Shown one piece after another: positions 1-64,000 of a stretch of DNA of 64,000 bases; within the stretch, counting starts at the first letter, position 1; the number at the start of each line of letters is the position of its first letter. Position numbers and translations under genes: made by a program. The notes below the pieces were generated by a model, which saw nothing but the letters and a program-made list of their open reading frames with translations, was not told where the DNA came from and searched no databases. The DNA comes from Leucobacter viscericola (GTDB lineage Bacteria; Actinomycetota; Actinomycetes; Actinomycetales; Microbacteriaceae): positions 2,170,001-2,234,000 of the forward strand of contig NZ_CP049863.1 of the NCBI RefSeq assembly GCF_011299575.1, read 5' to 3'.

Positions 1-758
1 GCCTGCCAGTCGTGAGACTCGATCTGCGTGGTCAGCGGGTTCCAGTCGAGGCCGAGGCCCTCGACGAACTCCTGCGAGACCTGCATCCAGTCGGTGTTGG
101 GGTCGGCCGCGAGGTGCGCCGCAAACGTGCCGGTCGCGCCCGAGAACTTGCCGAGGTACTCGACGTCGTCGATCTGGTTGAGCTGGCGCTCGAGGCGGTA
201 CACAAAGACCGCGAGCTCTTTGCCGAGGGTTGTCGGGGTTGCGGGCTGGCCGTGTGTGCGGCTCATCATCGGCAACTCGCGGTACTGCTCGGCCTGGCGC
301 GCGATCTCCGCGATGACCTTCTCGAAGCGCGGGCGCCACACGTCGGCGACGGCCTGCTTCACGGTGAGCGCGTACGACAGGTTGTTGATGTCTTCGCTCG
401 TGCAGCAAACGTGAGTCAGCTCGGCGATCGTGTCGAGCCCCTGCGCGCTCAGCTGATCCCGAACCAAGTACTCGACGGCCTTCACGTCGTGCTGTGTGGT
501 CGCCTCGATCTCGGCGAGCTTGTCGATCTCGGCCTGGCCGAAGTTCGCGGCCCACTCACGCAGTGTCGCGACCTGCTCGGTGCTGAGGGGCGATCCACCC
601 AGCAGTGAGTGCGAGGTGAGGTAAATCAGCCACTCGACCTCGACGTGCACGCGTGCCTTGTTGAGCCCCGCCTCAGAGAGCGTGTTGCCGAGGTCAGCGA
701 CCGCCGCGCGGTAGCGTCCGTCGAGCGGGCTGATGGGCTGCGGGGGCATGGGCGTCAT
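1..758 (-). CDS. purB: Adenylosuccinate lyase (3' end outside window)
   Basis: This enzyme cleaves adenylosuccinate to AMP and SAICAR to AICAR in purine synthesis. The reverse-strand reading gives about 252 N-terminal residues starting MTPMPPQPISPLDGRYRAAV, a typical PurB opening. Further in are a TSEDINN segment and an SRTHGQPATPTT segment that carries a conserved histidine of the fumarase/aspartase superfamily. A second in-frame ATG lies three codons downstream. The gene runs off the left edge, so the C-terminal signature loop is not visible. Family identity is secure. All plus-strand frames here are shadows. Confidence 0.95.
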   Translation of the reverse strand, partial: MTPMPPQPISPLDGRYRAAVADLGNTLSEAGLNKARVHVEVEWLIYLTSHSLLGGSPLSTEQVATLREWAANFGQAEIDKLAEIEATTQHDVKAVEYLVRDQLSAQGLDTIAELTHVCCTSEDINNLSYALTVKQAVADVWRPRFEKVIAEIARQAEQYRELPMMSRTHGQPATPTTLGKELAVFVYRLERQLNQIDDVEYLGKFSGATGTFAAHLAADPNTDWMQVSQEFVEGLGLDWNPLTTQIESHDWQ

Positions 759-873
759 TGGGTCTCCGTGCTGGTAGGGGGCTCGGCGTGCGAGCTTTGT
801 GCATAGGCCGGGTCTATTCTCCCATGCCTCTCGGATGCCTCTCCCATCCCTCTCGCGTGAGGCCTTGTGCAGC

Positions 874-937
874 CACATGTCAGCCGGTGTTCACATGTCA
901 GCCGGTGCAGAACCCGCGATCCTGTCCGGCTGACATG
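874..937. repeat. Intergenic repeat with direct and inverted copies
   Basis: The 16-mer CACATGTCAGCCGGTG occurs at 874-889 and again at 892-907. An inverted arm, CCGGCTGACATG, lies at 926-937 and can pair 12 of 12 with the matching part of either copy. It sits between purB and the gene for the 54-residue membrane protein, both on the minus strand. It could be a transcription terminator or attenuator for the upstream operon, or a small repeat. No long T tract follows the hairpin. Confidence 0.55.
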
Positions 938-962
938 CCACTACCGGTTGACGTGCGGCGGC

Positions 963-1127
963 CTAGTGAATGGCCGCAGCAACGAGCATTCCCACGGAGC
1001 CCATCGGCCCAAAGATGCCCTTCGCGTCGACGAAGCTCAGAAAAATGAACAGTGCGCTGAGTACCGCGAGGATCAGTCCGGCCCACACAAACGCTGAGAC
1101 GGGTTCGAGCTCTTGCGTATCTTCCAT
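963..1127 (-). CDS. Small two-helix membrane protein, 54 aa
   Basis: The reverse strand encodes 54 residues starting MEDTQELEPVSAFVWAGLIL and ending VAAAIH. A hydrophobic helix spans about residues 13-33 and a second hydrophobic stretch spans 42-53, with a short polar FVDAKG loop between. The start codon shares one base with the stop of the phosphatase gene upstream (TGATG), which implies translational coupling. It resembles short hypothetical membrane proteins of actinobacteria, and I do not recognise a function. The overlap and the clean hydrophobic pattern support a real gene despite its size. Confidence 0.75.
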   Translation of the reverse strand: MEDTQELEPVSAFVWAGLILAVLSALFIFLSFVDAKGIFGPMGSVGMLVAAAIH

Positions 1128-1609
1128 CAGTTCTCACCTCTCAGACGCTCAAGCAGCACTCGGCAGCTGCGCTCAACCTGCTCAAGCACCCGGTCGAACG
1201 CGTCGTCGTCAGACCAGTACGGGTCGAATACGTCGGGATCGTCGGGTTGTTCGGGATCGAACTCGGTCAGCAACACAACACGATCGGGATCCGCGCCGCG
1301 CTCCAGCATGAGCTCTTTGTGCCCGCGATCGAGCGCAACGAGCAGCTCATTGCCGGCGATGTCCGCGTCGCTGAGCTGCGCGGCCCGGTGTTGTTCACCG
1401 TCGTAACCGCGCCTCGCGAGTGCGGTCAAGGTTCGCGGATCGGCCTGGTTGCCAACATGCCAGTCGCCCATGCCGCGCGAGGTAATAACGAAGCGATCGC
1501 CGATCCCCGCCTCTTCAACCATGCGCCGAAACACGACCTCTCCCATAGGGGAGCGGCAGATATTGCCGGTGCAGACGAAGCTGAGGTGGAGTGGCGATGG
1601 AGTGGTCAT
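1127..1609 (-). CDS. Low molecular weight protein-tyrosine phosphatase
   Basis: A cytosolic phosphatase of the low-molecular-weight family that removes phosphate from tyrosine (or arginine) residues through a cysteinyl intermediate. The P-loop FVCTGNICRSPMGEVVF lies about ten residues in, with the C-x5-R-S signature. The C-terminal aspartate motif appears as DVFDPYW. The 160-residue length fits the family. I chose ATG 1609 because the P-loop should sit near the N terminus; the frame stays open upstream but there overlaps the neighbouring membrane-protein gene. It probably forms an operon with the holin-family gene upstream and the 54-residue membrane protein downstream. Confidence 0.93.
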   Translation of the reverse strand: MTTPSPLHLSFVCTGNICRSPMGEVVFRRMVEEAGIGDRFVITSRGMGDWHVGNQADPRTLTALARRGYDGEQHRAAQLSDADIAGNELLVALDRGHKELMLERGADPDRVVLLTEFDPEQPDDPDVFDPYWSDDDAFDRVLEQVERSCRVLLERLRGEN

Positions 1610-1628
1610 CTCTCCAGTCTGCCTGAGA

Positions 1629-2042
1629 TTAGTGATCCCGGTCGTGCTTGCGGTTTGTGCCGAGCAGGCCGTTGAGAATTCCGGACAGAATCGACAGCAC
1701 CAGCGCCGCGAGCACGCCCCACCAGAAGTTATCGATGCGAAGTCCGAAGCCAGCGAGGTCCGACAGCCAAGCGACGATCGCAAACATAATGCCGTTGATG
1801 ATCAGGCCGAAGAGCCCGAGCGTCAGAATGTAGAGCGGGATCGACACGAACCTCACCAGTTTGCCGAGCGTGCCATTGACGAGGCCAAACACGAGAGCCA
1901 CGAGCACCAGCGTGATGAGGTACCCGTCATTGCCTTCCCCGAACGGCTCGACCCACACGCCGTGGTTACCGCTGCCACCGACGATGAGCGTGGTGAGCCA
2001 CAGGGCAAAGGAACTGACGAGAATGCGGGCGAGTGTGCGCAT
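1629..2042 (-). CDS. Phage holin family (YvlD-type) membrane protein
   Basis: A 137-residue integral membrane protein with four hydrophobic helices, approximately residues 5-22, 42-62, 66-95 and 106-126. The spacing and the segments LVFGLVNGTLGKLVRFVSIP and LGLFGLIINGIMF are typical of the phage_holin_4_2/YvlD family found widely in bacterial chromosomes. Despite the name, most chromosomal members are not linked to lysis and their role is unknown. It lies 19 bases upstream of the phosphatase gene on the same strand, so co-transcription is likely. The C terminus is charged (RKHDRDH). Confidence 0.88.
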   Translation of the reverse strand: MRTLARILVSSFALWLTTLIVGGSGNHGVWVEPFGEGNDGYLITLVLVALVFGLVNGTLGKLVRFVSIPLYILTLGLFGLIINGIMFAIVAWLSDLAGFGLRIDNFWWGVLAALVLSILSGILNGLLGTNRKHDRDH

Positions 2043-2103
2043 GGGTCTATTGTGCCACTGGTGGAGTCTGCCCGCGCGGTTCTTGCACGAGGTCCTGCCT
2101 TAA

Positions 2104-2151
2104 CGACGAGAGGCCTACTTAATCACGGGTTGGAAACCGTGCCTCTCGTCG
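2104..2151. repeat. Intergenic palindrome with CGAGAGGC core
   Basis: Perfect 11-base arms CGACGAGAGGC (2104-2114) and GCCTCTCGTCG (2141-2151) enclose a 26-base loop. The loop contains a smaller CACGG/CCGTG pair. It lies between the divergent holin-family gene and hisC, so it is not an obvious terminator. The CGAGAGGC...GCCTCTCG core recurs at 11340-11380 and 28067-28108. Confidence 0.75.
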
Positions 2152-2219
2152 GATTCCTGTGCACTCGTCGTGGGGTGGCGTGGGGATTGGGACTGGCAGC
2201 GTGCCGAGTCGCCGCTCAC

Positions 2220-2225
2220 TACACT
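2220..2225 (+). promoter_or_regulatory. Probable -10 box of leaderless hisC promoter
   Basis: The hexamer TACACT lies seven bases before the hisC ATG at 2233. Initiation about seven bases downstream of a -10 box would start the transcript at or next to the A of the ATG. No convincing Shine-Dalgarno sequence precedes the gene, which agrees with a leaderless mRNA. No good -35 box is visible. Confidence 0.45.
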
Positions 2226-2232
2226 GAATCCC

Positions 2233-3318
2233 ATGACCGACACCCCCGCACCCGCCGTGCGCCTGCGCGCAGATGTACTCGCTGTTCCCGCGTACCGACA
2301 GGGCGCAACCCCAACAAAGCCGGGGTACAAACTGTCGAGCAACGAGAACCCGTTTCCACCCCTGCCCGGAGTGCTCGAGGCGATTCGGGATCGCGGTGAC
2401 ATCAACCGCTACGCCGCAGCTGCGATGCCCGACCTGCGTGCTGCGATCGCCGCACAGTTCAGTGTCGGCAGCGACCACGTTCATATCGGTGCAGGATCGG
2501 CGGCGCTGCTGTACCAGCTCGTGCAGGCGGCCGCCGGGCCGGGCGACGGGGTGCTGTTCGCGTGGCCGAGTTTCGAAGCGTACCCGTCTCTTGGGTTGGC
2601 CTCGGGTGCCGAGAACATTCCTGTTCCGCTGAACGATCGTGCCGAGCACGACCTCGACGCTATGGCCGCTGCGGTAACCGAGCGCACCCGCGTGATCCTG
2701 CTCTGTAGCCCCAACAACCCAACGGGCCCAAGCATTCGCCGCGATGCGTTCGACCGCTTTATGCAGCTGGTGCCTGCCGACACGCTCGTGATCCTCGACG
2801 AGGCCTACCGCGAGTTCGTCACTGACCCCGAGGCCGTGTTCGGTGAGCACGTGCTTGGGCTGCACCCCAACCTCGTTGTGCTGCGCACTTTCTCGAAGGC
2901 GTACGGGCTTGCCGGGCTGCGACTCGGCTACGCCGTCGGGGCTCCCGCGATCCTCGCCGCCGCCGCGAGTGTTGCCGTGCCGCTTTCGGTGACCGGGCTC
3001 GCCGAGTCCGCTGCTTTGGCCGCACTTACGTCGGAATCCCAAAAGGAGCAGCGCGCCCGCATTGCCGTGCTGACCGAGCGCCGAGACGCGCTCGCCGCAG
3101 GGCTGCGTGAGCTGGGTCTCGACATTCCAGTGCCGCAGGGCAACTTCGTGTGGATTCCGCAGAGCGCTCGTGTCGACGCGGCGTCGCTGGCAGCGGTGTT
3201 CGCCGAGGAGGGCACCCTCGTGCGGCCATTCCCCGGGGCGGGAGTGCGCATCTCGGTCGGCGAGGCGGAGAGTGTGCCCGTGGTGCTTGAGGTGGTGCGC
3301 GGGTACCTGGCCTCTTAG
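2233..3318 (+). CDS. hisC: Histidinol-phosphate aminotransferase
   Basis: A PLP-dependent class I/II aminotransferase of 361 residues that converts imidazole-acetol phosphate to histidinol phosphate in histidine synthesis; some homologues also act on aromatic amino acids. Visible family marks are KLSSNENPFPPLPGV near the N terminus, SPNNPTGP in the PLP-binding region, and FSKAYGLAGLRLGY, which contains the Schiff-base lysine. ATG 2233 is preferred over further-upstream codons because translation from it begins just before the conserved region and a -10 box lies immediately upstream. No other his genes are adjacent, so the exact substrate is by homology only. Confidence 0.9.
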   Translation: MTDTPAPAVRLRADVLAVPAYRQGATPTKPGYKLSSNENPFPPLPGVLEAIRDRGDINRYAAAAMPDLRAAIAAQFSVGSDHVHIGAGSAALLYQLVQAAAGPGDGVLFAWPSFEAYPSLGLASGAENIPVPLNDRAEHDLDAMAAAVTERTRVILLCSPNNPTGPSIRRDAFDRFMQLVPADTLVILDEAYREFVTDPEAVFGEHVLGLHPNLVVLRTFSKAYGLAGLRLGYAVGAPAILAAAASVAVPLSVTGLAESAALAALTSESQKEQRARIAVLTERRDALAAGLRELGLDIPVPQGNFVWIPQSARVDAASLAAVFAEEGTLVRPFPGAGVRISVGEAESVPVVLEVVRGYLAS

Positions 3319-3319
3319 A

Positions 3320-3369
3320 GTGAACGCTTCTCAACTTTATGCTTCGTCATAAGGTTGAGAAGCGTTCAC
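3320..3369 (+). terminator. Long perfect hairpin after hisC
   Basis: Arms GTGAACGCTTCTCAAC (3320-3335) and GTTGAGAAGCGTTCAC (3354-3369) pair perfectly over 16 bases around an 18-base loop. It begins two bases after the hisC stop codon. There is no T run, so it may be a factor-independent hairpin of the high-GC type or another member of the intergenic palindromes in this window. Confidence 0.6.
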
Positions 3370-3449
3370 CGCGCGGTGCCAGCCAGCACCCACCCGCCCA
3401 CATTCCCTAACGAAACGCTTTATATCCGCCCGATGTCGGTGGTGCTCGT

Positions 3450-3455
3450 TACACT
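3450..3455 (+). promoter_or_regulatory. Probable -10 box of the 2-oxoacid dehydrogenase operon
   Basis: TACACT lies eight bases before ATG 3464 of the E1 alpha gene. It is the same hexamer at nearly the same distance as in front of hisC. This favours ATG 3464 over the in-frame TTG at 3455, which overlaps the box, and suggests leaderless transcription. Confidence 0.45.
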
Positions 3456-3463
3456 TGGTCGGG

Positions 3464-4666
3464 ATGAATACGCACACGATTGATGCCCCACTTCACGGGG
3501 GTGCAGATCCCGAGCCGATCCGCTTTCTCGACGAGGCTGGCAACTACGCTCCGTCCGATTCGGCGGCCGCATTTGCCGACGAGCTTGAAGGTGTCGGGGT
3601 TGAAGAGTTCAAGCTGTGGTACCGCGACATGGTTACCACTCGCGCATTCGATACCGAGTGCACGCACCTACAGCGCCAGGGCCAGCTCGCCCTCTGGGTG
3701 CCCAGCGTTGGGCAAGAGGGCTGCCAGGTCGGGCTGGGTCGCGCGAGCGAGCCACAGGATCACATCTTCCCCGCGTACCGCGAGCACGCAGTCGCTGGGA
3801 TCCGCGGTGTTGACTTCGTGAACGTCGCCAAGCTGTTCCGCGGTTTGACGCACGGCGGCTGGGACGTCACGGATCCCGCCAACGGCAATTTCCATCTCTA
3901 CACGCTGGTGCTCGGTGCGCAGGCGCAGCACGCCACCGGCTACGCGCTCGGGCAGTTGCTCGATGCAAAGCGCGAGGCGGGCGACACCTCCCTCGACCCG
4001 GGCGAGGCAGGCACCGCAACCGGCAACGCCACGATGGTGTTCTACGGTGATGGCACCTCAAGTCAGGGTGACGCCAACGAATCGATGGTATTCGCCGCGA
4101 GCTACCAGACCCCCGAGGTCTTTGTCGTGCAGAACAACCGCTGGGCCATCTCCGTTCCCGTCGCACGCCAGTCACGCACACCGCTCTACCGCCGTGCACT
4201 CGGGTTCGGGATCCGGGCCGTGCAAATCGACGGCAACGATCCACTCGCGGCCTACGCCGTCGGGCGTCGCTTCCTCGGACTCGCGCGCACCGGCCAGGGC
4301 CCGGGTTACATTGAGGCCCTCACCTACCGCATCGGCGCACACACGACGAGCGACGATCCCACCCGCTACCGCGAAGACGGCGAGCTTGAGAGCTGGCAGC
4401 AGCGCGACCCCATCGAGCGCCTCGAAGCCTACCTGCGCTCGCTCGGCGTGACCGACGACTTCTTTGAAGAGGTGCGTGTCGCCGCCGACGTTGAGGCGAA
4501 GCGCGTGCGTGATGTGATCCTGACGCTGCCGTCCCCGACAGCCGACTCGATGTTCGCGAACGTGTACTCCGAGCCCCACCCGCGCATCGAAGAGCAGCGC
4601 GCCTGGTTGGAGCGCTACGAGGCCTCGTTCGAAGAAGCAGATGTACAGGGAGGGGTCGCCAAGTGA
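3464..4666 (+). CDS. 2-oxoacid dehydrogenase E1 component, alpha subunit
   Basis: Thiamine-diphosphate-dependent alpha subunit of a branched-chain or pyruvate-type 2-oxoacid dehydrogenase, 400 residues. It decarboxylates the keto acid and passes the acyl group to the lipoyl domain of E2. The TPP-binding motif is clear: GDGTSSQGDANE followed after the usual spacing by NNRWAISVP. RQGQLALWVPSVGQEG near the N terminus and the conserved YRIGAHTTSDDPTRYR segment fit the BkdA/PdhA family. The next gene starts inside this stop codon. Branched-chain specificity is the likelier reading for a split alpha/beta actinobacterial complex, but this is inference. Confidence 0.92.
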   Translation: MNTHTIDAPLHGGADPEPIRFLDEAGNYAPSDSAAAFADELEGVGVEEFKLWYRDMVTTRAFDTECTHLQRQGQLALWVPSVGQEGCQVGLGRASEPQDHIFPAYREHAVAGIRGVDFVNVAKLFRGLTHGGWDVTDPANGNFHLYTLVLGAQAQHATGYALGQLLDAKREAGDTSLDPGEAGTATGNATMVFYGDGTSSQGDANESMVFAASYQTPEVFVVQNNRWAISVPVARQSRTPLYRRALGFGIRAVQIDGNDPLAAYAVGRRFLGLARTGQGPGYIEALTYRIGAHTTSDDPTRYREDGELESWQQRDPIERLEAYLRSLGVTDDFFEEVRVAADVEAKRVRDVILTLPSPTADSMFANVYSEPHPRIEEQRAWLERYEASFEEADVQGGVAK

Positions 4667-5667
4667 GCGCCGACATTCAGGCTCTAAGTGAGCGCGCGAA
4701 CCTTCCCCTTGCAAAGGCGATCAACGAGGGCCTTCGCGCCGCGATGCTGGCCGACGACCGTGTGATCCTCATGGGCGAAGACATCGGCCCTCTGGGCGGC
4801 GTCTTCCGCGTGACCGACAAGCTGCAGGCGGAGTTCGGATCCGCGCGGGTGCTCGACACTCCACTCGCTGAGTCGGGCATCATTGGCAGCGCCATTGGCC
4901 TCGCAATGCGCGGCTACCGCCCGGTTATTGAGATCCAGTTCGATGGGTTCATCTTTCCCGGGTTCAACCAGATCGTCACGCAGCTCGCAAAGATCACGAA
5001 CCGCCACGACGGTACGGTGTCGATGCCCGTGGTGATCCGCGTGCCTTACGGCGGCCACATCGGCGCGGTTGAGCACCACCAAGAGAGCCCCGAGGCCTAC
5101 TTCGCTCACACGCCCGGTCTGCGGGTTGTCGCACCGTCGACGCCGCACGATGCCTACTGGATGATTCAGCAGGCCATCCAGTCAAACGACCCCGTGCTGT
5201 TCTTTGAGCCCAAGGCGAAGTACTGGCACAAGGGCGAGGTGGATCCGGCTGCCCCGGCGGGCGAGCTGCACCAAACGAGGGTTGCCCGTATCGGCAGCGA
5301 CGTCACCGTGGTTGGCCACGGTGCAATGGTCGCCACCCTGCTGCAGGCCGCAGAGGTCGCCTCGCAAGAAGGCACGAGTCTTGAGGTGGTTGATCTGCGC
5401 AGCATCTCGCCGATCGACTACGAACCGCTGCTCGCCTCCGTGCGCAAGACGGGGCGTCTCGTTGTCGCTCAAGAAGCGCAGGGTGGCGTGAGTCTCGGCA
5501 GCGAGATTGCCGCCCACGTTGCGGAGCACGCCTTCTACTCGCTGCAGGCCCCGGTGCTGCGGGTCGCCGGTTACGACGTTCCCTTCCCGCCCGCGCGGCT
5601 CGAAGGCCTCTACCTGCCCGACGCCGATCGTGTGCTTGAGGCCGTCGACCGTACAATGCACTACTAG
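4663..5667 (+). CDS. 2-oxoacid dehydrogenase E1 component, beta subunit
   Basis: Beta subunit (334 residues) that pairs with the preceding alpha subunit to form the alpha2-beta2 E1. It starts with GTG at 4663, overlapping the alpha stop by four bases (GTGA), which indicates translational coupling. Family segments include [39 protein letters not shown] and the [19 protein letters not shown] region that shapes the active site. The transketolase C-terminal half ends at [18 protein letters not shown]. No E3 (lipoamide dehydrogenase) gene is in the window, so a shared E3 is presumably encoded elsewhere. Confidence 0.93.
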
Positions 5668-5699
5668 ACCCTGCATCACAGAAGAACCAAGGAGCTGCC

Positions 5700-7052
5700 A
5701 TGAGCGAAATGACGTTCCCCCTTCCCGATGTGGGCGAGGGATTGACCGAGGCCGAGATCGTCACGTGGCACGTGGCGGCGGGCGACACCGTCGAACTGAA
5801 CCAGGTGATCTGCGAGATCGAAACCGCGAAGTCGCTGGTCGAGCTGCCGTCGCCGTTCACCGGTGAGGTGACCGAGCTGCTCGCCGAGGTGGGCCAGACG
5901 GTTCCCGTTGGTGATCCAATCTTGAAGGTGGCCGTGAACGATGGGGTCGAGGCTCCTGAAGCCGCGTCGCCCGCTGCCCCCGCCATACCGGCCGCACCCG
6001 CGGCCGTCAGGGAAGACTTTGCGCACACGAGTGCCGATGTCGCCAACTCGATCCAAAAAGACGACGAGGGCGGCGCCGTTCTCGTCGGCTATGGCACCGC
6101 GGGCGCAGTGCAGTCGCGCCGTCGCAGTGGTGGCGAGCCGCTGCTGGGTGGCGCAGGATCGGCGAACCCGTCGATCCCCGTGGCTCACGCACTTCCGGTC
6201 ATCGCAAAACCGCCGATCCGCAAGCTGGCGAAAGACCTGGGCGTAGAGCTCTCCCACATTTCGGGCACCGGGATCGCGGGCGAGATTTTGCGCGACGACG
6301 TTGTGCGGCAGGCCTCGCAGGCCAGTGTGTTCCGCAATATCGTCACCCCCGAGGTGCCGTCGGAGCGCGAAGAGCGCATCCCGGTTAAGGGCGTGCGCAA
6401 GCAGGTTGCTCAGGCGATGGTGGCCTCGAAGTTCACGGCTCCCCACGTCAGTGTGTTCACCGAGGTCGATGCGACCCGCACGATGGAGTTCGTGAAGCGC
6501 CTCAAAGCCTCAACCGATTTTGCTGGCGTGAAGGTTTCGCCGCTGCTCATCTTCGCAAAGGCGATGCTGTGGGCGGTGCGCCGCAATCCGCAGGTCAACT
6601 CGAAGTGGACCGACGAAGAAATCATCCGCCACAATTTCGTGAACCTCGGCATCGCGGCCGCAACGCCACGCGGCCTGCTCGTGCCGAACATCAAGGACGC
6701 TCAGGATCTGAGCCTGCTCGAACTCGCGCGCGCTATTGAACAGCTCACCATCACCGCGCGCGACGGACGCACGCAGCCCGCCGAGATGGCGAACGGCACA
6801 ATCACACTCACCAACATCGGTGTGTTCGGCATGGACTTCGGGCTGCCGATCTTGAACCCGGGTGAGGTCGCGATCCTCGCGATGGGCACGATCAAGCAGA
6901 AGCCGTGGGTTGTTGACGGCGAGGTGCGCCCGCGCATGGTGACGACGGTTGGTGGATCGTTCGATCACCGCGTCGTTGACGGTGATGTGGTGTCGCGCTT
7001 CGTGGCCGACGTCGCCTCGGTGCTTGAGGAACCCGCGCTGCTGCTCGACTGA
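5700..7052 (+). CDS. Dihydrolipoamide acyltransferase (E2)
   Basis: E2 core of the same complex, 450 residues. Domain order: an N-terminal lipoyl domain with lysine 44 in [12 protein letters not shown] as the lipoylation site; an Ala/Pro linker; a peripheral subunit-binding domain around residues 166-200 ([19 protein letters not shown]); and a catalytic domain ending with the active-site motif [10 protein letters not shown] near residue 421. There is one lipoyl domain. The ATG follows an AAGGAG ribosome site at a good distance and lies 32 bases after the E1 beta stop. The subunit order E1 alpha, E1 beta, E2 is the usual operon order. Confidence 0.94.
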
Positions 7053-7148
7053 TTGGTGTTCGACTGAGAGCTGCTCGACAGAGTACTGCGGGCCAGCACG
7101 GCCTGCGCTCAGTCGTGCTTTGCATTGGCTCAAAAGCCTCGCACTGGC

Positions 7149-7218
7149 GGCAAGGAAACTAACCATGGGCAAGGAAACGAACTGGTTGGGATCCTTGCCA
7201 CCAGTTAGTTTCCTTGCC
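7149..7218. repeat. Intergenic palindrome downstream of E2
   Basis: Perfect 15-base arms GGCAAGGAAACTAAC (7149-7163) and GTTAGTTTCCTTGCC (7204-7218) flank a loop that repeats part of the arm (GGCAAGGAAAC). It lies between the E2 gene and a convergent gene. It may terminate transcription or belong to the intergenic palindromes noted elsewhere; its sequence differs from the CGAGAGGC group. Confidence 0.65.
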
Positions 7219-7296
7219 TCTCATGAGTGGGTTTTCCTCTGACCGCCGCTCCGGCTGTCCGCGCTTCCTTGCGAGCAGTTTCGTGCGAGCGCGCCA

Positions 7297-8232
7297 CTAG
7301 CCTTTCGGATCAGAGAGACTGACCTCGCCCGTGTCGCCGTTATATTCGAAGACCTTGCCGTCTTGCATGGTGTATTTGACACTGGAGCCGAGGGGCCTCT
7401 GGGCGAGGAGCTGATTTTCCATGTACTTCGCCTGTTTGGCCCATTGCGTGGCGTCCGCGTCGCTGACCGGGCCAAACCGCGTGGCTGATTTCATGTCGGT
7501 GAGGATGAATTGCATGGCGAGATAGGCGCCGGTGTTTTCCTTTGTCTCGGGGATCTTTTGCCAGAGGGTGCCGTCGTCGTAAGACTGCTTGAGTTGCGCT
7601 TGGAATGCCTCGATCCGCTCGCCGATAGGACCCGTGCCCTCAATCTCGGGGTCGTTCGGGCCGAACACCCTCTCCCCGTCGTTGGAGTCCTGCGGTTCTG
7701 GCTCTGACTCGGGCGTCTTTGTGGGTGCGGGTGTCGCCTTGTCTGTTGTGGTTGACGAGGGTGCGGCGGTGGTATCTGCAGAGCTCTGGCCAGAGAGGAG
7801 AACCACAACCGTCACGGTCGCCGCGGTGACCAGGAGCACACCGCCAAGAATGGAGCCAATCAGGATCCCGGTTTTCTTCTTCTGAGGATTCTGGCCGGGA
7901 CCTCCCGCTGCGCCGAAGGTCGGCGGCTGCATTTGGGGCGGAGCGTACTGTGGCGTTGGAATGCCCGGGGCAAGCGGTACAGCGTACGGTGACTGCTGCT
8001 CGGGCGGCAGCTGCGGCTGCGGGTGCATCGGTGGCTGGATCTGCGGTGGCTGGGCCTGCGGCGGCTGATGAGGCGCGTAGGGTGACCCTAGAGGGGGAGC
8101 CAAAAGTTGCGCCTGATTCGGATCGAGGGTTGACGGCTGCGGGTTGGCCGGTGGTTGTGCGGCCGGAGCTTGGGGTGGAACGCCATTCGGGTTTGGTATT
8201 TGCGAAGGATCCTGGCCCTGTTGGTCTGTCAC
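7297..8232 (-). CDS. Proline/glutamine-rich single-pass membrane protein
   Basis: A 311-residue protein of unknown function. The first ~115 residues are low-complexity Pro/Gln/Ala sequence, predicted disordered and cytoplasmic. A KKK stop-transfer patch precedes one transmembrane helix at about residues 121-147 (GILIGSILGGVLLV). A Ser/Thr/Pro/Glu linker follows, then a ~125-residue extracytoplasmic domain (RIEAFQAQLKQSYDDGTLW onward). A GTG start with GGAG five bases upstream supports this beginning. Such proline-rich-tail proteins are common in actinobacteria and are sometimes linked to envelope complexes. I make no functional claim. Confidence 0.82.
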   Translation of the reverse strand: MTDQQGQDPSQIPNPNGVPPQAPAAQPPANPQPSTLDPNQAQLLAPPLGSPYAPHQPPQAQPPQIQPPMHPQPQLPPEQQSPYAVPLAPGIPTPQYAPPQMQPPTFGAAGGPGQNPQKKKTGILIGSILGGVLLVTAATVTVVVLLSGQSSADTTAAPSSTTTDKATPAPTKTPESEPEPQDSNDGERVFGPNDPEIEGTGPIGERIEAFQAQLKQSYDDGTLWQKIPETKENTGAYLAMQFILTDMKSATRFGPVSDADATQWAKQAKYMENQLLAQRPLGSSVKYTMQDGKVFEYNGDTGEVSLSDPKG

Positions 8233-8546
8233 TGCTTCTCCATGGTCATTCTGTACGGCCGTTTTCTGAACGTGCTATTGGCGATCTGTGGACTTCCCCG
8301 ACACTCAGAGTACCTAGTTTTGGCGGATAGTTTGCGCGATGCCGATGCACTGATGCCGCTCACCAGCGGCCCCGGGCTCCCCCGCGGGTCGCTTGGGCAC
8401 AGTATTCTGCGCTGAAACTGTACCTAAGTGACCCGGAAGGTTCAGCACGAAGAGCCGAATCGGCTCGCTGTAGAAATAGAAGAGGGGCCGCTCCAGATGG
8501 AACGGCCCCTCAACGCTGCGCGGAATCCCGCGCTCAGCGTGTGTGA
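8233..8546. other. Intergenic gap between katG and the proline-rich protein gene
   Basis: This 314-base gap holds the katG terminator at 8482-8511 and the upstream region of the proline-rich gene, whose GTG is at 8232. On the minus strand a TACAGA hexamer sits roughly 20 bases before that GTG and could be a weak -10. I see no further gene or repeat. Confidence 0.5.
8482..8511 (-). terminator. Rho-independent terminator of katG
   Basis: Arms GAGGGGCCG (8482-8490) and CGGCCCCTC (8503-8511) form a perfect 9-base GC-rich stem with a 12-base loop. On the minus strand a T-rich stretch (TTCTATTTCT) follows the stem. It lies 35 bases past the katG stop codon. Confidence 0.8.
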
Positions 8547-10757
8547 CTAGCGCAGATCGAAGCGATCCAGGTCTGCAACCTTGGCCCACGCCGCGACGAA
8601 GTCGGCGACAAACTTGTCTGCCGCGTCATCGCTCGCGTAGACCTCGGCGACCGCGCGCAGCTCGCTGTTCGAGCCGAACACGAGGTCGGCACGGGTGCCG
8701 GTCCAGCGCTCGGCACCGGTGGCCTCATCGGTTCCGATGAAGGTGCGCGAGTCCGCGTCAGCCGAACGCCACTGCGTGTTGAGGTCGAGCAGGTTCACGA
8801 AGAAGTCGTTCGTGAGCACACCCGGGCGCTCGGTGAGAACACCGTGCTTCGAGCCGTCCCAGTTCGTGTCGAGCACGCGCATGCCACCCAGCAGCACCGT
8901 CATTTCGGGAGCCGACAGGTTCAGCAGGTTCGCGCGATCGACCAGCAGGTGCTCGGCGGGCATGCCGAGTGCACGAGCGCTCTCGTAGTTGCGGAAGCCG
9001 TCTGCTGCCGGGTTCAAGTAGTCGTACGACTCGACATCGGTCTGCTCTGGTGTGGCATCGGTGCGACCCGGGGTGAACGGGATCGTGACGCTGTGACCGG
9101 CAGCCGCAGCCGCCTGCTTCACGCCAACGTTGCCGGCGATGACCGTCAGGTCTGCGAACGAGACCTGCTTGCCACCCGCAGCCGAGGCATTGAACTCGGC
9201 CTGAATCTTCTCGAGCCCGGCAACAACGCGAGCCAGCTGCTCGGGGCGGTTGACCTCCCACGAACGCTGCGGCTCAAGCCGCAGACGGCCACCATTGGCG
9301 CCACCTCGCTTGTCGCTGCCGCGGAACGAACCCGCTGCAGCCCAGCCGGTCGAGACGAGCTCGCCAACCGAGAAGCCTGCGTCTGCGATCGAGGCCTCGA
9401 GCGACGCGACGTCTGCCGCGTCAATGAGCTCGTAGTCGCGAGCGGGAATCGGATCCTGCCAGATCAGCTCTTCTGCGGGAACCTCAGGGCCGAGGTAGCG
9501 CGACTTCGGGCCGAGATCGCGGTGGGTCAGCTTGAACCATGCACGACGGTAGGCCTCGGTGAAGGCCTCGTGGTCTTCCTTGAAGCGGAGCGAGATCTCG
9601 CGGTAGGCGGGATCTTCACGCAGTGAGATGTCGGTGGTCAGCATGCGGGGCTCGCGGCGCCCGTCACCCTGCGCCATCGGAACCATGTCGGATCCGCCGC
9701 CGTCCTTCGGACGCCAGTGGTAGTGGCCACCCTCGCCGGTCACACACTCCCACTCGTAGGCGAAGAGAATGTGGAAGAACTCGTTGTCCCAGCGCGTGGG
9801 GTGGTAGGTCCAGGTGACCTCGAGGCCCGATCCGATGGTGTCGTTGCCAACACCGGTGCCGAAGTTGCCTTTCCAGCCGAGACCCATCTGCTCCATCGGA
9901 GCGTCTTCGGGGTCTGGCCCGACGTGCTCACTGTCGGGAGCAGCACCGTGGGTCTTGCCGAAGGTGTGACCACCCGCGATGAGGGCGACGGTTTCTTCGT
10001 CGTCCATGGCCATGCGCTTGAAGGTCTCGCGAATCTGGTCAGCAGCGAGGATCGGATCCGGGTTTGCGCCGGGGCCCTCGGGGTTGACGTAGATGAGGCC
10101 CATCATGGTCGCGCCGAGCGGCTTCAGCAGCTCCTTGTCGCCATCGAAGCGGGCGTCATCACCGAGCCAGGACTTCTCTGAGCCCCAGTACACGTCGTCG
10201 TCTGGCTCCCACACGTCGGGTCGTCCGCCAGCAAAGCCGAACGTGGGCATGCCCATCTGCTCGTGAGCGACGTTGCCAGCGAGGATCATCAGGTCACCCC
10301 ACGAGAGTGACTTGCCGTACTTCTTCTTGACGGGCCACAGCAGGCGGCGAGCCTTGTCGAGGCCGACGTTGTCTGGCCAGCTGTTCAGGGGAGCGAAGCG
10401 CTGCTGCCCGGTGCCACCGCCACCGCGACCGTCGAAGACGCGGTAGGTACCGGCGCTGTGCCAGGCCATACGAATCATGAGGGGGCCGTAGTTGCCGAAG
10501 TCGGCGGGCCACCAGGGCTGCGACTCGGTGAGCACGCCCGCGATGTCCTGTTTGACCGCGGCCAGATCGAGGCCCTCAAACGCGGCCTTGTAGTCGAAAT
10601 CTGCACCCTGGGGGTTCGCAACAGCGGGATTCTTCGCGAGGATTTTCAGGTTGAGGCGCTCGGGCCACCAGTCGGTGTTGCTCGTCGCTGCCATGGGGGA
10701 GGCGGATCCTGCGCCGCCGTGATCGACGGGGCATCCATTCTCTGCTGACACTGTCAT
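8547..10757 (-). CDS. katG: Catalase-peroxidase
   Basis: Bifunctional haem catalase-peroxidase of 736 residues, the normal length. The distal site reads [11 protein letters not shown] with Arg96, Trp99 and His100; Trp99 would form the Met-Tyr-Trp crosslink. The proximal haem ligand region is [11 protein letters not shown] tyrosine in [11 protein letters not shown] is the expected crosslink partner. The N- and C-terminal peroxidase-like halves are both present. ATG 10757 has a purine-rich site upstream; the frame is open further upstream but carries no KatG sequence. furA lies 47 bases upstream on the same strand, the classic actinobacterial furA-katG operon responding to peroxide. Confidence 0.97.
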
Positions 10758-10804
10758 TCCTTTCTTCGGGGTACTGCTGTGAGTGTGGCATGGGCCACAG
10801 ACAT

Positions 10805-11254
10805 TTAGGGTTGAGGAGTTTTGTCGCACTCCGCGCACACTCCGCGGAACGTCACGTCGGCCTGCAGGATCCGCATGCCGTGTGCGTCGCTCGGCGTGAG
10901 ACAAGGTGCCGCGCCAACCGCGCAGTCGACATCTTCGATGCGACCGCAACGCACGCACTGTAAGTGGTGGTGGTTGTCGTCGGTGCGAGTCTCGTAGCGC
11001 GCGCCGCCTGGGCCGAGAGGATCGATGCGCCGAATAATGCCGTGCGCCGTGAGATCTTGCACAATGTTGTGCACCGACTGCAGCGTGAGTGCGGGCAGCT
11101 CGTTGGTGAGTGCGGTGTGCAGTTCATTGGCGGTAGTATGCGGATGCGCGGTGAGGTGTTCAAGTGCCGCGATCCTGCCCGATGTGCTCTTGAGCCCGTT
11201 TTCGCGCAGGCGCTCGCTCCACGCGGCGGAGTCGAAAGCGGTAAGCGGGAGCAC
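10805..11254 (-). CDS. furA: Fur-family peroxide/iron regulator
   Basis: A 149-residue Fur-family repressor. The N-terminal winged helix spans about residues 15-85 ([21 protein letters not shown] and [13 protein letters not shown]). The dimerisation/metal part carries [20 protein letters not shown] with the first CxxC, and a second CAEC near the C terminus, matching a structural zinc site. GTG 11254 is the start. Position directly upstream of katG, plus a palindrome overlapping its promoter, indicates autoregulation and control of katG, as known for mycobacterial and streptomycete FurA. Confidence 0.93.
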
Positions 11255-11260
11255 GTTCCC

Positions 11261-11289
11261 ACTCTATCTTATTTTGAGTCATTCAAAAT
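11261..11289 (-). promoter_or_regulatory. furA promoter with Fur-type operator
   Basis: On the minus strand the -10 hexamer TAGAGT (11266-11261) lies six bases before the GTG start, again suggesting a leaderless transcript. Immediately upstream is the AT-rich palindrome ATTTTGA-GTCAT-TCAAAAT (11271-11289) with perfect 7-base arms. That is the position expected for an autoregulatory FurA operator covering the spacer and -35 region. Confidence 0.7.
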
Positions 11290-11317
11290 TAAGCGACGCG
11301 CTGTGTGGCGCTTTCGT

Positions 11318-11402
11318 CGACCAAAGGCATGCTTAGTAGCGAGAGGCCATCTAAATTGCGGTGTTTAAGCATGCCTCTCGTTGGGAAGCATGCCTCTGGT
11401 CG
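11318..11402. repeat. Nested intergenic palindrome, CGAGAGGC family
   Basis: Outer arms at 11318-11334 (CGACCAAAGGCATGCTT) and 11386-11402 pair 16 of 17. Inside are AGGCATGCTTA (11325-11335) pairing with TAAGCATGCCT (11366-11376), and CGAGAGGC (11340-11347) pairing with GCCTCTCG (11373-11380). The overlapping arms allow alternative foldings. The outer CGACCA-AGGC and inner CGAGAGGC modules both recur at 28045-28130. Confidence 0.75.
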
Positions 11403-11491
11403 GGATAAGGGCGGCGAGCCGCCGTCTGCAAAGATGGGAGGTGGCAGGGCCAAACGCAACACCCGCCCGGCCAGAGCGCAAAGGAGACTCC

Positions 11492-12259
11492 ATGAAACTG
11501 CAGAACATGAGCGCCGTCGTTACCGGCGCCGCCTCGGGGCTCGGTGCCGCAACGGCGGCACGCCTCGCCGCGCAGGGAGTGCATGTGCTCGGGATCGATC
11601 TTGCCGCGAGCATCGAAGCAGCCGGAACGCCACCAGAGCGGGTGCAGTACCGATCCGCAGACGTGACCGACGAGCAGCAGGTGGCCGAGGCGCTCACGGC
11701 ACTAGAGAGCCACACGATCCCACCCCTGCGCCTCGCCGTGAACTGCGCTGGCATCGCGCCCGCAAGACGGCTCCTTTCCTCGCGCGGCGTACACGACCTC
11801 GAGACCTTCCAGCGCACCATCAACATCAACCTGGTGGGCACCTTCAACGTGCTACGGCTTGCGGCCGAGCGCATGGCCGCGCAGGACCCCCTCGACGAGT
11901 CGGGGCAGCGCGGAGTCATCGTGAACACCGCCTCGGTCGCCGCCTACGAGGGGCAGATCGGGCAAGTTGCCTACGCCGCTTCGAAGGGAGGGGTTGTTGC
12001 GATGGGCATCGCCGCGGCTCGGGATCTTGCGCGCAGCGGCATTCGCGTGAACACCATCGCGCCGGGTGTCGTGGAGACCCCAATGCTTGCGGGGCTCGGT
12101 GCAGAGGTGAGCGACGCGCTCGCCGCATCCGTGCCGTTTCCGCACCGGCTCGCGCGGCCCGACGAGTTTGCGCAGCTCGTCACCATGATCGCCGAGCACG
12201 ACTATCTCAACGGCGAAACGATTCGCATGGACGGTGCGCTGCGCATGCCGCCGCAGTAG
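11492..12259 (+). CDS. SDR-family NAD(P)-dependent oxidoreductase
   Basis: A classical short-chain dehydrogenase of 255 residues. The cofactor motif is TGAASGLGAATA at about residues 11-22, the strand-4 motif is NCAG, and the catalytic Ser-Tyr-Lys set is visible in NTASVAAYEG and VAYAASKGG. The sequence most resembles 3-hydroxyacyl-CoA dehydrogenase type 2 (HSD17B10-like). A role in fatty-acid or branched-chain degradation is plausible given the thioesterase gene 46 bases downstream. ATG 11492 follows an AAGGAG site at a good distance, so the longer open frame is rejected. Confidence 0.88.
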   Translation: MKLQNMSAVVTGAASGLGAATAARLAAQGVHVLGIDLAASIEAAGTPPERVQYRSADVTDEQQVAEALTALESHTIPPLRLAVNCAGIAPARRLLSSRGVHDLETFQRTININLVGTFNVLRLAAERMAAQDPLDESGQRGVIVNTASVAAYEGQIGQVAYAASKGGVVAMGIAAARDLARSGIRVNTIAPGVVETPMLAGLGAEVSDALAASVPFPHRLARPDEFAQLVTMIAEHDYLNGETIRMDGALRMPPQ

Positions 12260-12305
12260 TTGATCCCGAACCGCGTTGCCACACCAAACCCCCAAAGGAA
12301 CACAC

Positions 12306-13079
12306 ATGGACGTCTTGTTTCGCCGCCTCGCCGAGAACCGCTTTCTCGCGACGGAAAAGGTCGGTGGTGCCTGGGATCCGCGCGAGCAGCACATTGCTCC
12401 GTCGCTCGGGTTGCTCGCGCACCTGGTCGAGCAGGATCGCGATGCGCGTCGCGGAGATGATCTGCAGCTTGCCCGGGTGTCCTTCGATATTCTGGGGCCG
12501 TTTCTGGTGGGCGAGGTCGAGACGGCCGTGCGTGTGCTGCGGCCGGGTCGCACGATCGAACTCGTCGAGGCAACCCTCGCCTCTGAGGGGCGCGTGGTGC
12601 TGACGCTTCGCGCGTGGCTCATGCAGCGCACCGGCACAGAACAGATCGAGGGATCGGCACTGCCCGCGATCCCGAGCCGCGACGAGATGGAACCGGCCCT
12701 GATGGATGACGGCTGGCCGGGAGAGTTCGTGCGCAGCTTCGAGATGCGCAGGCAGCGTCTCGGCACGGGGCGCGCGCAAGCCTGGATGCGCCCCAAGTAT
12801 CCGCTGCTTGATTCAGAACAGGTGAGCCCGATGGCGCGTATGATCGCGCAACTCGATCTGGCGAACGGCATCACGCCGCGGGTTGACGCCACTGAGCTGC
12901 TCTTTCCGAATCTCGATCTCGACGGATCATTCTTTCGCACCCCGCAGGGGGATTGGCTCGGCTTTGACACCTCGGTCTCGTTTGGACCGAGCGGCGTGGG
13001 GCAGACACAGAGCACGCTGCACGACGAGCTCGGGCCGGTGGGCACGGTGTCGCAGACGCTGACCCTGCGGTATCGCTAG
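12306..13079 (+). CDS. Acyl-CoA thioesterase-like double hotdog protein
   Basis: A 257-residue protein with the layout of the acyl-CoA thioesterase/TesB-like double hotdog family. The N-terminal half has VSFDILGPFLVGEVETAVRVLRPGRTIE, and the C-terminal half has PNLDLDGSFFRTPQGDWLGFDTSVSFG followed by GVGQTQSTLHDELGPVGT. It would hydrolyse acyl-CoA esters, substrate unknown. ATG 12306 has CAAAGGAA upstream. It probably forms an operon with the SDR gene. It ends just before a strong hairpin. Confidence 0.82.
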   Translation: MDVLFRRLAENRFLATEKVGGAWDPREQHIAPSLGLLAHLVEQDRDARRGDDLQLARVSFDILGPFLVGEVETAVRVLRPGRTIELVEATLASEGRVVLTLRAWLMQRTGTEQIEGSALPAIPSRDEMEPALMDDGWPGEFVRSFEMRRQRLGTGRAQAWMRPKYPLLDSEQVSPMARMIAQLDLANGITPRVDATELLFPNLDLDGSFFRTPQGDWLGFDTSVSFGPSGVGQTQSTLHDELGPVGTVSQTLTLRYR

Positions 13080-13081
13080 GG

Positions 13082-13114
13082 GGTGAGGGGGTGACCCGGG
13101 GCCGCCCCCTCACC
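13082..13114. terminator. Bidirectional terminator between convergent genes
   Basis: Arms GGTGAGGGGG (13082-13091) and CCCCCTCACC (13105-13114) form a perfect 10-base GC-rich stem with a 13-base loop. It starts three bases after the thioesterase stop and ends three bases before the convergent surface-protein gene, so it could serve both. Confidence 0.75.
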
Positions 13115-13116
13115 GT

Positions 13117-14907
13117 TTACTTCAGTCGTAGTTTCTTGCGAGCCACCATCGCGGCTGCACCAACGGCGACGAGGCTGAGGCCACCGATCATCAGCCAGAG
13201 GGGGCTCTCGCCACCCGTAACCTCGAGTGTGGTTGTGTGGGTGTTCGAGAGTTTCGCCTCGGGGGCGTTCTCGGGGGTGGGTTTCTGTGCCTGCACGTAA
13301 GGAGCAGTGGCGGGTGTGCTGCCAGTAGACGCCTCCGGAGTGCTGCTCGGGGGTGTTGTGGGGTCTTCGTTATGCGGCGGGTCCGGAACAACAGGAACAA
13401 CCGGTACAACAGGGCTCAGTTTGGTGTCGACGAGGCGCCCGAGGTCACCGACGAGATGGGTAGCGTCGAGAGTGCCGGTTAGTACGACGGTGTCGATCTT
13501 GTAGCCGGCGGGACCCGTGGTTTGGGTGAGCGTGTAATTGCCCCAGGGCAGCCCCTCGATGGTGATCTCACCGTCTGCCGAGTTGGTATCGAGGTCACCG
13601 TTGTCGGAAATGACCCTTTGGTATCCGTTGGGGCCCTCGAGTGTGAAGGTGCCGCTAGGAAGAGGATTGCCGTCGGCGTCAACAAGCCTCCAGGTCACGG
13701 TGCCAGGCAAAGGAGTGTTGACGATGGTTCCGAATGATCCTGCCAGCTGAGTGCTGGAAACCGTTGCCTGCCAGTTTTGCTGCTCAAGTCTGTAGCCGAC
13801 CGGTGCCGTGACCTCGGTCAGGGTGTAAACACCAATCGGAAGGTGGTCGAGACCGAACTTGCCAGCTGCCGAGTTGGTGTCTGAGCTGTCGTTGTCGACG
13901 ATGGTTTTGTCGAAACCGTAAGGGCCGACGACGTGGAATGCCGCACCGGGGAGAAGCTGACCCTTTTCGTCTGCCTTCGTCCAGGAAAGCGTGCCCTGGT
14001 CGCCGCCACCTCCGCCGCCACCGCTGAAGTACGTGTAGTCGTACGAAAAGGTTTGTTCGCCCGCAGCTACCGTGTTGTTGAGTGGAGAGCCCCCGGTTGC
14101 CCCGGAACTCGGCTGCATGATGTAGACCATGCGATAAGCGAGTGAGCTGTCACGAACGGGATCAAGGAATTTAACGGAGAAGGTGTGATTCGCGTCGTCA
14201 AAGGTGACGGTGTATTCGGAAGGGTCGATGCTGACCCAGTTATTGAACGCTGGGGTTCGAGTCTGCACGGCAACGGTCGATTTATTCAGAATGAGTCGAG
14301 AATCGTAGGTGTCGGTCCACTCGGAGTAGTTCGGACTCAGCACCGTGCCGGGGAAGCCGGAGTAGTACCTGATGGTTCCGTCGGCCAGGGTTTCACCGTT
14401 CTTTGCGAGACGCCATGGAAATCCGCCGGGAGAAGCAGCAATCGTGTTCGCTGTGTGAAAAACGGTGCCTGTTCCCGTTGTCCAGTCGAGGCCACTGGAG
14501 CCGTTGGATCGATTAGCGGTCGTAATAAACCGAACCGTACCGGTAACGTTTGCGTGGGTTTCTACGTAGTCCGTATACGTGCAGGTGATTGCGGTTGATG
14601 TTGAGGCGCAGTTGGCAATCACATTGTCGTCGTTATCTTTCACCTGCGCACTGTCAAGGCGCGCACTGACGTAGCTGATCGGAACATTGAGCGTGAACGT
14701 ATCGCCAGCACGGGTTCCGCCCGGGGCTGAAAAGGTGACGTCGACCGAAAATTGCTCTCCGATGCGAACGTCACTCGGATTGGCGGCAACGCTGGTGATG
14801 GATTCAACTTCCGCCGCGACCGCAATTGTGGGCACGGCAAAGGTGCCGAGAAGGGCGAGTCCGATGACGCCCATCGTGGCACCCAAGTGGGTTATTTTCT
14901 TCTGCAT
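13117..14907 (-). CDS. Cell-wall surface protein with SpaA-type domains and LEVTG sorting signal
   Basis: A 596-residue exported protein. A signal peptide spans residues 1-32 (VIGLALLGTFAVPTIAVAA). An N-terminal adhesin-like Ig domain follows, with a probable disulfide pair in NCASTSTAITC. Next come a Gly-rich linker and two SpaA/Cna-B-like prealbumin repeats (GTLSWTKADEKG... and GTVTWRLVDADG...), each ending in a GxYTLT-type strand. A Pro/Thr wall-spanning region leads to the C-terminal sorting module: LEVTG, a hydrophobic helix and RKKLRLK. The pentapeptide departs from LPXTG (Glu for Pro). The adjacent membrane-tethered sigma factor is a likely regulator. The start has only a weak ribosome site. 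Confidence 0.85.
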   Translation of the reverse strand: MQKKITHLGATMGVIGLALLGTFAVPTIAVAAEVESITSVAANPSDVRIGEQFSVDVTFSAPGGTRAGDTFTLNVPISYVSARLDSAQVKDNDDNVIANCASTSTAITCTYTDYVETHANVTGTVRFITTANRSNGSSGLDWTTGTGTVFHTANTIAASPGGFPWRLAKNGETLADGTIRYYSGFPGTVLSPNYSEWTDTYDSRLILNKSTVAVQTRTPAFNNWVSIDPSEYTVTFDDANHTFSVKFLDPVRDSSLAYRMVYIMQPSSGATGGSPLNNTVAAGEQTFSYDYTYFSGGGGGGGDQGTLSWTKADEKGQLLPGAAFHVVGPYGFDKTIVDNDSSDTNSAAGKFGLDHLPIGVYTLTEVTAPVGYRLEQQNWQATVSSTQLAGSFGTIVNTPLPGTVTWRLVDADGNPLPSGTFTLEGPNGYQRVISDNGDLDTNSADGEITIEGLPWGNYTLTQTTGPAGYKIDTVVLTGTLDATHLVGDLGRLVDTKLSPVVPVVPVVPDPPHNEDPTTPPSSTPEASTGSTPATAPYVQAQKPTPENAPEAKLSNTHTTTLEVTGGESPLWLMIGGLSLVAVGAAAMVARKKLRLK

Positions 14908-14946
14908 ACTGAATGGTCCTATTTAGCCGATGTTGTGCTTGCGCAG

Positions 14947-14974
14947 CGCGTTCTTGCTCTTTGGCAAGAGCGCG
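14947..14974. terminator. Hairpin between sigma-factor and surface-protein genes
   Basis: CGCGTTCTTGC (14947-14957) pairs 10 of 11 with GCAAGAGCGCG (14964-14974) around a 6-base loop. It lies downstream of the sigma-factor stop and upstream of the surface-protein start, both on the minus strand. It may be a terminator or leader attenuator; no T run is present. Confidence 0.45.
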
Positions 14975-15063
14975 GTCGCAGGTAGACATAGGGGAATGTC
15001 ACGTGTTGAGAACGAGTTCGCCAGAAGAATCGGTCTCAGTTTCAGCAAACTTGCAGAAACGAT

Positions 15064-16440
15064 TTATTCGAAGACTTGCTGCCGACCGCTCGCCGTTCCA
15101 GAGACGTCGAACCCTGACAGTGTGCGGGCTGTAAATGAGAGTTGGTAGGTAAACGGCTCCCGAGGGGCTGTGAGTGCAACCCCGAAGTGGCCGCCCTCTG
15201 CGCTGGGGAGCGAGGTCGTGCACACGCCGAGGGCGCCCTCAAACTCGCAGTCCCAGTGATCTGGTGGGGTGAGCGAGGCGATTGGCGACGAGAACTGGAG
15301 GGTGAACCTGTCGACGGTCCACTCCTCGCCGGGCACATCAAACTGCACATTGAAATTCGTCTCGCCGTCCACACTGTCGAGAGCCGTTTCGAAGGACGCT
15401 TTTGGTGGTGCCGCAAACCACAGCGTGTTTGTGGCATAGGCCGACACAACAACGGCGAGGGCGGCTAGCCCCAAAACGAGGACCGCGGAAAACAGGATCA
15501 CATACGATCTGCTGCCCATTGTTGAACGCGCCCAATTCGACATTCTCTTCGGGCCGCTCAGGAGCCCATTGTTGGATCCTGCTGAACCGCCTGAGTGCGG
15601 CGCAGTTCCAGTTTGGGGAGTGGACGCCTGTGCACCCGAAGATGGTCCCGCTGACAGATCCGCAAGCACCAGAAAGGTCGAGAGCCCCAGCGCCGAGAGG
15701 TATCCAAAACGACCCCACCCCGCTTTGCACCTTGCACACTCGCGAAAGTGTGCGGTCCGTTTCTCGACCGGGAGCTCGGCTAGGTGCAGTGGCACCTGCT
15801 TGGGAAGGCGTCGCGCGGCCTTCCTGCATTCCTCGGGAGCATCCTCCAGAAGAATCGTTTCCAGAATGAGCTTCCGCAGCTTCAACTTGGCCCGGCTGTT
15901 GAGGCTGTAGATCGCGGGGGCGGGCCGTCCAAGTAGCTCTTCGAGCTCGCCCGGTTTTCTCTCTTCCACCACAGTGGCGATAAGCAGCTTGCGTTGGTCC
16001 TCCGGCATCTTCGCGAGGGCGCGTCGAACGATGTCGAGATCCGAACTGATCTCGAGCTCTCGTATGCGAGGATCAGCTGGCGCGACAAAGTCGAAATCCT
16101 CAACCGCCTCTACGACCTTTGAGCGTGGCGATCGTGCAAAATCTCTGACCCGATTCCGCATGCTTTGGGCAAGGTAGGCGATGATCTGCTCCGAGGGGCC
16201 TCTTCCCCTCTCCCACTGGTCAAGCAGGTTGAGGATCGCTTCACTCAGTAGATCGTCGGGGTCGTACGTTGATCCCGCGACCTTGCGCGAGATGCCCATG
16301 AGGAGGGAGAGGTGCTCCTCAAAGTATCGCCCTGCCGCCTTGCGGTCACCCTGAACAGCGGCGAGGAGATCAAGATTTTGGGGGTCGCGAGAGAAGCGCT
16401 CAGCGTCGTGTGCGGAACCAGAGTCGTCTGCTCCAGGCAT
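15064..16440 (-). CDS. Membrane-tethered ECF sigma factor with fused zinc-finger anti-sigma-like segment
   Basis: A 458-residue fusion. Residues ~30-130 are sigma region 2 (LMGISRKVAGSTYDPDDLLSEA). Residues ~140-200 are region 4 with its helix-turn-helix (ALAKMPEDQRKLL, ELEELLGRPAPAIYSL). Then comes HFRECARC, an H-x3-C-x2-C pattern as in zinc-binding anti-sigma factors, with an upstream Cys. Hydrophobic segments follow (YLSALGLSTFLVLADLS and SYVILFSAVLVLGLAALAVV), then a ~120-residue beta-rich tail with a Cys pair. The family context suggests release by proteolysis. ATG 16440 has a GGGAG site; the longer frame lacks one. It lies next to the surface-protein gene, a probable target. Confidence 0.85.
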   Translation of the reverse strand: MPGADDSGSAHDAERFSRDPQNLDLLAAVQGDRKAAGRYFEEHLSLLMGISRKVAGSTYDPDDLLSEAILNLLDQWERGRGPSEQIIAYLAQSMRNRVRDFARSPRSKVVEAVEDFDFVAPADPRIRELEISSDLDIVRRALAKMPEDQRKLLIATVVEERKPGELEELLGRPAPAIYSLNSRAKLKLRKLILETILLEDAPEECRKAARRLPKQVPLHLAELPVEKRTAHFRECARCKAGWGRFGYLSALGLSTFLVLADLSAGPSSGAQASTPQTGTAPHSGGSAGSNNGLLSGPKRMSNWARSTMGSRSYVILFSAVLVLGLAALAVVVSAYATNTLWFAAPPKASFETALDSVDGETNFNVQFDVPGEEWTVDRFTLQFSSPIASLTPPDHWDCEFEGALGVCTTSLPSAEGGHFGVALTAPREPFTYQLSFTARTLSGFDVSGTASGRQQVFE

Positions 16441-16607
16441 CGCTATCTCCCTTAAGTTCGATTTGTTAATCGACGAGAAATCTAAAGCGCCGGTTGCCAT
16501 AGCCGCGCTTCTGCGTAGCAAAAGCAGTCAGCAGTTCAACACCGCAAGATTCCCCGGCTAGCAATCATAGAGCGTTGTGGCGATCCTCAGTATCACCCTG
16601 CACTCAG

Positions 16608-17648
16608 TTACCGGTGCGCCCGACTCTCGCCAGCGTGACTCTCGGGTTCGAGCTGCAGCGTGACGTGGTCGGTCGTGAAGTGCAGGCGGAGGCAGGCGCG
16701 CAGCTCGTCGAGGATGGCGTGGTAGCCGAGCTCGTTCCAGGCCTTGTCGCTGATCGTGACGTGCGCCGAAAACGCGGGAACGCCCGAGGTGATGGTCCAT
16801 GCGTGCACGTCGTGCACCTCCGCGACACCCGGAACCGCGAGCATGTGAGTTCGGGCTACATCGATGTCGATGTTCTTTGGTGTCGCTTCGAGCAACACGT
16901 TGACAACGTCGCGCAGCAGGCTGATGGCTCGAGGGAAAATGAGTACCGCGATGAGCAGTGAGGCGATCTGGTCGACCATATTCCAGCCGGTAAACATGAT
17001 GATGAGACCGGCGATAATCACCGCGACGGAGCCGAGCAGATCGCCCAGCACTTCGAGGTAGGCACCGCGAATGTTGAGGCTCTCCTTCTGGCCCGATTGC
17101 AGGATCAGCAGTGAAATGAGGTTCGCGACGGCGCCGATAATGGCTGCAATGAGCATCGGGCCGGACTCGATGTCGACCTCGGTGCCGAAGCGGGCAATGG
17201 CCTGCGCAAAGATTACGACGGCGATCACGCCCAGCACGATGCCGTTGACGAGGGCGGCGAGCACCTCAACGCGCAGGTAGCCGAAGGTGCGCTTCGACGT
17301 CGCGGGCAGCGCCGCGATGAGGCTCGCGATCAGCGCGATCGCAACGCCGGTCGCGTCGGTGAGCATGTGCCCCGCGTCGGCGAGCAGGGAGAGCGAGTTT
17401 GAGATCAACGCGCCAATGACCTGGATCACAAAGACGCTGAGGGTGATCGAGAGAACGAGGATCAGCTTCTTGCGGTGTTTGCCGGTTGCTGTGCCTGCCC
17501 CGCTGAGACCGTGGTCGTGGCTGTGCTCCTTTTTGGCGGAGTTTTCAAGCGCGATCGGCGATCCCGGGTGACCCTTGCTGAACCCGGATTCGCTGAACTC
17601 AGCCTCGCAGTTTTCAGGCTGCTCGGCGTGATTATGATCCTCTGCCAT
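16608..17648 (-). CDS. Cation diffusion facilitator (CzcD-like) metal exporter
   Basis: A 346-residue CDF antiporter with six predicted helices. Metal-site motifs are HxxxD in DAGHMLTDA (helix II) and the matching Glu/Asp pair in YLEVLGDLLGS (helix V). The N-terminal tail is His-rich (DHNHAEQ, HSHDHG) and likely binds zinc or a related ion. The C-terminal cytoplasmic domain (AVPGVAEVHDVHAWTITSG) is the usual dimerisation module. Substrate is probably Zn, Co or Cd by family. A CsoR-like palindrome immediately upstream suggests metal-dependent derepression. Confidence 0.92.
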   Translation of the reverse strand: MAEDHNHAEQPENCEAEFSESGFSKGHPGSPIALENSAKKEHSHDHGLSGAGTATGKHRKKLILVLSITLSVFVIQVIGALISNSLSLLADAGHMLTDATGVAIALIASLIAALPATSKRTFGYLRVEVLAALVNGIVLGVIAVVIFAQAIARFGTEVDIESGPMLIAAIIGAVANLISLLILQSGQKESLNIRGAYLEVLGDLLGSVAVIIAGLIIMFTGWNMVDQIASLLIAVLIFPRAISLLRDVVNVLLEATPKNIDIDVARTHMLAVPGVAEVHDVHAWTITSGVPAFSAHVTISDKAWNELGYHAILDELRACLRLHFTTDHVTLQLEPESHAGESRAHR

Positions 17649-17658
17649 GTTGGTAACT

Positions 17659-17675
17659 ATACCCCCTCGGGGTAT
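17659..17675. promoter_or_regulatory. CsoR/RcnR-type operator
   Basis: ATACCCCCTCGGGGTAT is a near-perfect palindrome with arms ATACCCC and GGGGTAT, the form known for CsoR/RcnR-family metal sensors (TACCCC-n-GGGGTA). It sits 10 bases upstream of the CDF start codon and about 100 bases upstream of the divergent DUF3800 gene. No CsoR-family gene is in the window. Confidence 0.75.
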
Positions 17676-17774
17676 CTGCCGTAAAGGGTGACCCGGAACT
17701 GGCGAGATCGCGACTTAGGTTTTATCTATGGTTTTGCTGAGTATATGCTTGTTCTTCAGGAAGAAGGGAGCCTC

Positions 17775-18431
17775 GTGGGGGCGGTTAGGCGCACGGCTTG
17801 GGTGTTTCTTGACGAGTCAGGCACGCCTGACTTTGACCCCGCGGCGGGCAGCACTTATTTCGCGTTCGGATCTGCGACCTACTCGACGGATCGCCCCATT
17901 CCTCTGCAGGCTTTTCATGACCTCAGAACCGGGACTCGGTCAGCGCTACTCAACGGGTTTCATGCGGTCGATGATTCATTGACAACGCGGGCAGAGATGT
18001 TCGAACTTATCGCCCAACACCCCGCTCGATTTGGTGCGACGTTCATGCTGAAAGCAAATGCGCATGATCACGTCAGGCAGCGAGAAAAGATCTGGATGTA
18101 CAAGTACACGCTCTATCGTCACCTCGCTTCAATCTTGCTCGAACTTCGAGGGCGGTACGACACGATTCATGTTGTCGCCGCAGAGATTGGAATGCAGGCC
18201 AAGCGCTCCGCGGTGCGTCTGGCGGTTGAAGATGTATGCCAGCAGCTCGAGAAAGGTGCTGATATTCGGCCCCATATCTGGCGTTCGTCAACCTCGGCGG
18301 GTCTGCAAATTGCAGATTATGGGCTGTGGGCAATCCAGAGGCATGTTATTCGAGGCGAGTCGTGGCAATACGAGAAAGCTGTTGCTCCGACGATGAGAAG
18401 CCTGCTCTATCCGTGGGGAGCGAAGGCATGA
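17775..18431 (+). CDS. DUF3800 domain protein
   Basis: A 218-residue protein with the DUF3800 layout: the N-terminal acidic strand VFLDESGTPDF, a middle HVVAAEIGMQ segment and a C-terminal QIADYGLWAIQR helix. The family has a predicted RNase H-like fold with acidic catalytic residues and is often found in mobile or defence contexts; its activity is not established. I prefer GTG 17775, which has AAGGGAG just upstream and puts the DESG strand near residue 10 as in relatives. The frame is open 29 codons further upstream. Confidence 0.8.
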   Translation: MGAVRRTAWVFLDESGTPDFDPAAGSTYFAFGSATYSTDRPIPLQAFHDLRTGTRSALLNGFHAVDDSLTTRAEMFELIAQHPARFGATFMLKANAHDHVRQREKIWMYKYTLYRHLASILLELRGRYDTIHVVAAEIGMQAKRSAVRLAVEDVCQQLEKGADIRPHIWRSSTSAGLQIADYGLWAIQRHVIRGESWQYEKAVAPTMRSLLYPWGAKA

Positions 18432-18460
18432 GGAAGGCCGGCTATCCGGAGTTTCCTCAG

Positions 18461-18481
18461 AAAAACCCCCCTGGGGTTTTT
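18461..18481 (+). terminator. Rho-independent terminator after the DUF3800 gene
   Basis: A-rich/GC-rich hairpin with arms AAAAACCCC and GGGGTTTTT and a tiny loop, ending in a T run. It lies 30 bases past the stop codon. Confidence 0.8.
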
Positions 18482-18557
18482 GTCGCCGACCTTCACCTCA
18501 AGTCTACGGGGTGGAATTTGAAGTGGCAACAGGGATGAAGCTGGGTGGCTAAAGGCC

Positions 18558-18953
18558 TTACTTGTCGATTGTAATCGGCCTGATGCCGACGTTTCTGGCG
18601 GCTTCTGCGAGGCGAGTGTCGTAGGTGAGGATGCCGTCGAGCTGGCTGCCGAGGGCGAGTGCCGCCGCGAGGTGGATCGCATCGAGTGAGCGAAGCTCGT
18701 GCGGTTCGAGGCGGCCCGCCTCTGCGTAGAGGGAGGGGTCGAGATTGACGATCCCGCACATGCGGAGTTGCTCGTACGCAGTGCCGAGAACATTGGGATT
18801 TGTTCGCATGACTGCGCGAGGCAACTCAGTCAGAGTGAGCGAAGACGTCATGAACCGGACCTGAGCGCTGCGGATCCACTCTTCAAGCTCCGCTGATTCC
18901 GCCTCGGCTATGACGAGCTTTACGAGGGCCGAGGTGTCGGCGTATACGAGCAC
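18558..18953 (-). CDS. vapC: PIN-domain toxin (VapC type)
   Basis: A 131-residue PIN-domain ribonuclease. The acidic active-site residues are visible: D6 in VYADTSALVKL, a Glu in LTLTELPRAV, an Asp in LRSLDAIHLAAA and a last Asp in ILTYDTRLAEAA. VapC toxins cleave RNA, commonly initiator tRNA or rRNA. It starts with GTG sharing one base with the antitoxin stop codon (TAGTG), so translation is coupled. The pair is a standard type II toxin-antitoxin module; the particular RNA target cannot be read from the sequence. Confidence 0.92.
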   Translation of the reverse strand: MLVYADTSALVKLVIAEAESAELEEWIRSAQVRFMTSSLTLTELPRAVMRTNPNVLGTAYEQLRMCGIVNLDPSLYAEAGRLEPHELRSLDAIHLAAALALGSQLDGILTYDTRLAEAARNVGIRPITIDK

Positions 18954-19264
18954 TACAGACGCTCCTCTTTGAGTTCTTCCAGAATCTGCTCCATGCTGAG
19001 CCCGCTGGTGTTGCCAGTAGGAATGCCCTGTGCGGCAAGCTCGCTGAATAACCGGTCTCGTTCTTCGACAAACGTTTGGAAAGGCAAGCTGGGCGGCGTA
19101 ATCTGCCCAGACTCGACCATCTCTTGATACTTGCTGGTGCGCAGCGGCACGATCTTGGCAACGGGGCGACCGCGATCGGTAATCTCGATCGTCTCTCCCT
19201 TTGCTGCACGCGCGACCACCTCAGAGGCGTTTTGCTTGAGTGCTCGAATTCCTACAGTGCTCAT
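18953..19264 (-). CDS. vapB: Antitoxin of the Phd/YefM type
   Basis: A 103-residue antitoxin. The N-terminal MSTVGIRALKQNASEVVARA and ITDRGRPVAKIVPL are the DNA-binding Phd/YefM fold. The acidic C-terminal half (EERDRLFSELAAQG, MEQILEELKEER) would wrap the toxin. It precedes and overlaps the PIN-domain toxin. The promoter region carries an 11-base palindrome overlapping a near-consensus -10 box, the usual autoregulatory arrangement. Confidence 0.9.
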   Translation of the reverse strand: MSTVGIRALKQNASEVVARAAKGETIEITDRGRPVAKIVPLRTSKYQEMVESGQITPPSLPFQTFVEERDRLFSELAAQGIPTGNTSGLSMEQILEELKEERL

Positions 19265-19267
19265 GTT

Positions 19268-19278
19268 CTACATTGTAG
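19268..19278 (-). promoter_or_regulatory. Toxin-antitoxin promoter and operator
   Basis: CTACA-T-TGTAG is a perfect palindrome with a one-base centre. On the minus strand it contains TACAAT, a near-consensus -10, whose last base is seven bases before the antitoxin ATG. A repressor bound here would block RNA polymerase directly, and the transcript would be leaderless or nearly so. Confidence 0.6.
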
Positions 19279-19324
19279 ATCATTGGCGATTCCTTGAATA
19301 GGGCCGACGGTACCCGCAACGCGA

Positions 19325-19330
19325 TACCCT
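19325..19330 (+). promoter_or_regulatory. Probable -10 box of mshA
   Basis: TACCCT lies six bases before the mshA ATG, with no ribosome-binding site between, which suggests a leaderless transcript. The match to TANNNT is acceptable but no -35 box stands out. Confidence 0.35.
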
Positions 19331-19336
19331 CGTTCT

Positions 19337-20566
19337 ATGGATTCCCCTCCGCTGTCAGTCGGCTTTGTCATGGTGCACACGTCGCCGCTCGACGTACCGG
19401 GTACCAAAGACGCGGGGGGTATGAACGTTGTTGTCAGCGCGCAGGCGGATGCCCTGGCGCGCGCGGGCCACAGGGTGCACATCTACACGCGCCGCTCAGA
19501 TGAGTCTTCGCCGGAACGCGTCGAACTGCCATCGGGCGTCACCGTTGTGCACCTTGACGCTGGGCCGGCGCGGCTGCTGGCGAAAGGTGAGCACGAGGGT
19601 GTAATCGCGGAGTTTGAGCGCGCGCTCGCCGCGGAGCTCGCGAGCGAACCGACACAGATTCTGCACGCCGAGCACTGGTTCTCTGGAATCGCCGCGCTTG
19701 AACCGGCGCGCGCAGCGGGGATCCCGCTCGTGCAGAGTTACCACTCGATCGCGGCGGCGCCCGAAACGCCACTCACCGAGGGGGAGCGCCCAGAGTCACC
19801 CGGTCGTCTGGCTGGTGAGCGCCTGCTCGCACACGAGGTTGATCTGGTGATCGCGGTGAGCGAGGCCGAGCGGCACACGGTGTTGGATCGTTTCGGCGCG
19901 GATCCCGCCCGCGTGCGAGTCGTGCCGCTTGGTGTCGACACCGAGCTGTTCCACCCGGTGCTGGGTGGCGAGAGCGACGAGCAGCGCGACTGGCTGGAGC
20001 ACGGTGGTCGCCCAGAGGTGCTGGTTGTCGGTCGGCTGCATCCCCTGAAGGGATTTGACCTCGCCATTGAGGCGGTCGCGGCCATTCCCGAAGACTCACG
20101 CCCGGTGTTGCGCATCGTGGGTGCTCCGCCACCCGACGGTGATGACCACGCGCGCGAGCTGCACGAAGCCGTAGCCAGACACGGCATGATCGCGACGACC
20201 GCGTTCGACGGCGCCCTGCGCCGCGGTGAATTGGCCGAGAGGATCAGGCGCGCGACGATCCTGCTCATTCCGTCGCACACGGAGACCTTTGGGCTGGTGG
20301 CGCTTGAGGCGTCGGCCTCGGGGATTCCGGTGATCGCGCGTGACACGGGCGGCCTGCGCGAAGCCGTGCTCAACGGCGAAACCGGTGTGCTGGTCTCGGG
20401 CGATGACCCCGCCGACTGGGCTGGCGCCATCGAGAAACTACTTGCAGATCCCGAACTGCTCGCAAGCATGGGCGCCAAAGCCCGCGAGCACGCGCTCTCG
20501 ACCAGTTGGGAGTCCTCGGCTGAGCACCTGCTTGAGGCCTACCGCGCCCTGCTCGCGTCTCGCTAG
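19337..20566 (+). CDS. mshA: D-inositol-3-phosphate glycosyltransferase (mycothiol synthesis)
   Basis: A GT-B fold family 4 glycosyltransferase of 409 residues. MshA transfers GlcNAc from UDP-GlcNAc to 1D-myo-inositol 3-phosphate, the first step of mycothiol synthesis. The N terminus MVHTSPLDVPGTKDAGGMNV matches the MshA hallmark. The C-terminal domain has VVGRLHPLKGFDLAIEA and the donor-site motif HTETFGLVALEASASGIPVI (E-x7-E). Mycothiol is specific to actinobacteria, and a probable mycothiol-dependent enzyme lies at 31.4 kb. Inositol supply ties this gene loosely to the adjacent inositol cluster. Confidence 0.9.
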   Translation: MDSPPLSVGFVMVHTSPLDVPGTKDAGGMNVVVSAQADALARAGHRVHIYTRRSDESSPERVELPSGVTVVHLDAGPARLLAKGEHEGVIAEFERALAAELASEPTQILHAEHWFSGIAALEPARAAGIPLVQSYHSIAAAPETPLTEGERPESPGRLAGERLLAHEVDLVIAVSEAERHTVLDRFGADPARVRVVPLGVDTELFHPVLGGESDEQRDWLEHGGRPEVLVVGRLHPLKGFDLAIEAVAAIPEDSRPVLRIVGAPPPDGDDHARELHEAVARHGMIATTAFDGALRRGELAERIRRATILLIPSHTETFGLVALEASASGIPVIARDTGGLREAVLNGETGVLVSGDDPADWAGAIEKLLADPELLASMGAKAREHALSTSWESSAEHLLEAYRALLASR

Positions 20567-20600
20567 CGCACCCACCCCGGCCACCCACCCCACTGACAGG

Positions 20601-20661
20601 CCATGGTTTCGTCGAGAAGCCATGAAATCCAATGGCCCCTCGACGAAGCCATGGCTTCTCG
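20601..20661. repeat. Nested palindrome between mshA and iolR
   Basis: CCATGGTTTCGTCGAG (20601-20616) pairs 15 of 16 with CTCGACGAAGCCATGG (20639-20654). CGAGAAGCCATG (20613-20624) pairs perfectly with CATGGCTTCTCG (20650-20661). The two stems overlap and are mutually exclusive. The convergent location suggests bidirectional termination. Confidence 0.65.
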
Positions 20662-20690
20662 ATGAGAGGTGTTGAGGGGGTGCTAGCGCG

Positions 20691-21448
20691 TTACTTCGCG
20701 ACGAGCGTCGTTTCGAAGCGGTAGAGCTCGGGGCGGTAGCAGTGGTGACCGTACTCGATCGCCTTGCCTGAGTCGTCGAACGCGATGCGCTCCATGGTCA
20801 GCAGGGGGCCGCCACGTGACTCGCCCAGCAGGTCGGCCTCGTCGGCGGTCGCCCGGCGGGCACTGATGGACTGGTTCGCGATGCGGATCGTCACGCCCCG
20901 GGCACGCAGCAGCTGGTAGAGGCCCTTCGACCTCAGGTCCTCTTCAGTGATGTCGGTGAACTCCTGCGGCAGATAGTTCTCGAGGATCGCCACGGGTGCT
21001 CCGTCGGTGCCGCGCAGTCGGCGGATCCTCAGTACATCTGACCCAACCGCAATGCTCAGCTTCTCGGCAACCTCTTCGGGGCCGGAATGACCTCGTAGCT
21101 GAGCACCTCGGTGCTGGGCTCGTGGTGACCGTGCTGCAGATCCTCGTAGAGACTCGTGAGCTCAACCGGCCGGCTCACCTGGCCCTGTACGACCTGGGTG
21201 CCGATGCCGCGTCGCCGCACGAGGAGGCCCTTATCGACCAGTTCCTGGATCGCGCGCCGCACGGTGGGTCGCGAAAGACCGAGTCGCTCTCCAATAGAAA
21301 TTTCATTCTCGAGACGCGACCCGGTTGGGATCTTGCCACTGCGGATCGCCTGCTCAAGCCGGCTGGATACCTGGTAGTACAGCGGCACGGGGCCTGTGCG
21401 ATCGAGATCAGTGAAGAGCTCGTCCGGCCAGACTGGGGTCACACTCAC
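20691..21448 (-). pseudogene. iolR: GntR/UTRA-family regulator of inositol genes, frameshifted
   Basis: The winged-helix half (PLYYQVSSRLEQAIRSGKIP, RLGLSRPTVRRAIQELVDKG) and the effector-binding UTRA half (EDLRSKGLYQLLRARGVTI, GGPLLTMERIAFDD) lie in two frames that meet near 21075-21081. The first frame reads EVIPAPKRLPRS-stop; adding one C to the CCCC run restores EVIPAPEEVAEKLSIAVGSD, typical of the family, and gives 252 residues. I prefer GTG 21448, five bases after GGAAGAGG; an in-frame GTG lies at 21466. Divergence from iolC identifies it as the probable inositol regulator. If the deletion is real, the effector domain is lost; if it is a read error, the gene is intact. Confidence 0.88.
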
Positions 21449-21539
21449 GGGGTCCTCTTCCTGCACGCCTCGTCGATGCGGCTATGTACCGACAATAATA
21501 CGTCTAGTGGGTGTGCTCCCAATCACAGGATTGTGATAT

Positions 21540-21549
21540 TGTTAGGACA
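21540..21549. promoter_or_regulatory. Probable IolR operator in the iolR-iolC divergent region
   Basis: The minus strand reads TGTCCTAACA, which fits all ten positions of KGWCHTRACA, the Corynebacterium glutamicum IolR motif as I recall it. It lies between iolR and iolC, where one repressor could control both. A separate perfect inverted repeat, ATCACA-GGAT-TGTGAT, lies just upstream at 21522-21537. Confidence 0.6.
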
Positions 21550-21608
21550 TATTGGCTTGAAGGTGCGCCGGTGGTGGTGCCAGGGCTTTGAGAGGCGAAG
21601 ATTGCACT

Positions 21609-22562
21609 ATGACTGACGGTTTGGGTTTCGACGTTCTGGCGTTTGGCCGACTCGGTGTGGATGTGTACCCCCTGCAAGACGGGGTCGGGCTTGAAGACGT
21701 TGAAACGTTTGGCAAGTATCTGGGCGGTAGCGCGGCGAATGTGACCGTGGCGGCTGCGAGGTACAACCACTCGAGCGCACTGATCTCGCGTGTGGGCAAC
21801 GATCCTTTTGGACGCTACCTGCTGCGCGAACTCGACAGGCTCGGGGTGGATCCACGATACGTCGGCACGGATCCCGAGTACCCGACGCCCGTGACGTTCT
21901 GCGAGATCTTCCCGCCAGACGACTTCCCGCTCTACTTCTACCGCAAGCCCAAGGCTCCGGATCTACAGGTCGCATCGACCGAGGTCGACCTGCAGGCTGT
22001 GCGCGACGCAAAGATCTTCTGGTTCACGCTGACCGGCCTGAGCGAGGAGCCCAGCCGCGCTGCACACCACACGGCGCTCGAGGCCCGCGCTGGCAAGCAG
22101 CACACCATCTTCGACCTCGACTACCGCCCGATGTTCTGGGCCGATCCGGCCGAGGCCACCGCCCAGGTAGCGCGAGCCATCGAGCACGTCACCGTCGCGG
22201 TTGGCAACAAGGAAGAGTGTGAGGTCGCCGTCGGCGAAACCGAGCCGATGCGCGCCGCCGATGCGCTGCTTGAGCGTGGCATTGAACTCGCGATCGTGAA
22301 GCAGGGCCCGAAGGGAGTGCTCGCGAAGACCCGCGACGAGGCCATCGAGGTGCCCCCGCACTTCGTCGACGTGATTAACGGACTTGGATCGGGCGACGCC
22401 TTTGGTGGCGCGCTCTGCCACGGCCTGCTTGAGGGCTGGAACCTGGAGCGGATCCTGCGCTTCGCCAACGTCGCCGGCGCGATTGTCGCCACCCGCCGCG
22501 AGTGCTCGACCGCCATGCCCGATGCTTCAGAGGTCGAAGCGATCCTACAGAAGGGTGCGTGA
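21609..22562 (+). CDS. iolC: 5-dehydro-2-deoxygluconokinase
   Basis: A PfkB/ribokinase-family kinase of 317 residues that phosphorylates 5-dehydro-2-deoxy-D-gluconate in myo-inositol breakdown. Family marks are VLAFGRLGVDVYPLQ at the N terminus, YLGGSAANVTVAAARY, and the C-terminal anion hole/ATP motif INGLGSGDAFGGA. IolC-type sequence FDLDYRPMFW is present. ATG 21609 gives the normal N terminus. The stop is followed two bases later by the next gene, so the operon is tight. An IolR-like site lies 60 bases upstream. Confidence 0.93.
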   Translation: MTDGLGFDVLAFGRLGVDVYPLQDGVGLEDVETFGKYLGGSAANVTVAAARYNHSSALISRVGNDPFGRYLLRELDRLGVDPRYVGTDPEYPTPVTFCEIFPPDDFPLYFYRKPKAPDLQVASTEVDLQAVRDAKIFWFTLTGLSEEPSRAAHHTALEARAGKQHTIFDLDYRPMFWADPAEATAQVARAIEHVTVAVGNKEECEVAVGETEPMRAADALLERGIELAIVKQGPKGVLAKTRDEAIEVPPHFVDVINGLGSGDAFGGALCHGLLEGWNLERILRFANVAGAIVATRRECSTAMPDASEVEAILQKGA

Positions 22563-22563
22563 T

Positions 22564-23472
22564 ATGACTTCCGCACACGTTCCAACGGCCGAGGACTTCG
22601 CGCAGCTGCGTCGCACCCGCGCCGAAAACCCCGAGGCTATCGCCCAGGCGTTCGCCGGGCGTCGCCGCCGCAAAGTGGTTGAGGGTGACGGCCGCCTGTT
22701 CATTGTGGCGGCGGATCACCCGGCCCGCGGCGCGATCGCGGTGGGATCGAACCCGACCGCCATGGCCAACCGCTACGAGCTGCTTGAGCGCATGGCGCTG
22801 GCCATCTCGCGGCCGGGTGTTGACGGTGTGCTCGGCACCCCCGACATCATCGACGACCTCGCGGCGCTGGGTCTGCTCGACGACAAGATCGTTGTGGGCT
22901 CCATGAACCGCGGCGGCCTGCGGGGCGCCTCGTTTGAACTCGACGATCGTTACACCGCGTACAACGTCGACTCGATGGTGCGCGACGGGCTCGACTTTGC
23001 CAAGACGCTGATCCGGGTGGATCTCGACGACGCTGGCACTGCCCCGACGCTTGAGGCAACTGCGCGCGCGGTAGACGCTGCCGCTGCGGCGAAACTGCCG
23101 ATCATGCTGGAGCCGTTTATGAGCAGCCGTGTGGGCGGTCGCGTCGTGAACGATCTTTCGGCCGAGGCCGTGATCCTGTCGACCGCGATCGCCTCGGGCC
23201 TCGGCAACTCCAGCGCTTACACCTGGATGAAGCTGCCGGTCGTGCCCGACATGGAGCGCGTGATGGAAGCGACAACCATGCCGACGCTGCTGCTCGGCGG
23301 CGACAACGGCGGCGATCCCGACGACATCTTCAGCTCGTGGCAGAACGCGCTCGCCTTACCCGGTGTGCGCGGCCTCACCGTTGGCCGTACGCTGCTCTAC
23401 CCGGCCGACGGCGACGTCGCGGCTGCCGTTGACACTGCCGCCCGACTCGTTCACCCTGGACTTGGGTCTTAA
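22564..23472 (+). CDS. Cgl0158-family (beta/alpha)8 barrel protein, probable aldolase of inositol breakdown
   Basis: A 302-residue TIM-barrel protein of the Cgl0158 type found in actinobacterial inositol clusters. Strand motifs RLFIVAADHPARGAIAVG, KTLIRVDLDD and PIMLEPFMSSR resemble class I aldolases of the DhnA/LacD kind, and the conserved WMKLPVV lysine could form the Schiff base. By position it should cleave 5-dehydro-2-deoxygluconate 6-phosphate to malonate semialdehyde and dihydroxyacetone phosphate, replacing IolJ; this is inference from context. ATG 22564 is one base after the iolC stop. Confidence 0.85.
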   Translation: MTSAHVPTAEDFAQLRRTRAENPEAIAQAFAGRRRRKVVEGDGRLFIVAADHPARGAIAVGSNPTAMANRYELLERMALAISRPGVDGVLGTPDIIDDLAALGLLDDKIVVGSMNRGGLRGASFELDDRYTAYNVDSMVRDGLDFAKTLIRVDLDDAGTAPTLEATARAVDAAAAAKLPIMLEPFMSSRVGGRVVNDLSAEAVILSTAIASGLGNSSAYTWMKLPVVPDMERVMEATTMPTLLLGGDNGGDPDDIFSSWQNALALPGVRGLTVGRTLLYPADGDVAAAVDTAARLVHPGLGS

Positions 23473-23497
23473 GTTTCTCAATCACAAAGGACAAAAC

Positions 23498-25006
23498 ATG
23501 ACCACCACTCCCGTCATCCCCCACTGGATCGAAGGCGCTCGCCGCGTCTCGACGAGCGGACGCACCGCTCCCGTGCACAACCCCGCGACCGGCGAGGTGC
23601 GCGCGCAGGTTGCGCTCGCCGACGAGGCTGAGATCGCCGAGGCGATTGCTTCTGCCAAGAAGGGCTTCGAACTGTGGAGCGAGTTCTCCATTGCAAAGCG
23701 CCAGACCATCATCTTTAAGTTCCGCGAGCTGCTGAACGCCCGTAAGAGTGAGCTCGCCGAGATCATCACGGCTGAGCACGGCAAAGTGCTCTCTGACGCA
23801 ATGGGCGAAATTCTGCGCGGCCAGGAGGTCGTGGAGCTCGCAACCGGCTTCCCGCACCTCATCAAGGGTGCGTTCTCTGAGAACGCCTCGACCGGCATCG
23901 ACGTCTACTCGATCAAGCAGCCCATCGGTGTTGCCGCCATCATCTCGCCCTTCAACTTCCCTGCCATGGTGCCGATGTGGTTCTTCCCCGTCGCCATCGC
24001 TGCAGGCAACGCGGTTATCGTGAAGCCGAGCGAGAAGGATCCCTCCGCTTCGCTGTGGATGGCCGAGATTTGGAAGGAAGCCGGTCTGCCCGATGGCGTC
24101 TTCACCGTGCTCAACGGCGACAAGCTCGCGGTTGATGGCCTGCTGACCTCGCCCGACATCGCCTCGATCTCGTTCGTCGGCTCGACGCCGATCGCGCAGT
24201 ACATCTACGAGACCGCCTCGAAGCACGGCAAGCGCGTGCAGGCACTCGGCGGCGCGAAGAACCACATGCTCGTGCTGCCCGACGCTGACCTCGACCTCGT
24301 CGCAGACCAGGCGATCAATGCGGGCTACGGTGCCGCGGGCGAGCGCTGCATGGCGATCTCGGTTGTGCTGGCCGTTGAGCCGGTCGCTGACGAGCTGATC
24401 GAAAAGATCAAGGAGCGCATCGCTGGGCTGCGGATCGGCAACGGCGCTTCGACGCCCGAGCCCGACATGGGCCCGCTCATCACCGATGTGCACCGCGACA
24501 AGGTCACCGGCTACATCGACATTGCTGAGAAGGACGGCGCGACCATCGTGGTCGACGGCCGTGGGCTGAAGGTTGAAGGTCACGAAGAGGGCTTCTTTGT
24601 TGGGCCGACGCTGATCGACAACATCCCGACCACCTCACGCGCCTACACCGAGGAGATCTTCGGACCCGTGCTCGAGGTTGTGCGAGTGAAGACCTTCGAA
24701 GAGGGCGTCGAGCTGATCAACTCGGGTGCGTTCGGCAACGGCACCGCGATCTTCACGAATGACGGTGGCGCAGCGCGTCGCTTCCAGCACGAGATTCAGG
24801 TCGGCATGATCGGCATCAACGTGCCGATCCCCGTGCCCGTCGCGTACCACTCATTCGGCGGCTGGAAGGCCTCGCTGTTCGGCGACGCGAAGGCGTACGG
24901 CGTGCACGGCTTCGAGTTCTTCACTCGCGAGAAGGCGATCACGAGCCGCTGGCTTGATCCCGCGCTGCACGGCGGCATCAACCTCGGCTTCCCGCAGAAC
25001 GACTAG
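23498..25006 (+). CDS. iolA: Methylmalonate-semialdehyde dehydrogenase (CoA-acylating)
   Basis: A 502-residue aldehyde dehydrogenase that converts malonate or methylmalonate semialdehyde with CoA and NAD to acetyl- or propionyl-CoA. IolA/MmsA marks are PFNFPAMVPMWFFPVAIAAG, SFVGSTPIAQYIYETASKHG, and the catalytic cysteine in AAGERCMAISV. It ends the carbon flow of the inositol pathway. ATG 23498 follows AAAGGACAAAAC; the open frame extends upstream over the preceding gene but contains no family sequence. Confidence 0.95.
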   Translation: MTTTPVIPHWIEGARRVSTSGRTAPVHNPATGEVRAQVALADEAEIAEAIASAKKGFELWSEFSIAKRQTIIFKFRELLNARKSELAEIITAEHGKVLSDAMGEILRGQEVVELATGFPHLIKGAFSENASTGIDVYSIKQPIGVAAIISPFNFPAMVPMWFFPVAIAAGNAVIVKPSEKDPSASLWMAEIWKEAGLPDGVFTVLNGDKLAVDGLLTSPDIASISFVGSTPIAQYIYETASKHGKRVQALGGAKNHMLVLPDADLDLVADQAINAGYGAAGERCMAISVVLAVEPVADELIEKIKERIAGLRIGNGASTPEPDMGPLITDVHRDKVTGYIDIAEKDGATIVVDGRGLKVEGHEEGFFVGPTLIDNIPTTSRAYTEEIFGPVLEVVRVKTFEEGVELINSGAFGNGTAIFTNDGGAARRFQHEIQVGMIGINVPIPVPVAYHSFGGWKASLFGDAKAYGVHGFEFFTREKAITSRWLDPALHGGINLGFPQND

Positions 25007-25090
25007 TAAGACTGTCGGCGGGGTGGGGTTGTGAGCCCTCGAGAGGGATCCCGGCCCCACCCCGCTGCCGACATCCCGAAAGGGGAACAC

Positions 25091-26023
25091 ATGACTGAGC
25101 AGCGCTGGTTCCACCGCCGCGGCGAACTTGCCGAGGCCGGTTGGGAGACCGTCGTCGACGAGCGCACTCCCGGCTGGGAGCACACCGGCATTCGAGTGGG
25201 CAGACTCGAAGCCGGAGCCTCGCTCACACTCGACGGTACGGGTGTTGAGCGGCTGATTGTTCCCCTTTCAGGATCGTTCACGGTGTCTCGCGTCGAGGGT
25301 GGCGTCGAGAACCGCACCGTGCTGAATGGTCGCGCCTCGGTCTTCGACGGCCCGACAGACGTGATGTACCTCTCGGCCGCCGCCACCGGCACGGTCACCG
25401 CGACCGGCGACTCCAATGGTTCCGGCGAGAGCCGATTCCTCGTAGCGACCTCACCCACCGACATCGTGCGGCCCAGCTGCTACATGCCCGTCGAAGATGT
25501 GCCGGTCGAGCTGCGCGGCGCAGGCGCCTCAAGCCGCCAGGTGCACAACTTCGGGCGCAAGGAATCGCTCGATGCAGCACGCTTTATCGTGGTCGAGGTG
25601 ATCACTCCGGCCGAGAACTGGTCGTCGTACCCTCCTCACAAGCACGACGTGCACACGCCGGGCCACGAGTCCGAGCTTGAAGAGATCTACTACTTCGAGG
25701 TTGCCCCCACGCGCGACGCCCCAGAGGGCGTCAGCGAAGAGCACGCCTTCGGCATGTTCAGCACCTACTCCTCGCCCGCGGGCGACATTGACATCGACGC
25801 CCGCGTGTTCACCGGCGACGTCGCCCTGGTGCCCTTCGGTTACCACGGTCCCGCCGTCGCAGCCCCGGGCTACGACATGTACTACCTCAACGTGATGGCA
25901 GGGCCCGATCCCGAGCGCAGCTGGTTAATCAGCGACGACCCCGCTCACGGGTGGGTGCGCGACACCTGGGATGGACAAGAACTTGATTCACGGCTTCCTT
26001 TCACGGCTAACGACGGCAGTTGA
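25091..26023 (+). CDS. iolB: 5-deoxy-glucuronate isomerase
   Basis: A 310-residue bicupin isomerase that converts 5-deoxy-D-glucuronate to 5-dehydro-2-deoxygluconate. The metal-binding cupin motif is evident in YPPHKHDVHTPGHESELEEIYYFE, and a second conserved block is VPFGYHGPAVAAPGYDMYYLNVMAG. ATG 25091 follows AAAGGGGAACAC. Length and position between iolA and iolD match inositol operons. Confidence 0.95.
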   Translation: MTEQRWFHRRGELAEAGWETVVDERTPGWEHTGIRVGRLEAGASLTLDGTGVERLIVPLSGSFTVSRVEGGVENRTVLNGRASVFDGPTDVMYLSAAATGTVTATGDSNGSGESRFLVATSPTDIVRPSCYMPVEDVPVELRGAGASSRQVHNFGRKESLDAARFIVVEVITPAENWSSYPPHKHDVHTPGHESELEEIYYFEVAPTRDAPEGVSEEHAFGMFSTYSSPAGDIDIDARVFTGDVALVPFGYHGPAVAAPGYDMYYLNVMAGPDPERSWLISDDPAHGWVRDTWDGQELDSRLPFTANDGS

Positions 26024-26082
26024 GCTGACACCGTGAGACTATTCGCCACCTCCGACATTGACACTGACACGAAGGATGCAGC

Positions 26083-28007
26083 ATGACCACGCGACGGATG
26101 ACGGTCAGCCAGGCGCTCATTGAGTTTCTGGCGAACCAGTGGACAGTGGATCGCGACGGCGAGGGCCGCGAGATTCGCGAGCGCACCATTCCGGGTGTCT
26201 TCGGTATCTTTGGCCACGGCAATGTGGCGGGGATCGGGCAGGCGCTGAAGCAGGCGAACGTCGATGATCCTGCCCTGATGCCCTACTACCAGGCCCGCAA
26301 CGAGCAGGCCATGGTGCACCAGTCGGTCGGATACGCGCGCATGCATCGCCGCCGCGGTACCTACGCCTCGGCCGCGTCCGTTGGCCCCGGTGCCACGAAC
26401 ATGCTGACCGGCGCCGCGCTCGCAACGACCAACCGCCTGCCCGCGCTACTGCTGGCGAGCGATACCTTCGCAACGCGCGTGGCCGATCCCGTGCTGCAGC
26501 AGCTTGAGCAGCCGCACGACATCGGCCTGACAGTGAACGATGCGTTCCGTCCAGTATCCAAGTTCTTCGATCGAGTGCAGCGCCCCGAGCAGCTCTACTC
26601 GATCGCGCTCGCTGCCATGCGGGTGCTGACCGACCCTGCCGAGACCGGTGCCGTGACGATCGCGCTGCCGGAGGACGTGCAGGCCGAGGCGATTGACGTT
26701 CCCGTTGAGTTTTTGCAGCCGCGCGAGTGGCGCATCCGCAGGCCCCTGCCTGAGCGCGACGCGTTCGCTGCGGCGGTTGAGGCGATTCGTTCGGCGAAGC
26801 GACCCCTGATTGTTGCCGGTGGTGGCGTGCTGTACTCGGAGGCCGAGACGCAGCTGCGCGCGTTTGTGGAGGCGACCGGGATCCCCGTCGGGTCCTCGCA
26901 GGCCGGTGGTGGTGTGCTCGACTGGGATCACCCGCAGTACCTCGGTGGTATCGGTGCGACGGGTACGCTCGCTGCTAACCGACTCGCTGCTGAGGCTGAC
27001 GTCGTGATCGGGATCGGCACACGCTACAGCGACTTCACCACTGCCTCGCGCACCGCGTTCCAGGCTGAGGGCGTGCGGTTTGTGAACATCAACGTGGCGT
27101 CGTTTGACGCGTACAAGCACGGCACGCAGTTGCCCGTCGTGGCGGATGCGCGCGAGACGCTGGTTGCGCTGCTTGAGGTCTCTCACTCGCTGCGGGTCTC
27201 TGAGTCGTATGCCTCGCAGATTGCCTCGGAGAAGGCGTCGTGGGATGCGTCGGTTGACGAGGCGTTCGCGCCGTCGGGCCTTGCGCTGCCCGGTCAGCCG
27301 GAGATTATCGGTGCGGTGCAGCGATCCTCAGCCCCGAAGACGTGATTGTGCAGGCGGCAGGATCACTGCCCGGAGATCTGCACAAGCTGTGGCGCGTGCG
27401 CGATCCGCTGGGATACCACGTCGAGTACGCGTACTCGTGCATGGGCTACGAGATTGCGGGTGGCCTTGGCGCGAAGCGGGGGCTGGTGGCTGCGGGCGAT
27501 GACCGCGACGTGATCGTGATGGTCGGCGACGGCTCCTACCTGATGCTTAACACCGAGCTCGTGACGGCCGTGGCCGAGGGGATCAAGCTGATTGTGATCC
27601 TGATCCAGAATCACGGATACGCCTCGATTGGGCACCTGTCTGAGACGGTCGGATCCGAGCGCTTTGGCACGTGGTATCGGTCGTACGATGCTTCGGCGAT
27701 GAATTTCCAGGGTGAGCAGGTGCTGCCGGTTGATCTCGCAATGAACGCCCGCAGCTACGGCATGGACGTGATTGAGGTTGAGCCTGGCGCTTCGGCCATC
27801 GCTGACCTTGAGGCCGCGATCGCCACGGCGAAGGCCTCGGATCGTGCGACGTTCATTCACATCAACAGTGACCCGCTGATCTATGCGCCCAATGGCGCTG
27901 GTTGGTGGGATGTGCCGGTGGCCGAGACCTCGACCCTCGACTCGACCCGCCGTGCGCGCGCCGAATACGAGGTGCAGGCTCAGGATCAGAAGCCGCTGCT
28001 GGGGTAG
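26083..28007 (+). pseudogene. iolD: 3D-(3,5/4)-trihydroxycyclohexane-1,2-dione hydrolase, frameshifted
   Basis: A TPP-dependent enzyme that opens the inositol-derived ring. The first frame (26083-27345) carries the PYR domain (HGNVAGIGQALKQ, YYQARNEQAMVHQSVGYAR) and the middle domain, and ends ...GAVQRSSAPKT. The second frame carries the PP domain (VQAAGSLPGDLHKLW, YSCMGYEIAGGLGAKRG, VMVGDGSYLMLNTEL, and NHGYASIG for Mg-TPP). Adding one C to the CCCC run near 27333 joins them as RSSAPEDVIVQ and gives 641 residues, the family length. Without the fix no active protein would be made. A second explanation is sequencing error at the homopolymer. Confidence 0.9.
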
Positions 28008-28044
28008 AACTGCTGTGCCCGTTGCGACACGGCGCCCATTTCGG

Positions 28045-28130
28045 CGACCAGAGGCCAGGTAAGCAACGAGAGGCCACCTTAATGACGCGAGGTTTTCCTT
28101 GCCTCTCGTCATTAAGGTGGCCTTTGGTCG
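28045..28130. repeat. Nested intergenic palindrome, CGAGAGGC family
   Basis: Perfect 17-base arms AGGCCACCTTAATGACG (28071-28087) and CGTCATTAAGGTGGCCT (28107-28123) form the main stem. CGAGAGGC (28067-28074) can instead pair with GCCTCTCG (28101-28108). Outer arms CGACCAGAGGCC (28045-28056) and GGCCTTTGGTCG (28119-28130) pair 11 of 12. The same inner and outer modules occur at 11318-11402. It lies downstream of iolD and upstream of iolE. Confidence 0.78.
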
Positions 28131-28196
28131 TGGCGACGGCCGCTGCAACGAGGGCGAATCACTATCCAACTGGCAAAGTTTGGGAGTATGGCCTAT

Positions 28197-28206
28197 TGTC
28201 ATATCA
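28197..28206. promoter_or_regulatory. Possible second IolR site upstream of iolE
   Basis: TGTCATATCA fits KGWCHTRACA at 9 of 10 positions and differs by only one base from the site before the transporter gene (TGTCCTATCA). It lies about 105 bases upstream of the iolE start, after the intergenic palindrome. This suggests that iolE-iolG-iolH form a separately regulated unit. Confidence 0.45.
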
Positions 28207-28310
28207 AAGGTTGTGTGGCGGGGATCTGACGGACACGCGCAGCGGGATTTCTCAGCGCGAGTCCGTCGATATGCCACCGCACAACACCCCGCAGACGATG
28301 GAGTTCGATC

Positions 28311-29273
28311 GTGAACGATTCCCCCGCAGCAAACGCCCCGGCAAGCGAGCCAGCAAACGGTGCACCAAACCCCGGTCTCCGCATCGGCACCGCCCCCGAC
28401 TCGTGGGGCGTCTGGTTTCCCGATGACCCCAAGCAGGTGCCGTGGCAGCGCTTCCTCGACGAGGTCGTCACGGCGGGCTACGAGTGGATCGAGCTCGGAC
28501 CCTACGGCTACCTGCCGACCGACCCGCACCAGCTCGAAGACGAACTCGGCAAGCGCGGACTCAAGCTCTCGGCGGGCACCGTGTTCACGGGCTTTCACAA
28601 GGGTGAGGATCAGTGGCAGCGTGCCTGGGATCAGGCGCTCGAAGTTGCAGGCCTCGCCTCGAAGCTCGGTGCAGAACACCTCGTTGTGATCCCGGACCTG
28701 TGGCGCAGCGACGCGACGAGTGAGCAACTCGAGCCGCGTACGCTCACCGATGAGCAGTGGAAGAAACTGGGCGCAGGCCACGACCGCCTCGGCAAGGCGC
28801 TGCTCGAGGAGTTCGGCATGAAGCAACAGTTCCACTCGCACGCCGACAGCCACATCGGCACGACCCGCGAGGTGCTGCGTTTTCTCGACGAGACCGACCC
28901 GCGCTTCACGAATCTCTGCCTCGACACCGGCCATTTCGCCTACTACGGCGGTGACAACGTCAAGCTGATCGAGGATCGCCCTGACCGCATCGGCTACCTG
29001 CACCTGAAGCAGGTTGACCCGACGATGCTGTTCGACGTGCTCAAGAACGATCAGCCGTTCGCGGAGGCCGTCGCCGACGGCATCATGATCGAGCCGCCGA
29101 ACGGGATTCCCGATCTCGCGCCCGTCATCGAGGCGGTCGCCAGGATCGATCCCGAGATCTTCGCGATCGTCGAGCAAGACATGTACGGCTGCGATGTTGA
29201 CCGGCCGTTCCCGATCGCCAAGCGCACGCGCGAGCACATCTTTGGGTGCACGCATTTGGCGCGGATCTCTTAG
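28311..29273 (+). CDS. iolE: Myo-inosose-2 dehydratase
   Basis: A 320-residue xylose-isomerase-like TIM barrel that dehydrates 2-keto-myo-inositol. IolE marks are RIGTAPDSWGVWFPDDP, EWIELGPYGYLP, the metal-ligand segment QFHSHADSHIGT, CLDTGHFAYYGGD, and YLHLKQVDP. It starts with GTG 28311, with GGAG eight bases upstream. The first ~20 residues are a low-complexity Ala/Pro extension. The dehydrogenase gene follows after a 135-base gap. Confidence 0.93.
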   Translation: MNDSPAANAPASEPANGAPNPGLRIGTAPDSWGVWFPDDPKQVPWQRFLDEVVTAGYEWIELGPYGYLPTDPHQLEDELGKRGLKLSAGTVFTGFHKGEDQWQRAWDQALEVAGLASKLGAEHLVVIPDLWRSDATSEQLEPRTLTDEQWKKLGAGHDRLGKALLEEFGMKQQFHSHADSHIGTTREVLRFLDETDPRFTNLCLDTGHFAYYGGDNVKLIEDRPDRIGYLHLKQVDPTMLFDVLKNDQPFAEAVADGIMIEPPNGIPDLAPVIEAVARIDPEIFAIVEQDMYGCDVDRPFPIAKRTREHIFGCTHLARIS

Positions 29274-29408
29274 CCCCTGTCATCCTGCGCGAGGAACGAG
29301 TCGCAGGATCAACCGCGTCTAGGCTCTGACAAGAAGTCAAAGTTCTGCCGACACGATTCTGCGACTCGCAAGCTCGCGCAGAATGACGAGAGTAACAAGG
29401 ACAACACA

Positions 29409-30425
29409 ATGACCACAGAACTCCGCATCGCGGTCGTCGGCGCCGGCATGATGGGTGCCGACCACGTCAAGCGCATCACCAACAGGATCGCGGGCGCCCG
29501 CGTCTCCGCCATCGTTGAGCCCGACGCTGGCCGTGCAGAGGCCGCAGCGGCGAACGCTCCGGGATCCGCCGCCTTCACCAGCATTGAAGACGCGATCGCG
29601 GCCGACGCCATGGACGCGGTGCTCATCGCGACACCGGGTCAGTTCCATGCACCCGTGTTGAAGCCAGCGCTTGATGCGCGGCTGCCGATCCTGTGCGAAA
29701 AGCCCCTCACCCAAGACTCGACCTCGTCGCTCGAGATCCTTGAGCTTGAGCAGCAGCTTGACCGCCCGCACATCCAGCTCGGATTCATGCGCCGCTTCGA
29801 CACCGAGTACCAGGCCCTGCGCGAGCTGGTCGAGTCGGGAGAGAGTGGCGAGCTGCTCATGGTGCGCGCGCTGCACCGCAACCCCTCGGTGCCCGAGAGC
29901 TACACCGAAGACATGCTGATCACCGACTCTGTCGTGCACGAGTTCGATGTGGTGCCGTGGCTGGCAGGATCGCGGGTCGTGAGTGTTGAGGTGAAGCATC
30001 CGCGCCGCAACTCGCTCGCACCCGAGCGCCTGCGCGAGCCGATCCTGGTGATTATGGAGCTTGAAAACGGCGTGCTTGTCGACGTTGAGATGAACGTGAG
30101 CGTGCAGTTTGGCTACCAGGTTGCGACCGAAGCTGTGTTTGAGCGCGGCATCGCGCGCATTGGGCAGCCGTCGGGCATGCAGCGCTGGGATGCAGGGTTC
30201 TTCCGCGTGAAGGATCACGAAAGCTTTGTGACCCGCTTCGCGGCGGCGTACGACACGCAGATTCAGCGCTGGGTCGATGCGGTGCGCCGCGGCGACCTGA
30301 TCGACGGACCGAACGCCTGGGACGGCTACCTCGTTGCGCTGTCGTGCGAGGCGGGCGTGCGCGCGCTGCACGACGGGGGTATCGTGCCGGTGGAGGCACC
30401 GGAGCGCCCCGCGTTCTACGCGTAG
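29409..30425 (+). CDS. iolG: Inositol 2-dehydrogenase-like oxidoreductase (Gfo/Idh/MocA)
   Basis: A 338-residue NAD(P)-dependent oxidoreductase. The Rossmann fingerprint is VVGAGMMGADHVKRI, the cofactor-binding CEKPL motif is present, and the catalytic His/Asp lie in DSVVHEFDVVPWL. By context it oxidises myo-inositol (or scyllo- or D-chiro-inositol) to the inosose consumed by IolE. Related sugar oxidation cannot be excluded, as the family is broad. ATG 29409 follows AAGGACAACACA. The 135-base gap before it carries short inverted segments but no clear terminator. Confidence 0.88.
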   Translation: MTTELRIAVVGAGMMGADHVKRITNRIAGARVSAIVEPDAGRAEAAAANAPGSAAFTSIEDAIAADAMDAVLIATPGQFHAPVLKPALDARLPILCEKPLTQDSTSSLEILELEQQLDRPHIQLGFMRRFDTEYQALRELVESGESGELLMVRALHRNPSVPESYTEDMLITDSVVHEFDVVPWLAGSRVVSVEVKHPRRNSLAPERLREPILVIMELENGVLVDVEMNVSVQFGYQVATEAVFERGIARIGQPSGMQRWDAGFFRVKDHESFVTRFAAAYDTQIQRWVDAVRRGDLIDGPNAWDGYLVALSCEAGVRALHDGGIVPVEAPERPAFYA

Positions 30426-30485
30426 GCGATCCCGAACCAACCTGACCGACCCTGACCGCCCCGACCCAAACCGCGAAGGAACCCC

Positions 30486-31358
30486 ATGGTACGCATTGCC
30501 CTCGATCCGACGCCGTACAACGGCTCGGTGCACCTGCTCGACTTCCCTGATCTCGTGGCGCGGCTGGGGTACGAGTACCTGCAGCTCACGCCGAGCCCCG
30601 ACTTCGGGCGGCACTTCCACTACCCGAAGGTCGACAGCGGTATGATCGCGCAGCTGAAAAAGCGGGCGCGCGACGCGGGCGTGACGATCACGTCGGTGCT
30701 GCCGGTGCAGCGATTTGGGGGTCCCGACGCGCAGCAGGTTGAAGCCGCGGTGTTCAACACGTCCCGCTACATTCAGATTGCCGCCGAGCTCGAGGCGCCC
30801 GTTGTGAACACCGAGTTTTCGGGGCGGCCGGAGCGCGAGGAGGAGTCGGAGTACGCGTTCTATCGCTCGATGGAACAGCTGATTCCGGTGCTTGAGCGCG
30901 AGGGTGTGACGCTGAACTTTGATCCGCACCCTGACGACTTTGTTGAGGACGGGCTCGAAGCCTGGCGGATCATTCGCGGGCTCAACACTTCGAGCGTCGG
31001 ATTTGTGTACGTTGCCTCGCACACGTTCCACTACGGGGATCGCGCCGCGACGCTGCTGCCCGAGATCGGCGATCGACTCGGTGCCGTGTACGTCGCCGAC
31101 ACCTTCGACCACCGCCGCTCGAACGGGCTGCGATACATTACGAATCCTCCCGGCAATGCGGTGCGGGTGCATCAGCACCTCGCGATCGGTGATGGTGACG
31201 TTGATTGGACGGAGCTGTTCGGCACGCTGCGCGCGACAGGCTATCTGGATCGGCCGGACGCGCTGATTGTGTCGAACGTGTTCGCGGAGGATGAGCGCGC
31301 CGACGAGGTATCGCGAACGCAGCTGGCGCGGGTGCGGGAGTTGGTTGCTGGGACCTAG
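30486..31358 (+). CDS. Sugar phosphate isomerase/epimerase-like protein (IolH-like)
   Basis: A 290-residue xylose-isomerase-like TIM barrel. It starts MVRIALDPTPYNGSVHLLDF and has metal-ligand-type segments EAPVVNTEFSG, LNFDPHPDDFVEDG, YVASHTFHYGDR and YVADTFDHRRSNG. C. glutamicum-type inositol clusters carry a similar protein named IolH, whose exact step is not settled; isomerisation or epimerisation of an inosose or sugar acid is the family expectation. It probably shares the iolE-iolG transcript. Confidence 0.82.
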   Translation: MVRIALDPTPYNGSVHLLDFPDLVARLGYEYLQLTPSPDFGRHFHYPKVDSGMIAQLKKRARDAGVTITSVLPVQRFGGPDAQQVEAAVFNTSRYIQIAAELEAPVVNTEFSGRPEREEESEYAFYRSMEQLIPVLEREGVTLNFDPHPDDFVEDGLEAWRIIRGLNTSSVGFVYVASHTFHYGDRAATLLPEIGDRLGAVYVADTFDHRRSNGLRYITNPPGNAVRVHQHLAIGDGDVDWTELFGTLRATGYLDRPDALIVSNVFAEDERADEVSRTQLARVRELVAGT

Positions 31359-31436
31359 GGAGACCGCTCCACAAGAACGGTGCGCAAAAGACGCATATGG
31401 TGGACCTGATGAGTTTTGGCGAAACGGGGACACACG

Positions 31437-32075
31437 ATGGCGCTTTCCAAATCCGAGGTGTGGGGGCTCGTGCACGCGGAACGGCAGCGCCTGCTCAGCG
31501 ACCTTGACGCGCTCCCTGCGGCACGCTGGGAAACTCCGTCCCTGTGCCCCAATTGGACGGTCCACGATGTTCTGGCGCACCTGATCGATACCGCAAAGAT
31601 GGGCAGACTCGCCTTCGTCTGGAGCATGGTGCGCGCAGGGGGAAACTTCGATCGCGCCAACGAGCAGGGTGTGCGGCGCTGCAAGCGCGGCGATCCCGAG
31701 CAAACTCTGGCAGATTTTCGACGGGCGAGTGGACTGAGAAGGACCCCGCCTGCAAATCTGGCGACTCGCCTCGTTGAGGCGATCGTTCACGGAGAGGATA
31801 TTCGTAGGCCGTTGGCAATCGTGGGCGACTATCCCACCGCCGCGGTACACGAAGCACTCGCCTATCAACTTCGCACCCCTGATTCGTTTGGTGGAGGTCG
31901 CGAGCGGGCCGCGGGGCGTCGGCTCGTTGACTCTGACACCGGAAAGAGCTGGGGTGACGGGCTCGAAGTCCGGGGCAAGGCTGTCGACCTGCTCCTCGCA
32001 GCTTCGGGTCGCAAGATTGCACCAGAGCTGCTGGATGGCCCAGGTGCTTCGCTAACAGATCGACGTTTTGGGTGA
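31437..32075 (+). CDS. Maleylpyruvate isomerase-family mycothiol-dependent enzyme
   Basis: A 212-residue DinB-like four-helix protein of the MDMPI family. WETPSLCPNWTVHDVLAHL is the N-terminal MDMPI signature, with a metal-binding His, and VEAIVHGEDIRRPL carries the second His pair. Members use mycothiol as thiol cofactor for isomerisation, transfer or detoxification; the substrate is unknown here. ATG 31437 is favoured over the in-frame codon seven residues upstream because ACGGGGA sits before it. The gene fits with mshA in the window. Confidence 0.82.
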   Translation: MALSKSEVWGLVHAERQRLLSDLDALPAARWETPSLCPNWTVHDVLAHLIDTAKMGRLAFVWSMVRAGGNFDRANEQGVRRCKRGDPEQTLADFRRASGLRRTPPANLATRLVEAIVHGEDIRRPLAIVGDYPTAAVHEALAYQLRTPDSFGGGRERAAGRRLVDSDTGKSWGDGLEVRGKAVDLLLAASGRKIAPELLDGPGASLTDRRFG

Positions 32076-32135
32076 ATGTGGGAGGGTTATCCACAGATTG
32101 CGTTTTTTGCCCTTGATCTGCCTTTTAGCTCTGGC

Positions 32136-32160
32136 ATTCTGATCTGAAACCGATCAGAAT
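32136..32160. promoter_or_regulatory. Perfect inverted repeat abutting the next ribosome-binding site
   Basis: ATTCTGATC (32136-32144) and GATCAGAAT (32152-32160) pair perfectly over nine bases with a 7-base loop. The second arm ends directly against the AGGAGG ribosome site at 32161-32166. It could be a repressor operator or an mRNA hairpin that affects translation of the coiled-coil gene. A TTATCCACA DnaA-box sequence lies at 32087-32095. Confidence 0.55.
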
Positions 32161-32176
32161 AGGAGGCATGATCACG

Positions 32177-32497
32177 ATGAACGAGCCGCAGGTCTGGACC
32201 CTGATTGGGGTGTTTGCTGCAACGATGATCGGCATGGTCACGATTACCACGCAGTCATTCACGAGAACGCTGTCGTCGAAGTTTGATGGCATCGATTCAA
32301 GGTTCGACGCTATCGACTCCAAGTTCGACGCAATCGACTCTAAATTCGATGTGGTGAACGAGCGTATTGACGGGCTCAAAAACGAGATGGTGCTGCGCTT
32401 CGAGCAGGTTGACCACCGTATCGATCGGCTCGAAAAGCAGTTCGATGGACTCGAAAAAGATGTGCGGGCGATTTCGCGAAAGGTCTTTCCCGGCTGA
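32177..32497 (+). CDS. Small membrane-anchored coiled-coil protein with seven-residue repeats
   Basis: A 106-residue protein. A hydrophobic N-terminal helix (VWTLIGVFAATMIGMVTI) is followed by at least four near-exact heptads, SKFDGID, SRFDAID, SKFDAID and SKFDVVN, then degenerate heptads (ERIDGLK, HRIDRLE, KQFDGLE). This predicts a parallel coiled coil anchored at the membrane. I prefer ATG 32177, which is ten bases after AGGAGG; the ATG at 32168 is only one base after it. Function unknown; similar proteins are scattered in actinobacteria. Confidence 0.78.
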   Translation: MNEPQVWTLIGVFAATMIGMVTITTQSFTRTLSSKFDGIDSRFDAIDSKFDAIDSKFDVVNERIDGLKNEMVLRFEQVDHRIDRLEKQFDGLEKDVRAISRKVFPG

Positions 32498-32881
32498 TCG
32501 GGCTGTAAACACCTCCGCCCACCGAAAGCACCAGAGCCGGGTGCTCTGAACTGAGCCGGGTGACGCCCCTGCCTGAGTGCCAGTCCCGGCTCCGTGCGCT
32601 GCGTTAAACCGAGCACTGAGGTTGCCGCAATCAACACGGGAGTGACCCGTATTTCTACGGAATCACCGCGCGAGCACACGGGCAAATGCCTTCCTGCTCA
32701 GTACGGCGGGCAGGAGCACTCTAACGTCGAAAGTGCACAGGTTCGGATCTTGGTGGGACGCCGTTTAGGGGTAGAGGCCTCCCGCTCATTCAGGCCTTTG
32801 AGGTCTGCAGCGCTGCCCATTTACACGCGCAAAGGCGAGAGCTGAGTACAGGAATACAGCTTTCAAATAAAGGGGGTGGCG
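32498..32881. other. Intergenic gap before the LuxR-type regulator
   Basis: About 380 bases without a convincing gene. The decamer GAGCCGGGTG occurs twice near its left end, and AGCACC/GGTGCT can form a short hairpin there, which might terminate the coiled-coil gene. The right end holds AAAGGGGG, the ribosome site of the regulator. I looked for a tRNA and did not find a complete cloverleaf. Confidence 0.5.
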
Positions 32882-35545
32882 ATGAGCGACCTATTCAAGC
32901 TACAGTCGGCGGCATCCGGGGGGAACGGGTTGTCTGCTGGAACGTGGGGCCAGCGAAGGAGTCTCGCAGCACATGTTGCGCTAGATTTCGAAACCGACTC
33001 TCAAGATGAGAGGAGGCGGGAGATGACCAGATCCGAGCAGTTTCTGGTGGTGGTCGACGTGCTTCAGAGCGGTCGGAACGTCGAACTCGTTGGTGAGTTT
33101 GGGAGCGGGCGAACGCATCTCTTGGAACGCGTTCGTGAGCACTTCATCATGATGGGGTGGCAGGTCATTGAGGTCACGGGTATTGAGACCTTTCGCAACT
33201 CTCCGCTCGTTGCGCTCTCCATCGCGGGGGTCGCTGGAACCCTTGATGCCCGCTCCTCCTCGCACGTTGGCGCCTATCGGGCGCTGCTTGACCAGGTTCA
33301 CCAGGGTCGCACGATCTTTATCGTTGACGACAGTGATTCTTTGGACGAGGCCTCTTGGGGCATACTTACGTCGCTGAGCTCGCGAGCGCACGTTCCGATG
33401 GTCGTTTCTCGACTCAAGCATCGCCCCCCGCACCAGACCACCCACCCGACGAGTGGCTTCTCGTCGATGTTCACTCTTGAGCTGCAGCCTATGGGGTACG
33501 CGGAGCTCGAGAAGAGCCTTGAAGAGCTCGTGCAGACGAAAATTGAACCCGGCACAATGAGCCGCATCTTCGCGAAGTCGGGTGGCACGATCGGCCTCGC
33601 AGAAACGATTTACAGCACGGCGCTGCGCGGTGGCCGCATAGTTGTTGAGGCCGAAGACGGAGTCGCGCGTGCGGTGGGCACCAGCCTGTGGTTGCCCGCG
33701 CTGCGTGCCGTCGCCGACACGATTCTGCAGCCCCTTCACGCCGACGATGTCGTTGCACTGAAGACCCTGGCCTTGCTCGGGCCTGCCGACCTGGCCACTG
33801 CGATGAAGGTGGTTCCGGTAGAGCGCATTCTCAGTCTTGAGGAGCGGTCTTTTTTGACTCTCGTAAACGCCGGTCCCGCAAGACTGGTCACCGTCAACCC
33901 GCCACTGCTGATTGAGCACTTTCGGCACGACGGGCTGCCCGCGCAGAGAACCATCCTGCTTGACGAGATCGATCACTCCCAGGTGGTTGAGACAGTCTCG
34001 GCGCCAGAAGAGGTGGGTATGCGCGAGACCGCTGCGCTCATCCGCCTGCTGCATGAGCGAGCAAGGTTGCGCACGCTAAAGGCGCGTGAGGGCTGGCGGC
34101 AGAGACCATCGCTGCGAACGGCAACGCAGTTTTTGGCCGCGCTGGAGGCGGACAACGCCCATTCAATTGACGAGGTCAACGCGTTATTTAACGACGTGCG
34201 CGGACTTACGGGAACCGAGAGTGACCGCGCGGAGTGGGAAGTCGTTCACGCCATGCACATTGCGAGTCATCACGGCCAGGCCGATGAGGCGGTGCGCCTG
34301 CTGCACGCGGCCGCGGAGGCCCTGCCCTCTGAGAGAGAGGCCTTGATCGCGCGGTCACTCATTATCGAGATGACCTTTTTTGCTGCGCCAGAGAAGTGGC
34401 CTCTTGATGACGTGGATATTTCCGTGCTTTCCCTTAAGAGCAGGCAGACTGTTCTCTACGCCCACGCTCACTGGTACTTGCAGCGGGGAGCACCAGACAA
34501 AGCTGCGGGATTGTTGGAGACGTACGACGACTGGGACGCCTCTGATCCTCAAGTGGGTGCGTTGATCATTTACACTCAGATCGCGCTGGGAAGCTACAAC
34601 TTCGGGTACCGCATTGCGATTGACCGACTTCGCGATGCACGTGCAGATTTGGACGCCTCGCGCATTCGCGTCTACGCATTTTTGGCGGCGGTCTCTGCGC
34701 TGTTCGCCAGGCGCTACGACGAGTCCGAGATTCTTGTCGCAGATGCGTCCGCCCTTGGCCTTCCAGTGGGCGGGGCGCCGAGCAGTTACATCGGCATCAC
34801 CGTTTTGAGCGCGTACTTCGCTGTCCGTAGAGGCCAGAGGGGACTCGCGACGCAGTATCTGGCTGAACTCGACTCGAGCGGTTTGAGAGACGGTGCCCTT
34901 CCCGGGCTTCACCGAGCGTTTGTGTATTCGCGGTTGGCGCTGCTCGAGGGAGACATTACGGCGGCTGCACGCATTCGGCGCGAAAGCGGCGACGAGCTTT
35001 GGGGTCGCCGCTGCGAGCTGGCGGCGGGCTACGAATACCTCGACGGAATTCTTCTTGAGCCGACGCAGGATGCGTGGGATCAGGTTAAGGATCGGATCGC
35101 CACTATCACGAGCCCATCGATCGTTCATATCGCTGAGTTCAGCGAAGCATTCGTGCGACGAGATGGCCAAGCGATGGTCGACGTCTTACAGACAGGCATC
35201 AATATCGGTCGTGCAGCGGAGTCGGTTCACCTCGCGAGAAGGGCGATGACCCAGCTTCGCGCCGAAGAGTCGAGCGACGATGCTGCGCTGTCGGGTTTGC
35301 AGGCGGTCATTGACGCGGGCGGACCGATCGGCGCAGGCACCATGTCGGGTGCTGAACTTACGCCGCGCGAGCGTGAGGTCGCAGAGCTTGTGGCCTCGGG
35401 AATGTCGAACCCAATGATTGCGGAAGCCCTTGTGGTGTCGACCCGAACCGTCGAGTCACACATCAACAAGCTCATGAAGAAGATTGGGGCCAAGAGGCGT
35501 CAAGATATTCGTGACTACCTCTTGGCAATCGGAAACCGCGCCTAG
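32882..35545 (+). CDS. Large ATPase-type LuxR family regulator
   Basis: An 887-residue LAL-like regulator. The N-terminal P-loop reads GEFGSGRTHLL, with Arg in place of the canonical Walker A lysine. The Walker B strand is TIFIVDDSD. A long alpha-helical (TPR-like) middle follows, then a C-terminal LuxR helix-turn-helix, LTPREREVAELVASGMSNPM and VSTRTVESHINKLMKKIGAKRR. ATG 32882 is preferred because AAAGGGGG lies at a good distance; a GTG two codons upstream overlaps that site. It is convergent with the adhesin gene of the pilus locus, so it may control that locus, but nothing in the sequence proves this. Confidence 0.87.
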   Translation: MSDLFKLQSAASGGNGLSAGTWGQRRSLAAHVALDFETDSQDERRREMTRSEQFLVVVDVLQSGRNVELVGEFGSGRTHLLERVREHFIMMGWQVIEVTGIETFRNSPLVALSIAGVAGTLDARSSSHVGAYRALLDQVHQGRTIFIVDDSDSLDEASWGILTSLSSRAHVPMVVSRLKHRPPHQTTHPTSGFSSMFTLELQPMGYAELEKSLEELVQTKIEPGTMSRIFAKSGGTIGLAETIYSTALRGGRIVVEAEDGVARAVGTSLWLPALRAVADTILQPLHADDVVALKTLALLGPADLATAMKVVPVERILSLEERSFLTLVNAGPARLVTVNPPLLIEHFRHDGLPAQRTILLDEIDHSQVVETVSAPEEVGMRETAALIRLLHERARLRTLKAREGWRQRPSLRTATQFLAALEADNAHSIDEVNALFNDVRGLTGTESDRAEWEVVHAMHIASHHGQADEAVRLLHAAAEALPSEREALIARSLIIEMTFFAAPEKWPLDDVDISVLSLKSRQTVLYAHAHWYLQRGAPDKAAGLLETYDDWDASDPQVGALIIYTQIALGSYNFGYRIAIDRLRDARADLDASRIRVYAFLAAVSALFARRYDESEILVADASALGLPVGGAPSSYIGITVLSAYFAVRRGQRGLATQYLAELDSSGLRDGALPGLHRAFVYSRLALLEGDITAAARIRRESGDELWGRRCELAAGYEYLDGILLEPTQDAWDQVKDRIATITSPSIVHIAEFSEAFVRRDGQAMVDVLQTGINIGRAAESVHLARRAMTQLRAEESSDDAALSGLQAVIDAGGPIGAGTMSGAELTPREREVAELVASGMSNPMIAEALVVSTRTVESHINKLMKKIGAKRRQDIRDYLLAIGNRA

Positions 35546-35567
35546 GCGAGGCCTAGACGCGGTTTCC
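35531..35567. terminator. Terminator hairpin overlapping the end of the LuxR-type gene
   Basis: GGAAACCGCGCCTAGGC pairs 16 of 17 with GCCTAGACGCGGTTTCC around a 3-base loop, a nearly fully paired 37-base hairpin. The left arm includes the last codons and stop of the regulator gene. It ends 16 bases before the convergent adhesin stop, so it probably serves both. Confidence 0.78.
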
Positions 35568-35583
35568 GGCCCACGAGGATCGT

Positions 35584-38500
35584 CTAGCCCGCGTGCTTTC
35601 CGGTCAGTGAGAACCGGCGCACCACGTACACACCGCTCACCGCGAGCAGCAGCACACCGAACAGCAGCACCCATTGCCACGGTTCTGACCCCGACTTCGG
35701 TAGGGGCGTCGCGCCCGGGTCGCGCACGACGAGGGTCCGCTCGTCCCATGAACTGGTGTTCCAGTCGTTGGTCGCCGCAAAGTAGCCAGACCGACCCGAG
35801 AGGGCCTGCACCTCGCCGTTTGACCGCACGCGGAACTGCACGGGTTCAGCCATCAGCTGGAACCCCTTCGGGGCCTTCGTCTCAACGAGCCAGTAGACGC
35901 CTTCCTTCAGCTCCGCCGTGAACCAGCCCTTTTGGCGCTCGGGTGCTGAGGTGTTCGGGTTGGTCACCTCGGTATCGAAGCCCGCGACGGTCTGGTTGTA
36001 GTCAGGCGTGTTTGGTGTTGTTGTCGAATCAGGGTGGATCAGCCACTCCGATCCCGACATGCCAACCACCGCATTTTTCACTGACTCGCCGGTCTTCCAG
36101 AGGTGCACTTCAAAGCCAGTTGGGGGCGTAAACCGCACCCAGGGTTTCGGGGTGAGTGCCTGGTTGCTGACAACCTGAGCGGTTGTGTCTGTGACCAGCG
36201 AGGTGCTGGCTGCGCTCGAGGGGATCCACGCCAGCGCGGAGTCGGGATACTTCCAGTCGCCGTTCGCCTCTGTGGGCGCGGGCCACGGTTCACGCAGTTT
36301 CACCTTGGTCGTGGCCTTGCCTGCATTGAGGGCGAGGCGCGTCAGCGACTGCCCAGGCACCAGCTGCAGTTCGTTGCCGACCGCGGGGATCGAGATATCG
36401 ACCACGGCGTTTCCGGTGAGGGTTTCCTCGCCGGCGCCAACGTAGGCCGTTACGAGGACCTCGCCGCCCGCTGTCTGCGGGTCAGGATCAGGGGTGATGT
36501 AGAGCGACAGTCGGTAGTCGTAACAACCGATGAGCTCTTGCGTGCTGGTTGCGCCACCCCAGTCGGTGTAGACCTCAACACCACCAACCACGTGCTTTGG
36601 AATCTTTACGAGGAAGTACTTCTTGCCGCCCTCGGTGATGATGTCGTCTTTTGTGACGGCGACCTTTTCTGAACGATCAAGGCCCATGCCCTTTTTCGGA
36701 TCGCCGAAGTACACGGTTCCTGATTCGATGGGCGCTGAGGTGCCAATCGTCAGCTGGTAGGGAACGTAGGTCTCAACGTCCTTGGGCTGTGCCACACCGA
36801 GCTGGCCAACCTGGTTGCCACCCCAGCCGTAGGACTTGCCGTCGGCGGTGTAGGCGATCCGCGATGTTGACAGCACAGGGTAGGCGAGTGTGCTGCCGCG
36901 CCCGCCGCCCGCGATCTGTGTGATGCCCTTGCCACTGAGGCCGGGAACCTTCGCCGGAACCTCGAGGTACGGGAAGTCCCAGTAGCTCTGCTCCGTACCC
37001 AAGTCACCGATGGGAGAGGTGGTGTCAGTGCGGCGGTTATTGCCGAACGCGTAGACCTCGTCGTTAGCGGTCGTCAGGTAGGTGTAGCCCTTGCCACCAA
37101 AGACACCCGTGATGTCCCTGCCGGTGAGGCCCGCAGGCAGGGATCCAATCTGCGGGGTGTACTGCACACCTGACCACACACCCGCCCACTGGGCAGGCAT
37201 CATGGCGAGGCCCCACTCGCGCGAACCCCAAGCGTAGAGTGTGTCACTCGTCAGCACGTAGGAGTTGTCGGGGGTCGCCTCAATCTGACGGATAATCTTT
37301 CCGTTGAGCGAGGGGATGCTGTAGGGAGTTGTCTGCGGCGGCGGCGCAAAGCCGTTGTTGGTTACGCCATTGCCAGATCGGACGCCTTCGCCCCAGCCGT
37401 ACACTCGGTTACCCGTCGAGGCGAGCGCGTGGATCGCACCGGCTGAGATGTCCGTAACGGTTACTCCCAAGAGAGTGGGTACCGCCAGTGGGGTTGGGTA
37501 CCGGTTGCTGTCGGCTACCCCTCGCCCGAGCTGAGCCTGGCCATTCGTGCCCCAGGCATAGACCAGTCCGCTTTTCGATAACGCGAGAGTGAATGCCGCA
37601 CCCGCCGATACGTCCTTAAACGTTGCGCCGGAGGGGGTGTTGTTCGTTGGCCTGGTAACGGCGGTTTCGGCGCCCGCGATCCCCAGCTGCACGCTGTTGC
37701 CCCACTGGTACAGGGTGCCGTTTTCAGTCACCGCGGCCGAGTGACTGCCACCAGCTGAGATGCGGGTTACTTTGTCGCTCGTTCGCACGACTGCGTCGTT
37801 TGAGGGGCCGAGTACCTTCACAGGGGTCGTGAGGTTGGACGTCGTGCCGTTGCCAACCTGCCCGTAGTTGTTCAAACCAAGGCCCCACACGTTGCCCTCG
37901 CGATCGAGGTAGAGCGTGTGCGCGCCGAGAGACGTCACGGTGTACAGCTGCGAGTGCCCGGTGAAGGGGCGATTACCGTACAGGTCGGGTGCGGGAGTGG
38001 TGTTGTCGCCGGCACCCATCGAAACCTGCACGATGTCGAGGCCAGGATCGGGCGCGGGCACCTTGATGAACTCGTCCGTACGGCCTGTTCCGTAACCGAG
38101 AACGGTGCCCTCGGTTTTGTCAGAGTTCAGCCATTTTGGCGCGACGTCGCAGGTGTAGCCGGGCCCCGGGGGTGGGGGAGTGATGCCGCCACCGTCATCG
38201 TAGAACTGCACGTCTCCGGTAGGAGTGTTACGCGTGACGGAGACCGGGCCGCTCGGGGAGGCCACGTTTGCAGTGGCGCGAGTATCGTACTTCCACTTGC
38301 CAGCGCCGTTGTTTGCGGGCGGGTTTGGCGTGACGAGTTTTACGTCTGCGGAGGCCCGGCCACTCGCGAGCGACAGTCCGGACACCCCGAATCCGCCGAC
38401 CTCTGTGAGGTGGGGGTTTGATCCGCCAAGCTGCTGAACAGTCAGGTCGGCCGTTGCCGCACCAGCGTACGGAGCCTCTTTTAAGTCGTAGAACCAGGTG

Positions 38501-40550
38501 CTCACCGTCGCCTTTTCGGAACTCGGCGCGGGGTTCGGTGCCGAGTCGATTTTCAGTGCGAAGTTATAGGTGTAGCAACCGGTGAGTGACCACTGGTTTT
38601 TCCCATCGTTCCACCACAGGTTGACCGGAGTTGGCCCTGAGTTGTGTGCGGGCACATCACCGCGCAGATACTTCTTGCCGCTCACTGTCACGACGTCGAT
38701 GTTTTTCGCGAGCTGCCACCCGGCGGGTGAATCACTCGCTGCAGGATCACCGAACACGATTTTGCTGCCACGCGCTTGGGTGTCGGTCATTGAGGTTGAT
38801 GTGGTGATGGTGACCCAGGGTTTTGCAGGCGTGCCAGCAACGCCGCTGATGGTGCGGGGTGCCTGAATGACGCCAAGGTCGCCGTAGCCGACCTGCATGC
38901 CCTTGCCCCAGGTTGCGGTGTTGCCGGCTTTTGCGCCAGCCGCCATATCGCCCACGGTTACCTCACTCGCACCCTGCAGACGGGGGCCGGTCCAGCGTTG
39001 CGCGACCGTTGCGTCGGTTCCGCCGCTTGAGCCGAGCTGGGCGTTGGTGTTGGTACCGGCGGTGTATACAGCTCCGCCGGTTGTGACAAACGCGGCAACG
39101 TACTGGCTACCCGAAACCTGCTTCACGCCGCTCATCAGGGTGTAAGTGGGGGTCGAACGATCAGTCGTGTCGCCCAGACCCAGACGGTAGCCCGCGTTGT
39201 AGCCCCAGGCATACAGCTCACCGGCTTGAGTAACCGCATAGGTGCTCGCGTTCGCCGCGCTCACCTGCTTCCACTTCATCGTGCCTATTTTCTGCACACC
39301 GCCGATGCCGCTCGTCTGGCCGTTGCCGAGGCGTCCGTTGAACTGGTACCCCCACATGTAGAGATCGCCGGAAGACGTCACTGCGCCGGAGTGCTGATAG
39401 CCAGCACTCACCATGTTGACGCCGCTCAGACCCGGAATCTTGGTCGGAGTGCCCCGGTGCCGACGCCGGCCGTGGCACCGTTGTTGTTCTTTCCCCATGC
39501 CCAGGCGTTGCCGAGAGTGTCCACCGCGAGGCTGTAGTCCCAGCCGCCGCTGATTTGCTTGAATTTGACCCCCGGCACGTTGATCTTGAGCGCACGCGAC
39601 TGACCGCCTGAGATCGTGGTCGTATTACCCTGCCCGAGCTGGCCGTAGTTATTGATGCTGCCCCAGGCGTAAATATCGCCGTCTTTTGTCAGCGCTAGCG
39701 CGTGCCCCGAGCCCGCGCTCACCTGCACAAACTGCACGCCCGCGGGTAGTGTCGACACTCTCGCCGGAGATGCCGAATAAGAGTTGGTGTTGCCACTAGT
39801 GCCGTTGCCCAGCTGGCCGTAGCGGTTGCCACCCCAAGCCCACACGGCGCCGTTCGCGTCGATTGCGAGACCAAAATCGCCCGCGTCGCCGTTTGTGTAC
39901 TTCGACAGAGAGACTGTCTCTTGGAATCCGGTCGGGTACTCAACCTCTGTGCTTGTGTCGGGCAGCGGGTAGTACACGAAGTGCTGGTTGGCGGTGCCGA
40001 GATCGGTGGGTACGCCGTTGTAACCGAGCACGGTCCCTTCTGGGCGGTCGCTGGTTGAGTAGCTGGAGCCCTTACCGAAACCGAACTCCTGGGTTACGAC
40101 CGGGCAGGTGCCCGTCGCGCGGTTGACGACGCTCGGCTTTGACGGGTCGGTCTTGAGCTCGTCGGGTGTGTAGGGCTCGAGCGTGAGCAGGTCGGGGTCG
40201 TCTGCAGTGGCTTGATCCTCTGCGGCTGCATCATCGTTTTCGACGGCTGCCTCGGCACCTTCAGGGGTTGTCTCCTTGGCTAGTGCCGTGTCACCGCCGG
40301 GTTCGCCAGACTTGCTGGCCTCGCCAGCGTTGCCACCCTCTGTCGCGGGAGCCTCGTCTTTTGCACCCTCACCGTTCTCGGCCGCATTTGGGCCCTCGTC
40401 AACGACCGCCGTCTGCGGGTTGGGTGATGGCTCGGGGACCTGTGCGATCGCTGCAGAGACGTCTGCCCCCACAATTCCGACCGCAAGGGTCGCGCTCACT
40501 ATCGTCGCGAGCACGCGCTTGCGCCATGCTTTTGAACTGATCCCGTTCAT
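35584..40550 (-). pseudogene. RCC1-repeat LPXTG surface adhesin of the pilus locus, frameshifted
   Basis: Repaired by one base, this encodes 1655 residues. Features: a signal peptide (LATIVSATLAVGIVGADVSA); an acidic Ala/Glu stretch; many RCC1-type propeller repeats in two or three blocks (WAWGGNRYGQLGNGT, MWGYQFNGRLGNGQ, VWGLGLNNYGQVGNGT); intervening Ig-like segments; a SpaA-type domain with the E-box WLVETKAPKGFQLMAEP; and a C-terminal LPKSG, hydrophobic helix, RRFSLTGKHAG. The two frames meet near 39450-39460; adding a G to ACCGGGGCACT gives GTGGTPTKIPGLSG. The start overlaps the sortase stop (ATGA). It is likely the large tip adhesin. If the deletion is real, the product is truncated and unanchored. 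Confidence 0.87.
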
Positions 40551-41512
40551 TCCGCAATTCCTCTTCGTTCGTGTTGAGAAGTCTTCTGGCGCCGCGAGCG
40601 CTTGTCGGCCGCGGCAAGTAACAACCACACGGCGATGGGAACACCCACCACCACGGGAATCCACCATGGAAAATCTGCGATGTAGTCAGCCGCTCGAATC
40701 TCCTTCAGCGCTGACTCGGCCTCGGGACCGTCGATGCGCTCTCCGCGCACGAGCAAGCGGTGCGAGTTCACACCCGTGGGTGTGCACGTCAGCAGCGTCA
40801 TGTAGTCCTTGCCGACGACCTGCCGCAGCTTGTCGCCCGAGTACACGGGTTCGACAACGTCGATGTTGTCGACCCGGTAGTAAAAACGTTCTCCCAATAC
40901 CTCTGAGAAGAACACGTCGCCCTTCTTCAGTTTGTCGAGATCCGTGAAGAGTTTTGAAGTCGCACGGCCCGAGTGCGCGGTCACAACTGAGTGTGTTGAC
41001 GATCCGCCCACGGGAAGAGCGGAACCATGCAGGTGCCCCGCGCCCTTATCCAGAGTCTTCGCGTCGGTGCCGTGGTTGATGGGCAGAGAAACGTTGATCC
41101 GCGGGATTTCGATCCAGCCCATGGACCCGCCGTCACCGATGCTCAGCTGGTTGAAGTAGTTCTCGTTGTCGTCGCGGAGGTCGATGGTCTTGCCCGAGCC
41201 ATCAAGCATGTAGGGATCGCGCAGCGGTCCGCCAGGAAGGTGCGCGTTGTAGTCGCGCGCGGCAGAGAAGAGTTGTGCGCGGGTTTCAGGATCGATCTCG
41301 TCGACCGCTTTTTCGTAGTTGATTCGCTGGTCTTTGAAGTCGAGCGAAGAGAACCAGTTGGAGATGGTGGGGAAGAGGAGAACGAGAACTCCCACGAGGG
41401 CGATGGCAGAGACCATCACGCGGTGAAGCCGCCCAGTGGGCTGCTGTTTCGTAGGCGTGGCCGCTCCACGCGGTGCTGCCGTGCGCTCCATCGTCGGTGC
41501 CGTGGCGTTCAT
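40547..41512 (-). CDS. Class C (pilus-assembly) sortase
   Basis: A 321-residue transpeptidase. Two transmembrane segments, near the N terminus (VMVSAIALVGVLVLLFPT) and C terminus (WWIPVVVGVPIAVWLLLAA), are typical of class C. The catalytic His lies in SVVTAHSGR, the Cys in TLLTCTP and the Arg in SHRLLVRGER. RDPYML in the N-terminal part matches the class C lid. It should polymerise the major pilin through lysine isopeptide bonds and add the adhesin. ATG 41512 follows GGGGGAG. It lies between pilin and adhesin genes and overlaps the latter. Confidence 0.93.
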   Translation of the reverse strand: MNATAPTMERTAAPRGAATPTKQQPTGRLHRVMVSAIALVGVLVLLFPTISNWFSSLDFKDQRINYEKAVDEIDPETRAQLFSAARDYNAHLPGGPLRDPYMLDGSGKTIDLRDDNENYFNQLSIGDGGSMGWIEIPRINVSLPINHGTDAKTLDKGAGHLHGSALPVGGSSTHSVVTAHSGRATSKLFTDLDKLKKGDVFFSEVLGERFYYRVDNIDVVEPVYSGDKLRQVVGKDYMTLLTCTPTGVNSHRLLVRGERIDGPEAESALKEIRAADYIADFPWWIPVVVGVPIAVWLLLAAADKRSRRQKTSQHERRGIAE

Positions 41513-41610
41513 GATTCTCCCCCTCTCCAACCACCTATGTGTGCTGGCCGGTGCGGATTGCTCCACACCGGCCAGGTTGGTGCCCGGCCGCTAGGGTCGG
41601 GTACCGGTTG

Positions 41611-43185
41611 TTACGCCTGAGCCTTGCGCTGACGTGACCGGATAACGATCATCGACGTTGCGCCGGCGAGCAGTGCGATACCGACCACCAGGAAGGCGAC
41701 CGTTCCGGCGCCACCGGTGAAGGGCAGTTCGAGGCCTGCGCCGCGAATAACGTTGACAACCTGAACCGGGTTGGTGAGCTGGAAGCTCGGGTTGACGTTG
41801 TCCTTGGTGACGGTGAAGCCCCAGGGCTCTGCGAGCAGTTCGTAACCCTTAGGAGCCTTGGTCTCGACGAGCCAGTAGTAGTTGTAGCGAGCGTCGGTTG
41901 TTCCGAGCTGAGTGTTCTCGGCGAAGTCCGAGAAGCGCACGTTGAACTCGCAGCTGCTGCCAGCACCCATGATGCAGGTGACGCCGTCCATCTTCACGAA
42001 GCCGGTTGTGGCGTTGCCGACGAGTGAGAAGTCGGGGGTTGCTGAGTGCGAGTAGTACACGTCGAACTCGGCGCCGTTCAGCAGTTCCTTCGCGTCGTTG
42101 ATCTTCTCGACCTTCACGTCAGCGTACTTCGTGATAGACGGGGGAGTTGCTGACTCTTCGGTCTCAGTGTCGGAGCCGGGCTTGTTGGTGATGACACCAC
42201 CGGTGTTCTCGAGTACACCCTGACCCGGGTAGCTTGCGTTGACCTCGGTGAGCACGCGAGTGAGCAGCGTGGCGCCCTTGTTTCCGTTGGCCTTTGCGAG
42301 GCCAGTGGGGGTAAGCGTTGCAGAGATCTTGCGGGTGGGGCCATCAACAGCAACGGTGAAGTCGGCCGGAGTGCTCAGCGCGACGTTGGTGCCGATCGGG
42401 TTCTGCCAGGTGTTACCGATCTGCATGGTCACACTCTTGTAGTCGAGCATTGCGCTCGGCGTATCGGTGACGGTCATGATCTTGACGTCGTTTGTGCCGT
42501 CGCCGGGGATCGTCGTGCGAATCTCCCAGGTGAGCTCTTGGCCGACGGTGTACTTGTCGGTGTCGAGCGGCACCTTTGCGGTGTCGTCCTGAATGTTCTT
42601 CGGGAAGACGTGAACGTCGTACATCCACGTGTTGAGGTTGTCGGGATCGGTCATCGGGATCGTCACGAAGAACGGTGCCGAAGCCTTGTGGCCAGCGGGC
42701 ACGTTGGTCTCGAGAACGTAGTAAGCGCCGATGTCGAGGTTGCTCCACTTGGCAACACCGGTGCCGTCTGCGCCGGTCACCTTGGATCCCTGGGTGGTGA
42801 GCGTAGCGCCCGCACCCGTGATGGCCGCTGCGGTCGGGTTTGCGCCGACGTTCGAGATCAGGCCCTCAAGGTACTGCCAGCCGGAGTTCTTGGTGAGGTC
42901 AAGGGCGGCGTTGCCAACCTTGAACACCTCGAACGTTGCGCCGTCGAGCAGCGTTGAGTTAGCGGAGGGTACGAAGCCGGGCTTGCCGTTGCCCTCGGTG
43001 GTGGGGCGCTCGTCGTCGGGCGTCGAGAACTTCGTGACGGTGATCGAGCCCTTCTTGGAGGTGTCGATCATCTGTGCGGGCGGTGCTGCTGCCGCGGGAG
43101 CCGCGAACGCGACAACGCCGACTGCGCAAGCTGCGAGCAACGCAACTGCGCCGCGCCAGCGCTTGTTTTTAAGGTTGTTAGTCAC
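41611..43185 (-). CDS. Major pilin subunit (SpaH/EbpB family, LPFTG)
   Basis: A 524-residue sortase-polymerised pilin. A signal peptide spans residues 1-34. The pilin motif, with the lysine used for cross-linking, is WMYDVHVFPKN. Prealbumin/CnaB-type domains include TPDDERPTTEGNGKPG...ATFEVFKVGN and VKVEKINDAKELLNGAEFDVYY, and the E-box is YWLVETKAPKGYELLAEP. The C-terminal sorting signal is LPFTGG, a hydrophobic helix and RSRQRKAQA. The order pilin, sortase, adhesin on one strand is a standard Gram-positive pilus island. Confidence 0.95.
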   Translation of the reverse strand: MTNNLKNKRWRGAVALLAACAVGVVAFAAPAAAAPPAQMIDTSKKGSITVTKFSTPDDERPTTEGNGKPGFVPSANSTLLDGATFEVFKVGNAALDLTKNSGWQYLEGLISNVGANPTAAAITGAGATLTTQGSKVTGADGTGVAKWSNLDIGAYYVLETNVPAGHKASAPFFVTIPMTDPDNLNTWMYDVHVFPKNIQDDTAKVPLDTDKYTVGQELTWEIRTTIPGDGTNDVKIMTVTDTPSAMLDYKSVTMQIGNTWQNPIGTNVALSTPADFTVAVDGPTRKISATLTPTGLAKANGNKGATLLTRVLTEVNASYPGQGVLENTGGVITNKPGSDTETEESATPPSITKYADVKVEKINDAKELLNGAEFDVYYSHSATPDFSLVGNATTGFVKMDGVTCIMGAGSSCEFNVRFSDFAENTQLGTTDARYNYYWLVETKAPKGYELLAEPWGFTVTKDNVNPSFQLTNPVQVVNVIRGAGLELPFTGGAGTVAFLVVGIALLAGATSMIVIRSRQRKAQA

Positions 43186-43629
43186 CTGGTTATCCCTTTC
43201 TAAGTCGAGAACGCAGCGCTTGCGAACTCACATCTATGCAGCACTCAGAACGGTCGCGCAGAGCAGTGTTACTCTGTGTCGTCAGGTAGACAGATTGAGA
43301 AGGCTGGGCGCTCTCACATTGGTCGCGGGAGGCCCAGGCTCGACCGCGGTGTTCGAGTGCATCTGAAGAACTTCGGCTCCGCGGTCTTAATGTGTGACCG
43401 TCATGAACCCGTGGTTATGCCCTCAGATATCACTTACCGTAAGACGTCGGCCCTTTAGTGGACAATGACTCGATACGGATCCCCGTAAGCCAAATTCATT
43501 AATCAGTGTGCCGCTGGGGGTGCGTGCGTGAAGGGGAAAAGCTTCTCCGTAAAGGGCGATCTGGTGTGCGTGTGTGGTTTGGGGTGCTCTTGGGGCGTTG
43601 TGCTGAATCGTCGTGTTTGGGTCTGTGGT
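43186..43629. other. Upstream region of the pilus operon
   Basis: A 444-base gap between the pilin start and the MarR stop, with no convincing gene in any frame. It contains the palindrome CTTAC-C-GTAAG near 43434 and, about 40 bases further on, TACGG-ATCC-CCGTA. These two short inverted repeats share the CGTAAG half and may be operator copies for pilus control. I could not place a confident -10/-35 pair. Confidence 0.45.
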
Positions 43630-44067
43630 TCAGTCGCGGAGTGCTTCGATGCACTCCGTCAAGTAGTGCTGCAGATCTTCGCGCTGCTGCGGGTTGAGCC
43701 TGCTCACGAGCTGTTGCTCGACGCCGTCTACCGCTTCTGCCGCGCTGGTGAGGAGCTGCTTGCCTTCTGGCGTGAGTGTTGTTGGGAGTGCTCTCCCGGC
43801 CTGAGCTTCTGTTGCTCGCTCAACGAGCCCGCGATCCTGAAGGCCGCGCAGCAGGGTGTTCATGGTCTGCCGTGTGACGAAGGCGCCGCGCGCAAGGTCT
43901 GAGTTGGAGGCGCCCGGCATGCGGCTGAGCACTTCGAGGCAGATGTATTGGGGTGTGGTGAGGCCGCGCTCGCGCAGCACCTCGTCCATGCGGGATCGCA
44001 GTACCGACTGCGCTTCTTTGAGTCGATAGCCGATCATCGATCCCAGGGGTGCGCTGACTTGCTCCAT
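43630..44067 (-). CDS. MarR-family transcriptional regulator
   Basis: A 145-residue winged-helix regulator. The recognition region reads SNSDLARGAFVTRQTMNTLLRGLQ, followed by the wing GLVERATEAQAGRALPTTLTPEG. The C-terminal helix is the usual dimerisation segment. ATG 44067 (MEQVSAPLG) gives the family N terminus; the frame stays open 25 codons upstream across the operator palindromes, so that extension is rejected. It is divergent from the VOC gene and likely represses both genes. The inducing ligand is unknown. Confidence 0.88.
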   Translation of the reverse strand: MEQVSAPLGSMIGYRLKEAQSVLRSRMDEVLRERGLTTPQYICLEVLSRMPGASNSDLARGAFVTRQTMNTLLRGLQDRGLVERATEAQAGRALPTTLTPEGKQLLTSAAEAVDGVEQQLVSRLNPQQREDLQHYLTECIEALRD

Positions 44068-44069
44068 GT

Positions 44070-44110
44070 AAGCATTCTGACATATAGTTGTCATGTCAGC
44101 ATGCTGACAT
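44070..44110. promoter_or_regulatory. Shared MarR operator, two boxes
   Basis: ATGTCAGCATGCTGACAT (44093-44110) is a perfect 18-base palindrome. A second, partial copy on the opposite orientation, AAGCATTCTGACAT (44070-44083), lies next to the MarR start. Both fall between the divergent MarR and VOC genes, the expected place for a repressor that controls itself and its neighbour. Confidence 0.72.
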
Positions 44111-44131
44111 TCGCGTTTTGAAAGGATTATC

Positions 44132-44500
44132 ATGACCGTCACCGGACCAGACTTTATTGCCCTTCAGGTGCGCGACCTCGAGCGTGCCGCAGCGTTCTAC
44201 GAGACCAAGCTCGGGCTGCGTCGGGTGCCTGCTTCGCCTCCCGGAGCTGTGGTGTTTGCGACTACTCCGATTCCGTTCGCAGTGCGCGAGCCGCTGCCTG
44301 GCGTTGATCTTGATCAGGTTTCGCGACCGGGTCTTGGAGTGGCGCTCTGGCTGCACTGCGATGCGGTGCAGGACCTGCACGACGCACTTGCGGCTGCCGG
44401 TACTGAGATTGTGCGTGGGGTTGAGCCGGGGCCGTTTGGGGCGATGTTTACGTTTGCTGATTTGGATGGGTATTTGGTTACTTTGCATGAGAACGCGTAG
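44132..44500 (+). CDS. VOC (glyoxalase/bleomycin-resistance) family protein
   Basis: A 122-residue single-module VOC protein. The two beta-alpha-beta-beta-beta units start at DFIALQVRDLERAAAFYETKLG and GVALWLHCDAVQDLHDALAAAG, and the end FTFADLDGYLVTLHEN is typical. Possible metal-ligand positions are partly non-standard (Gln in the first strand). Members are lyases, isomerases, dioxygenases or drug-binding proteins, so no substrate is assigned. The adjacent MarR operator suggests induction by a small toxic compound. Confidence 0.87.
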   Translation: MTVTGPDFIALQVRDLERAAAFYETKLGLRRVPASPPGAVVFATTPIPFAVREPLPGVDLDQVSRPGLGVALWLHCDAVQDLHDALAAAGTEIVRGVEPGPFGAMFTFADLDGYLVTLHENA

Positions 44501-44640
44501 TGGGTTTCCCGCTAATGGCTAGGAAACTATCCATATCTCAACGGTGTGGTCACTTCCGTGGCCATTATCTGATGCCTTCAGGTGTCTATTGAGGTGGTTT
44601 TGCAGGGATGGTGCTGGCGGAACTATTATCTGGAAGTTCA

Positions 44641-44672
44641 AGGCGGGGTAGGCCGGCTGGCCTACCCCGCCT
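44641..44672 (-). terminator. Terminator of the lanthipeptide operon
   Basis: Perfect 14-base arms AGGCGGGGTAGGCC (44641-44654) and GGCCTACCCCGCCT (44659-44672) enclose a 4-base loop. It lies 12 bases downstream of the last precursor gene on the minus strand, making it the probable end of the whole operon. Confidence 0.82.
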
Positions 44673-44684
44673 CGAAGTCGCTAC

Positions 44685-44831
44685 TTAGTAGCAGCCGCCG
44701 ATACTGAGGAGGCTGCTGCCCCACCCGTTGCAGCCGCCGACGCTGACGAAGCTGCCTTTGAGGGCGTCATTGCCGGAGTTCTGAGGGGTTTCGGTTTTCA
44801 TTGTCTGGAGGGCCAGGATCTGCTTTGACAT
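44685..44831 (-). CDS. Class III lanthipeptide precursor, copy 1
   Basis: A 48-residue precursor. The leader starts MSKQILALQTMKTET and contains ILALQ, the leader motif recognised by class III synthetases. The C-terminal core carries two S-x2-S-x3-C units, SFVSVGGC (Ser27, Ser30, Cys34) and SLLSIGGC (Ser40, Ser43, Cys47), joined by a short NGWGS linker and ending in Tyr48. That pattern gives labionin or lanthionine rings in labyrinthopeptin-like products. AAAGGACA precedes the ATG. It is the last gene before the terminator. The peptide is identical to copy 2. Confidence 0.93.
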   Translation of the reverse strand: MSKQILALQTMKTETPQNSGNDALKGSFVSVGGCNGWGSSLLSIGGCY

Positions 44832-44964
44832 GGTGTGTCCTTTCAATATGTACTGCTTTGGGCGAATTGCCCGAAAATGTTGGAGATGCGCCAAAGGCGA
44901 CTCGGGAGAAGGGTAGAAGCTAGGTCAACGTTGACCGATGCCCAGATTCCCTTGAGGAGGACGC

Positions 44965-45111
44965 TTAGTAGCAGCCGCCGATACTGAGGAGGCTGCTGCC
45001 CCACCCGTTGCAGCCGCCGACGCTGACGAAGCTGCCCTTGAGGGCGTCATTGCCGGAGTTCTGAGGGGTTTCGGTTTTCATTGTCTGGAGGGCCAGGATC
45101 TGCTTTGACAT
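44965..45111 (-). CDS. Class III lanthipeptide precursor, copy 2
   Basis: This 48-residue precursor has the same protein sequence as copy 1, with the ILALQ leader motif and two S-x2-S-x3-C core motifs. It lies 34 bases downstream of the synthetase gene, so it is transcribed with the biosynthetic operon, followed by copy 1. Two copies at the operon end may raise precursor dosage relative to the enzymes. Confidence 0.93.
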   Translation of the reverse strand: MSKQILALQTMKTETPQNSGNDALKGSFVSVGGCNGWGSSLLSIGGCY

Positions 45112-45145
45112 GGTGTGTCCTTTCGGTTGTTATTTCTTCGAGCGG

Positions 45146-47824
45146 TTACCCGAAGTTTGGGCGGTGTCCAGTCGAGCTGGACACCAGGCTTTTGATTGCG
45201 GAAATGGGAGTTGTGGACTCTCTAGCCGGGCGGGGAAGAATTTGGCAGTCGCTTCGTGATAGTGAGTCATGGGCCAGGATCAGCCCTGCGCTACCAGAGG
45301 CGACATCCGTAGTGAGCCTGACCCCCGCATCGCCGGCGACATGAAGTCCTGAATCGCTAGCGAGTAGGTAGAGGTTCAGCGCATTCTCGAGATGTTCGGT
45401 AGTGACGGGAGACGCATCAATGAACCTCGCTAGTCCAGCGCGACCGACGAGAAGGCCTGAATATCCGTTAAATAGACCAGGAAACATGGACATAGTTCCA
45501 GCCGTTGCTTGGTAGAGCGCAGGGGCCTTGCTGATGATTTCTTCGGGAAGGTCGGTCCTGTCCCATTCATTGATCACAACCCCGAAACCTGCGCTGCCCA
45601 TGGAAAGGTAGGGGAGCTGGCGGTGACCTTGACGTAGCTGCAGAGTCTCATAGCGGTCATCGAAAACATATCCACCAAGTTCGTTCTTAAGCGAATGTTG
45701 GACTAGTTCAACCCACGCTTCATCAGGTGCCAGCCGTTGGAGTGCGGTGGCTAGCCATGCAATTCCGAGGTGCCCATAAAAAAGGCCAGAGTTCTGGTTA
45801 TCCGGATGATTGCCGAGCATCGGCCTGTCTGCACCGAGCGGAGCAAATCGTGCGGGATCGCTACGGTATTCTGCCGCGATACGGAGCGATTCACCGAGTA
45901 TCCTGTTGCGTCGAGCAGAGGTGTCAAGTTCAGGACGATTTGCGAGTAGATGAGCGAGGCCTAGTAACACACCGGGCCGTCCGTCGTAGACTCGTTTCCC
46001 GGGGGCAGATAGCCAACGACCGGCATTGTGCTGCAGATGTTCATCCGTTGCGGCAGGGCCGCGAAGTATGTCGTTCATGATGAGATCTCCGATCTCTCCG
46101 GTGAACAGGCCCACTGGTGCGCCAGGAAGATTAAACTCTGGAGTAGGAACTTCGGGTTGGTTGGATTCAGAACGTGATCGAGTGAGCACATCGATCGTGA
46201 AATCACCGTAGGCAAGACCCCTGTTGGGCTGTTGCAGGCCATACGGGTGGACTGGATAGGACCGTTTAGGAACCATGTCTCGCATGGATTGGGTGCCTTT
46301 TGCGAGCTGAGACGGTAGATCAGCCAAAGGCATCTCGTTTGCAATAAGAAATCGTCGGCGGAGACCTTGTCGCGCTTCTACTCCATGGGAAGGAATAGGC
46401 GCGAGGGACGTGATGGCAGTGCGGGCATGCTCGACGAATTGTCCTACGGACTCCATCTCTTTTGAGCTAGAAGCTTGAGCTCGGTCTTGGAGGAGTTGTC
46501 CGGGAGCGAAGTCCAAGACTTGTTCGCGATAGTCGGGGACGAGATCACTGAGTTCGACGGCCGGTGATAACAAGTACGCTGTGAACTGGGCGAGGCAGTA
46601 GCGGTCGATCTCCTCAGGAGTGCACTTTCCGGGAGCACGGAATCCTGGTGCAGCAATATCGTGTATGAATAGTTCGTCCGTAACTCTCCGCGCGCACTCA
46701 AGGTCGATCAACCCGACCGTAAGATCATCTGCTACAAGGACATTGCGTGGATGGAGGTCGAGATGCGCCCACCCCTCCCCGTGCATATTGGTAACCGCTT
46801 GTACAAGATTGTTCAGCACGGTTGTTGCATCTCTGAAGTACCGGGGAAGGGTTTCCCCGTCAGCTACGTAACCTGGATAGTTATCGGTTACCCACTGATT
46901 CAAGGGTTTGCCGGGCATCGATTCGATGGCAACGAAATAGTGTTCCCATAACAGACCCGACCAGAAGATGGCAGGCACAGGAACCTTGCCGGAAAGTTCT
47001 TCTAGTACAGCAGCGTGGTCGATCAGTCTGGCAACGGCGTCGCGATTTCGCTCATCCCACCCTGCATGGGGCCTGCCTTCTTTGATAATCGCAGCTCTAC
47101 CTTGAGCTGTGCCTCTATATGTACCGCCGGAGTTTGAGAACTGTATAGCCGAAGTGATGTCGAACGGCAACGTATCGACGTCCGATTCTGAATCTTCTTC
47201 TCTCTCCAACCAAGGCGCCAGCACTCCTGGTATTGCTGCCCAAGATGGAACCTCAAACCCTACGGAACGCGTGTCTGTCTCGCGTTCTCCGCTCGGCGTA
47301 TGCAAGTAGATTGCGGTGTCGATGTCCTGACCATCATCCGGTCTGAAGGAACCATAGCGCAGGTAAATTGGCGCTTTGTCCCACCGACGATCACTGAGGA
47401 TGTACGGACCATCGAACTTGGAGAGACGCTTCTCAAGGCGCTCAAGCAGGGTGCCAAGCTGAGACTCCGACGGGTAGCATGTAATGAATTTTCCAGCGTG
47501 TTCTCGAGGGCAACTGATGCTATTTCGGGCATGGAGCCGTTTCTCCGAAGGCAGAAATTTGAAGCTTACGCTGAGAGGAATGCACTCGGAAGTGACGATC
47601 TCGAGAATTTCTTGAGCGTTTTTCATGACGGCACTGACGTGGATTTTCCATCCCTGCCGCAGTAACGTCTGATTTGGAGCGAAGCAAGATGTCCAGTGAA
47701 ATCCAGAGTGCAATTGCCAAGAACCCGGTAGCTCGGCGATGAACCTTCGAGTCGTGTCGCGTTCATAGGACTCGTCGACGAAATAGAGCGGGTGCGCTCT
47801 CATATATGGAACGAGCTCATCCAT
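45146..47824 (-). CDS. Class III lanthipeptide synthetase (LanKC)
   Basis: An 892-residue three-domain enzyme. The N-terminal lyase region spans about residues 1-210. A Ser/Thr kinase-like domain follows with HLDLHPRNVLV as catalytic loop near residue 365 and LIDLE in place of DFG. The C-terminal LanC-like cyclase (DGRPGVLLGLAHLLANRPEL, SMGSAGFGVVINEW, GLFNGYSGLLVGRAGLARF) lacks the zinc Cys-Cys-His set of class I/II/IV cyclases, as expected for class III. It phosphorylates and eliminates core serines and forms lanthionine or labionin rings. Its start overlaps the upstream peptidase gene by eight bases. Confidence 0.95.
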   Translation of the reverse strand: MDELVPYMRAHPLYFVDESYERDTTRRFIAELPGSWQLHSGFHWTSCFAPNQTLLRQGWKIHVSAVMKNAQEILEIVTSECIPLSVSFKFLPSEKRLHARNSISCPREHAGKFITCYPSESQLGTLLERLEKRLSKFDGPYILSDRRWDKAPIYLRYGSFRPDDGQDIDTAIYLHTPSGERETDTRSVGFEVPSWAAIPGVLAPWLEREEDSESDVDTLPFDITSAIQFSNSGGTYRGTAQGRAAIIKEGRPHAGWDERNRDAVARLIDHAAVLEELSGKVPVPAIFWSGLLWEHYFVAIESMPGKPLNQWVTDNYPGYVADGETLPRYFRDATTVLNNLVQAVTNMHGEGWAHLDLHPRNVLVADDLTVGLIDLECARRVTDELFIHDIAAPGFRAPGKCTPEEIDRYCLAQFTAYLLSPAVELSDLVPDYREQVLDFAPGQLLQDRAQASSSKEMESVGQFVEHARTAITSLAPIPSHGVEARQGLRRRFLIANEMPLADLPSQLAKGTQSMRDMVPKRSYPVHPYGLQQPNRGLAYGDFTIDVLTRSRSESNQPEVPTPEFNLPGAPVGLFTGEIGDLIMNDILRGPAATDEHLQHNAGRWLSAPGKRVYDGRPGVLLGLAHLLANRPELDTSARRNRILGESLRIAAEYRSDPARFAPLGADRPMLGNHPDNQNSGLFYGHLGIAWLATALQRLAPDEAWVELVQHSLKNELGGYVFDDRYETLQLRQGHRQLPYLSMGSAGFGVVINEWDRTDLPEEIISKAPALYQATAGTMSMFPGLFNGYSGLLVGRAGLARFIDASPVTTEHLENALNLYLLASDSGLHVAGDAGVRLTTDVASGSAGLILAHDSLSRSDCQILPRPARESTTPISAIKSLVSSSTGHRPNFG

Positions 47825-49880
47825 GATTACTCCTGTTCGTTAAGGATTGTGCTTCTCGGAGTTGATCCCGAATCCACTGGTATTCGAATACAGAATGATT
47901 GAGGCGGGCAGCCGGCGCAATCGGACCTAGGTGTCCGCTTCCATACCCAAAAGTCCTTAGGAGCACCGAGTTTCCAGCGAATTGCAGTCGGGCAGCCCAT
48001 CGTGCGGATTCATGAAACGCTACGCGCGAGTCATTTTTGCTGGTTGTCACGAAACATGGAGGGTATGTGACGTCATCTCGGATGTTTTCCAAAGGCGAGT
48101 ACAGCTTCATCGCTCGAAGAATGTGAGGTTCGGTACTGGGGTTACCCCACTCGGCCCATTCCGTCGTAGTTAGTGGCGCAAGAGGATCGCTCATTGTTCC
48201 AACCGGATCTAGGAAGGGTGAACGGAGTAACACGCAGCCGAAGATCTCTGGAGCGTTATTCAGTGCCGCTCCAAGCGTGAGCCCGCCTGCGCTATCGGCT
48301 TCGCCGGCTATCCATCCTTGTTCTGTGTGTTTAGCGGCGATGAGCTTGTGAGCACAAGCGACATAGTCAGTAGCGCTTCGTATCTTGTGCTCCCTTGTCG
48401 CAGCTTGATGCCAGGAAGGACCCTGCTCACCTCCACCCCTGACATGGGCAATGCCGACTGAGATTCCGTTATCAAGCAGCCATTGAGTGGAGGGGGAGTA
48501 GCGGCTTCGAGCGGTTGCTCCATATGCTCCATAGACGCGGAGAACCAGTGGTGTAGGGCCCTTGTGGTCGCTAGGAGTTAAGAGCGTGATGGGGATGGGC
48601 ACCCCGTCATTTGCAATGGCTTGTAAGGTTTGGTGACGCACGCTCAGAGATCGCTGAGACTCGAGGCTTGGTGAGTGAATGACCTGACATGTTCCTGTCG
48701 AAGTATCAAAGTGATGTAGCTCACCAGGTTCTGTGGGGGATTCGAGGCCATACAAGATTTGTCTGGCATGCCAGTCGCTGTTCTGAACGAGACCTAACAC
48801 ACTGAGAAGCGGCCCTTTAGCGATGGGCGCAAAAGGCTGTGGCCCCATGGCATCGATGGCAGCTGCGCTAATGACCCGACTGGTCTTCGTGTGATGGGTT
48901 AGTACGAGAGACGAAGCGAATGCGTCTATTGCGTCGATTGATCCAGCTGCACCTCGCCAGAGTTCTTGGGAGATCTCGGGACAATTGAGCTCAGATGCCG
49001 TGATGCGATCGATCTGTTGGGAAGATTCGAGAAAGATGAGTTGATCGGAGTTGGCCCAGAAAGAGTGCTCTAACGTGACCCGAACACCTTTTCGGGCCGT
49101 CCGTATTGGCCTGGGGTCACCCTCTTCCGATTGCAGGGTGTCGAATATAAAGACTTGACCGCTTTCCTTGTCAAAGGAATGAATGACGATGAATCTGCGG
49201 CTTCGAGTCCTCGTGATCGCGAGCCGACGAGTTAAGTCGGGCTCATGGAGGATCTCTCTATGTAGCCACTCCCCATCCAGGCAGCGAGAATGCCACAATC
49301 GATCTGGACGACCGCCATTGTCACTGGTTAGATAAAAAGCTGTCTCTTCCTCATCCCCGATGAGAGCTCCTGGAACGATACCCCGAGCTAAGAGTTTTGA
49401 TGCGCCAGTCGCCACTTCCCGGATGAACAGATCTTGGCGGTCAGCGTTGTCGTAACCCAGCTGATAGAGCAAGTGCGTCCCGGAAAGATTTACATCGACG
49501 TTTCCTACCCCAGCGGCCCGTGCGGCAGAGACTTCGGATGCAACGTCGAAGACCTCGGTGAAAGCCGCAAGATCTGATGGTGAGGTTGGCAGCACATCCG
49601 TGCCTTCTGCAGCACATTTTCTAAGATAGGTAACGTTCTCACGGTTAGGTAGCTGTGCGAGAGTGTAGAACCATTCGCCGATGCGTGAGAGCGGAGCAGC
49701 GATAGGTGCGGTGGGGTCAAGGAAGAGCGGATTGATGCCTTCTCTTTCTTCGCGAGATAGGGCCATGATTTCGTCGACACGACGATTGTTGTCTTCGAGA
49801 AACTCATCGACAAACGAGGCTTGTGTGTCGGCCACCCACGCCGAACGCCGAAGGTCAATGGGGAGAGTCTTGTTGTTCAT
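47817..49880 (-). CDS. Prolyl oligopeptidase-family serine peptidase, probable leader peptidase
   Basis: A 687-residue S9A-type peptidase. The N-terminal ~400 residues look like a seven-bladed propeller. The C-terminal alpha/beta hydrolase carries GEADSAGG with the nucleophile Ser, an Asp in TTSKNDSRVAF and a His in GYGSGHLGP. VRGGGEQGPSWHQAA is the classic S9A block. Prolyl oligopeptidases acting on class III precursors are known (FlaP in Kribbella), and the exporter here has no peptidase domain, so leader removal is the likely role. The leader contains a Thr-Pro that would be a candidate site. ATGA overlaps with the ABC gene upstream. Confidence 0.9.
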   Translation of the reverse strand: MNNKTLPIDLRRSAWVADTQASFVDEFLEDNNRRVDEIMALSREEREGINPLFLDPTAPIAAPLSRIGEWFYTLAQLPNRENVTYLRKCAAEGTDVLPTSPSDLAAFTEVFDVASEVSAARAAGVGNVDVNLSGTHLLYQLGYDNADRQDLFIREVATGASKLLARGIVPGALIGDEEETAFYLTSDNGGRPDRLWHSRCLDGEWLHREILHEPDLTRRLAITRTRSRRFIVIHSFDKESGQVFIFDTLQSEEGDPRPIRTARKGVRVTLEHSFWANSDQLIFLESSQQIDRITASELNCPEISQELWRGAAGSIDAIDAFASSLVLTHHTKTSRVISAAAIDAMGPQPFAPIAKGPLLSVLGLVQNSDWHARQILYGLESPTEPGELHHFDTSTGTCQVIHSPSLESQRSLSVRHQTLQAIANDGVPIPITLLTPSDHKGPTPLVLRVYGAYGATARSRYSPSTQWLLDNGISVGIAHVRGGGEQGPSWHQAATREHKIRSATDYVACAHKLIAAKHTEQGWIAGEADSAGGLTLGAALNNAPEIFGCVLLRSPFLDPVGTMSDPLAPLTTTEWAEWGNPSTEPHILRAMKLYSPLENIRDDVTYPPCFVTTSKNDSRVAFHESARWAARLQFAGNSVLLRTFGYGSGHLGPIAPAARLNHSVFEYQWIRDQLREAQSLTNRSNHG

Positions 49881-51640
49881 GCGGATGTCCCCATTCCGAG
49901 CAGTTCACGGTAGTAGGCATTCTCGGATTTCAGTTTTTCTGGCTGGCCGGTTGCAGTCACTCGTCCTTGTTCCAGAACATGGACGCTGTCAGCGATGCCG
50001 ACTGCGGCAGCTCGATGGCTAGTAAAAATGATTGTCATGGTGCGGCGGAGGTCTCTCAGCACATCGTTGAGTATTCTTTCGTTGAGGGAATCAAGCCCCG
50101 AGGTCGGTTCATCGAGAAGCAGAAGACTCCGTTGCGCGAGTAAAGAACGCGCGATCGCAAGTCGCTGCCGCTCGCCACCTGAGAGAGTTACTCCGGAATT
50201 TCCGACTCGGGTATCGAGTCCGCCCTGTCGCGTGCGAAGCATCGAGCCCAGACGCACCATGTCCAGCACCGCCCAGCAAGCTTCGTCGCCCACCGGGCCC
50301 GCGCCCAGGGTGAGATTGTCGCGAACGGATCCAGTCAAGATCGGAGCTCCTTGCTCCACGTATGCCAGCTGACTCCGAAGGCTCTCACGGGAGCAAGTTG
50401 AAATATCGACACCATCAAAATAAATCGATCCGCTAGATGGTTCGTCGAACCTTTCAAGGAGCGAGAAGAGCGTTGACTTACCTGCACCGGAGGCACCGAC
50501 GATTCCGGTAATCGAGCCCGCCTCGGCTTCGATTGATACGTCCGTCAGTATTTGACGGTCAGCGACTGACAAACTGACGTTATTAAACTGTATTCTCGGG
50601 GGACGCTGTCGCGGCGTACACAGTCGGGGAGACATATTCATGTTGCTGTCGCTTTGGCCTTCAGTTGGGCAATCGAGGATCTCTTGAATGCGTTGTGTCC
50701 CTCCTGCTGCCATTCGCATTGCTGCGACGGCGCTGATCACCTGTCCAAGTGGCCCGGCCATGATCATAAGGAAGAGCACAAAGCTGATTAACGTTGCGAT
50801 TGATAGCTCTCCCGAAGCGACACGAATTCCTCCTATCGCGAAGACAACCATCAGAAGTAGCTGAGTGCTGAGGTAGTTCATAGGTGCGAACGGGGCGGCC
50901 GCGCGGGCAAGCTTGATGCCCGCACCTCGTGTGGAGTCAACGGCAGCAACAATAGATGCCTCCTCGCGGTCCGTGGCGTTGAAGGCGCGGATCGTGGTGA
51001 CGCCTTTCAAAGCGCGGTCGATAAGGCTGCCAATGCGACCCACCGCCGACTGATAGGCGTGGGCTGCGGCCTGGAGACGCGAACCCACGTGCTGAACGGC
51101 CCACGCGGTGGCCAGCAGAACCGTGAGCGCGATTGCTGTTAGTAGCGGGTCGATGATTAACATCGCCACAACTGCACCGCCAACCGTCAGGACCGCACCG
51201 ACCGCGTCAACAAAACCCGCTGCGACTGCAGTACGGATGCTGTTTGTGTCGTTGGTGGCGCGAATTACAAGGTCGCCGGGTGCTCGGTGGTGGTACTCGG
51301 CTATTGGCAGACGAAGCATACGGCCGATCAATGAGGTTCGAACTCCGACAACGACATCTTCACTGACACGTCCCATCAGCAGCGCCTGCCCATATTGAAG
51401 GGCCGCTGCGACGAAGACGAGGCCGACGCCAATCAGCACCAGAGTCACGCTAATGCTTGTTGTCGCTTGCGCCTGGTTGATGAGTTCCTGGACTATGAGT
51501 GGTTGGGCCAATGAGACAGCCGCGGCTGATATAGCGAGAATCATGCCACCAACGATGGCTCGCCAATGTGGCGTGATGAACTTGAAGAGTGTTGACCAGC
51601 TCTTGACTCGCGTTTGCGACGCTTCTGTTTGTGTCATCAT
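49877..51640 (-). CDS. ABC exporter (fused permease and ATPase), lanthipeptide export
   Basis: A 587-residue half-transporter. Six transmembrane helices occupy residues ~30-310. The ATPase has Walker A GASGAGKST, signature LSGGERQRLAIARSLL and Walker B LLLLDEPTSGLD. It has no N-terminal C39 peptidase domain, so it exports but does not cleave. Its position between the FtsX permease and the peptidase genes, with an overlap to the latter, makes lanthipeptide export the natural role. Confidence 0.92.
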   Translation of the reverse strand: MMTQTEASQTRVKSWSTLFKFITPHWRAIVGGMILAISAAAVSLAQPLIVQELINQAQATTSISVTLVLIGVGLVFVAAALQYGQALLMGRVSEDVVVGVRTSLIGRMLRLPIAEYHHRAPGDLVIRATNDTNSIRTAVAAGFVDAVGAVLTVGGAVVAMLIIDPLLTAIALTVLLATAWAVQHVGSRLQAAAHAYQSAVGRIGSLIDRALKGVTTIRAFNATDREEASIVAAVDSTRGAGIKLARAAAPFAPMNYLSTQLLLMVVFAIGGIRVASGELSIATLISFVLFLMIMAGPLGQVISAVAAMRMAAGGTQRIQEILDCPTEGQSDSNMNMSPRLCTPRQRPPRIQFNNVSLSVADRQILTDVSIEAEAGSITGIVGASGAGKSTLFSLLERFDEPSSGSIYFDGVDISTCSRESLRSQLAYVEQGAPILTGSVRDNLTLGAGPVGDEACWAVLDMVRLGSMLRTRQGGLDTRVGNSGVTLSGGERQRLAIARSLLAQRSLLLLDEPTSGLDSLNERILNDVLRDLRRTMTIIFTSHRAAAVGIADSVHVLEQGRVTATGQPEKLKSENAYYRELLGMGTSA

Positions 51641-51662
51641 TTCATTCCTTCTCGGATTGAAC

Positions 51663-53057
51663 TCAAGCCGGGGTGAGAGCGGATCTCAGATCCTTATGGC
51701 TGGCTGAATAGGCGGGCAATGCGACGACAAGGAGCATGGCTACATAGGCGACTGGAAGGAGTAACGCGAACTGGGTGAGGTCCAAGCTGGGAGCAAATGG
51801 TCCGCCGCTGAGTACGTAGGTGACGCTCTGGGTGAGCACCGTTACGATGGTTGCGATGAGAGCCACGATTCCAGCAGTAACGACATAGATAAGAGCCTCA
51901 AGCGCGACTTGTGCACGCAGGGTGCCCGGTCGGGCTCCAGCTGTTCTTGTGAGGGCGAGTTCCCGTTGACGATCCCGTCCGGTCATGAACAGGTTTGTGA
52001 CGCTGCCGACGCCAGTGATTACGGCCACAGGGGTCAGCACAACATAAGTGTCCAGTGTGTTGAGCGGTTCGCTTATGCCGGTGATGTTTAGTGCAGTTTG
52101 CCATGTCGCGATGGATCCAAAAATGACACCAAAGAGTGTGAACCCGACGGTCAGCGGGACGATGGTGGTTGAAGACAGTGCAAAACGATGGAACGCCGAT
52201 TGGCGGGCAAGGTACCATGCTGGTCGGGTCGGCGGAACGATGGACGTCCAAAGACGCATGATCGCGGGGATCATCAGAGGTGCTGCGAACCCGAACGTGG
52301 CTGCCAATGTGATGCCGAGGGTGATTGAGTTGCTTGCTCCGGCAGCGAAGGCTTCACCCGGTGATGAAACGTAGAATACCGACGCGATTGCACCGATCAG
52401 GATCATGAAAACCATCGAGACGGCAAGTCCGAACCCAATCCACCGAACCACGCCCATTTTCTTTGATGCCTGAGGTTCGTCGCGTACTGCTGCTACGGCC
52501 GGAGTCTTGGCTGCGATGCGAGCTGGACGGAACGAAGCAAGCCAGCAGACGACGAGTGTGCAAGCGAGTGTGAACAACAAGACAACACCATCCGCAACGG
52601 CAGTGATGTGAGTATCCGTACGGGTGGACATTCTGGTGAGAGTATCCGTGGCCGGTTGGACAAGTGGCAGGGCGAGAAAATACCCAAGGAAAGTACCCAC
52701 GAACGATACGGCAAGGACCTGAAGCGTGATGGCGGCTCGCACTTGGCGGGGGCGAGCGCCGGCCAGTCGCAGAGTGGCGATCTGGTATCTCTGTGCACGA
52801 ATGGTGACGGCGGTGTTTGAGCCGAGCACGATGACAACTGAGAGCGCAATGACAACATAGAGCATGTATGACGACGCACGGACCTCATCTAAGGAGCGAC
52901 CGAGGGTTGCTAGCGTGGATTCCGCTTGAGGAGTGCCGAGTGACCACCAATATGTCACCACGAGTGTTAGGAGTAGCGCAGTGCTACCAACGACAATGAC
53001 TGGACCGATCCAGAGTCGCCAGTCAGCGCGAAGAGTTGTGAAGGCTACACGAATCAT
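51663..53057 (-). CDS. FtsX-like ABC permease
   Basis: A 464-residue permease with the MacB/BceB-like FtsX arrangement: several helices in two blocks, and conserved FtsX segments GSNTAVTIRAQRYQIATLRLAG and FMTGRDRQRELALTRTAGA, each followed by a transmembrane triplet. Such permeases with a separate ATPase either confer immunity to lantibiotics or sense them with a kinase. ATG 53057 overlaps the stop of the ATPase gene by four bases. The longer frame upstream is rejected because it lies inside that gene. Confidence 0.9.
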   Translation of the reverse strand: MIRVAFTTLRADWRLWIGPVIVVGSTALLLTLVVTYWWSLGTPQAESTLATLGRSLDEVRASSYMLYVVIALSVVIVLGSNTAVTIRAQRYQIATLRLAGARPRQVRAAITLQVLAVSFVGTFLGYFLALPLVQPATDTLTRMSTRTDTHITAVADGVVLLFTLACTLVVCWLASFRPARIAAKTPAVAAVRDEPQASKKMGVVRWIGFGLAVSMVFMILIGAIASVFYVSSPGEAFAAGASNSITLGITLAATFGFAAPLMIPAIMRLWTSIVPPTRPAWYLARQSAFHRFALSSTTIVPLTVGFTLFGVIFGSIATWQTALNITGISEPLNTLDTYVVLTPVAVITGVGSVTNLFMTGRDRQRELALTRTAGARPGTLRAQVALEALIYVVTAGIVALIATIVTVLTQSVTYVLSGGPFAPSLDLTQFALLLPVAYVAMLLVVALPAYSASHKDLRSALTPA

Positions 53058-53812
53058 TTGCCATTCCTCGCTTCGGGTTCGCTCACCAAAGCGAGCAGTT
53101 GCTCTGCTGAAGGGCGCATCAGCGAGTGGGTGATTAGGCCATCGCGCATGACGAAAACGGTGTCTGCTCTGCAAGCGGCTTCCAGATCGTGAGTGACCAT
53201 GACAACGGTGTGACCAAGGTCTGCATAGCTGCGCAACTGGTCGAGCACGGTTCGTGCATTCGTCGAGTCGAGGGCTCCAGTAGGTTCGTCAGCGAACACA
53301 ATACGCGGCTGTGCATACAGGACTCGTGCCAACGCAACCCGCTGCTGCTGTCCGTTCGAGAGACTTGATATTTCGGACAGGCCCTTTTCAGCGAGGCCTA
53401 AAGATACAAGAATCGAGTCGGCTCGTGCAAGATCAGCGCGACGGCCAGCGAGACGATCAGAGATGACGATATTCTCGCGAGCTTTGAGTGACGGGACCAG
53501 ATTGAAGGACTGAAACACGAAGCCCATTGCTTCGCGGTAAAGGGTGGCCTTCCGCTCATCGTTCATGGAGGTGATGTCCTCACCCTCGATACGCACTTCC
53601 CCTGCAGTCGGTCGTTCAAGCCCGGAGAGGGCGTACAAGAGAGTTGATTTTCCGCACCCACTTGGACCGACGATTGCCGCCATCTGGCCTGACGCGATGG
53701 TGAGGGAGATCCCGCGTAGCGCCTGCACCTCAGGTATGCCATTACGCCCCCCGAACGTTTTGACGAGAGACTCTGATTGCACCGTTGCAAATTTGGAATT
53801 CATGCTTGTCAT
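53054..53812 (-). CDS. ABC transporter ATP-binding protein (BceA/MacB type)
   Basis: A 252-residue ATPase that pairs with the FtsX permease. Walker A is GPSGCGKST, the signature region is LSNGQQQRVALARVL (Asn replaces the usual Gly in LSGGQ), Walker B is RIVFADEPTGALD, and the switch His is in MVTHD. It is the first gene of the lanthipeptide operon on the minus strand. A second ATG lies three codons in. Likely function is self-protection or sensing of the peptide. Confidence 0.92.
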   Translation of the reverse strand: MTSMNSKFATVQSESLVKTFGGRNGIPEVQALRGISLTIASGQMAAIVGPSGCGKSTLLYALSGLERPTAGEVRIEGEDITSMNDERKATLYREAMGFVFQSFNLVPSLKARENIVISDRLAGRRADLARADSILVSLGLAEKGLSEISSLSNGQQQRVALARVLYAQPRIVFADEPTGALDSTNARTVLDQLRSYADLGHTVVMVTHDLEAACRADTVFVMRDGLITHSLMRPSAEQLLALVSEPEARNGK

Positions 53813-53857
53813 TCAACCACCGTAGGGACAAACTGGCACTATGGAAAAGTAGTTGGC

Positions 53858-53879
53858 AAGGTATTGAAAACCATACCTT
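53858..53879. promoter_or_regulatory. Inverted repeat in the divergent lanthipeptide promoter region
   Basis: AAGGTAT-TGAAAACC-ATACCTT has perfect 7-base arms. It lies between the start of the biosynthetic operon (53812) and the histidine kinase gene (53917), the best position for binding by the response regulator encoded next to it. Confidence 0.6.
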
Positions 53880-53916
53880 TCGGTGGGCGGGCTGAAATGG
53901 ATCATAAGGTGGTTGC

Positions 53917-55179
53917 ATGACCAGAATGAGCCTCGCGAGCGCAATTAGGCTGACCCCCTGGCGATTCCTTCTTTCTCGATGGCCGTACAGTGCCGCCCTT
54001 TATGTTGGTGTGTGCATCCTCCTCGCCCCGATAAGTGTTGCTGCCGTATCAACGGTCTTTTTGATCCCTCTGTGGGGTGCGGTGTTGGCTCATATTGACC
54101 GACGAACAGTGACACTTCTGGGCCGTGAGCGCATACAAGAGGCGAGAGTGCGGGCGCCATTTGAGCGTTTCGGTGATCGAGTGCGAGCGCAGCTTGCGGA
54201 GCCGATAACGTGGCGTGAGAGTGGTTATGAGTTGATCCATCTCGTCATTGCAATCGCAGCGTTTGGCCTCTTGAGTCTTGCATGGACGTTTTTCGCGACA
54301 GGGGGTCTGGTCCCAGTCATTTTGTTCGTCAATGCTGTGAATGACGCGCCTTCGCCACTCGGTGAGGTGACTAGTGGCAGTCTGGTTTGGGCTATTCCAC
54401 TCGCTTTGCTCAGTTTGCTACTGGTGCTGTATGCCACGTCAGGCATTGCGTTGGGGCTTAGCTCCATTGCTGCCAAGATGCTCTCCCCGCGGCCTGAAGC
54501 TTTGCAGCGTCAAGTCGCGCAACTCGCGCGCAGCAATGCGCTCATTCAAGATGAGTTCGATACTCGTCTGCGTGATCTTGAAAGGCAGATCCACGATGGT
54601 GCACAGATACGTCTTTCCACTGCTGCGCTCCACTTAGGGCTTCTCGAACACCGGCTTCAGAGTGCGCGGGGAACGCAGGATGACGCCGACGAGTGCCTGG
54701 CGATCCTTGAAACCGTGCGCTCGGAGAACGAGATGTCGATGGATGCGCTCCGCGACTCAATGAAAAGCCTCCGCCCACGTACGTTGCAGGAGAGTGGGTT
54801 GGTCTCAGCAATTCGCGAAGTGTCCCGGACCCTTCCGATGAGCATTCGGGTTGAAGGAGCTGAGGGGCTGCGGCTCCCTGTCGGAGCCGAGTACTCGCTA
54901 CTGCAAATAGCGAAAGAAGCGCTCAATAATATCGCCAAGCATGCCAACGCTAGCGAGGTCGACATTGAATTTTCAGTGACCGCGAGCCAGAGTGAACTCG
55001 TGATCAGTGACAACGGTAAAGGCGGTGCCAATCCCTTCGTGGGTACAGGAATTATCGGAATGCAAGAACGAGCTCAACTTCTCGACGGCTCTTTCAGCCT
55101 CTCCAGTCCTCCAGGAGGGCCAACTAGGCTCACAGTACGTGTTCCTAGCTCTGCAGCAAATGACTCGAAGGGTCCGTGA
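53917..55179 (+). CDS. Two-component sensor histidine kinase (NarL/DesK type)
   Basis: A 420-residue membrane kinase. Hydrophobic N-terminal segments form about four helices (YSAALYVGVCILLAPISVAA, ELIHLVIAIAAFGLLSLAW, LVWAIPLALLSLLLVLYA). The HisKA_3 phosphoacceptor box is LERQIHDGAQIRLS. The HATPase domain has the N box LLQIAKEALNNIAKHANAS and G boxes ISDNGKGG and GTGIIGMQERA. It is divergent from the lanthipeptide operon and translationally coupled to the response regulator. With few extracytoplasmic residues it may sense through the adjacent FtsX transporter, as in BceS-type systems (inference). Confidence 0.92.
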   Translation: MTRMSLASAIRLTPWRFLLSRWPYSAALYVGVCILLAPISVAAVSTVFLIPLWGAVLAHIDRRTVTLLGRERIQEARVRAPFERFGDRVRAQLAEPITWRESGYELIHLVIAIAAFGLLSLAWTFFATGGLVPVILFVNAVNDAPSPLGEVTSGSLVWAIPLALLSLLLVLYATSGIALGLSSIAAKMLSPRPEALQRQVAQLARSNALIQDEFDTRLRDLERQIHDGAQIRLSTAALHLGLLEHRLQSARGTQDDADECLAILETVRSENEMSMDALRDSMKSLRPRTLQESGLVSAIREVSRTLPMSIRVEGAEGLRLPVGAEYSLLQIAKEALNNIAKHANASEVDIEFSVTASQSELVISDNGKGGANPFVGTGIIGMQERAQLLDGSFSLSSPPGGPTRLTVRVPSSAANDSKGP

Positions 55180-55880
55180 CATCAATGAGGATCATACTGG
55201 CCGAGGACGACGTCCTCTTTCGGGAAGGGCTTTGTGCGCTGCTGCCCCAGTTCGGACACGAGGTTTTGGAAGCCGTCTCTGATCGGCCAAGTTTGGAGTG
55301 CTCGATTGAGAGGTGGATGAATTCTGATGGCAAGGTCGATCTTGTTATTACTGACGTGCGCATGCCGCCGACTCACACGGATGACGGACTGGCCGCAGCT
55401 CTTAAAATACGCGCGTCGTACTCGGAACTCCCGATCCTCGTTCTCTCTCAGTTCATCGGCGATGCATACGCTATCCGGTTGCTGACAGACTCTGAGCAGG
55501 TGGAGCAGGGAGGAACTGGCTACTTGCTGAAAGACCGTATCGGGCGTATTGATGAATTCCTGCGGTCGGCGCAAGTCGTCGCGGATGGAGGTGTCGTTAT
55601 CGACCCCAAGGTTGTTCGCGCAATGCTGAAGGAGCAGCGAGCGAGCGAGCTGACCGCTCTGACTTCTCGGGAACGTGACGTTATTGAGTTACTTGCTTCG
55701 GGACGAACGAACGAACAGATAGCGAGCGAGCTATTTGTCACTCCGACGGCCGTGGTGAAGCACATTGGAAACATCTTCACCAAGCTCGGACTTCAGCCTG
55801 CCGACGGAAACCGTCGAGTGCTGGCGGTTCTGCGTTACCTTGAGGGGAATCAGGATCGAAATTCGGCAGAAGTCCTTTGA
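55176..55880 (+). CDS. Response regulator (NarL/LuxR type)
   Basis: A 234-residue regulator. The receiver domain has the acidic pair in ILAEDDVLFREG, the phosphoacceptor Asp in LVITDVRMPP and the Lys in GYLLKDRIG. The C-terminal LuxR HTH is LTSRERDVIELLASGRTNEQ and VVKHIGNIFTKLGL. GTG 55176 overlaps the kinase stop (GTGA). ATG 55185 is an alternative start that fits the receiver N terminus slightly better. It probably controls the lanthipeptide operon through the inverted repeat at 53858-53879. Confidence 0.92.
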   Translation: MTSMRIILAEDDVLFREGLCALLPQFGHEVLEAVSDRPSLECSIERWMNSDGKVDLVITDVRMPPTHTDDGLAAALKIRASYSELPILVLSQFIGDAYAIRLLTDSEQVEQGGTGYLLKDRIGRIDEFLRSAQVVADGGVVIDPKVVRAMLKEQRASELTALTSRERDVIELLASGRTNEQIASELFVTPTAVVKHIGNIFTKLGLQPADGNRRVLAVLRYLEGNQDRNSAEVL

Positions 55881-56446
55881 GGCTTTGTCGAGATTAGGCT
55901 GCAGGGAGTGTTCATGGCTACTGCTTCGATTGAGGGCGAAGCGCTCATCTTTGACGCAGCAGCACTCTTTGCGCGGCCGATGATTGATCCGATCGTGCTA
56001 GGTTATGATCATTCTTGGTCGGACGTCAGGAAAGGCGCACAGCTCTCGCTGACGGTGCTCTGGCGGAGCGTGTACCCAAACCCTGAGTAGTCAGCGGAGG
56101 TGCTCGAACACCTCGCCATGAAGGGCAGGGGTGCGCTCGTTGAGACGCGGATCATCATCGGTGTACTCCGCACGAGCGACGAGAAGCTTGACGGTTCGCT
56201 CGACGACTCCGGTTACAACGTGCCTCTGCTCGAGAATCTCGTCGAGGGTTTTGTGCCGCTCACTTGTCGGTGGTGCTTGTACGGGAGAGTGTCACTTCGG
56301 CTCTCGCACCCAACCTACAAACGGCGGTGTATCTGATCGCTCAGGAACTCCTTACTAATGCGCTGCGTTATGCTGTGCGTCACTCCAGAGGTACTGCGTA
56401 TCGACAGTTGTTTGGTTGCCGTGACCCAATAGATATTGAAGGATAA
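55881..56446 (+). pseudogene. Decayed histidine kinase remnant and surrounding gap
   Basis: From 56100 one frame reads RGALVETRIIIGVLRTSDEK, which resembles the segment between the phosphoacceptor helix and ATPase domain in NarL-type kinases. After a frame change near 56260 another reads LQTAVYLIAQELLTNALRYA, a kinase N box, and then ends without G boxes. A further 60-codon open frame at 55908-56090 has no recognisable domain. No single intact frame spans the region. It is best read as debris of a second kinase, perhaps from an earlier version of the neighbouring regulatory locus. Confidence 0.5.
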
Positions 56447-56572
56447 GTACCTTGTGTCAATTTGCAGAATTGGGAAATATGGGCCCTTAGTACCTATGCC
56501 TGTTGGTTGGCACTTCGATGTCTGCCAGCTTGATTCGAAGCTAAGGGAAGTAATGGTGCCAATTTTTCCCGA

Positions 56573-56578
56573 TACGAT
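56573..56578 (+). promoter_or_regulatory. Probable -10 box of the phosphorylase-kinase unit
   Basis: TACGAT lies six bases before ATG 56585, the same geometry as the other probable leaderless promoters in the window. The 56447-56572 stretch upstream is AT-rich and has no gene or clear terminator. Confidence 0.4.
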
Positions 56579-56584
56579 GTGCAC

Positions 56585-57798
56585 ATGAATACGCATTTGG
56601 CGTCGATTCCCCAATGGTGCATAGAAGCAATCGATAAGCTCTCTGCTTCGCAATCCCCACCCATTGAAATGATTGCTTCGCTTGCAATGCGATTAGCTAC
56701 TTCCGGCGTAGTTCTAGAGAAAGATGTTTGTGCTACCGATGTTGCTTCGACCGGCGGGCCCGCAAGTCTAACGACATTTCTTCCACCCTAATTCTTGCTG
56801 CATGGGGCATTCCCGTTCCCAAAATCGGAGTACCCGGCCGACCTGCGGGAGTTCTAGATACACTCGGAGTTCTTCCGGGCTACCGAACGGAGCTTTCTCG
56901 CCGAGAGTTCGAACATGCGGTCAAAAAATCGAACTTTGGAAACACGCGATCAACTGGTGAGTTTGCCCCAGAGGACAGCCTGCTTTTTGATGCCCGTCAA
57001 ATTCGGGGAGCTCAGGCTGTCCCAGGTTTGGTTGTCGCCAGTCTTCTAGCAAAGAAGGTAGCGGCTGGTTTGACCCGCGTTGTCTTTGACATCCGTACCT
57101 TTCCGGGTGGAAATTTCGGGTCCGATGCGCTGAGGGCCTCGCAAAATTCTCAACTACTTATTGACACTGCAAAGTACCTGGATATTGAAATAACGTGTGT
57201 GATCAGTGGCGAAGACTTTCCTGCGCAACCATTCATCGGACGACGGGAGGCACTTCAAGGGCTCCTTGCATTTGTGAACGACGAGCCAAAGACTTTGTTG
57301 GCTCCCCACGTTGCGCACTGTCTTCAACTAGCAAATGTGGCTAGCGGGGGCAGGCTCGACAGGGTACCGACAAGTGGCAGCTTGAGGGGAACCTTAGATT
57401 TGCATCTTAAGGCGCAAGGGGCGAAAGGCCTGTCGACGCTTGAAACGTATCTCAAGCACACGCAACTCACACATTCGTTTGCGGTGGTGCATGCGTCTGC
57501 AGGCGGGGTAGTTCGATGGGATTTGATTGCAATCCGAACAGTTCTGCTTTCTTATCAGAACAGAAGTGCTGTCTCCGTTGGGTTTTCGGATGATTGTGGG
57601 ATTGAACTGTTGGCAATGAGTGGCACTCTGGTCGCTGAAGGAGAACCCTTGGCAGTTGTAAGAAGTAGAAACTCTAGTTTTCTCCAAGATGAGTGTCAAG
57701 GTATCTCGCAGAGCTACAGGCTAGTGGCTGAAGAACAATCGATCGAGTCGAAAGGAGGTGCTGCATGGAATACATCTGTTTCTTCCACCCGCGCCTGA
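56585..57798 (+). pseudogene. Thymidine/pyrimidine-nucleoside phosphorylase-like protein, frameshifted
   Basis: With one base added it is 404 residues. The N-terminal frame ends ATDVASTGGPASLTTFLPP-stop. The next frame continues LILAAWGIPVPKIGVPGRPA, then GVLDTLGVLPGYR, LLFDARQIRGAQAVPGLVVA and VVFDIRTFPGGNFG, the order of blocks in the thymidine phosphorylase family. They meet near 56783-56790, where CCC in place of CCCC explains the shift. The phosphate-binding block is STGGPASLTT with Val-Ala before it, not the Lys-His of DeoA (DKHSTGG). Visibly AT-richer than the flanks. It overlaps the next gene by 34 bases, so the two are one unit. Confidence 0.75.
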
Positions 57799-60700
57799 AG
57801 GGTTTCTCTCCTGAGGAACTTTGCAAGGAATGCGGGAGGCGTTTTGATTTTCCGAGCCAGAATCCTCCGAAGACTATTCATGGACTAATCGTAGAAAGTG
57901 AACTTGGTCGAGGGTTCTATGCGGTTTCGTATCGTGTCAGAAACCCACGTACCGGAGTTGCCACGGTGATGAAGGTCACTCCCAAAGGTGTCTACGAGCC
58001 ACCGGATCCAAATTGCGAAGCGCGAGGTGGCTACGGTGAGCGTCGCGATTTCGAGAACGAGTCAAAAACCCACGTCGCTCTACAAGAGATCTCTGAGATT
58101 GCTCACATTATTGAGTGGGGTGGAGATACTGAAGAGTTTGGTGGTGTACCGCTCGAGGTCTTCTGGACCCAGATGGAGCTAGTACGAGGTGAGACCATCG
58201 ATCATTACTACTCTAAAGGTGACATTTTGTCGCCAAGAACGATTGCCCAGGTAGCAGAGGATCTTTTAACTCTTAGTGAAAAGCTCGAACTTAAGGGAAT
58301 TTATCATAATGATCTGCACGGTGGCAACGCGGCAATTGTCGAATTGGCTCCGGAGAATCAAAGGCGAAGAGCTATTGACCCGTCGATAGCCGTGAAGGTA
58401 TTTGATATAGGTAGCGCGGCAAAGACGGATGGGGCCGACTTTGCCCCCAAACGATTTAGCGACCTCGAACAAATCTCTAGCCAAATTCATCGTCTTTTAG
58501 ATAGGTTTGATGACTCAGTTTCCTCATCGGAGATTGTCCCCAGCGATGTGAGACTTTCAGCGCAATTGCGTAAAGTGGCGCAAACCTATGCCCAGGTTGA
58601 TTGGAAATCACGCCGTTCAACGGCTTCAGATATGCTCCATGAGGTTAGACGAGCTTACACGCTCTCCGTAAACCCCGAACAGTATCGGCCTATTGAGTTT
58701 CAGTCAGTCCAGGACCACTATAACGCGCAGACTCTGCCACCTGCATATGCCAAAACGTTGATCCATGACCCTGACGGGCTTTGGACGAAGGCAATGACTT
58801 CTGCTGGACCACAGCTGGTTGTAGGAATGCGCGGATGTGGTAAAACGATGTTGCTTCGTTCTCTTGAATGGTCTGCACATGCTGTTCTCAACCGGGGTGA
58901 GAACCAGAATGATGCGAGAGTAAGACTTGAAGAGCAGAGTTATCTTGGCCTGTTCGTCTCCTGCGCCTATTTACTCCGTGCTCCACGTGAACAGGTCGGA
59001 CGAGGTGCGCTGCAGAGGCTTTACCTTGCATACGCACGTGAAGCGGTCAGGGCGGCACTTACCTGTGAGGTGCACAATCTAGGTGAAATCCAACCCGAAG
59101 CCATGGACAGATTATGTGAGTTGATTAAGGCGACGGTCCCGACTTTCGAGCTTAAGGGTGATGCTGCTTCTTTCCATCAAGTTGAGTTGGAACTAAGCAA
59201 AGCCATACAAAGAGATGTGCCCGATCACGTCCGACGTGCATTCGTGCCATTGGAGGCGTTCACTGAACTTGCGAAGGGCATTCGCTCGTTGGTTGATATT
59301 TGGGAAAGTAAAACCGTGCTTTTCCTTCTTGATGATGTAAGTAAGAGATTTGTGAGTGAAGAAGATCTTACAGACCTGCTTACGCAATTTTGCTTGAAAA
59401 GCGAGACTTTTGGGTTCAAGATCAGTACTGAAACGCAGACGCAGGTTTTGCATTCACCAAGTGGAGAACGGGCGCTAGAAGGTCGCGACTATCAGGTGTT
59501 TGATCTTGGTGAAAGAGTGCTCCAGGCGCTGTCTGGAAGAAAAGGCAGCCGATTCTTAGCGGAAATATTAGATCGTCGTCAAAGGCTGGTGGGCGGAGAG
59601 CTCTCGATATCCGCAAAAGCCAAGTTGGGCGACCAGAGTCTTCGTGCTCTTGCTGAGGCAATTCGGACTTCAGGGCCTGAGGATTCTCCGGGTAGAAAGA
59701 GTTATTACCATGGGCTTTCGGCTCTGGCTGCAGTCTGTGTGGGCGACATAGGTGATGTCCTTCAGATCTTCCACAAGATGACCACAGATGTTTCTCCGAC
59801 TGAAAAAGTTAGCCCGAAGCATCAGCATCGCGTATTTGTTGACGAAGGTCGTCTGCGATTACTTTCCCTAGTGAAGCTTGAAGTTGATGATGCCTGGTAC
59901 TTCAATCACAGTGTCGCGTTTGCTAGCGCAAGTTATCAGGAGTTGGTGCAGCGGGAAAGAATCCGCCAATATGCTGACATCTTTATTGAAATTGATAGCA
60001 GTGATAAATCGGCCTTCCAGAGACTTATGGCTTTGGTGGACAAGGGTGTTTACATAATCATCGGGTTTAGGCAGCGTTCTAAGACGATTGAGGGTGACCC
60101 CATCTATCAGTTTGCCCTGAGATTTCGAAAACTATTTGGGCTATATCATGGCATGCCGCTCAGTAATCGCGACCGGTTCGAGCTCAACGGGGAAGACGTT
60201 CCGAAGTGGCTTAAAGAACCTACTTCAGAGATCTTGACGTCTTTGGGCGGTTCCAGTGACAGTGGGGCCTACGGTTGGTTGCCGCAGATTCTGGATGACG
60301 AAGAGGAGTTACTAGACGTTCAGCCCGGTCAGTCAATTTTCGAACTTGAAGCGGCCCCCGCCCCGACCTTGTTTGATGATAAGAGTTTCGCTGAAGATAA
60401 AGGAGACGAGGCTAAGTCTGGCGCACCGCGCACGGCCAATAATGTCGCAATTGATGAACTGCCCATCGGGCCGGACACGCTCAACTGGGCGAGCGCAACT
60501 CTCGTAGCTGCTGTTGGATTTGAAGACAGGGCGTCTGAGTCGCTTGAGATGCTTGCTAAGCAAGGAGTGACGAGTGTCGGATCGTTGGTGCTGGCGAGGT
60601 ATGCAGAGGCTGGAAATGCTGTCGATATTGAGACCGCTTGCTCTAAACTCTCGTCGCGCATCCAGCACTTTGATGTGGATACCGCTCGGGATCCTTCCAA

Positions 60701-61451
60701 GATGGTGGAAGAACTTGTCGAGTCGTTTCCGGAAGGTCCAGTAATTGTCGATGTCTCCGGGTTAACCAAGCCACTAATTTATTGCTTCACGAATACGGTT
60801 CTTAGGTCCCGGCATCGGCTCTTTATTGTGCACAGTGCGGCAAAAATGTATTTCCCTGCACCGGAAGAACTCAGCCCAATGCTTAAGCTACTTGACTCAG
60901 GAAAGTTCCCAGAGGGATTAAGGGGCCTCGATGCGATTACGCCTGGGGAGGGCACTTCGTTTCAGTCTGTGACAATTGGGGAGCCGTGGATTGATGCATC
61001 GCTTCGCTCACTCTTAATTGCATTCGTAACTCTGAAGTATCGCCGACTTGATGCGATCCTTGGAGGTATCTCGGCGGATAAAATTATTGGGGTGCGGACG
61101 ACTCACTCGACAGCGCCGAAAGGAGCAGAAAGTCGTGCGATCGGCATGATTAGTGACTATCTGGTTTCAGGGCAAAACGGTGTTTTGAGGTCTGCAGGTG
61201 CGATGGATGCCAAAGTTACCTATGACTTGCTCATGGAATACTATGATGAATATGTTCTTGATGATGCATATAGAATTGATGTTGCTTTGACTGGGACGAA
61301 AATGCAGACTGTTGGAGTCGGCGCTTTTTCGGCAGTAGGCAAAATCGCGAGTGTGCTTTATTCGGCTCCTGCGAATCGTGACACCACTCGATTTACGAAG
61401 GGCATCGGGCGGACCCGTCTATTTGAGTTGACGGTTAAACGGAGTCGTTGA
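57765..61451 (+). CDS. Kinase-like/P-loop ATPase fusion protein of unknown system, 1228 aa
   Basis: Domain order by eye: a short Cys/His segment (C5, H8, C20, C23); a protein-kinase-like domain with glycine loop LGRGFYAVSYR, Lys70 in VMKV, catalytic loop HNDLHGGNAA (Asp183) and DIG at 214-216 instead of DFG; a P-loop ATPase with GMRGCGKT at 354-361 and Walker B LFLLDD at ~519-524; a long helical region; an acidic linker ~860-900; and a C-terminal alpha/beta domain ~905-1110 (AAVGFEDRASESLEML, VIVDVSGLTKPLIY). AAAGGAGGTG precedes the ATG. AT-rich composition suggests transfer. The STAND-like layout and pairing with a nucleotide enzyme recall defence systems; this is inference only. Confidence 0.8.
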   Translation: MEYICFFHPRLKGFSPEELCKECGRRFDFPSQNPPKTIHGLIVESELGRGFYAVSYRVRNPRTGVATVMKVTPKGVYEPPDPNCEARGGYGERRDFENESKTHVALQEISEIAHIIEWGGDTEEFGGVPLEVFWTQMELVRGETIDHYYSKGDILSPRTIAQVAEDLLTLSEKLELKGIYHNDLHGGNAAIVELAPENQRRRAIDPSIAVKVFDIGSAAKTDGADFAPKRFSDLEQISSQIHRLLDRFDDSVSSSEIVPSDVRLSAQLRKVAQTYAQVDWKSRRSTASDMLHEVRRAYTLSVNPEQYRPIEFQSVQDHYNAQTLPPAYAKTLIHDPDGLWTKAMTSAGPQLVVGMRGCGKTMLLRSLEWSAHAVLNRGENQNDARVRLEEQSYLGLFVSCAYLLRAPREQVGRGALQRLYLAYAREAVRAALTCEVHNLGEIQPEAMDRLCELIKATVPTFELKGDAASFHQVELELSKAIQRDVPDHVRRAFVPLEAFTELAKGIRSLVDIWESKTVLFLLDDVSKRFVSEEDLTDLLTQFCLKSETFGFKISTETQTQVLHSPSGERALEGRDYQVFDLGERVLQALSGRKGSRFLAEILDRRQRLVGGELSISAKAKLGDQSLRALAEAIRTSGPEDSPGRKSYYHGLSALAAVCVGDIGDVLQIFHKMTTDVSPTEKVSPKHQHRVFVDEGRLRLLSLVKLEVDDAWYFNHSVAFASASYQELVQRERIRQYADIFIEIDSSDKSAFQRLMALVDKGVYIIIGFRQRSKTIEGDPIYQFALRFRKLFGLYHGMPLSNRDRFELNGEDVPKWLKEPTSEILTSLGGSSDSGAYGWLPQILDDEEELLDVQPGQSIFELEAAPAPTLFDDKSFAEDKGDEAKSGAPRTANNVAIDELPIGPDTLNWASATLVAAVGFEDRASESLEMLAKQGVTSVGSLVLARYAEAGNAVDIETACSKLSSRIQHFDVDTARDPSKMVEELVESFPEGPVIVDVSGLTKPLIYCFTNTVLRSRHRLFIVHSAAKMYFPAPEELSPMLKLLDSGKFPEGLRGLDAITPGEGTSFQSVTIGEPWIDASLRSLLIAFVTLKYRRLDAILGGISADKIIGVRTTHSTAPKGAESRAIGMISDYLVSGQNGVLRSAGAMDAKVTYDLLMEYYDEYVLDDAYRIDVALTGTKMQTVGVGAFSAVGKIASVLYSAPANRDTTRFTKGIGRTRLFELTVKRSR

Positions 61452-61508
61452 GGCAGGCCGGTTGTCCTGTGCTTTGGTGATTTGTTTTTGGAGCTGGCGT
61501 CTCATCTC

Positions 61509-62261
61509 CTAAACCAACAACCACCCCGCACCCAACACGGTAACCACCAAAACCCCAACCTCAAACACCCGCTGCGGCACTCGCGAAGCGACCCACCGCC
61601 CAAAGAACGCTCCCGCAATCACCCCGGGAATCAAAACCAGATCAAGCACCAAACTCTCCCAAGTCACCAGCCCGAGCCCCACCGAAAGAGGCAGCTTAGC
61701 CACGTTCACCATGGCGAAGAACCACGCCGCGGTGCCCAGAAACTCCTTGACGGGAAAGCGCGCGGCCAGAAAGTACATGGACATGACGGGTCCACCCGCA
61801 TTGGCCACCATCGTCGTGAATCCGCCCAGCGATCCATACCCCACACTGGCCAAGCGGCTGCCAGCCACAGATCCAGAGCCCTGCGAGATCCACCGCCTCC
61901 AAACGGTCACAGCAACGACCAGCAGCAGGATTACCCCGATCACCCGTCGCACCGACGAGTCATCGGCCAGAGCCAAAAACAGCACACCGAGCAAAAGCCC
62001 ACCCACAACAGCAGGAGCCAGCCGCAGCAGAGCAGCCCAGTTAGCGTGCCGACGATACGTCCACACGGCAAAGATGTCGCCGACAATCAGCAGCACCAGC
62101 AGCACGCCGGTCGACTGCTTCGCGGGCATCAGCGCCGCAAAGATCGCAATAGAAACCGTATTGACCCCGGGCAGCGCGGTCTTCGAGAAGCCCACAATAA
62201 GCGCGGCCACACCAAGCAGAACCCAGGCGTAGACAGGCAGTTCGGGCAAAAGGAGACTCAC
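61509..62261 (-). CDS. TauE/SafE-family sulfite exporter-like permease
   Basis: A 250-residue membrane protein with about eight helices. The TauE/SafE repeat is seen as LLGVAALIVGFSKTALPGVN in the first half and GSLGGFTTMVANAGGPVMSM in the second. The family moves sulfite, organosulfonates or other small anions; the substrate is unknown here. GTG 62261 is the start. Composition returns to the high-GC host pattern, so the AT-rich island ends between 61451 and 61509. Confidence 0.88.
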   Translation of the reverse strand: MSLLLPELPVYAWVLLGVAALIVGFSKTALPGVNTVSIAIFAALMPAKQSTGVLLVLLIVGDIFAVWTYRRHANWAALLRLAPAVVGGLLLGVLFLALADDSSVRRVIGVILLLVVAVTVWRRWISQGSGSVAGSRLASVGYGSLGGFTTMVANAGGPVMSMYFLAARFPVKEFLGTAAWFFAMVNVAKLPLSVGLGLVTWESLVLDLVLIPGVIAGAFFGRWVASRVPQRVFEVGVLVVTVLGAGWLLV

Positions 62262-62368
62262 CTGCCCAGCATAGGCCCGGATTCATGTTGCATTGTGTAG
62301 ACAAACCAAAAATTACTCCGAATACAAACCCCAAAAATACGAGACCAAACACCCACCGCCCGTCAATT

Positions 62369-62386
62369 TGTCCTTTTGATAGGACA
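62369..62386. promoter_or_regulatory. IolR-like operator upstream of the sugar-porter gene
   Basis: TGTCCTTTTGATAGGACA is a perfect 6-6-6 inverted repeat. Its right half on the minus strand reads TGTCCTATCA, 9 of 10 to KGWCHTRACA, and TGTTAGG follows closely, also seen before iolC. This supports membership of the transporter gene in the inositol regulon. Confidence 0.55.
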
Positions 62387-62483
62387 TTGTTAGGCTCGCG
62401 AACAGCGCCTCCGCGCAACACCGCTCGGGGCTCGTAAAATGACGACGCGGTAGTTGCATTCGCCGTGTCAGGCAGGGGAAACC

Positions 62484-63917
62484 ATGGCCGTACATTTAGA
62501 TCAGGGCGTTTCGAAGCTCCCTCCGCTCACGGACGGATCGCACCGCCGCAGACTCGGCGTTGTCGCTCTGATCGCCACGTTCGGCGGTCTCCTCTTCGGT
62601 TACGACACCGGCGTCATCAATGGCGCACTCCGCCCCATGGCGGCAGAACTCGGGCTCACCCCCTTCACCGAGGGCGTCGTAGCGAGCTCTCTCATCTTCG
62701 CGGCAGCGATCGGCGCCATCTTCAGCGGCCGACTCTCTGACGCCTGGGGCCGCCGCAAAACCATCATCTTGCTGGCGGTCCTCTTTTTCGCCGGCACGGT
62801 CTTTGTAGTTGTCGCACCCGGCCTCGACATCTTGGTCATCGGTCGCATCCTGCTCGGCCTCGCGGTCGGCGGCGCCTCGACGGTCGTCCCGGTCTTCCTC
62901 GCCGAGCTCGCTCCCTACGAGATCCGCGGATCCCTCTCCGGTCGCAACGAACTCATGATCGTCGTCGGCCAGCTCGCCGCTTTCGTCATCAACGCGTTCA
63001 TCGGCAACGTCTTCGGCCACATCGAGGGTGTCTGGCGCATCATGTTCGCGATCTGCGCGCTGCCCGCGATTGCCCTCTTCTTCGGTATGTTGCGCATGCC
63101 CGAATCACCACGTTGGCTTGTGGATCACGGTCGCAACGAAGAAGCGCTCGTTGTACTCAAGTCGGTGCGCTCCGAGGATCGCGCTGTTGCGGAACTAGGC
63201 GACCTGACGGCTCTCGCGAGCGCCGAGAAGGAGCACCGCTCCATCAGTTGGCGCGCCATCTTCACGAACAAAAACCTGCTCAAGATCCTGCTCATCGGCA
63301 TTGGGGTCGGCATCGCCCAGCAGCTCACCGGCATCAACTCGATCATGTACTTCGGTCAGACCGTGCTCATCGAGTCGGGCTTCGACGAGAGTGCGGCCCT
63401 CATCGCGAACATCGCCCCGGGCATCATCGCCGTGGTTGGCGCCCTGATCGCCCTCTCGATGATGGACCGCTTCGACCGCCGCAAAACCTTCATCCTGGGC
63501 TTCTCGCTCACCACGGTCAGCCACCTGCTCATCGGTCTCGCGTCGATGCTGCTGCCTGTCGGCAACCCGCTTCGCCCATACATCATCCTGCTGCTCGTGG
63601 TGATCTTCGTGGGATCCATGCAGACCTTCCTCAACGTCGCAGTCTGGGTGTACCTCTCCGAGATCTTCCCGCTGCACATGCGCGGCTTCGGCATGGGCGT
63701 TTCGGTCTTCATGCTCTGGATCGCGAACGGCTTCCTGTCGCTCTACTTCCTCTCGCTGGTCGACGCGGTCGGGATCACCGGAACCTTCTTCCTCTTCGCT
63801 GCTGTTGGTGCACTCGCGCTCTTCTTCGTCTGGCGCTGCGTGCCCGAGACTCGCGGCCGCACGCTCGAGGCCCTCGAAGAAGACGTCACCACTGGCGCGA
63901 TCTACCTGAAGAAGTAG
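62484..63917 (+). CDS. iolT: MFS sugar porter, probable myo-inositol transporter
   Basis: A 477-residue sugar-porter family MFS protein with 12 predicted helices. Family marks are GGLLFGYDTGVINGAL, GRLSDAWGRRKT, PESPRWLVDHGR after helix 6, GIAQQLTGINSIMYFG in helix 7, and PETRGRTLEALEED at the end. These fit proton-coupled inositol/sugar symporters. ATG 62484 follows AGGGGAA. The upstream IolR-like palindrome, and the lack of another transporter in the inositol cluster, point to inositol; other sugars remain possible. Confidence 0.85.
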   Translation: MAVHLDQGVSKLPPLTDGSHRRRLGVVALIATFGGLLFGYDTGVINGALRPMAAELGLTPFTEGVVASSLIFAAAIGAIFSGRLSDAWGRRKTIILLAVLFFAGTVFVVVAPGLDILVIGRILLGLAVGGASTVVPVFLAELAPYEIRGSLSGRNELMIVVGQLAAFVINAFIGNVFGHIEGVWRIMFAICALPAIALFFGMLRMPESPRWLVDHGRNEEALVVLKSVRSEDRAVAELGDLTALASAEKEHRSISWRAIFTNKNLLKILLIGIGVGIAQQLTGINSIMYFGQTVLIESGFDESAALIANIAPGIIAVVGALIALSMMDRFDRRKTFILGFSLTTVSHLLIGLASMLLPVGNPLRPYIILLLVVIFVGSMQTFLNVAVWVYLSEIFPLHMRGFGMGVSVFMLWIANGFLSLYFLSLVDAVGITGTFFLFAAVGALALFFVWRCVPETRGRTLEALEEDVTTGAIYLKK

Positions 63918-64000
63918 GTTCGGGATCCGGGCCTTCCTCGGCTCGGCCTCTCGCCGCAAAAACACCAAAACCGCACGGGCACCTACATTCGCAAGAAGTA

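Follow-up and report, generated by a model that had tools for sequence, protein, structure and literature searches.

A class III lanthipeptide operon in Leucobacter viscericola with an oligopeptidase-B-like protease predicted to cut the leader after a basic junction residue

Judged from its sequence, Leucobacter viscericola carries a complete class III lanthipeptide operon at 44641-55880 of the window (the whole 64,000-nt stretch of NZ_CP049863.1 analysed here), and the S9 protease encoded within it is, by sequence and by structural model, oligopeptidase-B-like and not prolyl-type. We observed the set of genes present, the affinities of the protease and a match, across loci, between acid-pocket proteases and a basic residue at the leader/core junction; as a whole, these are best explained, in our view likely correctly, by an operon whose protease frees the leader with one cut after Lys25 of the precursor. 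The sequences compared also make it rather probable that leader removal in class III clusters draws on two distinct kinds of S9 protease, a FlaP-type prolyl enzyme and an oligopeptidase-B-like enzyme of Actinomycetota and Lactobacillales, the latter cutting once after a Lys or Arg that lies one residue before the first ring serine. How class III lanthipeptides lose their leader is poorly understood, and such a junction rule, if true, would give the mature ends for a set of peptides, make available a leader protease with a simple basic specificity, and could account for the flaP-like genes beside mostly Pro-less leaders in Brevibacterium (described in an extract of PMC5719810). The features of the region are:

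44637..44676, no strand: hairpin, arms of 18 bases, downstream of the last precursor
44685..44831, minus: precursor LanA copy 2, encoding the 48-aa peptide of copy 1
44965..45111, minus: precursor LanA copy 1, leader MSKQILALQTMKTETPQNSGNDALK, predicted core GSFVSVGGCNGWGSSLLSIGGCY; Pfam RamS
45146..47824, minus: class III synthetase LanKC with lyase, kinase and zinc-free cyclase domains; NF038151, Pfam RamC_N
47817..49880, minus: S9 protease, oligopeptidase-B-like by family match, PDB sequence search and model
49877..51640, minus: ABC exporter half-transporter; family match
51663..53057, minus: FtsX-like permease; family match (query 51666-53060, start one codon longer)
53054..53812, minus: FtsE, ABC ATPase partner of the FtsX-like permease; Pfam and NCBIfam matches
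53858..53879, no strand: 7-bp inverted repeat without mismatches, AAGGTAT-N8-ATACCTT, between the divergent genes
53917..55179, plus: sensor histidine kinase; Pfam and NCBIfam matches
55176..55880, plus: NarL/LuxR-type response regulator; Pfam and NCBIfam matches

FtsE, FtsX, the exporter, the protease, LanKC and both precursors lie on one strand, with the kinase/regulator pair divergent. Neighbouring frames overlap between LanKC and the protease (8 bases), protease and exporter, FtsX and FtsE, and kinase and regulator (4 bases each), and gaps of 22 and 34 bases separate the exporter from FtsX and LanKC from the first precursor. The ATG at 53057 is a more likely start for the FtsX-like permease than the TTG one codon upstream, and the permease probably acts as an exporter or in self-protection; Pfam and NCBIfam searches matched no peptidase domain in the ABC exporter. 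Each of the components listed in the sequence-only reading (precursors, synthetase, protease, exporter, FtsX with its ATPase, kinase and regulator) was recovered as a reading frame with a family match.

The class III assignment made in that reading is borne out by the LanKC tree, by the RamS and RamC_N matches and by the synthetase itself, which scored 590 bits against NF038151, the NCBIfam class III model (cut-off 575), and 263 bits against the class IV model (cut-off 650); the possibility that it falls outside LanKC did not come about. A Pfam search gave no separate LanC domain match, and the only cysteines of the 892-residue protein are at 47, 81, 105, 116, 377, 401, 410 and 860, leaving none between 410 and 860. 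Taking the zinc-ligand role and the domain limits of LanKC as we assume them to be, the cyclase would lack zinc-binding cysteines, as is expected of class III. Lipolanthines, class III products of the microvionin type, are defined by decarboxylase and fatty-acid or polyketide genes in the cluster; Pfam found neither among the seven non-precursor genes of 44641-55880, and this operon does not have the lipolanthine gene set.

Both precursor genes encode the core SFVSVGGCNGWGSSLLSIGGCY within 48 residues that are identical throughout, their sole difference (1 of 144 bases) being synonymous, and they lie in a 181-nt repeat whose copies are 94% identical and 280 nt apart. Pfam RamS matched the precursor at 26.0 bits (cut-off 24.3); NCBIfam SapB_AmfS reached 20.6 bits, under its cut-off of 25. 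The ILALQ leaders and S-x2-S-x3-C cores noted in the sequence-only reading are present in both copies, the motif occurring twice in the core as SFVSVGGC and SLLSIGGC. The predicted core contains five serines and could therefore undergo up to five dehydrations, one more than the four originally proposed; the length proposed was about 20 residues, and the predicted length is 23. A protein database search matched one other precursor, P0002 (90% identical, on a 542-base contig), which keeps Lys25 and has Val at position 16 in place of Pro16. On sequence, the Leucobacter lanthipeptide appears to be a new peptide of a known type. It shares the S-x2-S-x3-C motif with labyrinthopeptin, whose core sequence we take to differ. 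According to an excerpt of PMC7268733, members with this motif differ in outcome, some forming lanthionine and others labionin.

The protease had been read as a prolyl oligopeptidase, which would imply flavipeptin-like processing; this we revise. In the PDB sequence search the first seven rows were oligopeptidase B (best 4bp8, 3e-48), followed by the 'prolyl endopeptidase-like' 7obm (1e-37) and prolyl endopeptidase 3mun (2e-28), and the first eight Foldseek rows obtained with the model (mean pLDDT 88, pTM 0.90) were also oligopeptidase B, although TM-scores for prolyl endopeptidases (0.81) were about as high as for oligopeptidase B (0.75-0.85). Against the NCBIfam oligopeptidase B model the protein scored 170 bits (cut-off 1313); even its closest relatives share only ~30% identity with it, and its branch is long. 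S530, D617 and H650, which we take to be the catalytic triad, are invariant across the S9 alignment, and the Trp of the eight FlaP-type proteases, which presumably sits in the S1 pocket in a prolyl-type role, is absent. A point against this reading is that oligopeptidase B typically acts on short substrates, the LanA precursor having 48 residues. E574 stands at the Glu576/Glu607 position of oligopeptidase B, aligning with chain residue 607 of the Trypanosoma brucei enzyme (4bp8), in which Glu607 essentially defines P1 specificity according to part of a review (PMC3778648), and Glu occupies this position in 45 of 52 rows of the alignment. The second oligopeptidase B glutamate, Glu578, also tied to specificity in Salmonella in the same part of that review (PMC3778648), is replaced by Ala576.

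The association between pocket and junction was scored over 141 distinct loci (after removal of duplicates L196, L142, L195, L207, L208 and L211), from which LanKC was missing in two and no precursor was called by the rule used in 36, leaving 103. A K/R-x-S/T junction was present in 8/8 loci with an acid-pocket, oligopeptidase-B-like S9 and 0/8 with a FlaP-type protease, the labels having been assigned manually on the basis of S9 searches and the residues in the pocket, and a locus being positive if any one of its precursors fitted; it was present in 4/87 loci whose fetched flanks, in some cases cut short by a contig end, hold neither protease, near-identical loci each being counted. At the E574 position the eight acid-pocket proteases have Glu (five) or Asp (three), and the eight FlaP-type enzymes have the prolyl-type Trp motif. 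Three of the eight acid-pocket loci came to light once the rule had already been drawn up, and all three fit. The Fisher value of 4e-9 overstates independence, because the eight loci represent about three lineages; clusters of this type fall in two or more distinct regions of the LanKC tree. The four exceptions among the 87 are L055 (one of five precursors), L057, L107 (one of four) and L144, whose contig stops 933 bases past LanKC. A second precursor at L140, next to a second LanKC, has no basic junction residue, and L058, with an S9 of neither pocket type near LanKC and no called precursor, stands outside the count. Basic junction residues are also absent from L004, L100 and L178, relatives without a clustered S9. 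With oligopeptidase-B-like genes and basic residues paired on unrelated LanKC lineages, the mature N terminus would, with the same rather high probability as the two-protease reading, be readable from sequence.

Within the leader, Lys12 and Pro16 are alternative candidate sites, and Pro16 is the focus of an unlikely reading, in which the protease acts like FlaP, cutting after Pro16 once the rings are formed, with another host peptidase trimming the remainder before the core. The leader ETP does lie near its place in FlaA-type leaders, and FlaP cleaves after Pro(-12) and does so efficiently only when the peptide carries its modifications, as given in an extract of PMC10885120; against this, the Leucobacter enzyme has the oligopeptidase B Glu instead of the FlaP-type Trp, position 16 is Val in P0002, and 7/8 junction precursors of the oligopeptidase-B-type loci have no leader Pro. 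On pocket residues, tree, PDB matches and leader pattern we judged the prolyl reading the less likely. Leader Pro itself was found in 12/12 FlaP-type rows and 71/98 rows without S9 (the table includes duplicate short loci), and is unusable as a marker of FlaP-type proteases because it is also common without S9.

We consider it quite improbable that leader removal falls to an unclustered enzyme such as an AplP-like M1 protease, the S9 enzyme being a general peptidase or a bystander. Enzymes of that kind work from outside the cluster (a portion of PMC10885120) and 87 of the 103 loci have no S9 in the fetched flanks, but the S9 gene here overlaps both the LanKC and exporter genes, and oligopeptidase-B-like genes co-occur with basic junction residues. 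The Cryobacterium and G169 genomes each have one housekeeping S9 elsewhere that may act as an unclustered leader protease for their clusters, but their precursors have no basic junction residue.

For the preferred oligopeptidase-B-like processing we infer the following pathway, as regards cleavage, the kind of ring, the succession of events, control of the genes and activity. By analogy with its family, LanKC would bind the ILALQ leader, phosphorylate and eliminate serines and close two S-x2-S-x3-C rings, which may be of the labionin or the lanthionine type. The protease is then predicted to cut once after Lys25, at the leader/core junction and not after Pro16, freeing the 23-residue GSFVSVGGCNGWGSSLLSIGGCY less four or five waters (predicted [M+2H]2+ 1067.98 or 1058.97); the enzyme's apparent build for cutting after Lys/Arg predicts precisely where the mature peptide begins and ends. 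The ABC exporter and/or FtsEX would carry the peptide out, FtsEX may also protect the producer, and the divergent kinase/regulator pair probably controls the operon.

Flavipeptin (Kribbella flavida FlaA/FlaKC/FlaP, viewed through Kribbella relatives L040, L070 and L080) has in common a class III LanKC, an LxLQ leader, a leader Pro and a clustered S9-fold protease. Unlike the Leucobacter enzyme, FlaP-type proteases have the pocket Trp and group with prolyl oligopeptidases; the LanKC belongs to another clade and the core is different. Brevibacterium class III clusters share LanKC, an S9 protease (weak flaP homologues) and ABC components, and most of their leaders have no Pro, according to the same extract of PMC5719810; L140 and L149 may be members, with junction Arg and pocket Asp, a distant LanKC branch and a different core. 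Lactobacillales clusters (Streptococcus orisasini L006, G966/L177, G1262/L205 and Melissococcus plasmid L223, in whose record the LanKC and S9 frames are interrupted) share the acid-pocket S9, K/R-x-S junction and FtsE-type ATPase. Their LanKC clade is sister to that of L. viscericola (in a tree without L223), their cores differ, and 'LanPB' of PMC7268733, as described in an excerpt, is probably of the same kind. The closest LanKCs with examined surroundings, those of Cryobacterium breve (L004, 37%) and G169 (L100, 40%), come with the same core spacing (SxxSxxxCx4SSxxSxxxCY), FtsEX and ABC exporter, but with no S9 in the fetched flanks, no basic junction residue and transporter genes pointing away from LanKC.

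Searches of 53 other genomes of the genus found neither the LanKC nor the precursor, and the operon is accessory DNA. In the divergent gap, the inverted repeat is a possible regulator site; it has no exact match in 257 loci, and with up to three mismatches was matched in 40/100 shuffles, so could be chance. The hairpin, although not listed as terminator-like in a terminator scan, possibly marks the transcript end. A silent or decayed cluster without any product would fit the accessory location and the single weak promoter-like site (mean 5 in shuffles, for sigma-70-type sites only), but is improbable given that all reading frames are intact and both precursor copies, differing synonymously, encode the same peptide.

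In the 3,697,133-base single-contig genome of L. viscericola (G000; contig 1, 2170001-2234000), seven minus-strand genes form an operon-like series for FtsE, FtsX, an ABC exporter, an S9 protease, the synthetase LanKC and two precursors, with a kinase/regulator pair divergent from it.

Genes of the cluster (families assigned by profile match)
53917-55880, divergent from the operon: histidine kinase and NarL/LuxR-type regulator
53812-53054, minus: FtsE
53057-51663, minus: FtsX
51640-49877, minus: ABC exporter
49880-47817, minus: S9 protease
47824-45146, minus: LanKC
45111-44965, minus: precursor, first copy
44831-44685, minus: precursor, second copy

Each precursor copy encodes the peptide MSKQILALQTMKTETPQNSGNDALKGSFVSVGGCNGWGSSLLSIGGCY, the two genes differing at a single synonymous base of 144, and the core peptide appears to be new. 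Near-identity of the copies (44685-45111) reaches into part of the upstream sequence, pointing to a recent duplication or gene conversion. LanKC exceeds the cut-off of the class III model of NCBIfam (590 bits against 575) and falls short of that of the class IV model (263 against 650); its residues 410 to 860 are free of Cys. The sequence-only reading of a complete class III lanthipeptide cluster holds: the cluster is real, complete and otherwise an ordinary member of its class. Pfam matched no peptidase domain in the exporter. The closest named relatives of LanKC are from Canibacter (42%), Clavibacter (40%) and Cryobacterium (38%), and a 38-member LanKC tree puts it with those of Cryobacterium breve, G169, Austwickia and G1223 (support 97/97), a group united with a Lactobacillales group at 100/100.

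The same reading had called the protease a prolyl oligopeptidase, an assignment that we revise. The top seven rows of a PDB sequence search were oligopeptidase B (4bp8, 3e-48), followed by prolyl endopeptidase-like 7obm (1e-37) and then prolyl endopeptidase 3mun (2e-28). Foldseek with an AlphaFold model (mean pLDDT 88, pTM 0.90) likewise returned oligopeptidase B in its top eight rows (E 4e-46 to 1e-43); the ninth, a prolyl endopeptidase (E 2e-40), had a similar TM-score, so that fold alone is a weak separator of the two. At the specificity region, where the prolyl-type proteases of flavipeptin clusters (FlaP-type) have GPAW or similar, the window protease reads LTTTEWAEWGNP against LTTGEWEEWGNP in Trypanosoma brucei oligopeptidase B, placing its pocket Glu, E574, opposite residue 607; the first oligopeptidase B Glu is retained and the second is Ala. 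Excerpts of a review (PMC3778648) state that Glu576 and Glu578 may determine P1 specificity in the Salmonella enzyme, that Glu607 (the Glu576 equivalent) alone essentially defines it in T. brucei, and that the second Glu contributes to domain holding in a Leishmania structure. Glu occupies the E574 column in 45 of 52 rows of an alignment of the window protein with 51 hand-chosen S9 proteins. A tree of 38 selected S9 proteins, for which the tool flags long branches, the window protease's included, has a 99/98 split with the window protease and six other cluster-borne oligopeptidase-B-like (OpB-like) proteases on one side and the housekeeping oligopeptidase B and prolyl enzymes on the other; eight FlaP-type proteases are placed among the prolyl enzymes.

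Leader junction and protease type are associated. A first scan gave 79 LanKC loci from the best 80 of 589 hits; more came from the family, the order, Lactobacillales, the families of genomes G646, G966 and G789, the genus of Streptococcus orisasini and one plasmid, and 103 of 141 distinct loci had both LanKC and a called precursor. Lys or Arg lies two residues ahead of the first ring Ser/Thr in 8/8 loci with an OpB-like protease, 0/8 with a FlaP-type protease and 4/87 with neither (8/8 versus 4/87, Fisher 4e-9; the eight loci represent about three lineages, so this probability serves only as a guide).

Junctions of the eight loci with an OpB-like protease (slash, proposed cut)
Window: ALK/GS
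L006 (S. orisasini): GMR/FS
L177 (G966): GER/GS
L205 (G1262): GAR/FS
L223 (Melissococcus plasmid): GAR/NS
L140 (possible Brevibacterium): GAR/VS
L147: AAR/IS
L149 (possible Brevibacterium): FAR/VS

The pattern was formed on five loci, and L177, L205 and L223, found afterwards, all conform. Seven of the eight are in the LanKC tree, where they occupy two widely separated regions; in one of these, the window locus stands away from the Lactobacillales loci. In fetched flanks, L178, nested beside L205, has neither an S9 protease nor a basic junction residue, and the same is true of the two loci closest to the window (L004, C. breve; L100, G169). Separately, two of the four precursors called in L107 (G083) carry ..EPRFS or ..EPRFPS junctions, and no S9 protease was found in the fetched flanks of this locus. 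In L223 (Melissococcus plutonius plasmid AP012283.1), the record shows broken reading frames for LanKC and S9 and an intact one for the precursor.

In the most probable scheme, LanKC would modify the core and the OpB-like protease would cleave after Lys25 of the 48-residue precursor, releasing a 23-residue product. A loss of four or five waters is predicted; durhapeptin, a class III relative carrying two SxxSxxxC motifs, lost four (PMC13380574, in part), in agreement with the lower number. The fetched flanks of 8/8 OpB-type loci include an FtsE-type ATPase, and FtsEX therefore probably belongs to the cluster, for export or self-protection, common as such ATPases are. Kinase/regulator counterparts (190-199 bits) adjoin LanKC in L109-L111, loci that are almost the same cluster. 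For the window system we infer the ring type, the order of secretion, the regulation and the activity. The proposed maturation step is testable and would apply to other clusters too. Excerpts of earlier work report flaP-like genes in 6/7 predicted clusters with a leader Pro in 1/6 precursors (PMC5719810), name LanPB of S. pneumoniae clusters a prolyl oligopeptidase (PMC7268733), review FlaP (PMC10885120), associate FlaP-like proteases with FlaA homologues (PMC8960859) and describe NorP, an S9 peptidase of the noursin cluster (PMC10206099). Among the listed titles and abstracts of open-licence papers we found none on an oligopeptidase-B-type leader protease, which is no proof of absence.

Among 54 genus genomes, own included, the precursor (E 0.001) and LanKC (E 1e-30) occur in the own genome only; at E 1e-30, LanKC is present in 15/398 genomes of a family sample, again own included. 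The sole other precursor from a protein search, P0002, is 90% identical and lies on a 542-base contig. TauE surroundings were compared in four same-genus genomes. Genes at 29.4-31.4 kb adjoin TauE (61.5 kb) in G025, G024 and G001, so that the genes flanking 31400-61500 are contiguous in three of the four; G012, with the most similar TauE (88%), has mostly different content there, its DNA matches being patchy leftward, with the final one stopping at 44490, and resuming at 61508. The operon is accessory DNA within a variable region. Elsewhere in that region, a 1228-aa protein (57765-61451, plus strand) in a low-GC stretch is a candidate defence effector with a full-length match to PADLOC CARF6 'CARF_STK_AAA' (740 bits), and Pfam adds an ORC-CDC6-like match; the 356-aa frame upstream (56728-57798, plus) had no match in Pfam or PADLOC at E 0.01. 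Beside the cluster, at 35584-43185, lie a sortase, a SpaA-type pilin and surface proteins with RCC1-like repeats, the last read by eye from the translation.
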